The notes beneath the pieces were generated by a model. The model was given only the letters and a program-made list of their open reading frames with translations. It was not told where the DNA came from and did not search any database. Source: Hyaloraphidium curvatum (lineage: Eukaryota; Monoblepharomycota; Hyaloraphidiomycetes; Hyaloraphidiales; Hyaloraphidiaceae). From it: DNA of 64,000 nt. Each line of letters starts with the position of its first letter. The first letter of the stretch is position 1. A program made the translations under genes and the position numbers. The stretch lies in contig JAIVFI010000047.1 in the NCBI GenBank assembly GCA_025558095.1, forward strand, positions 42,421-106,420, in the 5' to 3' direction. Positions 1 through 64,000 of the stretch are shown piece by piece.

Positions 1-3000
1 CCGAAGAGGCGTTGGACTGCCGCGAGGCCATGGCCAGCGCGGTCGAATCCGAGTCCACGTCGCCCGACGCCGAGCTCAGGTCCCCGTACGAGAGCTCGTG
101 GTTGAAGCTCCGTCCGAAGAAGGAAGACGTCTGGCTCATGAGTGAAGGTTGGAACGAGGCCACCGAGGCCTGGCGGTGCATGTTCGAGTCCCTCCGCGGC
201 GGCAGCGGCGGCGGCGAGGCGGACGGCTGATGCGAGGCCAGGGCGTGGTGCGAGAGCGGCTGCGCCTTGCGGCCGAGCAGGGGCTGGAGGTAAAGGGTGA
301 CCTCGGCGTGCTCGGGCTCCTCGATGTACCTGAACGAGAACGTCGAAATCAGATGCGCTCGACCAACCCGAGAGCGTAATGAGCTTACAGGCTGAACCCA
401 GCCCGGTTTTGCGCCGGAATTTCGAGCGTGTAGTGCTCCGTCAGGCTGTCGACCTGCATGCGCTCCGTCACGCAGTCCTCGCGCGTTCCCCCGACGCCGA
501 TCCACAGCTGCGCCGGCGCTGTGCATCGATGCGCGTCAGTCCGATCTCGCGAGAAGAGCGCACCGCCACCCACTGAGGTAGTCCGGCATCATCTTGGGGA
601 TCTCGCACCGCACCACCCTCCCCGCGAACCACCCCGCGCCCGACTCGACCTCCCGCTTCAGCTCCTCCTTCTCCATCTGGATCCGTGCCTTGACGAGCTC
701 GGGGTTGGGCGCCGTGTACGTGATGACCTTATCCGCTTCGGGTTCAGGCCGGGCCGCAGCCTCGGGGAAGGCCTGCTCCAGCTGGAAGAGGGCGCTCGTG
801 GCAAAGGCGACGTCGTCAAAGTCCAGCTCGAGCCTGCCCGCCGACGGGATCTCGGGGATCTGCACCGCCGGTTCCGAGATCCCGGAGCTGCTGGCGGTAG
901 TCTCGCTGCGCAGCGTCGGCGGCGGCGCGGGAAGGGTGGCGGCCGACGCATCCGAAGCCGGGGTGTCGGGGACTTTCGTCGGAGACGGCGGATCTGGCGA
1001 CTGCAGGGCCGCGAGGATGCCCGTCAGGAAGCCGTTCTCCATCGGTTGATGTGCGCCGGCGGGCCAGACGGTCGGAGTGTTGGGAGGCGTGTTGTACCCT
1101 TTCTGCCCGACCGACGACTGACCGGGCGAGCTGCTGGGCGCCGGGGTGATTGGCGTGTTGGGCGGGACGTTGCCAATGGGAGGGAGGGAGAAGCGTGCGG
1201 ATGTCGGAGTGTTGGCGACCGAGGGCGGCGACGACGAGCTCAGAGGGAGATTCTGGATGATCTGGTCCAGCTCCTCGACGTGCAGGTCAAAGTCGCTCAA
1301 TGACGGTGCGCCGTCCAATGGAGTGTTCGGCGGCGGCCCCGGGCGCATCGAAGCGGCCGGGCTCGGCATGGGAGCATCCCCGTACGGCGAAGCGGGCGGG
1401 GTCTTGCCGACGCTCGAGTGCCCGGAAGCCGAGCTGTTGGTCGCCGCGACCTCGCGCAGAGCACGCTGGCTCGTGTCAATCTTGGGTATGCCCTTGCGCG
1501 AAGGCGTCGACTTGAGCGGGATCCGGGGGGGAAGCTGGCTCGCCTGTGCGGCGGATTCCCAGATGTCCTCGGCCTGTGGATGCAAGGAGTCAAAGCAGGC
1601 CTCGCACGAGGCGCAAGAATGACGCACCTCGAGTGAGATTCCGCTCTCCGACTTTGGCATCTGCATCTCGACGTCAAACTTCGAATCCTGCTTCGCCCTC
1701 ATGTTGTCGTCCTTGGCAGCCGAAAGCTCGGGGAGCACAAAGTCGGGTTGCGACTGCCCCAGGTGCGCGACCTTGTCTGTCAAGCGAACAATCCCGGGGG
1801 CGTCCTCGACCGTCGCCCGTGCCACACTGGTGGTCGGCGTGTACGGCGACGTCGTTGCAGGCGCGGTGTCTTTGGAGCTGAAGATGAGGCTGGCCGTCCG
1901 GACAACGTCCTTGGACGGGGACCCGTCGAGCTTTGAAGCCTTGGTCGGCGACGCGGCAGGCGGCACCGGCAGTGCCACGGCGACCGAGGTCGTGGGGGTG
2001 AGGGCTTCGGGGGGCACCTCGATCGAAGCCTGGCTCTCGGCTTCCTCGATCTGTTTCTTGCGGGCCTCGAACAGCGACAGCCCGCGGTCCTTGGTCGGGG
2101 AAGACGATGCCGAAGAGCCAGGCGCAGGTTTCTCGCCGGTCACGATGGGGACAACTCCTGAGGGCTGGCTGTCAGACCAGGATGCAGCCGCATTCTGCCT
2201 GCGCTCGAAAAGGGCGAGGCCTTTGTCGGGGCTTCCGCTTGCGAGGCGCGACGAAGCTGGGTTCGGGTTCGACCTCGTCGGGGTGCGCGAGCCGTCGTCG
2301 AGGCTTTCGCGCGGTGCACGAGACTCGCTCGCCGCGACGTTGCTCGTTGGCTCCGCCTCGTCCGGTTTCGGCGTTTCAGACCGCACTGCGGTTAGTTCGG
2401 TCTCTGAAGCGTCTGTGCTCTGCGGTTCGAACATGGGCTCCGAGATTTTTGCGATGAGGGGCTCGGTGATCGCGACCTCCGCAACGGGGGCTTCCAAAGC
2501 GTCCGCCTCCGCAGGCTGCGACGGCTCCACGGCAGTGACCGAAACAATGTCCACCTTGATCTCCTCGTTGAGCGCTTGAGAAGGCTCTGCATCAGCAGAA
2601 AAGGCCTCAGGAGCGGCCATCCCGTCGATCTCATCGCCGAGGAAGCCGCTTTCCTGGACCTTGAGGTAGAGTGCGAATTCGTTGCCCGCAGGGGGCTCGT
2701 CCTCGACGCGGGGAAGTTCCGGGTGGCTGTCGGTCCGCATGGACTCGGAATCCACGGCCGACGAGAGCATCGAGGTCGCCGAGGTGCCCCTCTCGAAGCG
2801 CGAGATCGACGAGGAGCTCTGGAAGCCCGACTCGGAGTCCGCGGCGTCGTCCTCGATCTCGATCTCCGACCCGGTGCCTTTCCACCACATGCGCACCTTC
2901 TGTCCCAGTGAAGGGTCCTCCGCCATGTCCATGGCCGTGAAGTTGCGCGAGTTGTTGGCGTCGGGCCGGAAACCGGCCTTGACGAGCATGACGGCGATTT

Positions 3001-3409
3001 CGGCCAGGCCGTAGAACATGGCCTCATGCAGCGGCGTGGTCACAGGAGGGAAGAGAGGCCGTTTCCAGTAGCTGGAAGGCTGCGTCTGTTTGCCGTCGGG
3101 GATGAGCCACTGGCGTCGTCGACGGTGAGGAAAGCCGCCCACCTCGAGCACCTGCAGCATGGCCTTGACCATCTCGGCCCCCTTCTTCTTGTCGTCCTTT
3201 CTGGCGAGCCGAACGGCGACGCTGAGCGGCGTCGGCGACACGTCCCCGAGCATCCACGCGACGTCGCGCCGGTGGTTCAGCGAGACGCCCTTGCCGGGGA
3301 GCTGGGCGGCCCAAAGCTCCTGATCACGCTGGAGCGCGGCGGCGACGGCGTCCGCGTCCCATCTCAGGATGCTCTCGAAGAGCGCCGAGGCATCCTCGGG
3401 TGCCGGCAT
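1..3409 (-). CDS. Ankyrin-repeat protein with long disordered middle, partial at 3' end
   Basis: Starting at the ATG ending at 3409 (MPAPEDAS), residues about 10-180 read as ankyrin-type repeats, for example TTPLHEAMFYGLAEIAVMLV followed by 'KAGFRPDANNSRN'. About 650 residues of Ser/Pro/Thr-rich, probably disordered sequence follow. A conserved C-terminal block then begins near GWFAGRVVRCEIPKMMPDYL. Two introns fit well: one just after that motif (about 528-585, ending in a CAG before CGCCGGCG) and one at about 347-391. They join the block to AQLWIGVGGTRED and then to YIEEPEHAEVTLYLQPLLG. The frame stays open to base 1, so the C terminus lies outside the window. The ATG at 3409 is chosen because the ankyrin region begins directly after it; the frame is open further upstream to 3586 but without conserved features. 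Ankyrin repeats imply protein binding; the partner is unknown. Confidence 0.8.
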
Positions 3410-3900
3410 GGCGCCGGTCGCTGAGTCGCGTTGTTGTGCGGCGGCCGACCAGCCCAGCGCGGGTGCTTCGGGGGAAATCCTGGTGGAAATGAAGAGTAAT
3501 GTTGGTGCCTTTGCAAATGGAACGACCAGCAGGCCGAGCCGGTGTGCCGCGCGGTGGGTGCGGCGCGGGGTGCCGTTGCAGCCCAACGAGTCCGCTCCCG
3601 GCGCCCGCGCGGCGGGGACAACTCACGTCCACCTGGGTGGTCGCTTTCCGTTATGAGCTAGCCCGGGCTGTTTTCCGGAAACCGCGCGAACCCGCCCGAG
3701 TCGGGGGACGGCGTCAGATTCGGAGGAGCGGTTTGGGGGGGGTCGAGCACGCGGCGCGTGCTTGTGACGCACACGCACAGCCGCTCGGATCTGGTTGCAA
3801 AACCCCCGGCAGAAAGCACCAAAACGGTATGAATTGTGAGGAATGTACAGTGGAATAGCTGGGATCTTCGGGTATCGTCGCGGCGCCACCCCAGCGGCGC

Positions 3901-4870
3901 TCAATCGTCCGAATCGGAGCCGCTCTCGGGGAAGCCGAGCACCGTCTTCCGCTTCGACGGCTGCGCGTTGTCCGCCGTGAGCTTGATGACCTCTGCGAGT
4001 GGAACAGACGCGGTCATGGGGCACGCGAAGAAGGATGTCGTTTGCGGCAAAAGAGGACGATCCCCAAGCAAGAGCATCAGTCACAAAACTGCTTCGAAGC
4101 GGGCAGACAAATGCTACCCACCGGATTTCGAGGCTAGGCGTTTCTCGAGCTGTGCCATAGTAAAGTTGTCGTTGTTGCCCAGCTCCTCGAAACCAACGAG
4201 TCTGGCCCGGGCGCCTTCAGAATCCACGTTTCCAGATAGCCGGCTTCGCCCCCCACCTGTCCACCGATATGCCGTCGACAAATGCCAGCACACACGGCAA
4301 AATTTGGATCTTGAGCCTCTCCACCAGGAACGGCGCGTTCTCCACGTCTATCCGGACGAACTTTGTCCGGAAGTGCTTCTTTGCCAGGGCCTGTCGACAG
4401 TCGCGTTCAGTCCGAGAAATCAATGCCAACACCCGCAATGAAACTGACTTCCAGATGCTTGTCCATGATCTGGCACCTCCGGAAGTCCTTGTGGAAGAAG
4501 CTGACCACGACGAGCTTCGTCGTCGTCGTGATCCGCATGAGCTCCTTCTCCTGCGTCACCGTCTCGTACGTGCCGTGGGCATTCTGCCGCATCTCCGAGA
4601 GCCGCTCCATCCTGGCCGGGCCGGGGCCGCGTCAGGACCGGGCCAGGTCCCGCTGTCCCGCGTTTCGGGGAGGTACCCACTCCCGCTTCAGCTCCTCCAT
4701 CCTCTGCTCCCGCAACCGCGCCATCCCGTGGTCCTCGTCCTCCTCGCGTTCCAGGGCGCGGAGGATCTCGTCCTCGTCGCGGAAGTCGTCGCTGCCGAAA
4801 GGGCAACCGCGTCGGAGGCCACCCCGGTCGCGGCGGCCGGGAATGCGGACTCATCGTGCGCCGACGGCAT
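3901..4870 (-). CDS. TXNDC9/PLP1-like phosducin-family thioredoxin-fold protein
   Basis: The spliced protein has five exons. It starts MPSAHDDDDFRDEDEILRAL, continues through a charged helix (MARLREQRMEELKREMERLS), then HGTYETVTQEKEL and the thioredoxin fold (KLVVVSFFHKDFRRCQIMDK, HFRTKFVRIDVENAPFLVER, 'ILPCVLAFVDG', 'LVGFEELGNNDNF'). It ends in an acidic 'SGSDSDD'. This order matches TXNDC9/PLP1, cytosolic cochaperones of the CCT chaperonin that assist actin and tubulin folding. As in that family the redox CxxC is lost (FRRCQI keeps one Cys). Introns are GT-AG; the one before the last exon is longer, about 125 nt. The first intron (59 nt) is placed so that the only nearby ATG joins the acidic N terminus in frame. 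It lies head-away from the membrane-protein gene at 5338. Confidence 0.88.
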
Positions 4871-5084
4871 CCTGGCCGGCCGAGAAAATTGGACAAGTAA
4901 ACGACGATGGGCGAGGAGGGGAGGAAACGCCCGTAGAAAAAAGTCGAGCGAACGACGAGCTCGCGCGTGACGTCGCCGGCTCGCACCGAGAACCCGCCGC
5001 GTTTTTTTATCCATCGGGCGCTTTTGTTATCGATCTGGCTCTCTCCTACCCCAGTTTAGCTACTGATAGACATTGCGGCATGGC

Positions 5085-5285
5085 ACATGTTTGCTCCTTG
5101 CCGTATTTCGCCGCCAGGGGCATGGGTCTACGAAGGGAGGCCCGGAAGTCAAGTCCATCATCTCGGGCATCCATACTGTCCCTATCCTTCACGAGTGGGT
5201 TGCTTGTCGACACCACTCATGTCCAATCCGCTGGATCCGTTCCAACGGAAGATTTGGGGGGCACATGCCGCACGATGTCTGATCG
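5085..5285 (-). pseudogene. Relic of the 3' end of the alpha/beta hydrolase gene found at 6900-8253
   Basis: The strand here aligns base by base with the last ~200 nt of the hydrolase gene at 6888-7090. Both show the same succession of words, such as ATG-TTGCTC, GGCATGGG, GCCCGG-AGTCAAG, ATCATC and CATGT-GAATCCGC. Translated on the minus strand the relic still gives 'MDARDDGLDFRA' (intact gene: 'MEARDDVLDYRA') and 'DMSGVDKQ' (intact: 'NMRGIDKH'). The frame is broken by stops and nothing upstream of these ~65 codons is left. The next gene on the plus strand has taken over the space. It is best read as the leftover of a duplicated hydrolase copy. Confidence 0.7.
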
Positions 5286-5337
5286 ACTCCCAAGGATCGT
5301 CGCCCGGCGGCTTGACTTCTCGGTCAAGCTCTCCGAA

Positions 5338-6831
5338 ATGGCACCGCCGCCGTTCACGGCACGCGAGTGGGCGGCGCTCTTTCCCGCGCTGCCACCGGCG
5401 GCGGACGATGGGCTTGCGGCTAAGGCGGCCGACGGGTCCTCCGAGCCGAGCCGATTGGCGCAGGCCGAAGTGCTCGCTGCGCTGCCCAACGCCGCGCTGC
5501 GCGCATCTGTGCGGCTCTTCCCTGTTGCTTTGCGACTTTTCTCGCCATGGCGTGCGTTGGTCGTGTGGACGTCGCTGCCGACGACGGTCGTGGTGTCTCC
5601 GACCGCCGCACTGTTCGCGTTCGCGCGGGCCGACTTCGCCGGGCGGGCGTTCGGCGCCGCGCAGGTCGGCGTCGCTGTCGCCGCGCTCGCCGCGATGTCG
5701 CTCTCGTTCTTCGTGGCGCAGCGCATGGACGCGTTTGCTGCAGGCGCGGTCGCCGGCAACCCCGCCTCCGCCGACGACTACGCCGCGCACGCCATCGCAG
5801 GGCTGGTGCGCTGGCGGCAGCTGTGCGCCTCAGAGCCACAGAGTGCGCTCGTGCTGCACGTGGCGGGCGACGCGGACTGCCCGTGCCCCGGTTGCCTCCG
5901 GTCCGTGCTGCGCTCCGCCGCTGCCGCGTACTGGGTCGAGACCGCCGTCAAGGCTGCTGCTTCCATCGTATCTCTCTTCTTCGTCTTCTACTCGCCGTTC
6001 GTCACTTTTTCGCATGTATTTTGGCCGACGTGGTGGTGCGCCCTGCTCGGAATTGTCGGCTTCGTCGGAATGGGCTGGGGCCCTGTCACCTTCATCTTTG
6101 GCACGCACGGCCAGTCAGTGCCGGTGCTGGAAGTTGCAAAGAAACTGCACAAGCGTGCGATGGCGCTCGCACTGGATGTGGTGGCAGCGAACCTCGAGCT
6201 GCCCGAGGACGGAATGGCGGGACCGCGGCCGCCCGACGGCTCGGCTGCTGAACCCGAGCGCTCGATCGGTGCCGCGGCCCCCCGGCCACCTCACGGCTGC
6301 ACCGGTCCGCAGGGCACCCTCTACGCAGTGCTGCACGACCGCCTCGCGACCGCCTGGCGACGCCGCTCCGCCGCGGTCGCATACAGCGTCACCCGCCTCG
6401 TCGTCCACTTCCTCGGCCTCCTCTTCGCCGCCATCATCTCCGCCGCCGGCGCCTCCTGCATCCCCGCCTACGTCCCCCTTCTCGCGCTGTACCTCCTCCT
6501 GCAGCTCACCGCCGCCCTCGTCGTCCTCGCCGTCGCTAACTCCCAGATTGACGCCGTCGTGGACCTGTACGTCTCCACCCGCACTGCCCTCCGCCGGATC
6601 GCCGCCTCCTCCCTTGCCGTGCTCCCGAATCTGGAAGCGCACGACGCGCAGCTGGCGTTCTTTGCCTTGACGGCGGACAGGAGCCGCGCGAGGTTCGCGG
6701 GGGTCCCCGTTGGACTCGGGACCGCGAGAGCGGTTGTGGCGACTGTGGTGACCGTCGCGCTGGGGTTGTGGAGTCTGTTGAAGGGGGCGGGGTTGGCCGT
6801 CGTCGCGGACAACGTTTGTCCCGTGGTGTAG
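5338..6831 (+). CDS. Polytopic membrane protein, unnamed lineage family, copy 1 (intact)
   Basis: A 497-residue intronless frame. Near the N terminus is the family signature 'FTAREWAALFPALPP' (copy 2 has 'FSPEEWVCLFPAATPP'). About 7-8 hydrophobic segments follow: two before a hydrophilic loop, two near residues 205-260, two or three around 350-410 and one near the C terminus. The loop carries a Cys cluster 'DCPCPGCL', matched by 'FCPCSVCV' and 'FCPCSGCV' in copies 2 and 3. A conserved Trp pair (PTWWC, against STWW in the others) and the C-terminal end '..CPVV' / 'CPLVD' also align. I recognise no named family; function unknown. An alternative in-frame ATG at 5275 overlaps the hydrolase relic, so 5338 is preferred. 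Unlike copies 2 and 3 it has no introns. It converges on the hydrolase gene, which ends 68 bp away. Confidence 0.75.
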   Translation: MAPPPFTAREWAALFPALPPAADDGLAAKAADGSSEPSRLAQAEVLAALPNAALRASVRLFPVALRLFSPWRALVVWTSLPTTVVVSPTAALFAFARADFAGRAFGAAQVGVAVAALAAMSLSFFVAQRMDAFAAGAVAGNPASADDYAAHAIAGLVRWRQLCASEPQSALVLHVAGDADCPCPGCLRSVLRSAAAAYWVETAVKAAASIVSLFFVFYSPFVTFSHVFWPTWWCALLGIVGFVGMGWGPVTFIFGTHGQSVPVLEVAKKLHKRAMALALDVVAANLELPEDGMAGPRPPDGSAAEPERSIGAAAPRPPHGCTGPQGTLYAVLHDRLATAWRRRSAAVAYSVTRLVVHFLGLLFAAIISAAGASCIPAYVPLLALYLLLQLTAALVVLAVANSQIDAVVDLYVSTRTALRRIAASSLAVLPNLEAHDAQLAFFALTADRSRARFAGVPVGLGTARAVVATVVTVALGLWSLLKGAGLAVVADNVCPVV

Positions 6832-6899
6832 GCGTGCGCTACTTTCCGCAGTTGCCATTTTACAATACATACAGATGCTACGCCACGGTACATGCTTGC

Positions 6900-8253
6900 T
6901 CATTGTCGGATGTCGCAGCCTTCGGCATGGGCCTTGAGCACATAGGCCCGGTAGTCAAGAACATCATCCCGAGCTTCCATTTGCTCCACCAAATCCGCTT
7001 CCAGGTGCTTGTCAATGCCTCGCATGTTGAATCCGCCCGTGATCCACTGGTGCAGCACCATCCGTGGGGCATCCGTCCCAAAGTAAGAGTGACCTAGGAC
7101 GTCCTTGGCCGGATTTTTGACATCCACGTAGCGGATTCCTCGACAGACTGTGTGCTTTCCTCTGCCAAGGCGACGATGCCGAGTACCCCCAAGACCGTCA
7201 TTGATGAGGCTCCCTGAGACTATGAGGGCGAGGTCTGAGTAGGTTCCCATTACTAGGATGGGAGGTACTGTTGTCGACGATTGCAGCCTGGCATGCACGT
7301 CGGCCAAGTCCTTCACGAAAAGATCCTCAGAGACGTCTGGAGCCACGAATGCGACAGTGTTTGGGATGGTTTCGCCAGCAATCACCAGATCAAGGAGGAT
7401 TCTGCATCCCATGCTGTGGGCAAATGCATGCAGTTCCATGCCGTGAGAGTCAGTCCACCTCTTTAGCAGCTTCATGCATTCTTTTGCTCTTGGCAAAACA
7501 TGACGAGAGTTCTCTGAAGCCCGAGGATAGTTTGTCCACGGCATGAGCACACTGGTAAACTCGGATTCCCATGCAAATACGACTGGGATGTACTCGTCCA
7601 GGCAGCGGCACTCGACGAAGGAAGCCATCGTGTTCACAGCACCTTGGGCGGTGTTGTTGAACCCGTGGATGTAAACGACGACACCGCGGCAGCGTCTGAA
7701 CGCCTCAAGGGCCACCTTGGCATTCTCAAGGCAATCTAAAAAGCGGAGGTCACCAACGCGGGTAATGCGGAGATCCCGCTTGCGGTGGTTGTGGCCGGCC
7801 AAAACAACGTGGCCGTAGCGAAGGAAGTCGTCGCTTTCTGCTGCCGTCGGAAAGCTGTAGGCACCTTTGCCGGCAGGAGCATTTGGCAGTACGGGCCACC
7901 ACTTGGTTGTGACTAAGAAAAGGTCCCGGCGAGCTCGGTAGCGTTTGTAGTCGTTGAGATCCTTTCCAGCATAAGGATTAGGCTTCAGATTGGCGTCCAA
8001 TGCCACTGTCAGTATTGAAGTGTCAAGCCAGTTACTTGCGATAGACACTGCAGCGCCCAACTAACTTTCAGCTTTAGCATCCTGCTCCAGCAGAATCTTC
8101 GCGCTCTCGTTCCCGACAGAGAACACGTAGCCTTTCTTGTTGCAGGCGTAGCAGCCAACGACATTCAGGTCAGCTTCGAACTGGTCGTCCGCATCTAACG
8201 TCGCATGGATCTTTCCTCCACGGTGCCGCACGAGAGATGACTACTGGGAGCAT
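6900..8253 (-). CDS. Alpha/beta hydrolase of the bacterial-type DUF900 group
   Basis: The core reads 'GVVVYIHGFNNT' (oxyanion-side strand and HG motif), then 'IPVVFAWESE' and the nucleophile elbow 'LHAFAHSMGCRILLD', where Ser of H-S-M-G is the predicted catalytic Ser. A late His, probably 'LGHSYFG', could complete the triad. This spacing is that of DUF900/COG4782 esterase-like proteins, common in bacteria. The frame from 8060 has no ATG of its own near its start. A 60-nt intron (8006-8065, GTTAGT...GACAG) restores an exon starting MLPVVISLVRHRGGK at 8253, containing 'GCYACNKKGY'. The gene may even be continuous with the one at 8241-9137. Base composition is visibly less GC-rich than the surroundings. 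Substrate unknown; bacterial origin is inference. Confidence 0.72.
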
Positions 8254-9137
8254 CGGTCATCTGCCGACTGAGGAACGCACGATGCTGGGCCTACCACTCT
8301 CGACTTGTCTGCATCTATGCAGGCAAGTTCAATCTTTGCGCGGTCCCTGGCATCTGCAACATCGCGTTCTAGCCGTGTTTTCTGGAAGAAGCGGAGCAGT
8401 GATCTGTGAGCCGGACGGCGGCCTGCCAGAGAGAGCAAAGAGGGACGCACGATGTCATTGGCCCGGCGATCGATTTCTGCTTCCTTCGGTGACCGACCCA
8501 TCGGCGCAACGGCCCACAGGGGTAGCCAATCCTTTCGGTACGCAACCAGGAAGCCGTCTCCCCTGACCAGCACGTGGTTGATCCTCGCGCCAGCCAGGTC
8601 AACACCAACGAGCGCATCTTTTGGGCCAGCGGGGCCCTCGATCATGAGCTTGCCGTCTTGGATCACCGCTTTAGTCCCGTTTGCGACGTCGGGTGACCTC
8701 CATTCGATGCCGTCGCCGGAGCTGAAGACAAGCCTCGCGAACCGTTGATTGCCTATCGTCACCTCTTCGAGCTTGAGCTCCGCTCCCCCAGTCTCGGCGA
8801 GGAGCTTCAGTTGGCTGTCGGAGCGGTACGGCAAGAGCTCTCGTGTGGCGCGGAGCCGCATCTTGTCGTCTGACCCAGGGATCCCCACTTCGGCGATGAG
8901 GATGTCCTTGCGCTCCATGGTGGGCTGCGAGATCGCCCGGGGCAGAACGGGAGAGCTTTTGCTCGGCATCGCTTTGCTGGGCGCTTCGGGAGAGGTTGCG
9001 GGAAGCGTCGCCTGAACCGCCGTGACTGACTGACTTCCGTGACTGACTGACTTTCGGTGACGGACACGGTTACCAACGAAAGTATCCCCCGTCGAAAGTA
9101 GCAAAGTAGCAATCGCCTCACAATCACTGTCTCTCAA
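8241..9137 (-). CDS. Hypothetical protein upstream of the hydrolase
   Basis: A 298-residue frame that I do not recognise. The likely folded part runs from MERKDILIAEVGIPGSDDKM through 'LKLEEVTIGNQRFARLVF', 'KLMIEGPAGPKDALVG' and 'VLVRGDGFLVAYRKDWLPLW', which look like short beta strands, followed by a basic helical region. The N terminus (first ~60 residues) overlaps a TGAC repeat and is doubtful; ATGs at MPSKSS or MERKD are alternatives. The stop (8241-8243) overlaps the first exon of the hydrolase by 13 bases in another frame. An unresolved intron may therefore join the two into one protein with an N-terminal beta-rich domain and a C-terminal hydrolase. RNA reads across 8230-8330 would decide. 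Confidence 0.5.
   Translation of the reverse strand: MRDSDCEAIATLLLSTGDTFVGNRVRHRKSVSHGSQSVTAVQATLPATSPEAPSKAMPSKSSPVLPRAISQPTMERKDILIAEVGIPGSDDKMRLRATRELLPYRSDSQLKLLAETGGAELKLEEVTIGNQRFARLVFSSGDGIEWRSPDVANGTKAVIQDGKLMIEGPAGPKDALVGVDLAGARINHVLVRGDGFLVAYRKDWLPLWAVAPMGRSPKEAEIDRRANDIVRPSLLSLAGRRPAHRSLLRFFQKTRLERDVADARDRAKIELACIDADKSRVVGPASCVPQSADDRCSQ
9022..9062. repeat. Short TGAC tandem repeat, two blocks
   Basis: Two near-identical blocks of GTGACTGACTGACTT-type sequence follow one another, separated by CC or TC, and then a degenerate GGTGACGG. They fall in the doubtful N-terminal part of the hypothetical gene at 8241-9137, which argues that translation starts further in. Confidence 0.7.
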
Positions 9138-9405
9138 CCTGTTTACAGACGCTTGAATAGTCCAAGAACCGACGTGACGCCGCGGTGCCAGGATGGGCCC
9201 TGGCAGTCATCAGGACCTCGCGCATCCGCCGGGGCACCAGGGGAGGCCGAGAAAGCAACAGAGCGGGTGATGAGGGATCGAAGGAACACCAAGGCCCAGA
9301 ACAAAAGCGGTGGTTTAGAATCAGACATCGACTGCGGCACTCACCCGCCCGCCCCGCGTCCTTTGTCCCCGCGCCGGGTCAGAAAAGCCGCCCAGTTATC
9401 CCGCC

Positions 9406-10571
9406 ATGACCTTCGACGGCCCTCCTGCGGACTCACTCTCCTCCCCTTTCGAGCTCTGGTGCGCCTCGCCCCTCCTGGTCGACCGCATTCCCGAGGACCT
9501 CGCGCTCTACCTCCACCCCGGCGGCCAGCCCGAGCGTTACGCGCTCATCGTGGTCAACACGCCGCTGTGCCGGAGGGACAGCTTTGAAAAAATCTGGAAC
9601 AGGGGTCGGTCTTCGCGTGTCGGTGTTCGCGGGGGGTGCTGACGGGTTCCGAAGCCGCGGTCAAGATATGCGCGGACGGGGGTGCAAACAGGCTGTTTGA
9701 CCAGTTCCGGGGCGACGATGCGGCGCGGGAAGAGTGGGCCAGCTTCTTGGCGCGGTTGCCGGGCCGCGATTGATATGCTCGTCGGCCAGATTCCTCCCGG
9801 GCTACATCGTCGGCGACCTCGACTCGGTCCGGCCCGAGGTCATGGACCACTACGCCGCGCGGGGTACCCGCGTGCTTCGCTTCGAGGACCAGGACTCGAC
9901 GGACCTGCAGAAGTGCATCACAGTGCTGCGGCAACTCGAGGTCGGGATCGACCCGGCGTCGCCCGTCGAGCACCGGAAACGGGCGTTGGCGGAACGGCCG
10001 AGGGCGAAAATGGACTTCGTGCCGCACGACCTGGTCGTCCTGGGTGCCCTGAATGGCCGGTTTGACCACTGCATCGCCAGCATCAACACGGTCTTTCTTT
10101 TGCGGGGTGGCCAGATCCACCTCGACGACGGGGTCGAGGGGGACGGCACGCCGGACCACCGCCGCGTCTGGCTCGTTAGCGACATGAGTGTCGCGACGGT
10201 CCTGGGCAAGGGGAGGCACAGGGTGGTGGTGATGCCGGCCGTGGAGGGACCGACGTGCGGACTGATGCCGCTGGGCGTGACCGAGGCCATGGTGGTGACG
10301 AAGGGCCTCAGATGGAACCTCGGTGCGTCGCCCTCTTTTCCCGATCGGCATCCGTGTTCCTTATCGCATGCTTCCGACGGCAGATCATTCGCTGCCCTTG
10401 CGCTTCGGCGGGATGGTGTCGACCTCGAACCAGTTTGCGCTGGAGGACCCGAAACTGGACCACGGCGGGGCGAACTTTGAGCGCGAGTGGCACGTCGTCG
10501 AAATCGAGACGGACGAGCCGATCGTGTGGACTGTCGAGGTGGACCTTGCGGGCAGCTACATCCCGCTATGA
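9406..10571 (+). CDS. THI80: Thiamine pyrophosphokinase
   Basis: Transfers pyrophosphate from ATP to thiamine to make the cofactor thiamine diphosphate, used by enzymes such as the 2-oxoglutarate dehydrogenase encoded at 28 kb. Seen in order: 'YALIVVNTPL', 'ICADGGANRLFDQF' (nucleotide side), 'YIVGDLDSVRPEV' (metal-binding GDxDS), 'FEDQDSTDLQKCI' (the D-x-x-S-T-D-x-x-K motif), 'VLGALNGRFDHC', then 'GLRWNL' and 'LPLRFGGMVSTSNQF', the thiamine-binding C-terminal part. About 315 residues after splicing, normal for the family. Introns lie near 9590-9660, 9760-9800 and 10320-10380. It is separated from TUP1 by about 300 bp on the same strand. Confidence 0.92.
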
Positions 10572-10876
10572 CGGGGCCGCGGAAGGGCGCTGATGTAGTG
10601 GGACGTATTCTATGGTCTTGTAAAGCATGGCTCTCGCATCTCGGTCTGCTTCTTGCAAATTTGGTGTTGTCCGGACGCGGCTAAACCATGACGTGCCTGT
10701 GTGGCGAGTCTGCGAGAAAGGTCCCGAGCGAGTCGGGGGTCAGGCACCCGAACCGCAGCACAAAAGTCTGTGCCGCCCCCCTCCCATCAGGCGCGGCGTC
10801 CTTCGCGGCGTCCCTTTCTTGAGCGCGGCCACCGGCGGTTTTCGCGCGCGCGCCGCGGCGGCCGCTTCCGGTCGCG

Positions 10877-13524
10877 ATGTCCGCGCCGCCGCCGATGGGG
10901 ATGGGCGGGCCGTCGCACCGCGCGGCGCCGGGCAACGCGGGCGGCGCCGTCGCGCAGCTTGCGGCCCACGCCGCGCAGCACGCGCCCGCGTCGCACCGGC
11001 TGCCCGAGCTGCTCGAGGCCATCAAGGCCGAGTTCCAGACGCTGGCAGACGAAATGCACGTCTACAAAATGCAGCGCGACGAATACGCCGAGAAATGTGG
11101 GCCCTCCTCCGGCTCTGCTTGCTGCCGCTGACTTGGTTTTTTCGCAGTCACGGCCCAGGTCAACGAGCTGAGCCAGATCCGCGGCAACCTGTTCGACCTC
11201 GAGCGGATCCACAACACGATCAAGCAGCAGTACGAGGAGGACATCATGCGGCTGCGCAGGGAGCTCGAGGCCGCCGGAATCAACCCCTCGGTGGGCGCGC
11301 GGCCGGGTGGCCCCCTGCCGCCCAAACCCGAGTTTGCTGGTGCGGCGCCCGCCCTGGGTGGTGCTGCAGGTGCGTCCCCCGCGCCGCACGAACTCGTCGG
11401 CCGCTGACCGTATCTCCATTTCACCAGGCTCCATTCCGGACTCGCTGCACCGCCCGATGGGGCAGCCTCCCGCGAACCAGTACATGAACGGCGGACCCCC
11501 TCCGCTCCCCCCCTCCTCCCTGCCCAGCATGGGTCCCGGCGGCACCCCTCCGCTCGGCAACCCCAACGACCCCAACAACCCGAACAAGCGCCTGCGCGGG
11601 CCCGAGGAGGGCTTCCCGAGGCCGCCGGGTCCGGGCACGCCGGGCGGCTCCCAGCCGTCGTCGTTCCCGCCGCCGCCGCGGCCGGGCGGGATGCCGCCTT
11701 TCGGGATGGATGTGAAGCCGCCTGGGCCGGGGCAGCCGCTGCCGAGTCTGAAGGATGGGCCCGGATTCAGGGGTAAGAGGGCTGCGGGACACCCCGGGGG
11801 ATCGGTCCCTCAATTTTGTGGCTTCCGCAGGACCGTCGACTCCCGGACCCGCTCCGCCTGGAGGCCTTCCATCCATGCAGGCATCAACTCCTCCCAGCAG
11901 CTCCGCTCCACTCGTAAGCAAGCAGCTTTTCGTTTCGTTGGACTGCCTCTCACCGCTTCGTCCAGCCCCCCTCCGCCGGCTCCGCCCCGCAGCCCACGAC
12001 CCCCGTCTCCGCCAACGCTCCCTCCAGCGCCGTATCGCAGCCCGTCACGGGCTTCTGCGAGCTGGATCCCGAAAGCGTGCCCGCGAATTACCGGAAGGAG
12101 GGCCCGGATTGGGTTGTTGTGTACAACCCGAAGCTGCCGCGGACGGTGAACGTGGAGCTCGTCCACAGCCTCGACCACCAGAGGTGGGTTGCTTTCCCGC
12201 GCGCGTTGCTCTGCCTCCTGACGCCTGCGCCCTAGCGTCGTCTGCTGCGTCAAGTTCTCGCAGGACGGCAAGTTCCTGGCCACGGGCTGCAACCGCGTCG
12301 CCCAGATCTTCGACGCCGTCACGGGTGCCAAGATCATGACCCTCGCCGAGGACTTCTCGCCCAAGGACGGCGACCTGTACATCCGCTCCGTGTGCTTCTC
12401 GCCCGACGCAAAGTACCTCGCCACCGGCGCGGAGGACAAGATGATCCGCGTGTGGGACATCCAGCGGAAGAAGGTCAAATGGGTGCTGCCGGGGCACGAC
12501 CAGGACATCTACTCGCTGGACTGGAGCAGGGACGGGCGCTACGTCGTCAGCGGATCCGGCGACAGGACCGTCAGGGTATGTCTGTCGGGACGCAGGCTCT
12601 GTCGAGGTGTGACAATACCGCACAGATCTGGGAGGTGGAAACCGGGCGTTGCCTCGTGACCATGATGAACGAGGACGACAAGACGATGAACCAGTTCCCG
12701 CGGACGCAGGCTACGTCCAAGGACTCGGGCGTGACGAGCGTGGCCATCAGCCCGCTCGATGGCCGTGTCGTCGCAGCTGTGGGTCTTGTCCGCCACGTTG
12801 TTAGCAACATCTAACATCCACTTTCAGGGCTCGCTGGACAAGATGGTCCGGCTGTGGGACGCGCGGACCGGGCAGCTTCTGGAGCGCTTCGACGGCCACA
12901 AGGACTCTGTCTACAGCGTCGCCTTCTCCAGTGACGGAAAGTCCATCGTCTCGGGCTCGCTGGACAAGACGCTCAAGATCTGGGACATCTCCCCCCCCGT
13001 CCTCTCCTACCTCGCCGCAACGGCGCACATCGACATGTCGGAGGACGGCCAGCCCCCCGACACCTTCCCGCGGTTCGAGGCCCTTGTCACCACCACGTGC
13101 CGCCACACCTTTGCGGGGCACAAGGACTTTGTCCTCAGCGTCGCGTACGGGGCCGTGTTCCCGTCACTGCCGCCGCAGAGCGAGGACGAGTGCCGCGAGT
13201 GGGTGGTGAGCGGGAGCAAGGATCGCACGGTTACGTTCTGGGACGCGCGAGGTAGGTCGTTTGCCGCTTGCCGCGCTTAACCTGGCGCTCAAACGCATCC
13301 TTGCAGGCCCGAGGGGACGGGATCCCGCGACGGTCACGCAGTTCATGCTCCAGGGTCACAAGAACTCTGGTGAGTGTTCTTGAGGCGTTTGCCTACCCTG
13401 GGTCTGACGATTTCGGACAGTTATTTCTGTCGCCCTGTCGCCGATCGGGGGAACGTTTGCCACGGGCTCCGGGGACTGGCGGGCCCGCATATGGAGGTAC
13501 TCGAAGCGCGAGGAGACCTCGTGA
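10877..13524 (+). CDS. TUP1: TUP1-family transcriptional corepressor
   Basis: The N-terminal helix ([20 protein letters not shown], then [20 protein letters not shown] and '[16 protein letters not shown]') is the fungal Tup_N tetramerisation and Cyc8-binding coiled coil. A Pro/Gly-rich linker of about 250 residues follows ([15 protein letters not shown]). Then come '[10 protein letters not shown]' and '[19 protein letters not shown]', typical of Tup1, and about seven WD40 repeats. Visible WD blades include '[20 protein letters not shown]', '[20 protein letters not shown]', '[14 protein letters not shown]' and the last '[13 protein letters not shown]'. At least seven short introns. It works in the nucleus with Cyc8/Ssn6, recruited by DNA-binding repressors. 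Stop TGA at 13522-13524; it is convergent with the Yip1-domain gene 110 bp away. Confidence 0.93.
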
Positions 13525-13634
13525 GCGGGACGCGGTCCAGGTCTTTCGATCATGGCAATCGAGGCGCGGGAGGAAACTAGTCTTGCCGTGCTCTGTAATT
13601 GGGTATATCGTCGGGAAAGAAACAACTACTCCCC

Positions 13635-14990
13635 TACATGAAGAGGAACGTGCTGTTGGTGTCGTTGCCCGGTGCTGGCGGCGGCGAGGGCGCCGGCTCA
13701 TCCGGCTGCCCGTCGTCCGGCGGCGCGCCGGAGTGCAGCACCACGAACCGGAAGAAAACGACTTTGAACAGCACGGCGAGGCTGAACTGCGCCAGAGCGA
13801 TGAAGGAGAGCACGAAGGTCGTTGCCCTCTTGTCCTCCGAGCGCGAAGTGATGGCGTGCGCGTTCCGCAACATGAACGCCGCAGAGAAGACAAATGCCAG
13901 CACGATAAGAACCCATCGGAAAGTTTCCGATGGGATGATAGAGAGGACCTGTTTCGCGCGTCAGCGACGCCACGGGAACCAACTCGGCCGAAACTCACGG
14001 ATACGGGGATCCAGATGAACATCCCGTACCCGTAAATCATGACCAGCTCCAGGAGTTGTGCTGGTGCCGACAGCCAGCGACACAGTACCCAAACTATCAA
14101 CGGCACCAGGAATGCGTAGAGGTAGCACGTCGTGGTCGCAAACGACAGCAGGGTAAAGTCATACTCCAGCGGCTGGCCCCCGATGTACGACACGATGTTG
14201 TTTGCAATCGATGTCGTCACAAACAGGGCAAAGATGACGGTGGTTGGGATCCAAAAAGGTCCGTAGAGCTCCAGGTTGTTCTCCACAAGCTCCAGAAAAG
14301 AGCCCCTCGGGGCAAAGGTCGCCGAAATCCGTTTCAGTACCTGATTTCGCAGTTTTGTAGCTAGCCCACAATAGCAACAGAAGACGGCAACAATACCTGG
14401 TCGGAATCGACGTCGAACCATTGCTGGTAATATTCAATGTTCCAGAAGGAAGCATTCGACGACTCGGCGGACGCGTTCGCCTGGGTTGCCGTAAACGCGT
14501 ACGCGGCTGAAGACGGAACCGAGATCAGAATAAGTTTTGAGTCGCAGAGCTCCAAGCCGACACCGCGGGCCAGAGCAGTGCCACGCGCGCCGGTCCGTGG
14601 GGATCCGTGAGGAACACCCACCTCCCGAGCCCGTCGACGCCCCATTCTGCCCTCCAGCAACTCCACCGCCACCGCTCGCGCCGATTGTCGTACCTTGGCC
14701 ACGGGAGGGGCCGCTGTTGTCCGACAGGACAAAGTCTGAGCGACACGGGACCCAGGCCTTGGTGAGCAACAGAGAAACCAGGGCAGGAATGGCGGTCCCC
14801 ACTTTGAAACTGAAGCTCCTGCTCGGCCGTGCTCTGCATTCGGGGAAAGCAACGAGCCGACGGGCGCGTTGAATTGGTTGAAGTGATACTCCTTGAGTTG
14901 CCAGCTCTCCGGGCCCATGCCGCCACCGTGCCCCACCGAGAAATCGAGAATTGAATCCTGTTTGCCGTTTCCGGCAGAGGATCCGGCCAT
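13635..14990 (-). CDS. Yip1-domain membrane protein (YIPF1/2-like)
   Basis: Conserved core: 'FWNIEYYQQWFDVDSDQ' joined by a short intron to 'VLKRI', then 'ELYGPFWIPTTVIFALFVTT', 'LEYDFTLLSFATTTCYLYAF', 'PLIVWVLCRW' and 'LVMIYGYGMFIWIPVS'. After another intron follow 'VLIVLAFVFSAAFMLRNAHA' and a last hydrophobic segment, giving five membrane spans. The C terminus is a Pro-rich tail ending FLFM. This is the Yip1 family of Golgi/ER membrane proteins that act with Rab GTPases in vesicle traffic. The N-terminal exon begins MAGSSAGNGK at 14990; introns between about 14560 and 14900 are not fully resolved, so the first 100 residues are uncertain. Confidence 0.82.
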
Positions 14991-15194
14991 GGTCCCCTCG
15001 TTCGGTGGCACAGGACCGAGTGGTGAACCCCAAGAATGACGTCCCGTGCGGGAGCTGATCGACGATCGATGCGCTGTTGGCCGCAGCAAGGTCTCGGCGG
15101 CAGTCTCCTCGGAAGGCTGCCGTAGCCCTAATCGGCGACCGTTGCGCCAAAGTGCTTGACCATAACTAGTATCTTGGGCCGTCTGGAGCTCACG

Positions 15195-16235
15195 ATGGCC
15201 CTCCGCCGGGTGTTGGCGGCCTTGACCGTGGTGCTTCTCGCGGTCAGCGCTTCGGCGACCGTAGTCGACCTCGACGACAGCAATTTCAACAGCTTGGTAT
15301 GGAGCCCAATCGTCACGATTTCTCTGGCGGCTCGGCCTCGGCAGAAGTCTGCTTTGGACAGCTCTCATTCACTCGATCTCTCCGTTCCGCAGGTCCGGTC
15401 AGACGGGCCGCCGTGGATTATCAAGTTGTGGGTTTCGATGCCTGTATCGTCATGGGTGCCAATGTCTGACCTTCTTCCGTCCCATTTGGGCAACGAAGCT
15501 ACGCGAAATGGTGCGGAATGGGCGGTTTCCTCCGAGAATGGGACGATCTCATATGCCGGGGTTGGCCGCAGGTGTGGAGCCTGCCAGTCGATGGCGGTGG
15601 AGTACGAGGAGTTTGGCAAGGACGTCGACGAGGCGGATATGGATCTGCGGATCGGGCGTGTCGACATTGACGAGAACCCGATCTTGGTCAATCGGTGGAC
15701 GATCATGAGGCTACCGACACTCATGCACGTGCTGCCGAACCGCGAAGGTCGGTCTTTCTGGATCTTTGAGTTAAGTTCCACTAGTGACCTTCTTTTCAGT
15801 GAGGGAGGTCGAGCTGGAGGCTCGGACGGCGGAGGGCTTGATGAAGTACATCAAGGAGGAGCAGTGGAAGAACACCACCCCGAGATGGAGCATAACGGGT
15901 CCTTATTCCCTGTTTGGCTACTTCATGGGGTACATGGGATGGTTCGTGAAGCAGTTTGGGAAGATTGCGCTCTGGTTCGAGGCGAGGCCGTGGGTCCTTT
16001 GGTACGACCCGCGGAATTCGGCTCTTGACTGGTTCCCGACAGCGGGTACGAGACCGCCCTCATCGTCTCCATCAGCATGATCTGCCCAATCATAGTCAGC
16101 TACTCGTTCCATCGCAGCCGCGAGCGGGAAAAGGCGGCGAAGGAGGCTGCTAAGGAAGCGGCTCGCGCGAACGGCGCCAGCGGAAGCGGAGCCGCGGGAA
16201 CGCCGAAAAAGGCGAAGGCGAAAAAGACGTCTTGA
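15195..16235 (+). CDS. TMX1-like thioredoxin-related ER membrane protein
   Basis: A signal peptide (MALRRVLAALTVVLLAVSAS) is followed by VVDLDDSNFNSLV. The thioredoxin domain reads 'GPPWIIKF', 'YAKW', 'CGACQSMAVEYEEFGKDV', 'IGRVDIDENPILVNRW' and 'MRLPTLMHV' (cis-Pro). Then comes 'RTAEGLMKYIKEEQWKNTTP', as in TMX1, a hydrophobic span (ETALIVSISMICPIIVSYSF) and a Lys/Ala-rich cytosolic tail. The active site is C-G-A-C. The residues YAKW just before it come from a 12-nt micro-exon (15499-15510). Intron 15427-15498 lies on one side and intron 15511-15571 on the other; skipping the exon keeps the frame but deletes the active-site Trp. Probable role: disulfide chemistry on membrane proteins in the ER. 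Confidence 0.85.
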
Positions 16236-16487
16236 ATCTTGTATCGTTGGAATGAAAGAAACGAAGAGGCGATCTCGATCTCGGTGGGTGCCACGTCAGT
16301 GGAGTTTTGATGGGCGTGCGGACTCGTCGCGAGAACGCGTCGACTCCGCGAGTTCACAAACCCTCCGCCATCGCCCCTGTCCTCCGAATTGCACCCCGGC
16401 CGCGAGCTCAATAGGCAGAAATTGCCTTGCCGATGCCGAGGGCGACATTCAGCATGTGCGCATCGGCTCTTGGTCGAGTTCCGACGA

Positions 16488-17754
16488 ATGGACGCCTCAC
16501 TGACTCCCCGCCCGGCATCGCGCTGGGAAAACACCGCCATTGACCCGCTGCACGCCATCGATGTCACGGTGATGGTCTCCAGCGAAGATGCACTCGGCCG
16601 AGGCGGCCAGATTGTCGAATGCCGGGAGCACCTCAACAACCGCGGAAAGTACACCGTTCGTGTCGAGCTGCCCCCGGGCGGTGCCGAGCCCGCCTCCGTC
16701 CTGACGTAAGTCTGTCTTTGTATTCGACTTCGCTTTGTCTCAACTTCGTTCCAAAATCGGCAGCTATACGAACATCTCGGGGTGAGTGAATCAGCCCTGT
16801 GCAACGAACTCACTGTGCTCATCACGCGCTTATCAGGCACTTACTCGCGATGTTCCGGCGGTCCATGTCTGTTTCGAGCAAGGCTATGGTGCCGCCGACG
16901 AACGGAACGTCCGCCAAGTCGCCCGGCCGCCCCGAGATCGCCCCTGCCCAGCGTGGCGTCAAGAAGAAGCGCACCGAGGCCACTGGGAGGCAAAGGCGCA
17001 AAAGCACATCATCGCCGCCTCCTCCGCCTTCCGAGCACGAGTCTTCCAGTGTCCTGGACAGCGAAGAAGTAGGTTTCGCAGTCGCTATGCGCTTCCCCGC
17101 TCGCGAACTCATGTGAACCTATAGCAAACGGAACCTCCTTCGCCGAGCGACATCGAGAGGTACAGCACTCCGTACATTGTGTATTTGCGGATGCCCGAGG
17201 ATGGCCAGATCGAGGTCTTTGGCAATGTTTCGCTGGTGAGACCAGGGGACGACTCGTGGAGCCTGTCAATCTCTAAATCTTTGTCCTTTACTACAGGCAC
17301 GGATCGAAGCCATCCACAAGCAGGTTCTCGCCATGCAGTACGACTCGGACGACGACGACGGGGATGACCGGGAGCCCGGTGAGTTGGAGATGATCGAAAC
17401 GAAAAGTTTACTGATACCCTTTTCTATCGTTACAGAAGATGTGCTCGATGCGTGAGTGTTCTGACGGTCGAAGGTTCGGCGATTGGCCCACTGATTCCTT
17501 TACCAGATGCGTCAAGAGGGGAGGAACAATCATCCACGTTGATCCATTCCCGCTCGCAGTCAAGACCGAGCTTGCTGTTGAGGATGATGTCATGAGTGAA
17601 GACGGTAAGCTATCGTCGCGGGCAGATTCGATATGGCTGACCTCGTGAATCAGCAGATGCCACCGAAGGCGGCGCGGAGATGCCAGATATGTCCGCCCTC
17701 CTCGCGCTCAACCAACTCCTGTCTTCCAACTTCCCATCTCTTGTCTCTACGTAA
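16488..17754 (+). CDS. Hypothetical acidic protein with two micro-exons
   Basis: Not recognised. The spliced protein (about 240 residues) starts MDASLTPRPASRWENTAIDP. It contains a beta-rich start ('AIDVTVMVSS', 'GKYTVRVELPPGG'), then YTNISGHLLAMFRRSMSVSS, a basic stretch ('RGVKKKRTEATGRQRRKS') that looks like a nuclear localisation signal, 'YIVYLRMPEDGQIEVFGN', an acidic run (DSDDDDGDD), and a hydrophobic end, MSALLALNQLLSSNFPSLVS. At least six introns. Two exons are tiny: 18 nt at 16764-16781 and 16 nt at 17436-17451, both bounded by good GTGAGT donors and CAG acceptors and both needed to hold the frame. A nuclear role is only inferred from the basic stretch. Confidence 0.6.
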
Positions 17755-17935
17755 GATACGCCGAAGTTGATTCTTGATTCACCGATCTGGGCGTGGGACC
17801 AACCTGGGTGTGCGATCAAGTCTTGGCGTGGGGCGTGGGGGATTGGCGAATACCATAATCAGGGAAAGTGCGTTCTATTGTAAAGCGTGCTCGCAACGCA
17901 AAGGAAATGCGAGCTTTTTGCTGGGCCTGAAGCCT

Positions 17936-20028
17936 CTAGTGCGTGAACAACCGCGTGCTGGTAAAGACGAGAACCATGCCGTTGTCGTTTGCGGCATCAA
18001 TGACGACCTGGTCGTTGACCGAGCCGCTCGGTGCCGCGACATAGTCCACGCCGGACATCTTTGCCCGTTGGATATTGTCCGAGAAGGGGAAGAAGGCGTC
18101 CGAGGAAACAACCACGCCCGAGAGTTTCTTCTTCCACTCCTTCTTCTCCTCGGCCGTCAGCAGATCGGGCACCGAGGCCGGGTTGAACAGCGCCTGCCAC
18201 GCGGCGAGATCCGTGATCTGGTCCGTGACGTAGAGATCGATGGCGTTGGCACGGTCCGGCCTCTTGACTTCCTTCTTGAAATCAAAGGCCAGGACCTTCG
18301 GGTGGTGCCGAAGCCACCAGTTATCGGCCTTGTCGCCGGCCAGACGGGTGCCTGAATGAACGAATGGTCAAAGCTTGAAAAAGAATGCAAGCCGCGACCG
18401 CTCACAGTGAATGCGGCTCTGCTGCCCGGCGCCCAATCCGATCGTTTGGCCGTTCTTGGCGTAGCAGACCGAGTTGCTCTGCGTGTACTTGAGAGCGATC
18501 GTAGCCACGATGAGATCACGTAGAGCGTCCTCTGGGATCTCTTTCTTGGCCGAAACAACGTTGGTGAAGAAGCTCTTCCCGATCTCGAGGTCGTTGCGAC
18601 CCTGCTCCAGGTACATTCCGTAGACCTGGCGGACCTCCCTCTTTTCCGGGACGTACGACGGGTCCATCTCCAAAACGGTGTACTTTCCGCCCTTCTTCTT
18701 CTTCAAAATCTCGAGCGCCGCCGGTTCGTATCCAGGAGCAATGATACCGTCCGAGACCTCGCGGGAGATGATCCTTGCGGTAACGACGTCGCACTTGTCG
18801 GAAAGCGCGATCCAGTCGCCGAAGGAGCTCATGCGGTCCGCACCCCTGGCGCGAGCGTAGGCGTTGGCGAGCGGGGTGAGCTCCGCGGCGAGATCCTCCA
18901 CAGCATAGACGTCCAGCTCCTCCTTCGAGAGCGGGACACCAACGGCGGCGCCGGCGGGAGAAACGTGCTTGAACGAGGCAGCAGCGGGCAGGCCGATCGC
19001 GGCCTTCAGCTCCTGCACCAACGGGTACGAGTTGAAGGCATCAAGGAGGTTGATGTAGCCTGGGGAGCCGGCGAGCACTGAAGAAAGGTGTGAATTGGGG
19101 GGACAAATGAAAGGAATCGACGAGCTCACCTTTGAAGGGCAGCTTTCCGTGCTTAACGTACACGCTGGCGGGCTTCTGATGCGGGTTGATGCCGTAGCGG
19201 AGCGGCTGGAACTGCTCTCCTGCCGCGTACTGGCCCCTGAAGTACCCGCTAATGGCCGTGTCGTAGTCTGAAGTCTGAGTGAACGCTTTCAGGGCAAGGG
19301 TCTTCCTCGTGGCCTCCGAGATGGTCTTGTTCGCCTTCAGCTCGGTGAGGAAGCTGGCGTAGTCCGCGGGGTCCGACAGAATTGTGACACGAGCGTGGTT
19401 CTTGGCAGCGGCACGGAGAAGCGTGACGCCGCCTACGGAAAGCTAAGTCGGGAGGAAGAAACAGCGCTTGACAAGGAACCAACCGATATCAATCTCCTCG
19501 ACCGCCTCCGGGATGGTGACACCCTCCTTTGCCACGGTCTTTTCGAACGGGTAAAGGTTGCAGACCACGTAATCGATCTTATTGTAGCCACGGGCCGCCA
19601 TGTCGGCGTTGTCAGAGGGAATGTCGCGAGCGAGAATTCCTGGTGACCGCAAAGAATTCCAATCAAACACATGGAATGTTTCCTTCAGTAATCCATCAAC
19701 GTACCGCCGTGGACAGCGGGGTGGAGGGTCTTGACACGGCCTCCCAGCATCTCCGGCGCCTGGGTGATGTCGGCGACATCGCTGACCTCCAATCCCGCGT
19801 CCCGGATGGCTTTCGCGGTCCCTCCAGAAGCAATGAGCCGCACACCGCACTCGGACAGGCCCTTGGCCAGGTCCAAGAGGCCGGTTTTGTCCGAAACGGA
19901 CAGGAGCGCTGCGGTCCCATTAGTTCCCACGCGAGTCCCGGAATCGCGGCGCGGAGACCAGTCAGACGCTGAAAAAATAGAATTCTTGCCGAGAGCGTCG
20001 TACCGTAGGATCCCTGCTGCGAAGCCAT
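17936..20028 (-). CDS. ADE17: Bifunctional AICAR transformylase / IMP cyclohydrolase (ATIC)
   Basis: Performs the last two steps of de novo IMP synthesis. The N-terminal MGS-like cyclohydrolase half reads '[18 protein letters not shown]', '[15 protein letters not shown]', '[16 protein letters not shown]', '[18 protein letters not shown]'. The transformylase half reads '[14 protein letters not shown]', '[15 protein letters not shown]' (catalytic K-H), '[14 protein letters not shown]', '[20 protein letters not shown]', '[13 protein letters not shown]', '[12 protein letters not shown]' and '[11 protein letters not shown]'. Full length, about 590 residues, with five or so short introns. The first exon is only MASQQGSY, 25 nt, joined across an intron to ALLSV. 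It is divergent from MSH5 with 133 bp between start codons, so the promoters must overlap. Confidence 0.95.
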
Positions 20029-20161
20029 TTCGTGGGAGCGCGGGGATTGCCGTGTTTTTGTTTTGGTTCTGCGGCCGCGTCGTGCGTTCCAGCAGTGACT
20101 TGGCCGAGCCTCGAAGCATTCGCACCACCCCGCGGAGCCCTACTTCGGCGCGCGTTGCTCC

Positions 20162-23100
20162 ATGGCGGCCGGTGTTCCGCCCTCGCCGGCGATCGAAGCC
20201 GGCGCCGGCCAGCCCTCCGTGAGGGGCCTGGGCATCTCCTTTTCGCCGCCGGGTTCGGAACCGTCGCAAGACGAGATCGAAGACTCCGTCGGCCGCCAGC
20301 CCGCGGCACCAGCGCGCACCTCGAAAGCAAATGCTCCCTCGCAAGGGAGCGGCGCGGCCAAGAGGAGAGCGGCCCGTTCGCGCCTGACCTTCGACGACGC
20401 TGACGGGGACGATCGCTCGCCGCAGGTGCGCGTCCAGCGCGCTCTGCCGCCGGAGCACGAGGACTGGCGATTGACGCGTCTTATGCAGAGCAAAGGACTG
20501 GTCGCGCGGGCCAGGCAAGGGGCAGGCGGGGACGATCGTTCGCCGAGCCCCGGCCCGAGTCACGTAGCGATCAAACCGCTGGACCCGCTGGATTTCGAGG
20601 CATTCTCGGCGTTCGATCTCCGCATCCGGGAGGACGGGAACAATGCCTATGCCGTTGAAGGAGACGAGGATGCCGCGGAAGCGGACAGAGGACGCGGCGG
20701 ACCCGGGATCCGTGGCAGGAAGCGCACCGTTGCGAGCAAGAAGGCCCGCTTCGCCCCTCCAAGTCAAAACATGTACATCGACCCGTCGGCCTCGGTGGTG
20801 ACCTCTTCGGCCGCTCAAATCCGTGACGATGCGAGCCAGGCGTCGTCGGAGAACATCGCGGAGCAGGAGGACGTGCGGGAGGACGACGCGGTGAGATTCC
20901 TCGAAGCTGCAATTGCACGCCCGCTCAATGAGCGACTTTAGGTGGTACTGTGCCTTTTGCATCGCAAGAAAAGGCTGGGGGCAGCTGCTTTCTTTCCTGC
21001 GACACGTATTCTCTACCTCATGCAGGAATGCGAGGAGACGGACAAGTTCGCCGTTGCCCACCAAGGTCATAACCCCCAGGAGCCGCCCTTCTTGATGGTC
21101 TTTTTGATAAGTTCCTCCCATGCAGTGATCTTGCAGCTCCGACCTGCCCGCATCATCACCTCGTCCCGCTCGGACGAGTCTTTCCTGGACTTTCTCAAGA
21201 ACATCGAAGGCAACCGCGCCTTCATCGACGTCAGGCCCAGCACCGAGTTCTCCTTCCCCAACTCGCTCAACCGCCTCCTCACCGTCCGCATCCTCGGCAA
21301 CGGGTTCGACGTGCCCTCGTTCGAGGACCGAAAGGAGGCCGAGACGTGGCTGTCTGGCCGGATCGACCTCAGCACGCGAAACGGCGAAACAGTGACGGCC
21401 GCGGGCGCGCTGCTGGCGTACCTGCAGCGGTCTCTGGTGGCGGGCGACGCCCCGCAGCAGAAGACCAAGAAGAGGGGGAGAAAGCAGCTCGAGGAGGACG
21501 AGGACGACGAGGGGCCGTCGGTGCCCGAGGTGGAGCTCGAGGGGGTCGAGGAGATGGCGCTGGAGGCGCACCTGCAGATCAGCGAAGACACGCTGAGGTC
21601 AGCAATCCGGCCACAGAGCACACAACCTGCCGCTCATTCTCCGCGCCAACAGGGCCCTGTCGATCTTCATCGAGGACCGCCACCCAAGCATGCACAGCTC
21701 CCACCGCAAGGAGGGCCTCTCCCTCTTCGGCCTCCTCGACACCACTCTCACCCCGCTGGGCAAGCGGCTCCTCCGCTCGTGGTTCCTCAAGCCCAGCGCG
21801 GACCCGAAGGTGCTCCAGGGCCGGCACGACGCCGTGGCCATGTTCGTCAGGCCCGAGTACGAGCACACGGCGGACCAGATCCGGACGGCGCTCAAGCAGG
21901 TCGGAAACATCAGGGTAGGCTTCGTGCGTGGTCAGTTTCTGTCGGCAAAACTTACCGGGCTTCTCAGAGGGTCGTGCAGAACCTGCGGGTGCAGCCGACC
22001 AGCGCCGACTTCCAGAGCCTGCTCAAGTGAGTACAATCTTCCGCACGCCCCCTTTGGCACGCTGACTGTTCCGTCAGATTCGCCTACTACGCCATCCGCA
22101 TTCGGTCCCACCTCCGCGAGCTCCCACGAGGTACAACCATCGAGGCGATCGCCAAGGCAAGCCTGTCCGCCCATCCCGGCGGACAATGACCTGACTCCCG
22201 CCCCTGCCTCTAGTTCCAGGCGCTATGCGACGCCGCCAGCCTCCGCGAGATCGGCAGCCTCATCAACGAGATCTGCGACTTTGACGCGTCGGCCGAGGAG
22301 GGCAGGTTCGTGGTCAAGCCCGGGGTGGACGAGGAGCTGGACGAGATGAAGCGGACCTACGAGGGGCTGAACGATTTCCTGGTGCGTTCCCGCGCCAAGC
22401 GGTCTTCTGGGAGCGCTTGCTGATTTGTGCGGCGCAGACCTCGGTCGCGAGGGAAATGTCCGAGATCGTGGACCTGCCGCCGGGCAGCACCCTCAACTGT
22501 ACGCCTGCCCTCGTCCCCCATGCGCGCACTGCTTACCCGCATTCTGCAGGCATCTACTTCCCCCAGCTCGGCTTTCTCGTCACCGTCCCCCTACAGCCCA
22601 CATGGCGCACCGCCGCCGACTTCGAGATCCCGGGCCTGCAGTACCAGTTCTGCACCGCCAACACGGTCTACTACAAATCGGACCGCATGCGCGCCCTCGA
22701 CGCGGAGCTGGGCGACGTGCACGGCCTGATCGCCGACCGCGAGATCGAGCTGATGCACCAGCTGTCCGAGGCGGTGCTGGAGCACGGAGGGATGATGGTA
22801 CGCGCGTGCGAGGCGCTGGCAGAGCTGGATTGGTGGGTCGAACATGCCTCCGGGGCCGTGCATGGGACGGAACAGCTGACCCGATGCCGGGCGTTCAGCT
22901 TGCTCGCGTTCGCGGCCGCGGCGAGGAAGCACGGCTACGCGCGGCCAGCCATGACCGACGCCAACGTGCTCCTCGTCCGTGGGGCCCGCCACCCGCTGTC
23001 GGAGATCGTCGCCGAGACGTTCGTGCGCAACGACGTGAAGTTCAACGAGCCCGGGGGTGGGACGAGGGTGCTTATGCTGTCGGGGGCCAACTGCTCGGGG

Positions 23101-23981
23101 AAGAGCACCTACCTCAAGCAGGTGGGTTGCTCGGGCTCCGGGAGCGAGTGGATTGGGCTCATTGCTTGCGCGGCAGATCGCACTGATCGTGTTCATGGCC
23201 CACATTGGTGATTCTTGCCTGCACACGTGGTCCGTCCACGCCTGACCCTTTCATTCAGGCTCCTTCGTCCCCGCCGACTCGGCCGTCGTCGGCTTCACCG
23301 ACCGCATCCTCGCCCGCATCCAGACCCGCGAGACGGTCTCCAAGCACGCCTCGGCCTTCATGCTCGACCTCGTGCAGGCCAACCAGGCCCTCCTGTTCGC
23401 CACGCCGCGCAGCCTCGTCCTGCTGGACGAGTTCGGCAAAGGCACCGCGACGGCGGACGGGATCGCGCTTCTGTGCGGGATCGTGGAGCACTTTGTCGAC
23501 CAGGGGGCGGCGTGCCCCAAGGTGGCGGTGGCGACTCACTTCCACGAAGTGTTCCGGAACGAGCTTTTGAAACCATCGTCAATGTTGGGCTACAGCGTGA
23601 TGGAGGTGATGCAGGGGGGTTCGGCGGAGGAGCTCACGTTCCTGTACCGGTGGGTGGCGGCGCTGGGGCTCGGCGATCGCAGGATCGGCATTGACGATGG
23701 ATGGCAGGCTTGCGCCGGGGCGTGCGACCAAATCGTTCGGCAACTACGTGGCCGGCCTGGCTGGGATCCCTCGGCGCATCGTGGAGCGCAGCGAGCGGGT
23801 GTCGGAGAGCTTCGCGCGGTTCGAGCCCGTCGAGACGGTCGAGACGGAGGAGGACCGCGCGCGGACCGAGGCGGCGGCGCGGATCGCGAGGCGGTTCGGG
23901 GCCATGGAGCTCGAGGTGTTCGGGAGCGTGGGCGAGTTCCTCGATGAGGTGGCTAGGGAGGCCGAGGCCCTCGGAATGTAG
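20162..23981 (+). CDS. MSH5: Meiotic MutS homologue MSH5 with long N-terminal extension
   Basis: Forms with MSH4 the MutS-gamma complex that stabilises crossover intermediates in meiosis; it does not repair mismatches. Exon 1 encodes about 243 residues of low-complexity, Ser/Asp-rich sequence, spliced (intron 20891-20941) to [19 protein letters not shown], the start of the MutS connector. Then '[18 protein letters not shown]', '[20 protein letters not shown]' (diagnostic of MSH5), the lever and clamp regions, Walker A '[14 protein letters not shown]', '[11 protein letters not shown]', Walker B '[16 protein letters not shown]' and 'VATHFHEVF'. It ends in '[19 protein letters not shown]'. About nine introns. 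The long disordered head is unusual for MSH5. Its presence implies a sexual cycle. Confidence 0.9.
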
Positions 23982-24157
23982 GAGTTCCAGGGGTTGGGAT
24001 GGAGCCGATCGAGGTGATGGTTGCATGTTTGGGTCCGCAGCCGATTTGAGTTGCCCTCCTCGAACCGCGTCGACAGCCGCAGCCGACGCGTTCCGCGCGA
24101 CGCCCCACGCGTCCGCGCGTGCCTGAGGCCTCCGCGGGAGCCCGAATCGCCGGCACG

Positions 24158-24995
24158 ATGGCTGTTCCCGCGGAAGGTGCGCGCGCGGCGTCCCCCGCGC
24201 AGCCGCGCCACCACCGGGCGGCGGGGCCGGCGGCGCTGCCGGCCGAGCTGCTGCCGGTGTTTGTCACGCGGGCGGAAGCCTTCAAGATGTCGCACACCTT
24301 GTCGACGCGGCTGCGGTTCGCGGGCTTCAAGGTCGCGCGCGGCCTCGAGGGCAAGACGTTCCGCGAGGTCGCAGACATCTTCGACGCCCCGCCGTCGCCG
24401 CGCAGGGAGGCGCTTCCGCACAGTCCGCGTCGCGACGCGCTGCCGGACCGCGAGCCGCCGGGCGGCGCAAAGCGGGGTGGGTGGCCGTGTCCGCGTGACC
24501 TCCCAACTGCGCACTCACCGCGGTGCACTTCCCACAAAAAACAACCCGATTCCAGCCCGGGCGTCGCTCAGCCCCGAGGCAGAGACCGAGGCCGTCGAGC
24601 TGCTGATGGCGCTGAGCTCCACGCGCGCCTCGTGCTCGCCCGAGCCGCACCATGACGACGACGGCGACGCCTCCGACCCCCAAACCGCCTCGCCCGCGCG
24701 CTCCCTCGCCCCCCGCCGCTCGTCGGACGACGCACCGCCCTCGGGCCCGCCCACGCCCGACACGGTGATGGCCGAGAAGGACGAGGACATGGACGACGGC
24801 GGCACCGACCGGGGCGACCGCGACCCCGCCCCGGCGCCTGCACCGCCCGCGGTGCCGACTACCCTCGTCTCGCCGCCCACCCCGGCAAACGCGGATGCGC
24901 CGCCACCGGACGAACCCGGCGCACACGGGCACCCGCCGCCGGCGGTCCCGCTGCCGCCGACCAAGCGGTACCGGCAGGGTTCCATCTCCTCATAG
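24158..24995 (+). CDS. Whi5/Nrm1-like protein with GTB-type motif
   Basis: About 260 residues in two exons, the intron being near 24476-24555. The first exon contains 'HTLSTRLRFAGFKVARGLEG', which fits the L-x-x-R-L-x-x-A-x-x-K-V-x-x-G pattern of the GTB motif by which fungal Whi5, Nrm1 and related repressors bind G1/S transcription factors. The second exon starts ASLSPEAETEAVELLMALSS, reminiscent of the short helical A-x-x-L-M-x-L-S motif that accompanies it in fungal homologues. The rest is Pro/Asp/Ser-rich and probably disordered. Role as a G1/S transcription regulator is inferred from two short motifs only, so an unrelated disordered protein remains possible. Confidence 0.45.
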
Positions 24996-25320
24996 CGGCC
25001 TCGCGCCGCACCCGCAATGCGGCCGTGTGCCGCACAAGGCTCCGATCGCGGTTCCCCCGTGGGGCAAGCCGCGTGTACATACCGCTCCGCCACCCTTCCG
25101 TGTCGCGAACGCCGCCGGCGCGGGCCCGGGCCCGGCGGCCTTGTTTTGGGCCCCGACGGCGCAATGTAGAATGTTCCTGCCCGTGTTGTTGGGCGGTTCT
25201 GTCTGTTTCCCCTTATTCTGTATGAGGCTTTGTGTGAAGCTGCGAGGCGTTTTCTGCATGATGATTCTTTCTGTACGCGTGATCAATGAAAGCACCGTTT
25301 TTGAAGCTCTACAGGCACGC
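24996..25320. other. Convergent intergenic region
   Basis: Lies between the 3' ends of the Whi5-like gene and the acyl-CoA oxidase gene. The first half is GC-rich, the second AT-richer with T runs, as expected for two facing 3' UTRs. I see no gene or repeat. Confidence 0.5.
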
Positions 25321-27838
25321 CTACAACCTTGCCTTCACCGGGAGCATGCCCGAGATCACGGGGCCCTTGCTACCATCATTATCTAGCATGGGCCTGTACG
25401 TGCTGCCGATGAAGCTTGCGACTGGGTAGTTGTTCCCCTGGTTGAGCGGATCCGCGATCGCCCACTTGAACAGCGTCTCGTACACCCTGCCGTCGTACCG
25501 CCCCAGCGCGGACTTGAGCTCCCAGTCCGTGAACCCTGCCCGTCCGATCAGCTTCGCATGCACCCCGCGCGGCGCCCAGCACACCCACCCCACGCATCAG
25601 TCAGCGCCACCGCGTCCTTCCTCACCTCCGCGACCAACCCCCTCACGAGCCGGCGCACCCATCCGAGCTGCTCCCCCGAAAGGTACCCGTTGGTCGCGAA
25701 CGCGGGTTCGGCCTCGACCGTGGAGAGGCAGTACAGAAAGAGCAGGCGCTCCAGCGCCGCCCACGCCCCGGCGTCGATGCGCCCGCGCAGGAGGCGGAGC
25801 TGCTCCGCGAAGCTCGAGGCGATGATGAACTGGCCGTGGGCCTTGGAAATCATGTTGCCCTGCGTGACGGGCGGGGCGCTGAGTCGGGGACGAGCGACGG
25901 CTGGACGCACGCATGCATGCATCCATCTGCACACGGGGAGCCCACCTCCCACTGCAGCGCCGTGGGCGCGACCCCCGCATCCACCTCGTCCGCATACCAC
26001 GCGACCAGCCTCCCCGCGCGCGCGGCAAAGATCTTGACGAGCGTGTCGGCGTCAAGCAGGTCCGCCGGCCTCGCTGCCGCGCATTTTGTCGCGCCCCCGG
26101 GAGGAGGCCGTGCGGCCTCGAGAAGGTAGGCGGTCGTGGGCGTCCCGACGGCCGCGCCCTTCTTGCCGGTGCGCATGGCGACCATTGCCTTGTGGAGGTA
26201 GCGCGCGCACTGCAGCGCGATCATCCAGTTGTCTCCTTCACCGGTGACCATGATTCCTGCGCGAGAATGAATGCGTCAGATGGACAGGCAAAACAGCGCA
26301 CGGCCGCGCACCGTAATCGTTGTTGCTGATCCCGCTGAACTCCGAGTACCCGTGGCCCCCGCACGCCCGCCGCATGTCGTCGATCCCCGCGTACGCCATG
26401 TCCGTGCACAGGGCCTTGAGCGAGCTCGCGGTGGCGTGCACCTCGGGCTGCATCGCCTCGGCCGCCGCCGGATCCCGCCGCAGCAGGTCCTCGTATTCCG
26501 CGTACTGCCGCTGCATCATGTCCCGGCCGACGAATTGCAAAGCATAAGCCTCGGCGAGGCGGTAGCACAGCCGGTGGGTCTGCTGGGAGTGGTCGATGAT
26601 GCGGGTTTCGGCGGGGAGGCCGGTGCGCGCGGACCAGGCCGCGCCGACAGAGTCGTTGAAGGCCGAGGGGTCGTTGGCGGCCGTCTGGCGGCGAACGGCG
26701 GAGAATCGGGTGGCGATGGTGACGGATTTGGCGAGGGAGGCGGCGGCGCCGCGGACCATATAAGCGCGAATCATCATCCTGCGACGGCGGAATGCGTGAG
26801 CTGGCGACGATCGGGCTTGCCATGCCAACAACCCACATGGCGGTGTAGACGATCCGCCCCGAGATGTCGCGGACGTACTTCCCGTCCCTCGACACCTTGG
26901 AGAAGCGCGACAGCAGCGCCGTCTTCGGTATGCGGAAGTTGGTGAAGACGCAGAAGCCGTTGTCGATCCCCTGGTTGCCGTACTTGGACCCGATGTCGCC
27001 GACGAAGACCCCCGGGAGAGGCTCGTGCGTTCTTTCGTCGCGGATGCGGAAGACAAAGTTGTGCGGGCCACGGTTGCGGCCGCCGACGACCAGGCGCGCC
27101 ATGAGGGCAACGTGGGTCGCGGACTTGCCCAGAGCTCCGATCCACCTGCGACAGCGCCGGGCGGGGGGTTACTAGGCTGCCAGGAAGCGAACCAACAGTC
27201 CGAACTGGGACTGCTACGCACCATTTGGCCGAGGTCAGGAACGGTGAGCGAACCTCGAAGCAGTCGTCTTCCTGGATGTAATGAACCTCGGTTTCCAGGC
27301 CCTGCACATTGGACCCATGGCCCAGCTCCGTCTGGGCATAAGAGCCGATGATGTTGAAGTTCGCGACTTTTTCAAGAAGCTCCTTCCGCTGCTCGTCCGT
27401 GGCCTCGGTTTCGATGATCGAGACTGCGGCCGTGGCGTCAGGACCCGACGCCAAAGCCCGCCGACGCAGCTTTCCGAGCCCACCGAAAATGGTCGTGGTG
27501 AGCGTCAGCGGTTGCCCGTGCTCCACGAAGCCAAGCGCCGTGTTCCACTCCTGCATCCCCCACCGCTCCTCCCTGCTGATCTCGGCCAGCCTCGCCGTCC
27601 TTTCGACCGACACGCGGACCTGCTCGTGGTGCGGCAGGGAAAAGTGCAGCCGCGTGAAGAGCAGTTCTGACTCCAGGCGGCGGAGCACGGTCCTCCGTAT
27701 CGCCAGCTCGTCGGGGGCGCGCACGACGGACTCCATGGCGCCCACGGGGAAGCTGGCGCCGGCGCGCTCGGCGGCGAGAGACTCGGGGCCCGACGGGCCG
27801 TACGGCTCCAGGTGGGCGACGGCGTCGAAGCTGGCCAT
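25321..27838 (-). CDS. Peroxisomal acyl-CoA oxidase
   Basis: Catalyses the first, FAD-dependent, H2O2-producing step of peroxisomal beta-oxidation. In order: an N-terminal helical domain, 'QTELGHGSNVQGLETEVHY' (flavin-domain signature), 'WIGALGKSATHVALMARLVV', 'GDIGSKYGNQGIDNGFCVF', 'IPKTALLSRFSKV', 'RRACGGHGYSEFSGI' and 'MVTGEGDNWMI', where Glu is the catalytic base. A C-terminal ACOX domain follows, with NGYLSGEQLGWVRRLVRGLV. The last residues, KARL, match the A-R-L form of the PTS1 peroxisomal signal. About 680 residues, at least five introns. The ATG at 27838 is preferred over one 16 codons upstream because MASFDAVAHLEPYGP resembles ACOX starts. Divergent from OGDH. Confidence 0.93.
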
Positions 27839-28257
27839 GCTGGCGTTCAGGGACGGAGAATGGTGGGAGGCAGCGGAGCGTGGCAAAGACGCGGCAAGTT
27901 CCGCCGCACGTCCCCTTCGCTCGCCAACATTCTAGCTTCTCATTGGGCCGATCCATCCCACAAGGATGATTGAAGTACGGCATTTGTGCTGCGGCATCCG
28001 TGCGATGGCTTGCATCCGTACGAGGTGGCGTCCAGGGTCCCGATCGACGGACTTCAGGCGCCAGCCCCGAGGCGACAGTTCAAAAGGGAGAGAGAACGAA
28101 TGACCATATCGCTCTGATGCTACATCGGCTCTAGATGACTACGGCCATGGGCCAAGGGGGGGGCAAATCGGGGTGAAGCCGTGACAGTGTTTGCGGGTCC
28201 TCACGACGCCGCATCGGAGCAAGTCGGGGCCAGCGGTCTCCCAACATCCAGGGCACG
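27839..28257. promoter_or_regulatory. Shared intergenic region between acyl-CoA oxidase and OGDH
   Basis: About 420 bp between two divergent start codons; both promoters must lie here. It contains AT-richer stretches near 27930-28010 and 28090-28130. No specific transcription-factor site could be assigned. Confidence 0.5.
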
Positions 28258-31200
28258 ATGCATCTCGCCAGCGCCGCCCGCCGCGCCGCCGGGCTCGTCT
28301 TGCGGGCGCGGCCGAGTGCCGCCCCGCTGCGTGCCGCGGCGGCGCCCCGCGCCGCGCCCTGCCGCCTCCGCCCGGCGCGCGCGCTCGCCACGGCGGCGCC
28401 CGGCCAGGACGCGTTCGCCAACGGCACGAGCGCCGCGGTCCTCGAGAGCATCTACGACTCGTGGCGGCAGAACCCGGCGTCGGTGCCCGCAGACTGGGGC
28501 GCGTACTTCAACGCGCTGGAGAGCCACCAGTTCGTGGCGGTGGCTCCCGGCGTGCAGGTCGCCGCCCCGGAGGCCGTGGTCACCCCGAAGCTGCTGCAGG
28601 AGCAGGTCAAGCGTGCGTGGACCCCCACCGCGCCCGCATCGCCGCTGAAACGCCCCCCCTCCCAAGTGATGGAGCTCATCCGCTCGTTCCGCGTCTTCGG
28701 CCACCTGTCGGCCAACCTCGACCCCCTGGGCCTGTGGAACCGCCCGCCCTACGCAGAGCTGGACTACAAGTTCTGGGGATTCACCGAGGCGGACCTGGGC
28801 CGCAAGTTCTTCGTCGGCGCGCCGCTGGCCCCCGGAGGTGGGTCCCCGCGGGGTGGCGCACCCCCGGCACGCCCTGACCCCGAACGGCAGACGGGTGGTT
28901 GACCCTCGGGGAGATCGTGGACAAGCTCAAGTACACGTACTGCAGCACCGTGGGCGTCGAGTACATGCACATGCAGGACGTGGCGCGGAAGGACTGGATC
29001 CAGAAGAAGGTGGGCTGTTCTGCCCCGCTCCGCCTTTTCATAAGTAACGCGCCCCCCAATTTAGCTCGAGGAGCGCGCGCGCACCTTCACCCCCGAGAAG
29101 AAGAAGATGATCCTCGCGTGGCTGACCTGGGGCGACAAGTTCGAGAGCTACCTGGCCAAGAAGTACCCCTTCACCAAGCGCTTCGGCCTCGAGGGCGCCG
29201 AGTCGCTGATCCCCTGCCTCGAGGCCATCCTCGAGCGCGGCACGGAGCTGGGCATCGAGACGGCGATCCTGGGGATGCCCCACCGCGGGCGGCTCAACGT
29301 GCTGGCCAACGTGATGAAGAAGCCCATGTACAAGATGTTCGCCGAGTTCGAGGACAAGAAGGGCACGCAGAACAACGAGGACGTCGAGGGCTCCGGGGAC
29401 GTCATGTACCACCTGGGCGCGTCGACGGACCGCGTCATGGCCTCCGGCAAGGAGATCCACCTCTCGCTCGTGTCGAACCCGTCGCACCTCGAGGCCGTGA
29501 ACCCCGTGGTGATCGGTAAGACGAGGGCCAAGCAGTTCTGGGACGACGACTACATGTTTGAGAAGAGCATGTCGATCCTGATGCACGGTGATGCTGGTGG
29601 GTCTCGTCCTCGCCGTCAGTGAACGCGGTTGCTGATGGGCATTTGTCTCGAACCCACAGCCTTTGCGGGCCAGGGCGTGGTGGCCGAGACCATCAACCTC
29701 AACGACCTGCCCGACTACACCGTCGGCGGCTGCATCCACATAGTCGTCAACAACCAGATCGGCTTCACCACCAACCCCAAGTTCTCGCGCTCCTCGCCCT
29801 ACCCCACCGACATCGCCAAGGGCTTCCAGGCCCCCATCTTCCACGTCAACGGTGACGACCCCGAGGCCGTGGTGTGGGCCGCCGAGGCCGCGATGGACTT
29901 CCGGCAGACCTTCCGGGACGAGGTCGTGATCGACATCTTCAGCTACCGCCGGCACGGCCACAACGAGATCGACGAGCCCATGTTCACGCAGCCCATCATG
30001 TACAAGAAGATCGCGCGGACGCCGTCGACGCTGGAGCAGTACCGCGAGACGCTGCTCAAGGAGGGCACCTTTGACCAGGGCACCATCGCCGAGGTCGAGG
30101 CCAAGTACATGGCCCTCTGCAACTCGCAGTACGACATGACCTCCCAGGCCGCGTACGAGCCCCCCTCGGACTGGCTCAAGGACTCGTGGTCGGCCATGCT
30201 AAAGCCGTCGCAGCTGGCCACGCGCCAGGAGACAGGCGTGCCGACCGAGGTGCTCAAGGAGGTCGGGATCATGGCCACGGACGTGCCGAGCAACTTCCGC
30301 CCGCACCGCAAGATCCAGCAGATCTACGACGCCCGCCGCAAGATGTACCAGACCGGCAAGGCGCTCGACTGGGGCGCCGCCGAGACGCTCACCTTCGGGT
30401 CGCTGCTCAACGAGGGCTACCACGTCCGGCTGTCGGGCCAGGACTGCGAGCGCGGCACCTTCTCGCACCGGCACGCGGTCATCTACGACCAGGAGACCGA
30501 GGCGCGGCACTGCGCCCTGGCCAACATCAGCCGCAAGCCCACGGGCATGTCCAACTTCACCGTCGTCAACTCGTCGCTGTCCGAGTACGGCGTCATGGGC
30601 TTCGAGTACGGGTACTCGCTCGAGAACCCCAACGCCCTGGTCATCTGGGAGGCGCAGTTCGGCGACTTCGGTGGGCTCCATCCTCGCGGTGCCGTCGTTG
30701 GCGCTGTGTCTGACTTTCGTCCAGTCAACGGCGCCCAGATCATGATCGACCAGTTCGTCTCCTCGGCCGAGCACAAGTGGTACCGCCAGTCCGGCCTCGT
30801 CCTCCTCCTCCCCCACGGCTTCGAGGGCCAGGGCCCCGAGCACTCGTCGGCCCGCCTGGAGCGCTTCCTCCAGGCCGTCAACGAGGAGCCCACCGAGTTC
30901 CCCGAATACGACAGCCTGGACCCCGCGGCCATCTCGGCGACGCTGATGAAGCAGACGCAGAACATCAACATGGTCGTGGCCAACCCGACGACGCCGGCCA
31001 ACCTGTACCACCTGCTCCGGCGGCAGGTCCACCGCATGTTCCGCAAGCCGCTGGTCATGATGAGCCCCAAGTCTCTGCTAAAGGCCCCCTACTGCGTGTC
31101 GGACCTGGAGGAGTTCGGCCCGGGCAAGCGCGTCATGAACGTGATCCCCGACCAGCTCCCGGACCTCGTGGACGGGGACAAGGTCCGCCAGGTCATCTTC

Positions 31201-31705
31201 TGCACGGGCAAGGTGTACTACGACCTCACCAAGGCCAGGGACAAGAACTCCTTCAAGGTCTGGCTCATCTGCCCGCCGTCAGAGGCTGCTCGTGCTGACC
31301 TTTCCCGCTCAGGACGTCGCCATCGTCCGCATCGAGCAGCTCTCCCCCTTCCCCTTCCTCCACGTCCTCATCGAGATGAACAAGTACCCCAACGCCGAGC
31401 TCGTCTGGTGCCAGGAGGAGCCGCGCAACCAGGGCGCGTGGTCCTTTGTCCGGCCGAGGCTGCTGCTGACCAAGACCGAGTCGGCGGGCAAGCCCGCCAT
31501 CGAGATCGTGGGTCCCTCCTAGCGAGCCGGTGCCGGACCCCGCTCATCGCGCTCCGCCCCATTCTAGCGCTATGCTGGCCGCGCGCCCTCCGCTGCGCCG
31601 GCCACGGGCTCCAAGAAGAAGCACTACGCCGAGCTGGAGGCCTTTGTCCGGGACGCGTTCGGCAAGAGTGAGGACCCCAAGTGGAAGGGGCTGGACTACA
31701 TTTAG
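28258..31705 (+). CDS. KGD1: 2-oxoglutarate dehydrogenase E1 component
   Basis: Thiamine-diphosphate decarboxylase of the mitochondrial 2-oxoglutarate dehydrogenase complex. The N terminus is an Arg/Ala-rich mitochondrial presequence ending near '[11 protein letters not shown]'. Domains in order: '[17 protein letters not shown]' (E2-binding region), '[20 protein letters not shown]', '[18 protein letters not shown]', '[13 protein letters not shown]', [12 protein letters not shown] (ThDP site, split by an intron), '[14 protein letters not shown]' and '[20 protein letters not shown]'. The transketolase-like pyrimidine-binding domain follows with '[17 protein letters not shown]', and the C-terminal domain has '[10 protein letters not shown]' and '[12 protein letters not shown]'. 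The last exon ends '[10 protein letters not shown]'. At least seven introns of 45-70 nt. Full length, about 1000 residues. Confidence 0.96.
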
Positions 31706-31731
31706 GCGTGCCATGTATTGATGTGCCGTAG

Positions 31732-32043
31732 CCGTGGCAAGGTTTAGAGCGTTTCTTGGATGTCGACTTGGCCCTCTCCGATCGCGGCGCGTGGCTCAAC
31801 GCTCCAGCGGGGCTGCTGCGCGCGGACATGTCGTCCAAGCCCGCGTACAACGCGCTGATGCGGCTGATCAGGGGCGAATGGTGGACTCGGACGGCGGGGC
31901 GGACGGGGAGGGACGGGAGACTAGTGGTCAAGGCGTTCTACGTCGTGCACGCGGTCGAGGTGAAGCTCGGCGGCATCACGCGTACGGTGAGGACGGAGCT
32001 GCCGCTGAGGAGCGGGTCGAGGACGGTGACTGTACGGGTGTGA
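31732..32043 (+). pseudogene. Orphan C-terminal fragment of a GH10 xylanase-like enzyme
   Basis: The open stretch reads LALSDRGAWLNAPAGLLRAD followed by MSSKPAYNALMRLIRGEWWT and RTAGRTGRDGRLVVKAFY. This is the pattern of the extreme C terminus of bacterial-type family 10 endo-xylanases (S-D-x-x-x-W, G-L-L, K-P-A-Y, L-I, E-W-W-T, then a short beta appendage). The catalytic barrel is absent: the OGDH gene ends 27 bases upstream and the frame has no ATG before residue 25. It is therefore a relic or transferred fragment, not a working enzyme. Confidence 0.55.
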
Positions 32044-32182
32044 TGGATTGACATTCAATGCTGCTGGACCTCACTCCAATCTCTCTGCTGCACCACGTCA
32101 TCACGCTTCAATCTGCGCGCCAGATTAGATTTGCATGACCGTTATGCCTCATCTGCAACGCACCTTGCCCGACGAGCGCAGG

Positions 32183-32889
32183 CTAGCTGCATCCGGACTC
32201 TGTGCATCCGCCACCGCAGACTGTGGAGTCGCGGACGGTGCAATTGCCGATTCCATCGCAATATCTGTTGGTGACGGTGGGCGTATTGCACCGCGGTCCT
32301 CCGCATGGGATATCGATGGCGGTGATGGCACAGGCACCGTATCCGTTGCAGGTCCTGCCGCATTCACACGGGCCGGGGCCAAAACACCCGTCTGTGGTGC
32401 ACTCTTTCTTGAAATCCCGGGCCCACAGGGTGCCAGTGCATGCGCCTGTGACTCCACCGGTGCGCGCGGCAAGACAGCTCATGCACGTCCCGGTGCACGC
32501 GATGTTGCAGCAGACACTCTCCACGCAGTAGGTGGACGAGCACTCCGCGTTGCTCACACAGGCCTGGCCCAATTGAAGGCTGTACGAACGGTATCGAAGC
32601 CTCCTGCCTTCGCCTGAGTCGATTGTGGTGGTGCAAGTGACTTGGCCTTCAGGGGTGCTGCCATCGTAGTCGCAGAACGCGCCGTCGGGGCAATCACTGC
32701 AGGACGCTGCAAACAGCACGCTTTGCTGCTTTAGGGTTGCCACTGCGGCACATTGCTGCGACGGAGAGGGGCATGGTCAGCTACAGAACTTGGGGGACAA
32801 GGCCGCGTCACCTTTCCCAAGGTCGCGAGCACTATGGCGGTCGCGACCACAAGCGCCCACGCCGCACCCCATTGCGCATGCTGTATCAT
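32183..32889 (-). CDS. Secreted cysteine-rich protein with shared TPEGQV head module
   Basis: Exon 1 gives a signal peptide (MIQHAQWGAAWALVVATAIV). An intron of about 60 nt joins it to 'QCAAVATLKQQ'. The mature head is CSDCPDGAFCDYDGSTPEGQ followed by VTC, the module shared with the genes at 38109 and 39175. The body has about 25 Cys: 'QACVSNAECSSTYCVESVCC' then 'NIACTGTCMSCLAA', 'GCFGPGPCECGRTCNGYGAC', and ends 'CGGGCTESGCS'. The C-x(5)-C-x-S-x-x-C-V-x-x-x-C-C layout resembles Dickkopf-like Cys-rich repeats abundant in myxobacterial surface proteins. Function unknown. The acceptor giving QCAAV is chosen because the next AG would put a stop in frame. Confidence 0.7.
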
Positions 32890-33132
32890 AGCAAATGGTG
32901 AGGCGGGAGAAGATCCGACGGCCGGGACGCGGTGGACGCGTGGTCCCTCAGTTGCGAGCACGTTGTGTGTCATCACACCGCCAAGCTGCAAGCAGTTCTC
33001 GCAGTCCCGCACACGATTTATCACGCGTAGGAAATAGCTAAGTACTATGCTATCCCGCGTGCTTGGCGCAGACCGGACTGTCAGAGCTTGGGGGTCTACT
33101 GGCTGTATCGCAACGTGAAGCAGGTCACTATG

Positions 33133-34172
33133 CTACGCAGAGATCGCCGCCACCCCGTTGCTCACGACCACCCTGTCCCCGACCATGACACGGAACCGCA
33201 CCAGCTTCTGTCCCTCCTTCTTCTTCTCCTCCGCAAGGGGCAGTCCCGAATCCGAGGCGTCCCAAAGCTCCGTCCGGAGCAAGTCCCCGGGAATGACGGG
33301 CGAGGCGAAGCGGCAATGGACCATGCGGAGACGCCGGGCAACGCCATCGCAGAAGGCGTAGACGACGGCGCGGCAGGCGAAGCCGATCTGTCGTGGTTGG
33401 GGTGGTCATTATGGGTCCTGGAGCCCTGCGCGCAACTCACCGTGCAGGGACCATGAAGTATGGGCTTGTCGTAGCCATTTTTCTTCGTTACCACGGGATC
33501 AACGTGGTGGGGGTTGAAGTCGCCAGTGAGCCTGAAGATCATTGCCTGGTTGAGATTGGTCTGCAGCTCGACCTGGAAAAGGCCACAGGCCCATGAGCCA
33601 CAAGCCGAGTCCGTAAACCCCTGTGTCCACCCACCGTCTTGTGTGGGGCGCCCGAAAGAGCCGGCAGCGCGTCGAGAGGATCAATGGGACGCTTGGGCCC
33701 GCCCCACCCGCCGCCGCCGAGCGAGAACCCGCATCCCAGCTGCCTGAACAGCGGCTTCCCGTTACCGTCCTTCAGCAGGCTCTCCGAGTCCGTAATGAGG
33801 TGCTTCCCGCCGTCCCAGACGCCCGTCACGCGGCGCTCCAGGGTCGCGTTCGCCTCTGCCACAGGCAGGGGAGCCAGGAACTCCAAGGTGAGGTCGCCCG
33901 CGAGCTGTCCCCGGAAGTTCTGCTTGATTCCCGGGATGACGACCGCGGATTGCTTCACGAGCTCGACGAAATCCGTCACGTCAACGGAAGTCCCCTTGAA
34001 CTGTATGTTGATCGGGAATGGGGAATAGCTGAAAGTCCTTGTCCAGCTCGTAGGTATACTTGAGCTCCGAGCATCCGATGCCGATGTTGTAGAGTATGGT
34101 ATCGCGCCGGTTCCACGCGATGGCCGAGGTGGAGCGGGGCAGACTTGCGAGATCAATGGTCACGGTAGACAT
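33133..34172 (-). CDS. MaoC-type (R)-specific enoyl-CoA hydratase (hydratase 2)
   Basis: Double hot-dog protein of about 300 residues in five exons. The N-terminal half reads '[20 protein letters not shown]' and '[17 protein letters not shown]'. The C-terminal catalytic half has '[16 protein letters not shown]' (hydratase-2 motif with the catalytic Asp and His) and '[12 protein letters not shown]', then '[10 protein letters not shown]' and '[20 protein letters not shown]'. In fungi this activity usually forms part of the multifunctional FOX2 protein; here it stands alone, as in plants and some early fungi. It would hydrate trans-2-enoyl-CoA to (R)-3-hydroxyacyl-CoA. The C terminus ISA is not a clear peroxisomal signal. 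Confidence 0.85.
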
Positions 34173-34680
34173 TCTTCCGCAAACTTCCTCGAGATTCGAG
34201 GGCCGAAGCGTTCCAGGGAGACAGTCGTCGCGCGCGCGCGCGTGCTGTCTCATGGTGGCAAGGGGAGGCCTGCGTTGCCACACAGGCACGCAGGTGATTG
34301 CTCAAAAGGTGAACATGTGAATCCATCCGTCACTCCCACATGATGAAAGGAGTCCATTTGCAGTTCAAGCAAGCCGTGCCGCTTGGTCGTCTGCGGTCGG
34401 TGATGGGCTGTTGGGCCGGCACGTGCAACACCTTTTCGTGCAACCAAGGCGGCTCCCGCCCAGAAGGGCTCAAAGGGCACCAATCAAAGAGCCATTCAGC
34501 AACCGCAAGTCTTCGGAGTCCGGTTGGCACGGCGACCTCCGGCCTACTCGGAAAGCGATCAAACGCACCGCCGGGCACAGCCTCGCGGCGGCCGCCCCAT
34601 AAAGGAAGGGGTCCTTCTCGAATCCGCACTCGCCCACACGCACACCGGTCGCCGCAGCACTTCGAGGCTTCACGGGCCGC
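34173..34680. other. Intergenic region between hydratase and membrane-protein gene
   Basis: Divergent spacer of about 500 bp. A (CG)n run lies near 34229-34240. Frames here are open in places but contain nothing I recognise; a missing signal-peptide exon of the next gene could lie here. Confidence 0.4.
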
Positions 34681-35901
34681 ATGTCGGAGCGTGAGTCTCG
34701 ATCTCTCGGCGGGTTCGATGCCCAGGATGCTAACTCTGTGCCGTTTGCGCAGTCGTCGCGAACGATGTGCCGCCAGGCGTCCAGGTCCTCCCAGTGGATC
34801 CTTCGGCCTCCGTCGGCAGCCCGGGCACCTCCGTCGGTATACTGGTGACTTCCGTTGCGGGGACTCCAGCCGCGGCAACGGCCACGACGGCCTCGTTGGG
34901 ACCCACTGGGGCGGCGTCCTCGGCGCTGGCGACCACCGCCTCGCCAAGCTCGACTTCCCGGCCTGCATCTACGATTTTGGGATCCTCCTCAGCGTCTCAA
35001 ACCACCACGTCCTCCACGGTCTCTACCTCGAGCTCGAAGCCGGCGAGCTCGGCCAGCAAAACGTCTTCGGCTTCTTCCACCCGCACCTCTTCCGTCGGAT
35101 TCGCTTCTAGCACCGCTTCCGCCGTTCCTACGTCGACTTGGGCCTCCCAGACAACAGCCACGAGCCACTTCACGACGGTGTCGGGGACCGCAACGGATCT
35201 GGTCACTGCGACTGCCACTCCGAGCATCGTTCCTTCGGACGCTGTTTCCCCGCTCACATATGGCGTCATCATCGGGATTGCTGCCGGCGGGATGCTGCTG
35301 CTGATGGCCATTGCTGGGCTTTTCCTGTGGCACCGCTCAAGGAGAAACAAAGTGGGTCTAGGTCATTGCGTGACAGAAAGCCTTCGTCTGACGGCATTGC
35401 TTTCGATAGCAGCGATCCGTGACGCAGCCCCAGATGATTGAGGCTCCGTCTTACACCCCATACACCCCCGCTCGCCCCGTTTCGTATCCTGCCGCGACGC
35501 CAGCGCCATCTCCCCCGCCCAAGGAACCGCAAATGTCGCTTGAGGAAATCGAGGCGGTCCGCGCTTCCCTCCGGATTCAAACGGACGTACTTTCTGCCTT
35601 CACTGTGCTGCAACGGAACCGGGAATCCATGTTTGGGCAGGCGCCGGCGCAGGCTCATGGCTTCGTCGCCCTCCCGTCACCTCAGTCGGCGGGCTTCGAG
35701 CACACGCAAGCGGATGCCGCCCTTCCCGACCTTCCGCCAGTAGTACTGCCTTCGGCTCAGGCCGGAACAGCTTCCTTCCGGTACTACAAGAACAACTTTG
35801 CCACCCCTCAGCGATCTTCCTCTTTCATTGGATCACCCCACGCCGATACCCGCCACGGGCTCCCCAGTGCCGCTGAGAGCTACCCTGGAGAGGACGCTTG
35901 A
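34681..35901 (+). CDS. Ser/Thr-rich single-span membrane protein
   Basis: After 'VVANDVPPGVQVLPVDPS' comes a stretch of about 150 residues made almost only of Ser, Thr and Ala (for example TILGSSSASQTTTSSTVSTS), a likely O-glycosylated extracellular stalk. The transmembrane span is TYGVIIGIAAGGMLLLMAIA followed by GLFLWHRSRRNK, the basic stop-transfer side. An intron of about 61 nt joins it to a Pro-rich cytosolic tail containing 'SLEEIEAVRASLRIQTDVLS'. The layout is that of fungal cell-wall stress sensors (Mid2/Wsc type) and similar mucin-like proteins, but no WSC or other ectodomain is visible. The ATG at 34681 gives no signal peptide, so the true start is probably upstream. Confidence 0.6.
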
Positions 35902-36172
35902 TTACCCTACTACTGTACTAGCCTTTGACAGAATCTTGACATCTAATCGACATTCACCTCCAGCTCTCACGCCAGTGCTCAGTGACGCCGTGATCCGATA
36001 GCTCAGCAAGCTACCATTGCGCTTGTCTTCGTCCGGCTGCACTTGACCAAGTAGAAAGATAGCCACAGGTTGTGAGACGATTTCGGGCGGCAGTTTCATA
36101 GGGCTGGGACGACGAGGTTTTCGCTGCGCTGCCGAAGTTCCCACTCACTTTGCCCGGTCCCTGCCCCCGGAA

Positions 36173-37828
36173 ATGGAGCGCGTGACCCGCTCTTCGGAGA
36201 GCCGCGGGGGCGTCGGCACACGGCGCGCCGCGGCGGGCGCGGGTGCGCTGAACTCGCCCGTGGACTTCTCTCTCGAGTCTGTCGCTGCCGCCCCGCTCGC
36301 CCAGCTGCCGCCGCGGCTCATCGCCCCGGGGCCGATGGCGGGAAAGAATGTGCCGCAGTTTCTCTCCAAGCTCTTCAAGTGGGCCGGGTTGCGAACCCCC
36401 GCGCGGCTCCTCTGACACCGGGCCGAATCTCCGCAGCATGGTCAACGACCCCAACTCGGACAACCTGATCCACTGGAGCGAAGAGGGAAACTCGTTCATC
36501 GGTAGGAAGCGCGGCTATCGTGGCCCCGCCCCCCTCTGACCCCGGCCGCAGTCGAGAACCCGGACGAGTTTGCCCACGAGATCCTCCCCCGCTTCTTCAA
36601 GCACTCGAACTTCTCCTCCTTTGTCCGCCAGCTCAACATGTACGGCTTCCACAAAGTTCCGCACCTGCAGGCCGGCGCCCTGCTCCCTCCCCAGGAGGCC
36701 GAGCTGGCGACAGAGTTTGCCCACCCGCACTTCCTCCGGGACCAGCCCGAGCTGCTCTCGCTCGTCACGCGCAAAAAGGGGAAGGAGGAGGACAATCCGC
36801 AGGCCTTGTCGCCCGGCTCGTCGCTCGAACTGTCGACGCTGATCCAGGAGATGGCCGGCATCAAACGGCACCAGTTTGCGATCCAGAACGACCTCCAGAC
36901 GATGCAGAAGGCGAACCAGGAGATGTGGGCGGAAACGGAGAGCCTGCGGGCGCAGTACCAGAAGCAGCAGGAGCTCATCGAGAAGATCATCCAGTTCCTG
37001 GCCTCTGTGTTCCAGTCGAAGACTGGCCTGGGACAGGGGAAGCGGCGGAAGCTGGTCACGGGCGTGGCGCTGACGGACGACGACGACGACGAGGATGACG
37101 AGAACGCAGCCAACGGGATCGAGGAGATTCTGCAGCTGAGGCCGGAACCTGAGCAGCACGTGCATTGTGGGTGCTCTTGGAAGGGGCGTCTTCCTCACGA
37201 CTCTAAACTGCTTCAACTTGCAGCCGCGCGGCAAGGTCCCATCATTCTGCCCTTCAACGCCCCTTCACCCGCTGGCTCGAGCTCGTCCACCTCGAGCGCC
37301 GGCGCTTCCGCTCCCGCCGCCCGCAAGATCTCCGAGGCCAAACCCCCGTCTGCCGCCAAGGGCAAGAAGAAGGGCGCTGCATCTCCCGAACCGACGGAAA
37401 CCATCAACGGCGGACCCAGCACTCCCCCCGGGCCGGCTTCCGACGCGGTGATACCGCAGTCGACCGCCGCCCTCTTCAACCTCCCTCTGGCCTCGCTCGT
37501 CGCACCCCCTCCGACGGAAGCCATCGGCAACCTCTCCAAAATGGCGTCCAACATCGATCTGACCAAGGGGAGCGCGGATGCGCTGTCCAAGGACATTGAG
37601 AACCTGGAGCACTCGCTGGCCAACGTCCAATCGGCGCTCGGGGTCGACTTGGACGGCGGGAACATGGACCTTGACCAGTACCTGCAGCAGCACGACTTCG
37701 GCGGGACCGAAGAAGACCAGGCTGTGCTCCTGAAACTGTTGCAGGATCACCCGGACCTCTTTCTTACCCACGGCGTGGCACCGAAAACGGAGGACGAGGA
37801 GGATCCGATGAGCTTTTTGGACGTCTGA
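36173..37828 (+). CDS. HSF1: Heat-shock transcription factor
   Basis: The HSF-type DNA-binding domain is split over three exons: 'NVPQFLSKLFN' - 'MVNDPNSDNLIHWSEEGNSF' - VENPDEFAHEILPRFFKHSN then 'FSSFVRQLNMYGFHKV'. A coiled-coil trimerisation region follows (AGIKRHQFAIQNDLQTMQKA, 'SLRAQYQKQQELIEKIIQFL'). A basic patch 'GKRRKLV' and an acidic run come next, then a Ser/Pro-rich region and an acidic C-terminal activation-like segment ending DEEDPMSFLDV. It binds nGAAn repeats at heat-shock promoters. Introns are short; the first ends in CAG directly before the CATGGTCAAC exon. Confidence 0.94.
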
Positions 37829-38108
37829 AGCGTCCAAAGCAATTGTCGATGTGTCGATGTGGACAGATATCTGTGTGCTGAATCAATCTCTGTCGCTGTC
37901 ACTGATGCTGGTTGGCCTGTGTGCGGACTACTGTAGCTTGCGCAGCACGGGGATGAGGCTCGGACGGACTGACGAAGGGCAAGGCGCGGCCGCTTCACAG
38001 GCGACTAGTATTACTCCCAGATTATAGCCCATGTACGAAGTCAGTCTTTTCGAAAGAGCGCGGCTCAGACGCCGCATCCCCATTTTGTCCCATCCATCCG
38101 TCCGTCTG

Positions 38109-38694
38109 TCACTTCTGGCCCGGCGCCGGCGAATCGGGCGGCTTGACCGCCGCGCCGTAGGATCCCCCGAAATCGTGCTCAAGCTGGCCCCCGCCCATGG
38201 CCGCAAAGATCCCCTCGTGCGACCCCGCCTGAGCCCCGTTGCCGGAGAACATGCCCAGCATCCCCGACGGCGGGCTCGCGGCATCCATGGGCGCATCGTG
38301 GAACCTGGGCTCCTCGCCGTGCTCGAAGGGCGAGAGCATGCGCTGCGGGTGCAGGAACTTTTCGCCGCCGCCCTCCCACCCCTTCGGGGGTGCCGGGGTA
38401 GCCGAACTCGCTGGAATGGGGTGGGAGTGGGGGGATCAGGTGGTGGCGGGGCCCGGGGCGGTGCGGGGAGCCCACCAGAAGGAGGTGCTGTCGCAGTCGC
38501 TGCACGACCGCTTGAAAACGGCGCCCGGCGTGGGCGATGCGGCGGCCAGGCTGATCAAAGGGCCGCGGCGCCGCGGGCGTCCGGAGGGGCGGGGAGCGGT
38601 GGCGGTTTCAGCGACAGCGCCGCTGCGGGCGTAAAGCGACCCACGGCACGGCCGCAGCCAGAGCGGAGATCAGCAGGCAGGCGGCGGACCTCAT
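38109..38694 (-). CDS. Secreted protein with the shared TPEG head module and a Cys-free tail
   Basis: It starts with a signal peptide MRSAACLLISALAAAVPWV, close to MRTLPCLLIAALAVAAPWV of the neighbour at 39175. It then reads 'LAAASPTPGAVFKRSCSDCD' and 'STSF', and after an intron 'CEFGYPGTPEG'. After TPEG it diverges: a 37-nt intron leads to MLSPFEHGEEPRFHDAPMD and MLGMFSGNGAQAGSHEGIFA, ending 'DSPAPGQK'. Without that intron the frame would run into an Arg-rich shadow. The tail has no Cys and no domain I recognise. The exon joining the signal peptide to the head is not certain. It looks like a tandem paralogue whose tail was replaced or has decayed. Confidence 0.5.
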
Positions 38695-39174
38695 GTTGTC
38701 GCGGGCAGCGTTCGCAGTAGGTTGCGACGGGTTGCGAAGTGGGAGGGGATCGAGGGACGCCGCGTCCCTGTCCTTGGGCCTGGACCATCGCCGCCCGCAT
38801 GCAGAGGGATGCAGGGGAACGCGAAAGCATCATCTCCCGCCGTCTTCCAGCCCCCATGACAAGCTCCCGCCACTGAGTTGGACCCGCGACGGGCGCTCCG
38901 AGTCACGGACGCTGGCCGGCGCGCGGAGGTTTGGGGACTGCGCTGACCGGGCGGCTCATGGTCCCTCGCGCGAGAACCGGATCTGGCTTGCCGCCGTTCC
39001 ACCTTCGAACCATCGTCGAGGACCGAAGTTGCGATCCTTGCATGGAATCATCGCACGCGACGGTTTCGTTTGCAATGACGCGTCTATCCGTTCGCGCTGC
39101 TTCGAGTCGGCATCGCAGAGAAACATACACTTGTGAATACGCCAACAGAGGTCTTTACAACAGCCCGGCCACCA
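38695..39174. other. Spacer between the two tandem secreted-protein genes
   Basis: Both neighbours are on the minus strand, so this holds the promoter of the left one and the 3' UTR of the right one. No gene or repeat recognised. Confidence 0.5.
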
Positions 39175-39831
39175 TCAAATGCAGTCATACTTCTGAATAC
39201 CGCACCCGGCCTTGCTCCACGTGTGCATGTTGCCCGTGGTGTTGACGTGGCTCCGGATGGCCGACTGGAGCATGCAGTCGAGAGTGTTGCCGGACCAGAC
39301 GAAGCCGGTGCACTGCACGTTGGCGTCGCACGCGGCCTGGCACAGCGCGGCCGAGTTCTTGGTCCCCGCGTAGACGAGCCCGTCGGCGCTGCAGACGTTG
39401 TCGCCCGTGCCGCACTCCTCCCACACGGGGGCGTAGCGCCGGTACAGGCCCGCGCTGCGGGACACGGTCTCCGAGACGCAGGCAACCTGGCCCTCGGGGG
39501 TGCCGGGGTACGCGAACTCGCTGCAAGGGAACGGTCGCCGCGGGGGGGGGGGGGGGGGGGGTCAGCTGCTGATGGGGACCAGTGCGGTGCTGGCGCCCAC
39601 CAGAACGATTTGGAATCGCAATCGGTGCACGAGCGCTTGAACACGGCGCCCGGGGTAGGCGATGCCGTGATCAGGCTGATCAGGGGACCGCGACGGGAGA
39701 GGGCGAGGGAGCGCGAGCGTGGATGGCGCCGGCGTCAGCTTCCCGCCGCGCGCTGCGCGGGGCGCGGGGCGCGGGACCCACGGCGCGGCAACGGCGAGCG
39801 CGGCGATCAGCAGGCAGGGAAGCGTCCTCAT
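39175..39831 (-). CDS. Secreted protein with TPEGQV head module and PAN/apple-like tail
   Basis: Signal peptide MRTLPCLLIAALAVAAPWV. Head module 'ITASPTPGAVFKRSCTDCDS' and 'KSFCEFAYPGTPEGQVACVS'. Tail 'VWEECGTGDNVCSADGLVYA', 'AALCQAACDANVQCTGFVWS', 'GNTLDCMLQSA', ending 'AGCGIQKYDCI'. The tail spacing (C-x-x-A-C-x-x-x-x-x-C-x-G-F) is like PAN/apple domains, which bind proteins or glycans. The head is split exactly at TTCTG/CGAG by an intron that contains a run of about 20 C on the coding strand (39542-39561). A second intron near 39760 separates the signal exon. Function unknown, extracellular. Confidence 0.65.
39542..39561. repeat. Homopolymer of about 20 G (intron of secreted-protein gene)
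   Basis: A single unbroken G run (C on the transcribed-sense strand) inside the intron of the gene at 39175-39831, where a pyrimidine tract would be expected. Its exact length is likely to vary or to be misread. Confidence 0.9.
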
Positions 39832-40667
39832 GGCTTGGCGCGCGGCGGCTGCGGCAACTTTCGATTCCGAGTGTGAAATGTGGGGTCGAGGGACTCGGTG
39901 TCCCCTGGCCTCGGCCTCTGCGGCGGCGGCACCGAATTGCCGCCCGCATCCCCACAAGGATGGAGGGGACTACAAAAGTGCCCGTGGCCGAGGAATCCCA
40001 CCTCCAGAAGAAGTCGCAAGCTCCCGGCTAGCAGATACGCACCCAAGATGAGCGCTCCGATGCATATGCTCTCACCGGCGAGCGTGGCTGGCACTTTGAG
40101 GGCCGTTCTGCTCGGGCGGCCCTGGCCCCAATGGCGCCGGCACGAGATCCGAATCAGCCTCACGCTGCTCGGCCCTTCAGTGTTTGACGATCTCAAGGAT
40201 TTCGTTTCGCGCCATATTGGCGAGGAAGAGCATTTGCTGGGAAGGGAATCATCGACTGCGAGGTGCGAAAGAGATCCAGAAACCTCGCGCGCCTAAGGAA
40301 TAGAAGATCACGATGGAGGACTCAGGTTCTATAGGTATCGCCTGCTTCTGATGTGGGTTTATGGTCCAGTTTAGGCCCTCAAACGGAAGCTCGAAGATGC
40401 GCACGAAGGATGTTGACTCGTTAGACCGCACCGGAGCATCGAAAGCTGAAGAGCCTGCGGCCATGATACTGTCCAGCGTGTTGTAGATAAATCACCTCCT
40501 TCGTCGGAATGATTTCGGCAAGAGGAATGTTCCTTCTCGCTGTAGTCCTGAGGCACGTCCTGCGGTCGGCGGCGAATCGACGCGCCGACCAAACTTCCAC
40601 AGCGCGAGACGTCCGAGGTTTACCCTCTTGTTGATCGTCGGTCGGAAGAGAATATCAGGCTCGTGCC
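39832..40667. other. Spacer with two short unrecognised frames
   Basis: A plus frame beginning MSAPMHMLSPASVAGTLRAV near 40048-40296 and a minus frame (40249-40464) with 'ESTSFVRIFELPFEGLNWT' overlap here. Neither resembles anything I know. The minus one has hydrophobic-aromatic composition unlike random GC-rich sequence and could be an exon or relic. Confidence 0.3.
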
Positions 40668-42333
40668 ATGAGTGGAGAAAGCAAGCCCGCCGCCGCCGCC
40701 GCCGCCGCAATGGGCGTCCCCGCACTCCAAGACCCAACCTCTGCTGCCTCTCACGGCGACCCGAGCGCGCCGCACGGCGACCCAAGCGCGCCGGACGCCG
40801 ATTTCTCGCCCGAAGAATGGGTGTGCCTGTTCCCCGCCGCGACGCCGCCGTTCCGGCCGCTGCTGCAAGACGAGGAAGCAGGGGAAGCGGGGGGCGACCC
40901 CGCGGCCGAGTTCCGAGGAGCGCACCCCGTGACGTTCGAAACCATGCTGGCCGACTTCGACGACCCCGTGCTCCGAATGTTCGCTTTTCTCTCCGCGTCT
41001 CCGACCGCGAGCTTCCTGGGCTGGAGGACCACAGGACTTACTGGACTCTCCGAGTGCTTCATGCTGGCATTCCAGGGGCTGGCATGGGCGTGGAACGACG
41101 GCCGTTTCGGAACCAAACAGATGGCGGTGGGAATGGCTTCCCTGGCTATCATTGCCTCTATCGGCTTCGGAACTTTCGTTCTCTACGCCCTCGCCGTTCC
41201 CAGGGTGCCCAAGGTGCTCGATTTTTCCGCCCCGGCGGTGCTCTGCAGATGGCTGCAGCTGACGAGGAAGGAGGGAGGGGGGAAACCTGGAGCACCGGTC
41301 AATGCTGGAGCCCGCAATCTCGTCGCGCACGAAGAGGGTGACCGTTTCTGTCCGTGCTCTGTCTGTGTCGGCAACATCCAGCAGCTTGCAGCTTGTATGA
41401 CCTTCTTGGACATCGTTCTCAACTTCCTCGTTGGATTTTTCTGGGTATGGACTCCAGGTTGGACTGCACTTGTTACATATGGAGCCCAGCTGTGGTCCAC
41501 ATGGTGGGTTGCGTTCTCGGAGCAATCTACGGTTAGTGGCCTTGGCGTCGAGTGCTTCTGTTCACTCATCGCCATCTGCTTTGCAGCTTGCGCTTCGCTG
41601 GCGTACTTCAGGAACTGTGCTTGTCGCTTCGTTGGCATAGCCAACATTGCTTACGCTAGGCTTGAAGCAAGGCTGCACCATCGTGCTGTCTATGAGATCC
41701 ATGCTGGAAACTGTGCTCAACGGACGCCCGAACAGGCAGGGACCGTGGTTGTACGTTCGCCTGCACCACAGCTTTGCTGCGTGGTGCAAGACGCGGGAGA
41801 TCCAAGACCAAGCCATCGTCAGTAAATCGATGTTGGTCATCTTTTTGCCTTCGGTCGTCATTGCGATCGTTGTCAATGTCGTGAGTGGTTGGGACAGGGA
41901 ATCGAGCATCCGGGGTGCTGACGCTGCCGCCATCAAACAGGCGGCCGGATCCTGCGTCACTGCCTGGCTCCTCTTCGTCACCGGCTTGGTCGTCGTCTAC
42001 ATGCTCATCAACGCCATCAACCTCGCCTAGCGCAACAACCTCATCTCCGTCGTCGCATCGGCATACCACGATGCCCGGCGGGACCTCCGCACGGCGTGCC
42101 TCAAGCTCGGACCGACCCCTCTCGCCGCCGCGCTGGAGCAGCACGACCGCGTCATTGGCTCGTTCCTCGAGGTGTCGCGGTACAGCGCCAAGATTCTGGG
42201 GTTCACCGTCACCTACGGAGGCGTGCGGACCATGGTGGTCACGATGGTGACCCTCTCTGTGGCTCTGTGGAGCGTGTTCAGGTCTCTGGGGGTGTTCTTC
42301 ACGATGGAGAGCTTCTGTCCTTTGGTTGACTAG
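40668..42333 (+). pseudogene. Membrane-protein family copy 2, broken
   Basis: Starts MSGESKPAAAAAAAMGVPAL, with the family motifs 'DFSPEEWVCLFPAATPPF', 'APAVLCRWLQLTRKE', 'DRFCPCSVCVGNIQQLAACM' and 'STWW'. Against copy 3 it has lost one G near 41507 (TGGTGGGTT for TGGTGGGGTT). It has also lost 8 bases near 41690 (GCTGTC-TATGAG for GCTGTCGTCCTCTCCATGAG). It carries TAG instead of TCG at 42028-42030 inside 'NAINLASRNN'. Introns at about 41526-41580 and 41881-41940 match those of copy 3. With normal splicing the first deletion gives a stop soon after the intron. Retention of that 55-nt intron would restore the frame for 35 codons only. Sequencing errors could explain one but hardly all three lesions. 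Confidence 0.75.
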
Positions 42334-42411
42334 GAGGTGGAGCCAAAGGTGGCAAGAATCGCGATCGCCGCGCCGTCTATTCCGCCTCCGGCTCAGAGCT
42401 TCACCTTGGGA
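42001..42411 (+). repeat. Near-identical dispersed tract shared by family copies 2 and 3
   Basis: The last exon of copy 2 plus about 75 bases past its stop codon are almost the same as the reverse complement of 62770-63186. By eye about 8 mismatches occur in the 330 coding bases; the tail (AGCCAAAGGTGGCAAGAATC and onward) is nearly unchanged apart from an insertion of about 10 bases in copy 3. Upstream exons are far less alike. This pattern fits a conversion tract or very recent partial duplication rather than an old whole-gene duplication. Confidence 0.8.
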
Positions 42412-43752
42412 TCGTCGCAGCTCACCTTCCACTTCCCTTGGCGGTCCCACTCCATCCCCGTGATCCCGCCCGGCGTGCCGGGCTTGCTGCTCCCGTACGA
42501 GAGCACCAGGCGGTGGTGCGAGTCGGCGGGGGTGCCCTTCTCCGTGGCCGAGTGGAGGGCGTCGCCGGGGAGGACAGCGACCTGGCGTGTGGGCAGTCGC
42601 GTCAGAAATGGAAACGGGGAAAGGAACGGGGCAAGTACCGTGTGGTCGCCGTCCTTGTAGAACTCGGGCTGGAACGCGGCGCGCTCGAAGGGCGTGCGCT
42701 CCTTCTTGCCCTCCACGAAGGGGCGGAGGTGCGACGCGGTGGGGTAGAACTTGGCCAGCTCCGTGAGCTGTCCGCAAAGTCAGCGACGGCAATCCCGGCA
42801 GGAACAGCGGACATCGAACCTGGTAGAACTGCGGCGGGAACATCCGCACCTCCCCCTTGTTGAACTTGTCCAGCGCCTCCTGCGGCGTCATCCACGTCAG
42901 GCTCAGCGTCTCAGTCCCATCCGCCGACGTCGTCCTCGAGTGCGCGCGGCCGATGGGGTACGGCAGGTACGTGAGGAAGAACTGGGTCCGGAACCGCTTG
43001 TGCTCCACGGTTGGCGTGTTCCAGTTGGCCCAGTGCACGAGGCGCCCGACGTCGGGGGCCATGCCGGTGCCTTCAAAGACCTTAGGGAAGGTCGGCGCCG
43101 AGGCATGGACCTCCTTGCGGATCTCTTGCAGGCCGCTGTCGGTCAGGGAGGTGGGGCGGCGGGGGTAGCTGAGCAGCAGGCCGACCTCCTCGAAGCTCTG
43201 GGTCGGACGTCAGTCCACAGGTCCTTGTCGGCCCAGAAAGGGGGAGAAAACCGACCTCCCGCACGGCTCCGATGTAGTACTCCAGCCCGACGTCGATCCC
43301 GTCCCCATTGGTCTTGCGGTTCAGCACGGCCTCGGCCTCGGCCTTCGGCACACCGTTGCGCTCCCACGTTTCCAGCAGCAGCTTCCGCCACAGCGGGTCC
43401 GAATCCACGGGCTCGATCGCGCCGCCTTGGCGGGGGAGACGTTTCAGCCCGGAACGCGGCGCCACAGAAAACGCGTCCGCCCACCGGGGTACACCGTCAG
43501 CCCGCCAAACGGGCCGCGCTGTGCGCGCTGGATCATCAGCACCTTGTACTTTTCGGGGTCCGCGCCCTCCTCGCTCGCGCAGACGATGAGCGACGCCGCC
43601 GGCTTGAGCGGCGGCGGGTTCGAAGGCGGGGTGCGCAGGAGCTCGGCCATGCCGCGGGCGGGGTTCCGGGAAGAAAGAAGCGAAGCTCGGAGGGGCGAGA
43701 GCGCGGCGGAGGCCGGGATGCGCGCAAGGAGGAGGGGGACACCGCGGCTCAT
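42393..43752 (-). CDS. NUDT19-like nudix hydrolase (acyl-CoA/CoA diphosphatase)
   Basis: Reads 'AASLIVCASEEGADPEKYKV', 'LMIQRAQRGPFGGLTVYPGG', then 'DAFSVAP', 'LLLETWERNGVPKAEAEAVL' and the nudix box joined across an intron as 'YIGAVREVSFEEVGLLLSYP' (R-E-x-x-E-E-x-G-L). A C-terminal part typical of NUDT19/RP2 follows: 'FLTYLPYPIGRA', 'LTWMTPQEALDKFNKGEVRM', 'FPPQFYQ', 'HHRLVLSYG' and the end 'CDDPKVKL'. These enzymes split CoA and acyl-CoA in peroxisomes or mitochondria. The N terminus, Arg/Ser/Ala-rich, could be a mitochondrial presequence; VKL at the end is a poor PTS1. Five exons. The 3' end abuts the duplicated tract of copy 2. Confidence 0.82.
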
Positions 43753-44310
43753 CAGGTGCGGGTGGCAAAGCCTAGTAGGCACTTCGCATGGTGCGAGTGC
43801 AAGTCGTGCCGATCCCCCCGCACGTGGGACGACGGGCAGCCGGCCTCGCCGCCGCCGCTGGATGCCATCAGGCAGAAGGGCGAGGTGCACGCTCGTACCG
43901 TACCGCAGTCGTCGAAGCCACCACGCGCCAGCCTTGACACCGCGCCGCAGAACCGAAAAAAGCTCACCTGAGGAGGCGGGTTCCCCGCAGGAGGGCCAAA
44001 ACCGTTAGTAGGCCCGCCGAAAGGGCCGTTGCCGAGAGGGATCATGAGGAGGAAGGCGGCGGCGCGGTGAGTAAAGTGCTTGAGGCGGGGCTGGCCCGAG
44101 GCGGCGGCGACGACGGCGTCAGGTAGAGTGGATGGATGCAAGCGGTAGCGCCTCTGTACCTTGACCTTCCCTGATTGATTCGATCCTATACTGTACACAG
44201 ATTCCATGTCTGAAGGTCCTCTACGTGTCGTCCAATCGAACAGAAAAGTCCTCCGTAGCTTGCCGGCACAGTCCGTCAAGCGGGGGCGGCACAGACCGCG
44301 CGATCGCCCC
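43753..44310. other. Spacer with one open minus frame of doubtful value
   Basis: A minus frame from 44207 (MESVYSIGSNQSGKVKVQRR) runs 151 codons to the edge of the nudix gene and contains 'LLMIPLGNGPFGGPTNGFGP'. It may be a small gene or an upstream exon; I see no family resemblance. Confidence 0.25.
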
Positions 44311-44700
44311 TCATCTCGCAGTGTTCGCTGTACCGCCATAGGCAAGAAACACGGTACCGGAAAGAGGCAGGATGAATGGCGAAAACATCATGGGATCGGT
44401 AAGGCGATGATTTCTCCACCGGGTCGAAGAAAAGACCCACGGCTCCAAGCACTCGTTCACCACCTCCTTGCCCTCGAAGCACTCGACCACGTGCCGCCCC
44501 TCGCAGTACTGACTTTCGCAAGGCTTGTTCCTGAACGAGAAGCGCGCCGGGGGGATGAGCGTCGGCTCGGGGAAGATGCCGGCGGGGACAGGGTGCTGCG
44601 CCTCTTCCGCGGCCATGGCCGGCCCGGCGACGGCGAGGAACAGCAGGGCGGCAAGGAGGGCGAAGAGGCAAATGCGGCGCAAAGAGGCGGAGGCGGGCAT
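44311..44700 (-). CDS. Small secreted protein with four cysteines
   Basis: 129 residues, intronless as drawn. A clear signal peptide (ICLFALLAALLFLAVAGPAM, cleavage likely after AMA) is followed by 'FSFRNKPCESQYCEGRHVVE' and 'CFEGKEVVNECLEPW', so the mature protein has four Cys close together. The C-terminal 35 residues are less convincing and may include an unspliced intron. Function unknown. Confidence 0.5.
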   Translation of the reverse strand: MPASASLRRICLFALLAALLFLAVAGPAMAAEEAQHPVPAGIFPEPTLIPPARFSFRNKPCESQYCEGRHVVECFEGKEVVNECLEPWVFSSTRWRNHRLTDPMMFSPFILPLSGTVFLAYGGTANTAR

Positions 44701-44973
44701 CGTTGACGCCGGTCACGGAGTTCGTCGGGAACCGAACGGAGTGATGGAATGAATCACCGGCGACCAACGGCGACTTCGAATCACTGGCCGGCTGGAGCAA
44801 GCTTCGAATCACACGCGGCTGGAGCACCCTCGAGTAAGAGCAAGCAGCTATGATCATGGCAATCTGCATTACACATCTCTATGGGAACGTCTATCGGGCG
44901 CCGGAAGCCCGCCCCGGCCCCCGCGAGTGCCGTCACGTCCAGGATTCCAGCATGCAGGTACGGAAAGGAAGGC

Positions 44974-47315
44974 TCAGAGGCCCTTGAGGTCCACCTGCAC
45001 CTCGTCCCGGAGCTTGTCCTTGTACTGCGCGATGGTGCCCTCCCACTTCGTGACGGTGCCGTTTTCTGGCAAAGGGAATGGATCAGCATCGTGGCGTTGT
45101 CAAGATCCTGAAGGAGACCAACCGCAGACGAGGATGTCCTCGGCCACCTGACTGATGAGCCGGAAGTCGTGCGAGACGAGCACGACGCCGCCGGTGAACT
45201 CGTTGATGGCGTCCGCGAGGGCGTCGATCGAATCGATGTCGCTGGACAACAGAGTCAGATGGAGCTTCGGGGCCAATCCACGCGCAACTCACAGAGCGTT
45301 GGTCGGTTCGTCGAACAGGATGATGTGCGGCCTGCTGAGCGCGATCTCGCAAAACACGATCCTCGCGCGCTGCCCGTCCGACAGGTTCCGGATCGGGCAA
45401 AGCTGCGAGTTGCCCGTCAGGCCGAACCGGCCGATCTGCTGGCGCCAGAACTGCAGCTCCCGCGGGAGGTCGGGGAACTTGCTGCGCAGGTACTCGATGG
45501 CCGACGCCGTCATGTCGAGCTGGTCCGCGGCGTGCTGGTGGTACCGGACCATCTTCATGTTGGTGTGCCGCGAGACGGTGCCGTTGACGGGGACGAGCTC
45601 GCCGGTCATGAGCTTCAGGAGCGTCGATTTGCCTAGCAGAGGCAAGAAAGTGAGCAAATCATTCCGCCGCAGGTCTCGAAGATTCACGCACCGGCTCCGT
45701 TCGGCCCGACGAGCGCCACCCGCGAGTCCATGTCCACGCCGAGGTCCAGGTCCTTGTAGATCAGGTCCTCCCGCTTCTGGCTCCCGTTGTAGCTGAACGA
45801 CACCTGGGTGAAGGCCACCAGCGGCGGCGGCAGCTTCCCGATCTCCTGGAAGTAGAACGCCGTCGTCTTGCGCTTCTCGACCTTCTCCACAAGGCCGTCG
45901 GCCTCCATCTTGTCCAGGATCTTCTGGCGCGACTTGGCCTGCCGCACCAGGTTCGCGTACGTGCCGACCGAGGCGATGAACTCCTTCATGTGCTTGATCT
46001 CGGCCTGCTGCTTGTCGAACTGCTTGTTCTGGTTGACCGAGAGCTCGTCGAAGGTCTGGACGTACTGGTCGTAGTTGCCCGTGTAGTACTGGAGCGTCTT
46101 TTTTGGCGTCCAGTCAATGATGTTCTAAACGGCGGTCGCAGGTGAGCATCAAGACAACCGGTGTCCAGCACAAGCGATCCCACCGTGCAGACGTTGTTGA
46201 GGAAGTCCTGGGAGTGGGAGACGATGAGGAGGATGCGGTCGTAGCGCTTGAGGTACTCCTCGAGCCACACGCAGGCGCCGAGGTCTGAAGCAGCAGAAGT
46301 GAGCGAGGAGAATGATCAATCGCAACGCCTGCGCTCACCAAGGTGGTTCGTAGGTTCATCCATGATCAAGAGCGTGGGTCTCACGAACAGGGCCCGGGCA
46401 AGGCTGACCCTCATCCGCCAACCACCGCTCAGGTCCTTGGTCATCTTCTTCATCCGCTTCGCGTCGAAGCCCAGACCGTGGAGGATCATCGAGGCGCGCG
46501 CCTCGAAGGTGTTGGGGTCCAGCCGGTCAATCGACTCGTAGATCCCGTCGAGCAGCTCCGACTCCGGGTCCTCGGTGAGGATCTGTTCCATCAAGTCCTC
46601 CAGGCGCTGAAGAAAAGAGAGATCAGGTCCACGGGAAACCAAATGGTGGGCAAGCTCGACCAACCTTGACCTCCTCGGCACCGATAGCAACGACGGCCTC
46701 CAAAGCGGTCTGCTCCGTCGCCGCGTACTCCTCCTTCAGCAGATAGATGTCGATGTGATCCGGGATAGGAGCCTCGCGGGCGGCAAGGGAGCGAAGGAAG
46801 GTAGATTTGCCTGGGCAACGACGGTGGTCAGATCAATGCCCAGCGTGGTTCCGAACTCGCCCAGACAACAGCCCAAAGGCCAGAGCTGATGCGGTCCCTC
46901 CACACGTCCAAAGATGACGAGACCCACCGCAGCCGTTGGCGCCGATGAGACCATAACGCCGACCAAAGTTGAGTTCGATGGTCGTCTCCTGCAGCAAGAT
47001 GTTGCTGTAGAAAGAAAGGGAGTACAACTCGATCTTGATGTCCCTCGATTGACGGTGAGACGTCAGGACGCCGGAGCTGGTCCGGTTTCCGGCCTCCGGG
47101 TCGGGGGCCGTGGTGGAGCCGCCTAGCGAGAGGTTCGAGACGGACGAAGCCAGTGTTTCCGCCGACTCGTCGCTCCTGTCCGACAGGGCGGGGGAGGCAG
47201 CCCGCTTCTCAGCGTCCTTGGCGGCCTTCGAGGAGGGGGCGGCCTTTCCGTTGGCCTTGGCGGCGCCGTTGGCCTTGGCAGGCGCCGGCTTCGTGGCCTT
47301 CGCTTTCGGAGGCAT
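44974..47315 (-). CDS. ARB1: ABCF ATPase, ARB1/ABCF2-like ribosome factor
   Basis: A soluble twin-ATPase without membrane spans. A Lys/Ala-rich N terminus is followed by '[16 protein letters not shown]', '[20 protein letters not shown]' and, across an intron, '[20 protein letters not shown]', so Walker A is interrupted exactly at G/K. Then '[20 protein letters not shown]' (signature), '[12 protein letters not shown]' (Walker B), the linker and the second cassette with '[10 protein letters not shown]', '[20 protein letters not shown]' and '[11 protein letters not shown]'. Ends '[15 protein letters not shown]'. The family acts in 40S/60S biogenesis and export. About 600 residues, eight or more exons. 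Confidence 0.92.
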
Positions 47316-47659
47316 GGCGTGTCCGGGAGAAGACAGCGACCTCAGGAGCGTTCAGAAAAGACCGCCGAAGAAGTCAGAGGGGCCCGAAGAGGTGGCAGGA
47401 GGCGGCGTCCGGGTGTGGAACGAGGCAAGAGGTGCGGGAGAAAAATGGCGGGCCGAGCCTGCGCTGGGACGACCGCCCCAACAAGGCGGCTGACCTGGTG
47501 ATTTCTCGGACAGGAAGGCCATCGAAAGAGGATGATGTCTATTCTTGGTCCGCCCTGTCGCTCGGAAGACCCAGGAATCGCTCCATAAAGGCCTTGTAGC
47601 GCGGACGCATCAGCTCCAAGAGCTGCCAAGGAGCTGGTAAGCCCGAGGACGATGATTTC
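47316..47659. other. Spacer between ARB1 and the dehydrogenase gene
   Basis: Both neighbours are on the minus strand, so this contains the ARB1 promoter and 5' UTR. No gene or repeat recognised. Confidence 0.45.
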
Positions 47660-48682
47660 TCAGTCCCGCCGAACCTTGAATCGGGTGCCGACCTCCAGCT
47701 TCTCGAAAGACGCCGCAGTGTTGCCGACGGCGATGTCCCGCTCCCCTTTCGCGAAACCAGCGAACACGGAGGCCACGAACTCGTCCACGGGCATCTCGGC
47801 GAGCTTCCCCCGGTCTTCCGCCGACATTTTGTCGAATGCCAGGGTAGGTTGATGTTTGTGATCGTGCAGCTCGGATGCCACCAACGGCGGAAGGATCTCG
47901 ATAACGTGGAGGTTAGGGAAGGGGTCAGAGAGCTGTTCTCGAATTGCGAGGATCAGGTGATGAAGAGCAGCCTGGGACACTCAGTCAGCACATCTATGGC
48001 CCTCGCGGGACCGCGAGAATAGGCCTACCTTGGTGGCACAGTAATTCGCACACGCCGGCAATGGCACAAGGGCGAGACCGGACGTCACAACCGCGAGGTA
48101 CGAGTCGGTGCCCGCCTTTGCGAGCCCTTGGAGGTGCGGGAGGAAATGAACGATCATGTGGAGGAAAGAAGTATAGTTTGTGTCGACCTCGGCATCCAAC
48201 TCGTCCAGGCTGATCGAAGAAGGGTCCAGGAAGTTGGTTTGCCGCTGGAAGAAGCACGAGAACGCGGATAAGTAAGCGCCGCATCCATCTCCTCCGAAGC
48301 GAATCACGGTCACCTGCAAGCCAGCGTTCAGGATGACAGCGTTGAGGTCCGGGTTCTCCTCGACGACCTTCTTGCACCACGGTCCCAACTCCGCGAGCCT
48401 GGAACCATCGAGAGGGTAGGCACGCACGCGGTCCCCGTACTTCGAGGTCATTTCGTCCAGCCGCTCCTGCCTCCGGCCGGTGACAATGACCTTCGTCGTG
48501 GGCGCGACGAGGAAGGCCTCGGCGAGAGCGTAGCCCAATCCGGAGGTCGCCCCGTGAACTAGGACGGTGTTGAACTTGAACGGCTTGCCAAGAGGATATC
48601 TGGATCCAGTGGCACCCAGGAATAGCGCAGGTGTTGGCCATTCGAATGCGTCAGAACTTCTTGTCGCGCCGCGCTCGCCCAA
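47660..48682 (-). CDS. Short-chain dehydrogenase/reductase
   Basis: Classical SDR elements: 'FNTVLVHGATSGLGYALAEA' (T-G-x-x-x-G-x-G type cofactor loop, here H-G-A-T-S-G-L-G), 'VIVTGRRQERLDEM' (Arg-Arg suggests NADP), 'NAVILNAGLQ' (N-A-G), 'YLAVVTSGLALVP' (catalytic Ser) and 'CANYCATK' (Y-x-x-x-K). The C-terminal exon reads 'AALHHLILAIREQL', 'VIEILPPLVASEL' and 'EMPVDEFVASVFAGFAKGE'. This combination resembles the DltE-like oxidoreductases. Three exons; introns near 48245-48318 and 47978-48030. The start is uncertain; an upstream exon near 48760 is possible. Substrate unknown. Confidence 0.82.
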
Positions 48683-48913
48683 GCGCTAACCGTTCGTAGT
48701 GGTGGGCCGCTTTCCGCGTCCCTGCCGAGGCAGGATCGCCACCGGCATTGCCCGAGGCCATGGCGGCGGTTGAGCGACCTCGACGGGGAAACTTTGTGAG
48801 GGACGTCGGAATCGGCTCCTCGCGTCGGTGTCGACGGACCAAAACACATATCTTTCTTCGCGCCGCCAGCAAGTACAGATACCGTCCAAGAACGCGTAGA
48901 CGACAGAGATCGA

Positions 48914-49500
48914 CTAGAGCTTCGGCTTGTGGTCCACGAGAGGCGTCAGGAACTTCATCGGGCCGTTCGTGGTGTACTGGCCGAGCTTGCTGCCGACTGG
49001 CAGAAGAAGGCGAAATAGGTGAGACATGAACGAGCGAAAACAGTGAGCGGGCGCACGTTTGGCAAAGTGGGGTGACTTGAGGTGGGCAACGAACGCGTCG
49101 CGGTCCTTGTAGTGCTCGACCTGGTTGCGAGTTGAGGTTAGAGACGAACCAGCGGCAGACAGCAAAGACCAACCATAAAGTACTTTTCGGGCTCCGTCCG
49201 GGAAGCCAGCTCCTTCGGGTTCTTCGCCTGCTGCGTCAAAGTGTAAGTGAGCATGCCTGGCTCCTTCTGTCCTCCGAGAATCGCGTCAGCGGACTTCGGC
49301 GCTCCAAAGTCATGTCGTTCCCACGAGCGACTCGGTCATGAGCTCCTTCATGAGGGCCTCGAAAGCTTCCCTGAGAAGATGAAAGGGAACGAAGAGGAGA
49401 GAGGGGGGAACAGTCGGTTCAACGGCACACTGCGGTCCCGTGTGGCCACCGACTTCTGCCCCGGCTTCACGCTCATCTCGGCAATGATCCAGAACGACAT
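48914..49500 (-). CDS. ABM-domain (antibiotic-biosynthesis-monooxygenase-like) protein
   Basis: A short protein of about 110 residues over five exons: 'MSFWIIAEMSVKPGQKS', 'EAFEALMKELMTES', 'EPGMLTYTLTQQAKNPKEL', 'EKYFMVE'-type strand, 'QVEHYKDRDAFVAHLKSPHF' and 'KLGQYTTNGPMKFLTPLVDH'. The order strand, helix, G-M-L-x-Y, then V-E-H-Y-x-D-x-x-A-x-x-x-H-x-x-S-P-H-F is that of dimeric alpha+beta barrel ABM proteins, which include quinol monooxygenases and many enzymes of unknown role. It sits 230 bp upstream of the SDR gene on the same strand; a shared pathway is possible but unproven. Confidence 0.75.
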
Positions 49501-50309
49501 TGTGACGCGCGCTTGGCGATGGGATAGTCTTTGGGTACGGGGAGCGCGTCCGACGTCCGTCCGAGCCGGCGCGCGGGAGACAGCGCGGCGTCGCGCAATC
49601 CCGGTGCCAGAACGAGACGGAAATGGTCAGGTCCGAGGCAGTCGTTCGAAATCGTTGGGCGTCCTCACGAGCTGCCGTGTAGTGCCGAACTCGCGGGATT
49701 GTCGGGACGGTTGATTTCGGCAGCCGATCGAACTTGCCACCGCACCCCGCGGACCAGAGGACCACAGTTGAGGACGCAGCATTCCTCATCACAAAGCAAG
49801 ACGAATCCTATACTACGACCGCGACGTGTTTGTCTTCCAGATTCAGCTGCCTCGCCTATCTTCGGATCACCATCTCTCGCACAGATTGAAAGCGTTTTCA
49901 CGGCGCAGATGTTCGACGCACCCTCAAAAGCAGCATCAGAGAATGTGGATCGGAGGCGACTATCATTGAAGCAGAAGAAGCCACCCGTCGTCCGATAGCT
50001 GGCTGTGCTAACTGACTTGGCCACCGAGGGCCTGGGATCCTTGGGAGTTCCCGCTGCCGCCATCACGCCATTCGATTAATGCAGGGTAAGCGGATGCAAA
50101 GTCCCGTCGCGTCAGATTCATCCGACGTTCCGATGGACATGTGAGTGCGGGACCCTTTGCGGGTGGGGTCGGAGGCGGGGGTTCCTGCCCAGCCTTGAGG
50201 ACCCTTAAGCGGGTCGGCCGACTTTCTTGACCGCCGCCCGCCTTCCTCGTCCAGCATCTGCGTCCACTTACCCTCGACTTCCCCTCCTCATCGACAAGGA
50301 CGCGCAGAT
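49501..50309. other. Divergent spacer with one doubtful frame
   Basis: Holds the promoters of the ABM gene (minus) and the bestrophin-like gene (plus). A minus frame at 49665-50066 (133 codons, with 'TFSDAAFEGASNICAVKTL') is open but unlike any family I know. Composition is less GC-rich at 49780-50000. Confidence 0.35.
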
Positions 50310-52193
50310 GGACGCCAAGAACGCGTCGCCGGTGGAGAGCGGCGTCGGGATCAACATCGGCGGCGTGACGGACGTGAGCCGGGGACGCTCGCGCGGTCGT
50401 TCCATTCGCTCACAGCAGCCCCCTGAATCCCCGTCGTTGGCCTCGCGCGATCTTCATCGGCACCGCTGCCGTCTTTTCCGCCGCGGCTTTGGCGGCATTC
50501 GCGCTCTTTTGCCCGGCCGACCAATCCGTTCATCCCCCCCGCTATCTCGGCCATTGCAGGCCAAAGTCGCCGGCTATGACAAGTTCATGGACCAGGTGAG
50601 CAAGCGATGGCCCCGATCTCGGCGACACGTGTCTCATTCGAGCTCTTTCAGCTGCTCCACTCGTTCCCGGGCGGGAACATGGCCTCTAGCTCGATGCGCT
50701 TCTCCTGGGTCCGCTGGTCGGGATCCGTCCGTGGGTTCCTGCATCATAGGGCCCCTCTTTGGTGGTCGCTTATCTTGTTTCGCAGTGCCCCGGGTCTGGC
50801 TCACTGTGGTGTTCTGGACGCTGTATGCCACGGTGATCGTCCTCATCGCCGAGCTGACTGGGTGGCGGAACACCATGAGCGCGCCCAACACCGGCATCAT
50901 CAACCTGATTGGTGGGTCTTGTGCTGCGGGCCTGCTCTGGTCCGGATCAGGCAGTAATCACAAGTCCAGGCTTCGCCGCCGCCCTGCTCCTCGGTTTCCG
51001 CACCAACAGCGCTTGTGCGTGATCCCCGTGCTCCCATTTCCGCCCACGCCTCACCTTCGCCCCGCAGACGAGCGCTGGTACGAAGGCCGGAAGCTCTTCG
51101 AGGTCGCCTGCGCCCGCGTGCGCGAGATCGTGCGCTATTGGACTATTTACTTCCCGGCCACCACGGACGAGGACAAGGGGCTGCAGCTCGATGCCTGCCG
51201 CGCCGCGGTCGCCTACGTATACGCACTCATGTGTACGTTCCTCGCTCCCTGCGGGCGGTTCCAAACCGTGCTGATCGCCGGTGCTTTCACACAGACCACC
51301 TCCGCGACGAGGACCCGCTCGACCACCCGGACTGCTCGGACCTCATCCCCCGCACCAAGAACGGCAACCTGGCCATCGAGTCCGACAACCCCAACACGCC
51401 GCGCTACTACTTCGAACAGGCGCACCGGGTCGTCCAGATGTCCGGGATCAACCGCACCGCCGGGACCGTAGAGATCAAGAAGAACCTCACGTCCTTCAGG
51501 CTGCCGGGCACGTGGCGCAACCCGCAGACCTACGCCGTGCCGTCGCAGTTGATGGGGCTCATGTACAAGTACACCAAGGAGAAGGCCGGGATCGCGCAGA
51601 CGGGCCTCTTCACCGACCTCGGCTACACTCAAATGTCTTTGGAGCGCATCCTGTCGACTCCCATGGTGGGCTGCTGTGTCGCCACGACACGGTATCGCTC
51701 GCTGACACCGCCCCATCCAGCCCCCCGTTTACTCCATTCACCTCAAGATGGTCCTCACGATCTACTTCGCCAGCATCCCCTTCCAGTTCCTGCAGTGGTC
51801 GTACTTCGGCATCCTCCTCATGGCCGTCACCGCCTTTGTCATGTGGGGCTTCGAGTCCATGGGCCTCGAGCTCGAGAACCCCTTCGGGTGCGCACCTCCG
51901 CCTCCTTGCCGCAGCCTGCGAAAGCTGATCTCCCCCACCCCGACAGCTACGACGCCAACGACCTCCCCCTGACCGAGATCTGCGCCATGCTCCGCCGCGA
52001 GATCGACTTCCTCTTCGAGAACCCGGTGTCGGACCTCGCGGACTGGGAGGCCAAGGCGACGCGCACGACGGACGAGCAGCTCGAGGCCGAGATGGCGGCA
52101 GAGAACGGGCTCACGGCCGAGGACATGGCGAGGCTGGACAAGAGGATGGCGGGGATCGACGCCGAGGACGAGAAGAGGATGAAAGCGCAGTGA
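50310..52193 (+). CDS. Bestrophin-like anion channel
   Basis: Exon 1 starts MDAKNASPVESGVGINIGGV. Membrane and core pieces: VWLTVVFWTLYATVIVLIAE, 'RWYEGRKLFEVACARVREIV' (matching the R-W-x-E-A-R region), 'LQLDACRAAVAYVYALM', 'HLRDEDPLDHPDCSDLIP', 'LMGLMYKYTKEKAG', then 'YSIHLKMVLTIYFASIPFQF', 'GFESMGLELENPFG' and 'YDANDLPLTEICAMLRREID'. The block E-x-E-N-P-F-G-Y-D-x-N-D-L is the hallmark of bestrophin/RFP-TM (UPF0187) proteins, which form pentameric chloride or bicarbonate channels. It ends in a charged helical tail. About seven introns; the first three exons are poorly resolved. Confidence 0.85.
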
Positions 52194-53160
52194 GCGTTGG
52201 GGACGGCAGGAGACCGACACGAACTTGGACTGCGCGGGGAACGCGCGCCGACGGATCGCATATAGAGAAGGGTGGACAAGCGGATTGTGCACTACCAGGG
52301 AGTACCAAGCATGTAAGCATGTAATGTAGGAAACCAACAGTGATCTCATCTGGGCACGGGCTTGGAGGACGTTGGAATGCCTCGATTTATGGCGCGTAAG
52401 CCCAAGGCCAGATCTGGTTTGGAGGAAGATTGCGTTCGGGGCGTCCCGAACCCTCCGCCACCCGCTGCGCCACGTCCAGAAGATCCGATGTTCCGGAGAC
52501 GTTCCGCGCAGCCCCGCCCCAGCAAGGACGGAAATCTTGACGAAACCACATGCAGGGTGTAAGGGAGGGAGGAATCCGGGCCAGGTCGGTCGGCATTGGT
52601 CGGGGGGCAGGGCTTCGCTTTTCGTGTACATTGGTCCTCCAAATCACCGGCCTGAATTCTCCCGCACCCGAGGGGAATGCCAGTACCGCACCCCTCGCCA
52701 CCATCTCTCACCATCGGCGATGGATATCTCCGATCTGCTGTGGAGGATCGTCGGCGGGCTCACGACGAGGTGAACCAGAAGGCTGGGCCGCCGGCGAGCA
52801 GGCGACGGCCGCCGCGCGGAAGCGCCGCCGCATCATTCTCAACCGAAGCGAACATCCGAAGCCAACATCGCACACGGAGGAGAATACTTCGTTCCTGTCG
52901 GACTGGCGTCAAGTCGTCTTACTTTATGGCTGCCCGGGGCTCGAGGCTCCCGATCGATACAAACGGACAGATACTCAGAACAAATGTACTGGAGAAGTTC
53001 GATGGATGATGTTATTCAGTTCGCTAGGCCGCCGACGGCATTGCGCAGCAGCTCGGACGCCAACGGCGGCCCAACGTCGAAAGATCGACCCAAATCCGCA
53101 GCCCCGCAAAGTCCCAAAGCAGGTCTCAAGTGTCCGCCCTGCGTCCGCCGCCAGGATCCC
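52194..53160. other. Long convergent spacer, no gene recognised
   Basis: Almost 1 kb between two convergent 3' ends. Frames are open on both strands but without ATG-led conserved sequence. It is less GC-rich around 52290-52350 and 52840-53000. Nothing that looks like a transposon end or tRNA was found. Confidence 0.4.
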
Positions 53161-53832
53161 TCACACGACCGCCCAGACTATCCTCTCCTCCCCGACGACA
53201 AGCACCACCGCCTCCCCCTCCGGATCGTACAGCTCCACCGCCTCGAAGAACCTGCCCGCGACCTGCGGCAGCCTCTCGCGCGGGACGAACTCGGCGTGCT
53301 CGACGGCGGGCGCGGGCAGCGACGAGAAAGGCACGCGGAGGGCACCGCGGCCGTGCACGGCGTAAGAGGAGCGCGCGAGGGCTCGGAGGGGGGGAGGGAG
53401 GGAGAGGAGGAGCTGGGAGAATGGGTCGGCGGCGTCGTAGGAGCTGTTTGTGGCGGAATACGAGTAAGACGACAACTGCGGAGTTTCGGGCGAGGAGGCG
53501 ACCCACCCCTGCCCGCCGGACGAAAGCAGCGCAGTCACGACTGCCTCCAGCCGCTCCCTGGGCGCCACCAGCCTGATTCGCTCCTCCCTTTCCCGGGCCA
53601 TCTCGGTCGCCCGCCGCGTCGGCATCCGCCAGCTGGCTTCGGAAGCGCCCTCTGCCGCCCCGGCGATGTCCCGCCGCATCTCCCACGCGAGCCCCTCGAC
53701 CTTGCAGCGCTCCGAGCAGTACCCGTCGGCGAGCGAGCCGCGGCGGCGGTTCGGCGACGACTGCGCGGGGAACAGCGAGCGCAGGCACGCCGGGTTGGCG
53801 CACGCGCGCGGCGGCGGGATGAGCGACGCCAT
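53161..53832 (-). CDS. Hypothetical protein with N-terminal Cys pairs
   Basis: 223 residues, no intron, in a very GC-rich context. The N terminus has CANPACLRSLFP and, 25 residues on, GYCSERCKVEG: two C-x(3-4)-C pairs that could hold one zinc ion, as in FCS or MYM-type fingers. A helical basic middle (RRATEMAREREERIRLVAPR) follows, then a conserved-looking C terminus, 'PAVEHAEFVPRERLPQVAGR' and 'EAVELYDPEGEAVVLVVGEE'. The ATG at 53832 is chosen because the Cys pairs follow it directly. No known family recognised. Confidence 0.6.
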   Translation of the reverse strand: MASLIPPPRACANPACLRSLFPAQSSPNRRRGSLADGYCSERCKVEGLAWEMRRDIAGAAEGASEASWRMPTRRATEMAREREERIRLVAPRERLEAVVTALLSSGGQGWVASSPETPQLSSYSYSATNSSYDAADPFSQLLLSLPPPLRALARSSYAVHGRGALRVPFSSLPAPAVEHAEFVPRERLPQVAGRFFEAVELYDPEGEAVVLVVGEERIVWAVV

Positions 53833-54325
53833 GCCGGGCGGAATCGGGCGTTCGAAGCGGGGCGGGCGGGAAACGGGGGCCGCTCGGTGCGGGGCCTCGG
53901 GGGAGGGTCGGGAGTCGGGAGCAAGGTCGGAAGGCGGACCGTGCGGAACGAGGGCAAGCCGGGACGCGTGCGTCACCGGTCGCGGCGCCCGCCTCGGACG
54001 GCACTCCACGGCAGGACAGCGCGCCCGCGGTCGGACCGGGGCATGCACTGCCGCCCCGTTTCCCATCCGCGCAACTCCGGGGCCCGCGGGCGGGTTGACC
54101 GGTCGCGGGCGGCGGGGGTGTGGCACGCCGGCCACCACGGTGACGAGGAGATACTCGGGCTTCGCCCGCCTAGTGTTGTGCATCACCCTCCGGCTCGCCG
54201 GCCCGGCCACTACTCGCTCGCTCGCTACCCGCGCACGCATCCGTCGACGTCCGCCGCGCGATCGGCCCGTCCCCGCGGATAAACGGGCGCGCCCGCCCGT
54301 GCTTCCGCACGCACCTCGAACGGCG

Positions 54326-55990
54326 CTAGGAAGCGTGCTTCGCATGGCACCGCCCGAGCACCCCCACGTCCCCCGCGAACGCGCGCCACACGGCGTCCAG
54401 CGGCCTCGACACCCTCCACCTCCTCCCGCCCTCCTCCACCGCATCTGGCACCGCGTCCCCGGCCGTGCCCCCCGCCGGCGGCGCGATCCCGTCCCACGGC
54501 TTCCCGGCGTTGTCGAAGTGCGCCGCCGCGGCGTCCAGCACCGCCGCGGCCATCGCCGCCGGCCGCGGGCGCGAGCCAAAGGCCGGGGTGCCCCAGCGCG
54601 GGTGAATGGCGACGCACAGGCCCGTCGCGGCGACGTTGGTGGCGTAGGCGGTGGCGGAGAGGAAGGGCGGCCAGACGCCCGCGGGGAGGGCGGACTGCAG
54701 GAGGAGCAGGGCGGAGAGGCGCGCGGGGTAGCGGTGCCGGCGGGCGGAGCAGCCGTGGAAGAAGGAGATGCCGCCGCCGTTGACGGCGTCCTCCCACCAG
54801 ACGTCGGAGCCGTTGGTGCCGCCCGAGCCGGACATGGCGGTGGCGATCGTGAGGGCGGATTCGATGCGGCTGCGCATGGCGGGGCCGACGGCGGAGGAGG
54901 CGGGGAGGGCGGTGGTGGACTCGGCGACGGGGAAGGGGTGGCGGGCGAGCGTGGGCACGGGGGCAAAGTGCGCGGGGTCGGCGCCGTTGGGGAGGAGGTG
55001 CGTGGCGGCGCCGGGGAAGGGCGCGTCCCGCGCGGGGTCGCGGAAGAGGACGACGTCCGTGTCGACGAGGAGGAAGACGTCGCAGCCGAGCTCGGGGAAC
55101 AGGTGCAGGGCAAAGATGCGCGCGAAGCCCGAGGCCGAGCGGACGATGCGCGCCTTGAAGGACGCCTCCCGGTCGGCCAGGAAGTGCGGGGCGATATCGG
55201 CGACGCGGCGAATGGTGAGCGCGCCGTCGGCGGTGCGGATGGAGGCGAGGTCGGCCACGAGGGGGTCCGCGGGCAGCTGCGCAATGTCGGGGCCGACGAA
55301 CGGGAAGACGGAGCGGGCGGCGGCGTCCGCGCGGCCGGCGTCGACCACGCCCGCGCAGACGAGGAACGCGAGCAGCTCCTCGGGGTCGCCGTCGTAGCCG
55401 AGGAAGAAGCGCGGCGGGCCGTTGGAGGCGGCGTTGCGCGCGGCGCTGCGCATCAGCGCGGGCAGCCCGAGGCGGTGCGGGCCCCGGTCGGCGAAGGCGA
55501 CCACGTTCAGCGGGCGCGCGTACGGCCGCTCGCCGGCCCTCACGGACGGCGCCGCGGCGCACGGGTCCCCCGCGTCCCCCGGCGGGGACGCCACGGGGTC
55601 GTCGGCGGGCGCGGGCGAGCAGCCCGGCATCAGCGGGTTGGTGGCGGCGGCGGCGAGGGCTGCGCGCTGCTTCAGCCGCTGGCGCTCGGCGCTCGCGGAC
55701 GGCGGGCGGGCGCGCGCGGCGGCGGCGGCGAGGGCGCTGAGCTCCGCGGCGTCGAACGGCTGCGGCGGCGGCGCGGCGGCGAACTGCGCGCGCGCGGCAC
55801 CCACGAGCTCGGGCGGCGCGGGCGCCACCGGCGGCGACGCGAAGCCGTCGTCGGCGCGGCCGTCGAGCAGCACGTCCGCCGCCAGCGCGACGAGCGCGTC
55901 GCCGCGCGGGGGGTGCCGCGGCAGCGCCCCGAGCGCCGCGCACAGCAGGAAGCCGGCACACGCCGCGAGCGCGGTCCGGGCGCGCGACAT
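54326..55990 (-). CDS. GT8-like glycosyltransferase, type II membrane protein
   Basis: 554 residues, intronless. A signal anchor (ALAACAGFLLCAALGALP) is followed by an Ala/Pro-rich stem of about 140 residues, then the catalytic domain: 'RIFALHLFPELGCDVFLLVD' with the metal-binding D-T-D directly after, 'DVVLFRDPARDAPFPG', 'WWEDAVNGGGISFFHG' (a conserved N-G-G-x-x-x-x-x acceptor loop) and 'FDNAGKPWDGIAP'. The D-x-D plus K-P-W-D-G set suggests family GT8 or a relative, retaining enzymes in the Golgi. Its start codon lies 136 bp from that of the divergent O-fucosyltransferase-like gene. GC content is extreme, as in the neighbours. Confidence 0.72.
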   Translation of the reverse strand: MSRARTALAACAGFLLCAALGALPRHPPRGDALVALAADVLLDGRADDGFASPPVAPAPPELVGAARAQFAAAPPPQPFDAAELSALAAAAARARPPSASAERQRLKQRAALAAAATNPLMPGCSPAPADDPVASPPGDAGDPCAAAPSVRAGERPYARPLNVVAFADRGPHRLGLPALMRSAARNAASNGPPRFFLGYDGDPEELLAFLVCAGVVDAGRADAAARSVFPFVGPDIAQLPADPLVADLASIRTADGALTIRRVADIAPHFLADREASFKARIVRSASGFARIFALHLFPELGCDVFLLVDTDVVLFRDPARDAPFPGAATHLLPNGADPAHFAPVPTLARHPFPVAESTTALPASSAVGPAMRSRIESALTIATAMSGSGGTNGSDVWWEDAVNGGGISFFHGCSARRHRYPARLSALLLLQSALPAGVWPPFLSATAYATNVAATGLCVAIHPRWGTPAFGSRPRPAAMAAAVLDAAAAHFDNAGKPWDGIAPPAGGTAGDAVPDAVEEGGRRWRVSRPLDAVWRAFAGDVGVLGRCHAKHAS

Positions 55991-56126
55991 CCCCAGCCAC
56001 GCTCGCGGGGGGAGCGGGAGGGGGAGGGGGAGTCTGTCCCCACTGACGTCATCGGGCTGGTGTGGGTCCTGGGCCCCCACCGCAGCCCCACGCGCCGCAG
56101 CCCCCGCCGAGCGGTTCCGTGGGGCC
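55991..56126. promoter_or_regulatory. Bidirectional promoter between two glycosyltransferase genes
   Basis: Only 136 bp separate the two start codons. It contains a G-rich purine run (GGGAGGGGGAGGGGG, 56007-56030) and a TGACGTCA palindrome (56044-56051), which is the consensus CRE/ATF-CREB binding site and lies almost in the middle. The factor and the regulation are inference. Confidence 0.5.
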
Positions 56127-57593
56127 ATGCGGGCGCTGGTCCGCGGGGCCGTCGCGGGCGCCGCGCTCTGCGCCGCCGCGGTGTGCGCCGCCGTGGCCGG
56201 CGAGGCCCGCGGGTGGGCGCCGCGCCCGCCGCCAGCGCTCGCGCCGCTGCTGCGCGGCCCCGTCGATGCCGCGGCGCTCGGGCGCGGGGCGCCGCGCGCG
56301 CAGCTGATCGCGGCGTTCGCGTTCGAGGGCCCCGCGCGTGCGCGCCCCCTCCGCGCACGCCCCGCGTTCCGGCACTGCCTCGTCGTCGCCGACGTCGCGC
56401 ACGGCAACCGCTCCGGCCCGTCCAACCAGCTGCTGGCCGTCGTGCGGCTGGCCGTGCTCGCGCGCGACCTGCTCGGCTGTCGGCTGGCCGAGCCCGCGCT
56501 GGGCAGGCCGACGCGGTGGGGCGCCCCCGCGGTGCCGGCGTCGGCGCTGCTCGAGACGGACGGTGGCGCGTGGGCGCTGGCGGACGGCACGCCGCTCTTT
56601 GTCGGGCGCGACGAGGGGCTGCGGCTGGGCCTGCACCCCGCGTGGCTGCCGCCGCCGCCGGCAACCGCAGATGGCCCGCCGCCGGGGCGCCCGGCCGCCG
56701 CAGAGGACCCGCCGCCGGGCATCGCCTGCGCCATCACGCCCACCATCGCCCTGCTCACGCCGCCGGCCGACTACCCGCCGGCCATCCGCTGCTCCTCGGC
56801 GACCGCCGCGTGGGACCGCCCGGGCTGGGACGCGGACCTGCTCGCCGACGCCCGGCGGACGCACGCCCCCGGCGGCCTCGCCGTCGTCGGCGTCCCCGTG
56901 CCCATGTTCTTCCACACCGCCTTTGCCCCCGACGACCCCGCCGCGGCCCGGCCCGTCTGGCACCTCAACGCCGCCCCGGAGCACCCGCGCTCGGTCCTCG
57001 CCCCGCGGCCGTTCCTGCGCGACCTCGCCCGCGCCTGGCTGGCCAACCTCACCGGGCTCGCCGTCCCTCCTTCCCGCGGCGGCGGCCCCTGCCCCGACCT
57101 GCCGTACGCCGCCGTGCACTCGCGCGCCGCCCCGTCCTACGCGCAGCTGTGCGCCGAGATCCCCGAGGTCCCCTGCGGCACCACCACCGCCGCCTCCGCC
57201 CTCGCCGCCTCGCAGCTCGCCTGCCGCCACCCGCTCGTCCTCATCGGCAGCGACACCCCCTCCGGCCTCGCCCGCGCCGCCCTCGCCGCCGCATCCGCCC
57301 TCTGCCCTTCCCCGGCGCGCATCGTCGACCTCCCATCGCAGCACCACCCGTCCATCCTCCCCTTCCTGCGCGGCCTCGTCCCCGCGCCTCCGCTGCTCGC
57401 CGCGGGCCCGCGCGACGCCGAAGCGCTCGCGCTCTACTCGGCGACGCAGCTGCTCATGGCGTGCGCGGACGAGTTCGCGGGCACGGCGAGGAGCACCTTC
57501 TCGGAGCGGGTCAGGGGACTCAGGGGGTGGCTGGGGAAGGGAGGCGTGGCGGAGCTGCCGCCGCTGAGGTTCGGGGGGCCGGACGGCGGGTGA
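56127..57593 (+). CDS. O-fucosyltransferase-like protein, secretory
   Basis: 488 residues, intronless. N-terminal signal anchor (GAVAGAALCAAAVCAAVAGE). Near residue 100: 'ADVAHGNRSGPSNQLLAVVR' (G-x-x-N-Q/R element seen in GT65/GT68-type O-fucosyltransferases). Later 'YAAVHSRAAPSYAQLC' (H-x-R, the substrate-phosphate Arg), 'HPLVLIGSDTPSGLARAA' and 'MACADEFAGTARSTFSERV' (the F-x-x-x-x-x-S-T-F-S element binding the GDP-sugar). It fits a GT-B fold transferase using GDP-fucose, but it is divergent and the donor is inference. Paired head to head with the GT8-like gene; both probably work in the Golgi. Confidence 0.62.
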   Translation: MRALVRGAVAGAALCAAAVCAAVAGEARGWAPRPPPALAPLLRGPVDAAALGRGAPRAQLIAAFAFEGPARARPLRARPAFRHCLVVADVAHGNRSGPSNQLLAVVRLAVLARDLLGCRLAEPALGRPTRWGAPAVPASALLETDGGAWALADGTPLFVGRDEGLRLGLHPAWLPPPPATADGPPPGRPAAAEDPPPGIACAITPTIALLTPPADYPPAIRCSSATAAWDRPGWDADLLADARRTHAPGGLAVVGVPVPMFFHTAFAPDDPAAARPVWHLNAAPEHPRSVLAPRPFLRDLARAWLANLTGLAVPPSRGGGPCPDLPYAAVHSRAAPSYAQLCAEIPEVPCGTTTAASALAASQLACRHPLVLIGSDTPSGLARAALAAASALCPSPARIVDLPSQHHPSILPFLRGLVPAPPLLAAGPRDAEALALYSATQLLMACADEFAGTARSTFSERVRGLRGWLGKGGVAELPPLRFGGPDGG

Positions 57594-57949
57594 CGTGCGC
57601 TCCCCGTCCGCGGGGACCCGATCGTGCGGCGCAGGGCCCGCCGCTTTTCCCCGCCGCCGCCCCGCGTGCCGGCTGTGCCGCGGAGCGGACCTGCGAACGC
57701 CGGCGGGCAGCCCCGCGCCGGCGGGCAGCCCTGCGCCGGCGGGCACGCGGCCGCCGAGCGCGCGGCGCGGGGGTCGGACCCGGGGCGGAACTCCGCAACG
57801 GTAGCCTGGGACGGGCGGCGGATGGAAGGGACGAAGGCGAATTCCGCCCCGAAACTCCGTCGCCCTTTTCACTCGTCGAGAGAGACCGCCTCAAAATACA
57901 ACCCCGGACTCCCTTCCGCGCCAACTCCGCCCGTCCGCCCGCCCCGCCT

Positions 57950-59350
57950 TCACGCCAACACCTCCGCCACCACCAACCCTCCCCTCTCCGCCCTCAACCT
58001 CCGCACCATCCCCGCCATGGCCTCGTACACCACCATCACCCTGATCACCTCCAGCCCCGGCAAGCTCAGCAGCGCGTCGCCGACGGCCTCCCAGCTCGTC
58101 GTTCCCAGCTCTTTGCCGACCCTCCGCAGCTCGACCTCGCGCAGCCGCGAGAGGCCCGCGGGCGGGGGGCGGGGGAACCACCTGAAGAAGCCGGGCTTGG
58201 CGGCGAGCTTTTCCAGGCGGGTCTGTGGGAGCAAGAAGGCGAGCGGGACGGAGGCGTGGGTGCCCGCGGCTTCGAGGAACGCGAGGCGCAGGAGGGAGGT
58301 GGGCGCGGAGGAGCGCAGCCGCGAGACGGCGCCCGGATCGCGGGGGAACCAGCACGAATCCAGCGCGAGGTCCTCCAGCGCGGGGTTGTGCGCGAGGAGG
58401 GTGCAGAATGCGTCGTGGGCCGAGAGGAGGTCCACGGATTTAAGGTGCAGCACGCGGAGGGAGGAGGAGGGGAAGGAGGGGAGCCACATGAAGTTGCGGA
58501 GGGAGGTGGTGGCGCGGTCGATCTCGAGGCGGACGAGGCGGGTGGTGGCGGGTGCCAGAGCGGCGGGGGCGTCGTCCGATTGGGCGGCGTGGAGATTGGC
58601 AAGGCGCAGCCCCTCGAGCGCGCCGGGGTCGCGGAGCGAGAAGAGCGTTTCCAGGTCGTCCAGGCACAGGGGGCGCTCCCTGTTGTCCTGCAGCTGCAGG
58701 GTGCGCAGGCCAGGAGGGATGGCCGGGAGGAGCAGCGCGGCGCCGTCGTCCGTTTTGGGCGCGGCCACCGAGAGGGACGCCAGGTGCGGCCAGTTCCGCA
58801 GCATCCCGGCCGCCGCGGCGTCCGGCACGTGGTCGTTGAACAGATGCGGCACGTTGGAGGCCCGCAGTCCGTCCAAGATAATCGTCCATGCCCCGGGACT
58901 TGCTCGAAACGTCCGCGCGAAAGAGACCGTCCTCAACCCTCTGCACCTCTTCAGCGCCTCGGCCGCCCTCCCGACGTTGTCCTCCGACACTCCGATCACC
59001 GCGTGCCGCACGAACGACGCGTAGAGCTCCCCTCTTGGCCCTTCCAGCGCCGGCAGCACCGGGTCCCTCAGGTTCAGGTGCGCCCACAGCAGCTCCGCGC
59101 ATGCCGCGTGCCACGAAGCGTCCAGCGCGATCAGATTGAAGAGGGATTTGCGGTCGGAGGGGCGGCAGCGGCACAGGAGGATGTCGGACCACGCGGTGCA
59201 GCGGCACGCGCGGGACGCGCGGCGGACGACGCGGCGGACGAGCTCGAGGAGCAGCCGGGGGCGCGGGCGCGGAGAGGAGGGGGGCGGCGGCGCGTCCGCC
59301 TCGTCCGCATCGCTTTCCGCGGCGCCATCGAGGTCCGGTTCGGAGGACAT
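57950..59350 (-). CDS. F-box-like leucine-rich-repeat protein
   Basis: 466 residues, intronless. After an acidic start, a helical region 'SLFNLIALDASWHAACAELL' then 'WAHLNL' is like the end of an F-box. It is followed by degenerate LRRs: 'GLRTLQLQDNRERPLCLDDL', 'ALEGLRLANLHA', 'SLRVLHLKSVDLL', 'ALEDLALDSCWFPRDPGAVS', 'RLREVELRRVGKELG' and 'LPGLEVIRVMVVYEAM'. Such proteins usually recruit substrates to SCF ubiquitin ligases; the F-box itself is weak. Start chosen at MSSEPD (59350); the frame continues upstream to 59500 without conserved features. A long plus-strand frame lies opposite and is a shadow. Confidence 0.7.
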   Translation of the reverse strand: MSSEPDLDGAAESDADEADAPPPPSSPRPRPRLLLELVRRVVRRASRACRCTAWSDILLCRCRPSDRKSLFNLIALDASWHAACAELLWAHLNLRDPVLPALEGPRGELYASFVRHAVIGVSEDNVGRAAEALKRCRGLRTVSFARTFRASPGAWTIILDGLRASNVPHLFNDHVPDAAAAGMLRNWPHLASLSVAAPKTDDGAALLLPAIPPGLRTLQLQDNRERPLCLDDLETLFSLRDPGALEGLRLANLHAAQSDDAPAALAPATTRLVRLEIDRATTSLRNFMWLPSFPSSSLRVLHLKSVDLLSAHDAFCTLLAHNPALEDLALDSCWFPRDPGAVSRLRSSAPTSLLRLAFLEAAGTHASVPLAFLLPQTRLEKLAAKPGFFRWFPRPPPAGLSRLREVELRRVGKELGTTSWEAVGDALLSLPGLEVIRVMVVYEAMAGMVRRLRAERGGLVVAEVLA

Positions 59351-59568
59351 TGTGGCGAATGGTAAAGCGGGGGCGACGCCGCTTCCTCTGCAGCGATGCG
59401 CATCACCATTCGTTGCGTCTTCTGACCATGGAAGGCTATTATTGATGCTATTGGATCTTGTCAGACTGTCTTCGAAACAATATGAGGAAGGGTGAAGCAT
59501 GCAGACCCTGTATCTCCAAGAGTCTCCTCAAACTCCGCCTTCGGACGGCAGCAACCCAGGCCGCCCGA

Positions 59569-60801
59569 ATGAACCGTCTTTCGCTCCTCGTGGAGCTCGC
59601 CTCCCCCTTTATAGCCCCCGATGTGCCCACGATGGCCGCGCTCCAGTCTTTCATCGCCGCGGACGGTCTCGAAGTGGACACGTCTCCCATGTGGCGGCTC
59701 GCGCTCCTGGACGGCAGCCCGAACGCGCTGCTTTCGTGCCTTCCGACGTATCTCGGGCGGCCGATGCCCGTGAACATTTTCGCCCGCTTCGTGGAGCCGG
59801 AGGACCTGAAGGCCTGCTCGGCCGACGCGTTTGCCCAAGTCGCCGGGCGGATACGCGACGCGCGATGGCAGCTGCTTGTACCGGACCACGCCTCCGAATC
59901 GGCCAACGCGGAGGGCGAAAGCGACCGGTGGGAAGACCGGAGGTGGGGCCGGCAGGAGGACGATGCGTTCGACTGGCGGCGCCTCGACGAGCGCGCCGCG
60001 GAGGTCACCCTCGGCCGCGCCGCGGGGGACCCGTACGCGGCTTACCTCGAGGAAGAGGTGTTCTCCGCGAAGCCGAGGAGGAGGCGGACGACCTCCGCCA
60101 GCCTGCGGCAGGAGGTCCTTTCGGCCGCCCTCCGGGAACGGGGCTACGAGGGGCTGGCGAAGCACCCTGCATCGCAGAGGTGGATCCTGGGCTACCTCCG
60201 CGGCTTCTTCGCCGACGCCGTCGGCCGCGTCCTCGACGAGCTCGAGACGATCGGGTTCCTCCTTGCGGAAACGCGGTACCCCGAGATCCTGGCGGCCGCG
60301 CTCGCGGAGGAAGGCGTGCGCCCGCGCTGGTTCGCCGGGAGGTTCGGGCAGCGGACGTACGACGCCGTTTGGAGCGCGGAAACGCGCGCCCGGGACGAGG
60401 CGGTCGCCGAGTACGTTGCCTACCGCGGCCCCGTGGGCCTGCCGCGCCGCGCTGCGTGGATCCACGAGGCGAAGGAGCGGGCCAAGGCCGCGAAAGCCGA
60501 GCAGGAGTACCGGACGGCCCGTCACCTTGCTCTGATGGCGGAACAGCGCAAGGCAAAGGAGGAGAGGCTGGCGCGGGAGGAGGCTGCCAAGGCCGACACG
60601 CGGGCCGCGGTCGTCGAGCGGCACCGTTTGGCCTTCGAAGCGCTCGCTTCGGACCCGGAAGCCGCCCCCGTGCCTCCGATCCACGGCCTGACCTCCAACG
60701 AGCGGGCCGCGCTGCACGGCTTTGCACAATCGCTGGGGCTGGAAACGTGGAGCGACGGGCCGCGGTGGTACAGGGTGTTGCACGTCGCGAGACGGGACTG
60801 A
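59569..60801 (+). CDS. Protein with C-terminal R3H-like domain
   Basis: 410 residues, intronless. The N-terminal half has helical segments ('PTMAALQSFIAADGLEVDTS', 'LLSCLPTYLGRPMPVNIFAR'). The middle is charged and coiled-coil-like (AKERAKAAKAEQEYRTARHL, 'RKAKEERLAREEAAKADTR'). The last 40 residues, LTSNERAALHGFAQSLGLET followed by 'WSDGPRWYRVLHVAR', match the R3H pattern (E-R-x-x-x-H-x-x-A-x-x-L-G-L ... S-x-G-x-x-x-R), a single-stranded nucleic-acid binder. A decayed second copy of this end lies at 62440-62650. The start at MNRLSLLVEL is preferred to an ATG 37 codons upstream. Confidence 0.62.
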   Translation: MNRLSLLVELASPFIAPDVPTMAALQSFIAADGLEVDTSPMWRLALLDGSPNALLSCLPTYLGRPMPVNIFARFVEPEDLKACSADAFAQVAGRIRDARWQLLVPDHASESANAEGESDRWEDRRWGRQEDDAFDWRRLDERAAEVTLGRAAGDPYAAYLEEEVFSAKPRRRRTTSASLRQEVLSAALRERGYEGLAKHPASQRWILGYLRGFFADAVGRVLDELETIGFLLAETRYPEILAAALAEEGVRPRWFAGRFGQRTYDAVWSAETRARDEAVAEYVAYRGPVGLPRRAAWIHEAKERAKAAKAEQEYRTARHLALMAEQRKAKEERLAREEAAKADTRAAVVERHRLAFEALASDPEAAPVPPIHGLTSNERAALHGFAQSLGLETWSDGPRWYRVLHVARRD

Positions 60802-61019
60802 TCTCGAGGGAGGGGACGGCGATCTTCCGTGATCCGATGGGCGGCCGTGGCTTGGGTGTGGGCGGTGGTCTTTGCGGGCAGATCGGGCTCCGTGGTCTCG
60901 GGAGGAGGAAAGTGCGAATCTTTGGAATGCGACGAGTTCTTAGGACGATGCAAAGCACGCAATGCTACTGTCCCATGCATTTTCATCACCTGTGCTGAAC
61001 CAAAGGCATCCCCAGAGTG

Positions 61020-62082
61020 TCAAACAGCGATGCAATCAACCGCTCTCGGCCCCGCGTCCACAGCGAGCCACGCACCCTGCCCCTCCGCCCCGCCATACCG
61101 ACCCCAGTCCCCAATGCGTTCCATCTCCCAGAACCACGGATGCGCCAGCGCCTCCGCGGCCGTTGCCCTCCGCCCCTGGTCCGGGCAAAGCATCCGTGTG
61201 ACGAGGTCCCCGAAACCGTGCGAGAACCCCGCGGGCAGCCCCGCCCAGCGGCACTCGCAGATGGCAGCAAACAGCCCGTGGAAGTCCTCCGCTTGCGCGA
61301 AAGGGGTGCGGCCGGTGGCCAGCTCAACGGCGATGCAGCCCGCCGCCCAGACGTCCACACCGCGGCCGTACGGCAGGCAGCGGACGATCTCGGGGGCGAG
61401 GTAGAACGGCGTGCCCGCCAGCTGCGAGAACTGGCCCTGCGCATCCGTGCCAAAGTCCCCGCAGATGCCGGCGTTGTCGAAATCGGCCAGCGCGAGGTCC
61501 GAAGGGTCCGCTTCGGGGCGGCGGAGGAGGATGTTGGAGGGTTTGAGGTCGCGGTGGGCGATGCCTCGCGAATGGAGGTACGCGAGACCGGAGAGTATGG
61601 AGCGGAGGACGGGGCGGATGAGGTGCTCGGGGAGGGGGCCGTGCAGGGTGAGATAGGTGCGGAGGTCCATCGCGCAGAGCTCCATGACGGTGTAGACCTG
61701 TCGGAGCGGGGCGGAGTAAATTCAGGCAAACACTCCAATCTTCCAGCGACGCAGATCACACCTTTGACCGGGTCTCGAACATCTCGAACACGCGGCAGAC
61801 GTTCGGGTGGTTCAGCGACGACAGGGCACCGAACCGGTGCCGCGCCGCCCTGCGCTCGGCGGCGTCCGCGGGGCACCACACGCTCTTGACGGCGACCTCG
61901 CGCCTGTTGTCGAGGCACACCGCGGCGCGCACGCGGCCGGACGCCCCGCTGCCGAGAGTGGCCCCGGACGCGATGCGGCGGCGGCGTGCGCGGCCGGCGG
62001 CAAACAGCGCGGCGTCGGCGGCAGGCGGAGCGGGCAATGAGGCCGGTGGAGCCTCTCCGCCGCTCGCGCTCGTGAGCGCCAT
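61020..62082 (-). CDS. Ser/Thr protein kinase with altered DFG motif
   Basis: Two exons, about 330 residues, little outside the kinase domain. Gly-rich loop 'GSGASGRVRAAV', VAVK (Lys of subdomain II), 'NHPNVCRVFEMFETRSK', then after the intron (about 61697-61764) 'VYTVMELCAMDLRTYLTLHG', 'GIAHRDLKPSNILL' (HRD), 'LADFDNAGICGDF', 'LAGTPFYLAPEIV' and 'DVWAAGCIAVELATGRTPF'. The DFG Gly is replaced by Asp (D-F-D), which should change the magnesium loop but is found in some active kinases. Closest in feel to CDK/MAPK-like or plant-type kinases. Target unknown. Confidence 0.85.
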
Positions 62083-62439
62083 CGTGTTTGCCGGGGGTTC
62101 GGGTTCGATCAGGTGCTACGATGGGTGGCACTGCTCTGGCGGCGGGTGCCCGCAACAATTCGTCGGACTCCGCCCGGTCAGGTGCACGCGGCCGGCCCCG
62201 CGGCGCCCCTCTATTCACACAGTAGCCTTCTCGATGGTCCATTCGCACGTTTGCAATCTATCCCGCCCTTTCCCCGGCGCTTCGCCGGCCAGAAACGAGG
62301 GAGCTGCCGGGGGTGTCGAACCACGCGCTGACGCACAGCCACCACGCCCGGCGCACATGGCCCCGCTCACGGCAGGATTGTCCAACCCAACCGCGGACCT
62401 GCCCCGCACTATGCCGGCAGCTATGTTCCTCTCGGGACT
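62083..62439. other. Spacer upstream of the kinase gene
   Basis: Contains the promoter of the minus-strand kinase gene. No gene recognised up to the R3H relic that follows. Confidence 0.4.
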
Positions 62440-62650
62440 ATCGTTTGGCCGCGATTGGCCTCGCCGGACTGCCCGTAGCGGCGGCTTCCTTCGCTCGGGC
62501 CCGAAGGCACAGCACCGGCCACCCCGCCGACACCCCCGGTACCCGCCGATCCAGGCCAGGGCCTGACCTGACCTCGAACGAGAGGTCCGTGCTGCACCGC
62601 TTTCCACGTGGAGCGCCGGGGTGGGCGCGGGCCGGGAGCCGGAGGGGAGA
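62440..62650 (+). pseudogene. Decayed fragment of the R3H-protein gene
   Basis: The stretch CTGACCTCGAACGAGAGGTC at 62569-62588 with the following GTGCTGCACCGCTTT matches CTGACCTCCAACGAGCGGGC ... GCGCTGCACGGCTTT of the gene at 59569 (codons L-T-S-N-E-R-x-x-L-H-x-F). Upstream words CGTTTGGCC and GCTTCCTTCGCTCGGGCCCG, and downstream ACGTGGAGCG-CGGG, occur in the same order. About 28 bases between the two conserved parts are missing, so the frame is lost. Similarity is limited and short, hence the moderate confidence. Confidence 0.45.
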
Positions 62651-62769
62651 CCCGCCCTGCCAGGTGATTCGGCGAGCCACCGGCAGATGCACGGCGACCG
62701 CAAGCTCGGGACCTTTTGCTTTTGCTTTGTTCATGTTGCTTGATCCTCTTTGCAAATGCTGCAACATTC

Positions 62770-63186
62770 GATGTCAGCTGTGAGCCGGAGGCGGAATAGA
62801 CGGCGCGGCGATCGCGATTCTTGCCACCTTTGGCTTCATTACACGGCCACCTCCTAGTCAACCAACGGGCAGAAGCTCTCCATCGTGAAGAACACCCCCA
62901 GGGATCGAAACACGCTCCACAGAGCCACAGAGAGGGTGACCATCGTGACCACCATGGTCCGCACGCCTCCGTAGGTGACGGTGAATCCCAGAATCTTGGC
63001 GCTGTACCGCGACACCTCGAGGAACGAGCCAATGACGCGGTCGTGCTGCTCCAGCGCGGCGGCGAGAGGGGTCGGTCCGAGCTTGAGGCACGCCGTGCGG
63101 AGGTCCCGCCGGGCATCGTGGTATGCCGATGCGACGACGGAGATGAGGTTGTTGCGCGAGGCGAGGTTGATGGCGTTGATGAGCAT
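62770..63186 (-). repeat. Second member of the near-identical tract (copy 3 side)
   Basis: Inverted relative to the member at 42001-42411 and about 21 kb away. It includes the last exon of copy 3 and the 3' flank with GCCAAAGGTGGCAAGAATCG. At this end the match stops shortly after CGCCTCCGGCTCA. Confidence 0.8.
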
Positions 63187-64000
63187 GTAGACGAGGACAA
63201 TGGAAAGGCAAAAGAGGAGCCATGCGGGAATGCAGGACCCGACGCCCTGACGGATGGCGGAAGCGCTAGATCAGTCCCAGATTGTCTTCCCCGAATCGTG
63301 TGTCACTCACGACATTGACAATGATTGTGATTACAATCAGAGGAAACATGATGACAAACACGGAGTTGCTGAGCAGTGTCTGGTCCTGCATCTCGCGCAC
63401 TTTGCACCAAGCTGCGAAGCCGTGGTGAAGCCGAACGTACAGCCAAGGCTCTGACCCGGTCGGCCGGTCCCCGAGTGCAGTTTGCAGCATGGATCTCATG
63501 GAGAGGACGACAGCACGATGGTGCAGCCGCGCTTCGAGCCTCGCGGACGCGACGTTGGTCACCCCGACAAAGCGAGCTGCAGAGTTCATGAAGGATGCCA
63601 CGGCGACACAAACTGCAGGTTGGAGATATGTGAGTCAGCAGAGTCATTCCTGCGACGGGCGTGCGATGGCCTGACTGTAGATGGCCCCGAGAACACAACC
63701 CCACCACGTGGACAAGAGTTTGGAGCCAAAAGTGATCCACGTGGTCCATCCGGCAGTGAAGGTGAAAAGGAATGAGAACAAGAAGTTGTAAACGATATCC
63801 AAGAAGGTCATGCAAGCTGCAAGCCGCTGAATATTGCCAACGCAGCCGGAACACGGACAGAACCGGTCGCCCCTCTTCGTGCGCGACGAGGAAGAGGCTT
63901 CCATCGAATGACCCCACGACCAGGTTTTGGCCCTTCTTCCTTCCTCGTCAGCTGCAGCCATCTGCAGAGCACCGCCGGGGCGGCGAAATCCAGCACCTTT
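62857..64000 (-). pseudogene. Membrane-protein family copy 3, partial at 5' end, possibly broken
   Basis: Runs off the right edge; the part seen starts 'KVLDFAAPAVLCRWLQLTRK' and contains 'DRFCPCSGCVGNIQRLAACM', 'LSTWWGCVLGAIY', an intron (about 63620-63683), 'ASARLEARLHHRAVVLSMRS', a second intron (63236-63299) and the C terminus 'MLINAINLASRNNLISVVAS' through 'MESFCPLVD'. From 'LSTWW' onward the frame is intact. Between 'LTRKE' (63945) and 'DRFCPC' (63870), however, the frame changes twice relative to copy 2, for instance GAGGGGCGACC for GAGGGTGACC. Either it carries two compensating shifts, with the loop sequence altered, or an intron has been missed. The downstream block is almost identical to copy 2. 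Confidence 0.6.

Follow-up and report, generated by a model that had tools for sequence, protein, structure and literature searches.

A large orphan family of seven-span membrane proteins in Hyaloraphidium curvatum, possibly a chemosensory-type channel repertoire

Introduction

Here, we report that Hyaloraphidium curvatum, an early-diverging fungus, carries a large orphan family of membrane proteins that is real and under selection, with hundreds of loci in its genome. Our best reading, held tentatively and at slightly less than even confidence, is that the family constitutes a repertoire of chemosensory-type seven-helix channels built like the 7TMICs, membership in that superfamily being unproven. 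By 7TMIC superfamily we mean the insect ORs and GRs, the animal and protist GRLs, and the plant DUF3537 proteins.

Results

The family is dispersed through the genome in hundreds of loci

The stretch analysed, hereafter the window, comprises 64,000 nucleotides (contig C47, positions 42421-106420) of a 31.9-Mb genome in 55 contigs. A genome search with one window member, copy 1, matched 113 places, and a search with exon 1 of a second member, copy 2, matched 138, while consensus queries for the C-terminal and N-terminal halves matched at least 150 places each; for both halves, the weakest place among the matches listed still has E < 1e-17. Merged by position, the matches define at least 296 loci with protein similarity, or 326 when motif-only sites are included. 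Specifically, the motif CPC-x4-CAG occurs at 181 genomic sites, compared with 5 for the reversed control motif. Crude mark-recapture gives 225-457 loci genome-wide and 174-245 loci for contigs C1-C20, on which 55% of the observed loci lie. The total is roughly 300-450 copies, a figure that stands for an order of magnitude only, since the searches depend on one another and parts of the genome are assembled in duplicate. The loci are dispersed, with a median gap of 26 kb, and most members in the 72-member alignment are 25-35% identical to copy 1. The original prediction had proposed a large expansion from the three copies in the window, which the whole-genome count bears out with hundreds of further copies.

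Three copies in the window differ in their state of preservation

Three homologous copies had been proposed in the window, and a profile derived from 25 members of the genome-wide family recovered each of them in its six-frame translation.

5338-6831, + strand: copy 1, intact and intronless, 497 amino acids plus stop TAG (frame reading, profile match)
40668-42333, + strand: copy 2, a two-intron pseudogene with an in-frame TAG at 42028-42030 (alignment, twin comparison)
62857-64000, - strand: copy 3, which leaves the window at its end and has two introns and +1 frameshifts at 63870 and 63912 (profile match, twin comparison)
41990-42330 (+ strand) and 62857-63200 (- strand): the ~98%-identical ends of copies 2 and 3, respectively (by eye)

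Copy 1 matches the profile with an E-value of 6e-144, the exons of copy 2 with 1e-45, 2e-33 and 3e-10, and those of copy 3 with 3e-44, 3e-17 and 5e-8; no further family member was found in the 64 kb by this search. Copy 1 is a single open frame of 497 codons that runs from the ATG at 5338 to the stop TAG at 6829-6831, and its best genomic paralogue shares 44% identity with it over 476 residues. Copy 2 is a pseudogene, because its lesions (deletions of 1 nt and 8 nt plus the in-frame TAG) recur identically in a twin on contig C17, whose 3.8-kb surroundings differ by one homopolymer base. Copy 3 also has a twin on contig C17 (locus L033), to which it aligns over 1.8 kb with 0 substitutions; the window has four additional C's, and two of these disrupt the frame (63870 and 63912) as CCC/CCCC differences. 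Because the two sequences differ in homopolymers only, the frameshifts are probably assembly errors, and we rejected the view that copy 3 is a pseudogene; the sequence of this contig does not suffice to declare it dead. In an alignment judged by eye, the final ~340 bp of copies 2 and 3 show ~98% identity, with far lower identity upstream, and this shared 3' end appears to be a recent conversion or unequal exchange tract.

Two sampled stretches of the window, ~39167-43004 and 62202-64000, recur on contig C17 at ~636-662 kb with 0 substitutions and homopolymer-length differences only, and probably represent an uncollapsed haplotype or a very recent segmental copy. Family matches of equal score occur in the contig pairs C30/C48 and C40/C46 as well. 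The window as a whole has a GC content of ~65%, and the following other features lie in it.

6903-8060, - strand: DUF900 hydrolase
13396-14433, - strand: Yip1 domain
18371-19288, - strand: AICAR transformylase
29623-31668, + strand: 2-oxoglutarate dehydrogenase E1
36506-37825, + strand: heat-shock-factor DNA-binding domain

Between 52000 and 60500, GC reaches 72-74% and overlapping open frames of 300-1965 codons fill both strands; these are likely low complexity rather than genes. Elsewhere in the genome, chitin synthase 2 has several strong matches, and a type-1 rhodopsin gene whose helix sequence looks fungal lies at loci L103/L104 (contig C15, ~695.4-695.8 kb), with no guanylate cyclase noticed beside it in the listed reading frames; both findings speak for a fungal genome.

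Seven spans, a predicted cytosolic N-terminus and an invariant cysteine framework

Conservation and topology were derived from 72 intact members, namely those of the 100 loci read in which a single frame encodes the entire protein. Alignment-averaged hydropathy resolves seven spans, so that of the 7-8 first suggested the seven stand and the eighth falls away. Their positions in copy 1, together with the conserved sites discussed below, are as follows (all on the + strand).

5350-5388: N-terminal FxxxEWxxLFPA motif of copy 1, residues ~5-17 (P16 invariant and E10 at least 90% in 72 members)
5557-5622: TM1, residues ~74-95 (averaged hydropathy)
5659-5727: TM2, residues ~108-130 (averaged hydropathy)
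5857-5895: H174, C181, C183 and C186 in the cytosolic TM2-TM3 loop, a putative zinc site (conservation; metal inferred)
5932-6003: TM3, residues ~199-222 (averaged hydropathy)
6025-6096: TM4, residues ~230-253, with a predicted cytosolic run-on to ~284 (hydropathy; helix 232-284 in a low-confidence model)
6385-6450: TM5, residues ~350-371, with a predicted helix start in the cytosol at ~324 (hydropathy; model helix 324-370)
6457-6459: Cys374 in the outer TM5-TM6 loop (72/72)
6466-6534: TM6, residues ~377-399, with a predicted extension to ~422 (hydropathy; model helix)
6613-6684: predicted TM7a-like cytosolic helix ahead of TM7, residues ~426-449 (model, pLDDT ~70-75 in the TM4-TM7 model)
6724-6795: TM7, residues ~463-486, the most conserved part, RTxxxTxxTVxxGLWSxLRGxGV (alignment)
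6817-6819: Cys494, predicted disulfide partner of Cys374 (72/72)

The inner segments are long (N-terminus 87 aa, loop 2-3 78, loop 4-5 77 and loop 6-7 67) and carry 8-10 K/R each. The outer loops 1-2, 3-4 and 5-6 measure 8, 7 and 5 aa; together with the C-terminus, the outer segments have 5-10 aa and 0-0.6 K/R. Because K/R are confined to alternate segments, a count by the positive-inside rule over the 72 members clearly predicts a cytosolic N-terminus and a C-terminus outside. The placement of the cysteines agrees with this orientation, in that the metal-type cluster falls on the inner side and the lone invariant pair on the outer side.

Seven residues are invariant in 72/72 members (P16, H174, C181, C186, C374, G455 and C494), and C183 (71/72), D178, R158, R273, N401, R464 and T472 are nearly so. 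The knuckle formed by H174, C181, C183 and C186 probably binds zinc, and a disulfide is predicted between C374 and C494 on the outer side. The cysteine cluster first described as C-P-C-x-x-C is corrected to H-x6-C-x-C-x2-C, or H-x6-CPC-x4-CAG in many relatives. The W-W pair noted in the three copies is not a conserved feature; the form shared by the family is W-x-T-x-W-x-A.

Probable repeated intron loss in a family under purifying selection

Family introns sit at two fixed positions, the first in TM4 and the second, ~47-64 nt long and in phase 0, directly before GSCxP (between TM5 and TM6). In the window, the following were located.

41881-41940, + strand: intron 2 of copy 2, ~60 nt, phase 0, GTGAGT...CAG (alignment, homologous paralogue intron)
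63247-63310, - strand: intron 2 of copy 3, 64 nt, phase 0 (alignment, twin L033)
63617-63676, - strand: intron 1 of copy 3, in TM4, boundaries approximate (profile match, alignment)

Of the two matching introns claimed for copies 2 and 3, the second is firmly placed and shared with many paralogues; the first, in TM4, holds as well but is less exactly placed. In a tree of 95 members, a sample that favours intronless genes since full-length frames were preferred, the intron-bearing genes are scattered, with 8 label changes, at least 4 of them forced by starred branches. The economical reading is an ancestral gene with two introns that would have been lost repeatedly, in keeping with the earlier suggestion that introns were gained or lost as the family spread. 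Additionally, dN/dS is 0.19-0.39 in 15 close intact pairs, and these are therefore maintained genes under purifying selection.

No match to the families tested

Pfam scans of copy 1, of 25 members and of 72 members returned scattered chance matches only, an NCBIfam scan of copy 1 found no family, and PDB sequence searches with one protein and two profiles gave chance matches only. Within Pfam (72 members), NCBIfam (copy 1) and PDB sequences, the claim that the protein belongs to no known family is thus borne out, and none of them yielded a clear match to a transporter or channel family. Specifically, the Pfam families 7tm_7, 7tm_6 and DUF3537 matched 0/72 members, whereas the control Gr43a was found at once. 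In hhalign comparisons of family profiles with Orco and with Gr43a/Gr9 (local, global and C-terminal halves), the probability stayed below 1%, as against 56-77% for the positive control GR versus OR. Pfam 7tm_7 had no match in this genome, and control genomes were likewise without a match, which leaves this search uninformative. HlyIII (PAQR) was absent from the hmmscan of the 72 members at E up to 10, Pfam GPCR families had no match in the same members, and prokaryote and virus collections held no relatives.

Comparison with insect-type receptors

The criteria used in screening for GRLs include seven TMs, an intracellular N-terminus and longer inner loops (Benton 2020, PMC7746228). The family is alike in its seven spans, its predicted N-in/C-out orientation and its inner loops of 78, 77 and 67 aa against outer loops of 8, 7 and 5 aa. 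AlphaFold models, built on window rows only, are of low confidence (pLDDT 49 for the whole protein and 58 for TM4-TM7); in them, TM4, TM5 and TM6 extend into the cytosol as helices of 53, 47 and 51 residues, and a separate 24-residue helix precedes TM7. This predicted layout resembles that of BmGr9, in which S4, S5 and S6 measure 52, 53 and 45 residues and are followed by S7a and S7b (PMC11100771). Searches of the same low-confidence models with Foldseek and VIA-align returned coiled-coil, BAR and ABC-hairpin matches only; that OR and GR are missing from them carries no weight at this model confidence. Covariation in 95 sequences is mostly noise, and the shuffles carry no control for relatedness. 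The top pair links H333 to Y411, in the cytosolic extensions of TM5 and TM6, respectively, and scores just above the highest value from 30 shuffles; the second, L14-L270, connects the EWxxLFP helix with the TM4 extension and surpasses the mean, but not the highest, shuffle maximum. Covarying pairs of GRs fall mostly within the anchor (PMC11100771).

The TM7 motif (T/S)Yhhhhh(Q/K/E)(F/L/M) has been called diagnostic, though not definitive, and the published chytrid GRLs keep 1/4 of its positions (PMC7746228). In the family, T is present in 71/72 members, the Y position is V/L/I/A, the Q position is S/T/G and the last position is V/I/L/M. In animal GRLs, the TM7 exon is immediately preceded by a phase 0 intron, whereas the family introns lie in TM4 and between TM5 and TM6; intron evidence is uninformative in unicellular GRLs (PMC7746228). 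The TM2-TM3 loop also differs, with 78 aa in the family against an S2-S3 gap of 5 aa in BmGr9 (helix bounds, PMC11100771). Distinct from the 7TMICs, the family has a His-Cys3 insert in this loop, an invariant outer cysteine pair and an LRG motif at the end of TM7; a cytosolic His-Cys3 knuckle is not described in the cited insect receptor literature. Large expansion inside one genome is common to the family and the insect receptors. In the two surveys cited here, fungal insect-type chemoreceptors amount to only one GRL each in two Spizellomyces chytrids (PMC7746228, PMC9998090), SpunGRL1 and SpalGRL1 (PMC7746228), so that hundreds of copies here compare with one per fungus there, the chytrid GRLs being compared by description only.

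Discussion

The family shares the layout of a 7TMIC and may function in the same way, and we do not file it as a member. We count in favour of a 7TMIC-type reading the seven-span topology with its inward K/R bias and long inner loops, the cysteine placement that agrees with it, the predicted helix lengths, the H333-Y411 pair between the TM5 and TM6 extensions, and the T of the TM7 motif in 71/72 members. Hundreds of diverged, selected copies with birth and death also fit a receptor repertoire. We count against it the absent OR/GR kinship, the replaced Y and Q in TM7, the intron places, the long TM2-TM3 loop and the low confidence of the models.

The main rival is convergence, namely that the topology arose in a seven-helix family unrelated to the insect receptors, an orphan receptor, channel or lipid/metabolite handler whose knuckle recruits a partner. 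The lack of profile kinship with tested Pfam, NCBIfam and PDB families, OR and GR included, argues for it, as do the long zinc-type TM2-TM3 insert and the family-specific LRG motif and outer cysteine pair; against this, few families combine a seven-span N-in/C-out architecture with extended inner loops and very short outer ones, and in predicted helix length the family is similar to GRs. We regard convergence as a substantial possibility, though a doubtful one. The PAQR or adiponectin receptor-like proteins likewise have seven spans, N-terminus in, C-terminus out, and a metal; the family differs from them in that its invariant His and Cys lie in a cytosolic loop instead of the membrane core, and Pfam found no such match in the 72 members.

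It is improbable that the repertoire serves self/non-self or partner recognition (allorecognition, or a host or prey surface) instead of small-molecule sensing: the hundreds of copies, the pseudogenes, the conversion-like tract in copies 2 and 3 and the repeated intron loss would suit such a role, yet outer loops of 5-8 residues offer almost no surface for protein recognition, and the averages in close pairs (dN/dS 0.19-0.39) are purifying. An unusual GPCR class would account for the seven spans and the receptor-like expansion, but is very unlikely given the inverted topology indicated by charge bias and cysteine placement, where a GPCR would have its N-terminus outside, and the lack of a Pfam GPCR match. 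Fungal GPCRs (Ste2/Ste3, Pth11-like) are alike in their seven spans and sensing role and differ in their opposite topology and the lack of a sequence match. That the family is a mobile-element product or an assembly artefact can be set aside almost entirely. Copies are indeed dispersed (median gap 26 kb), and the near-identical contigs C17 and C47 mark places assembled twice, but members are mostly 25-35% identical to copy 1, retain two ancestral introns, are under purifying selection and bear no element-type domain.

Based on the preferred 7TMIC-type reading, we propose that the family comprises several hundred fungal seven-helix proteins of the chemosensory ligand-gated-channel type, whose plasma-membrane location, tetrameric channel assembly and ligand sensing are suggested by analogy. 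The subunits, predicted to have the N-terminus inside and the C-terminus outside, would admit a small ligand into a pocket among TM1-TM6, the outer domain being almost absent. The cytosolic extensions of TM4, TM5 and TM6, together with the pre-TM7 helix, would form an anchor joining the subunits, and TM7 would line the pore. The cytosolic His-Cys3 knuckle, probably zinc-binding, may stabilise or couple the cytosolic side, whereas the predicted C374-C494 disulfide would tie the end of TM7 to the outer TM5-TM6 loop. Paralogues would differ in the small molecules that they answer.

If so, this fungus would have evolved, independently of animals, ~300-450 7TMIC-type channel genes and pseudogenes with a zinc knuckle and an outer disulfide, among the largest such sets known outside animals, a proposal that we put forward with slightly more reserve than the best reading itself. 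If the family is unrelated to 7TMICs, it would still be noteworthy as a new seven-helix family of comparable size with N-in/C-out topology. The family offers fungal sequences and a history of introns and paralogues for testing the age of the 7TMIC fold. Hundreds of conserved, receptor-shaped genes outside the tested family libraries make a strong candidate chemical-sensing repertoire in an early-diverging fungus.
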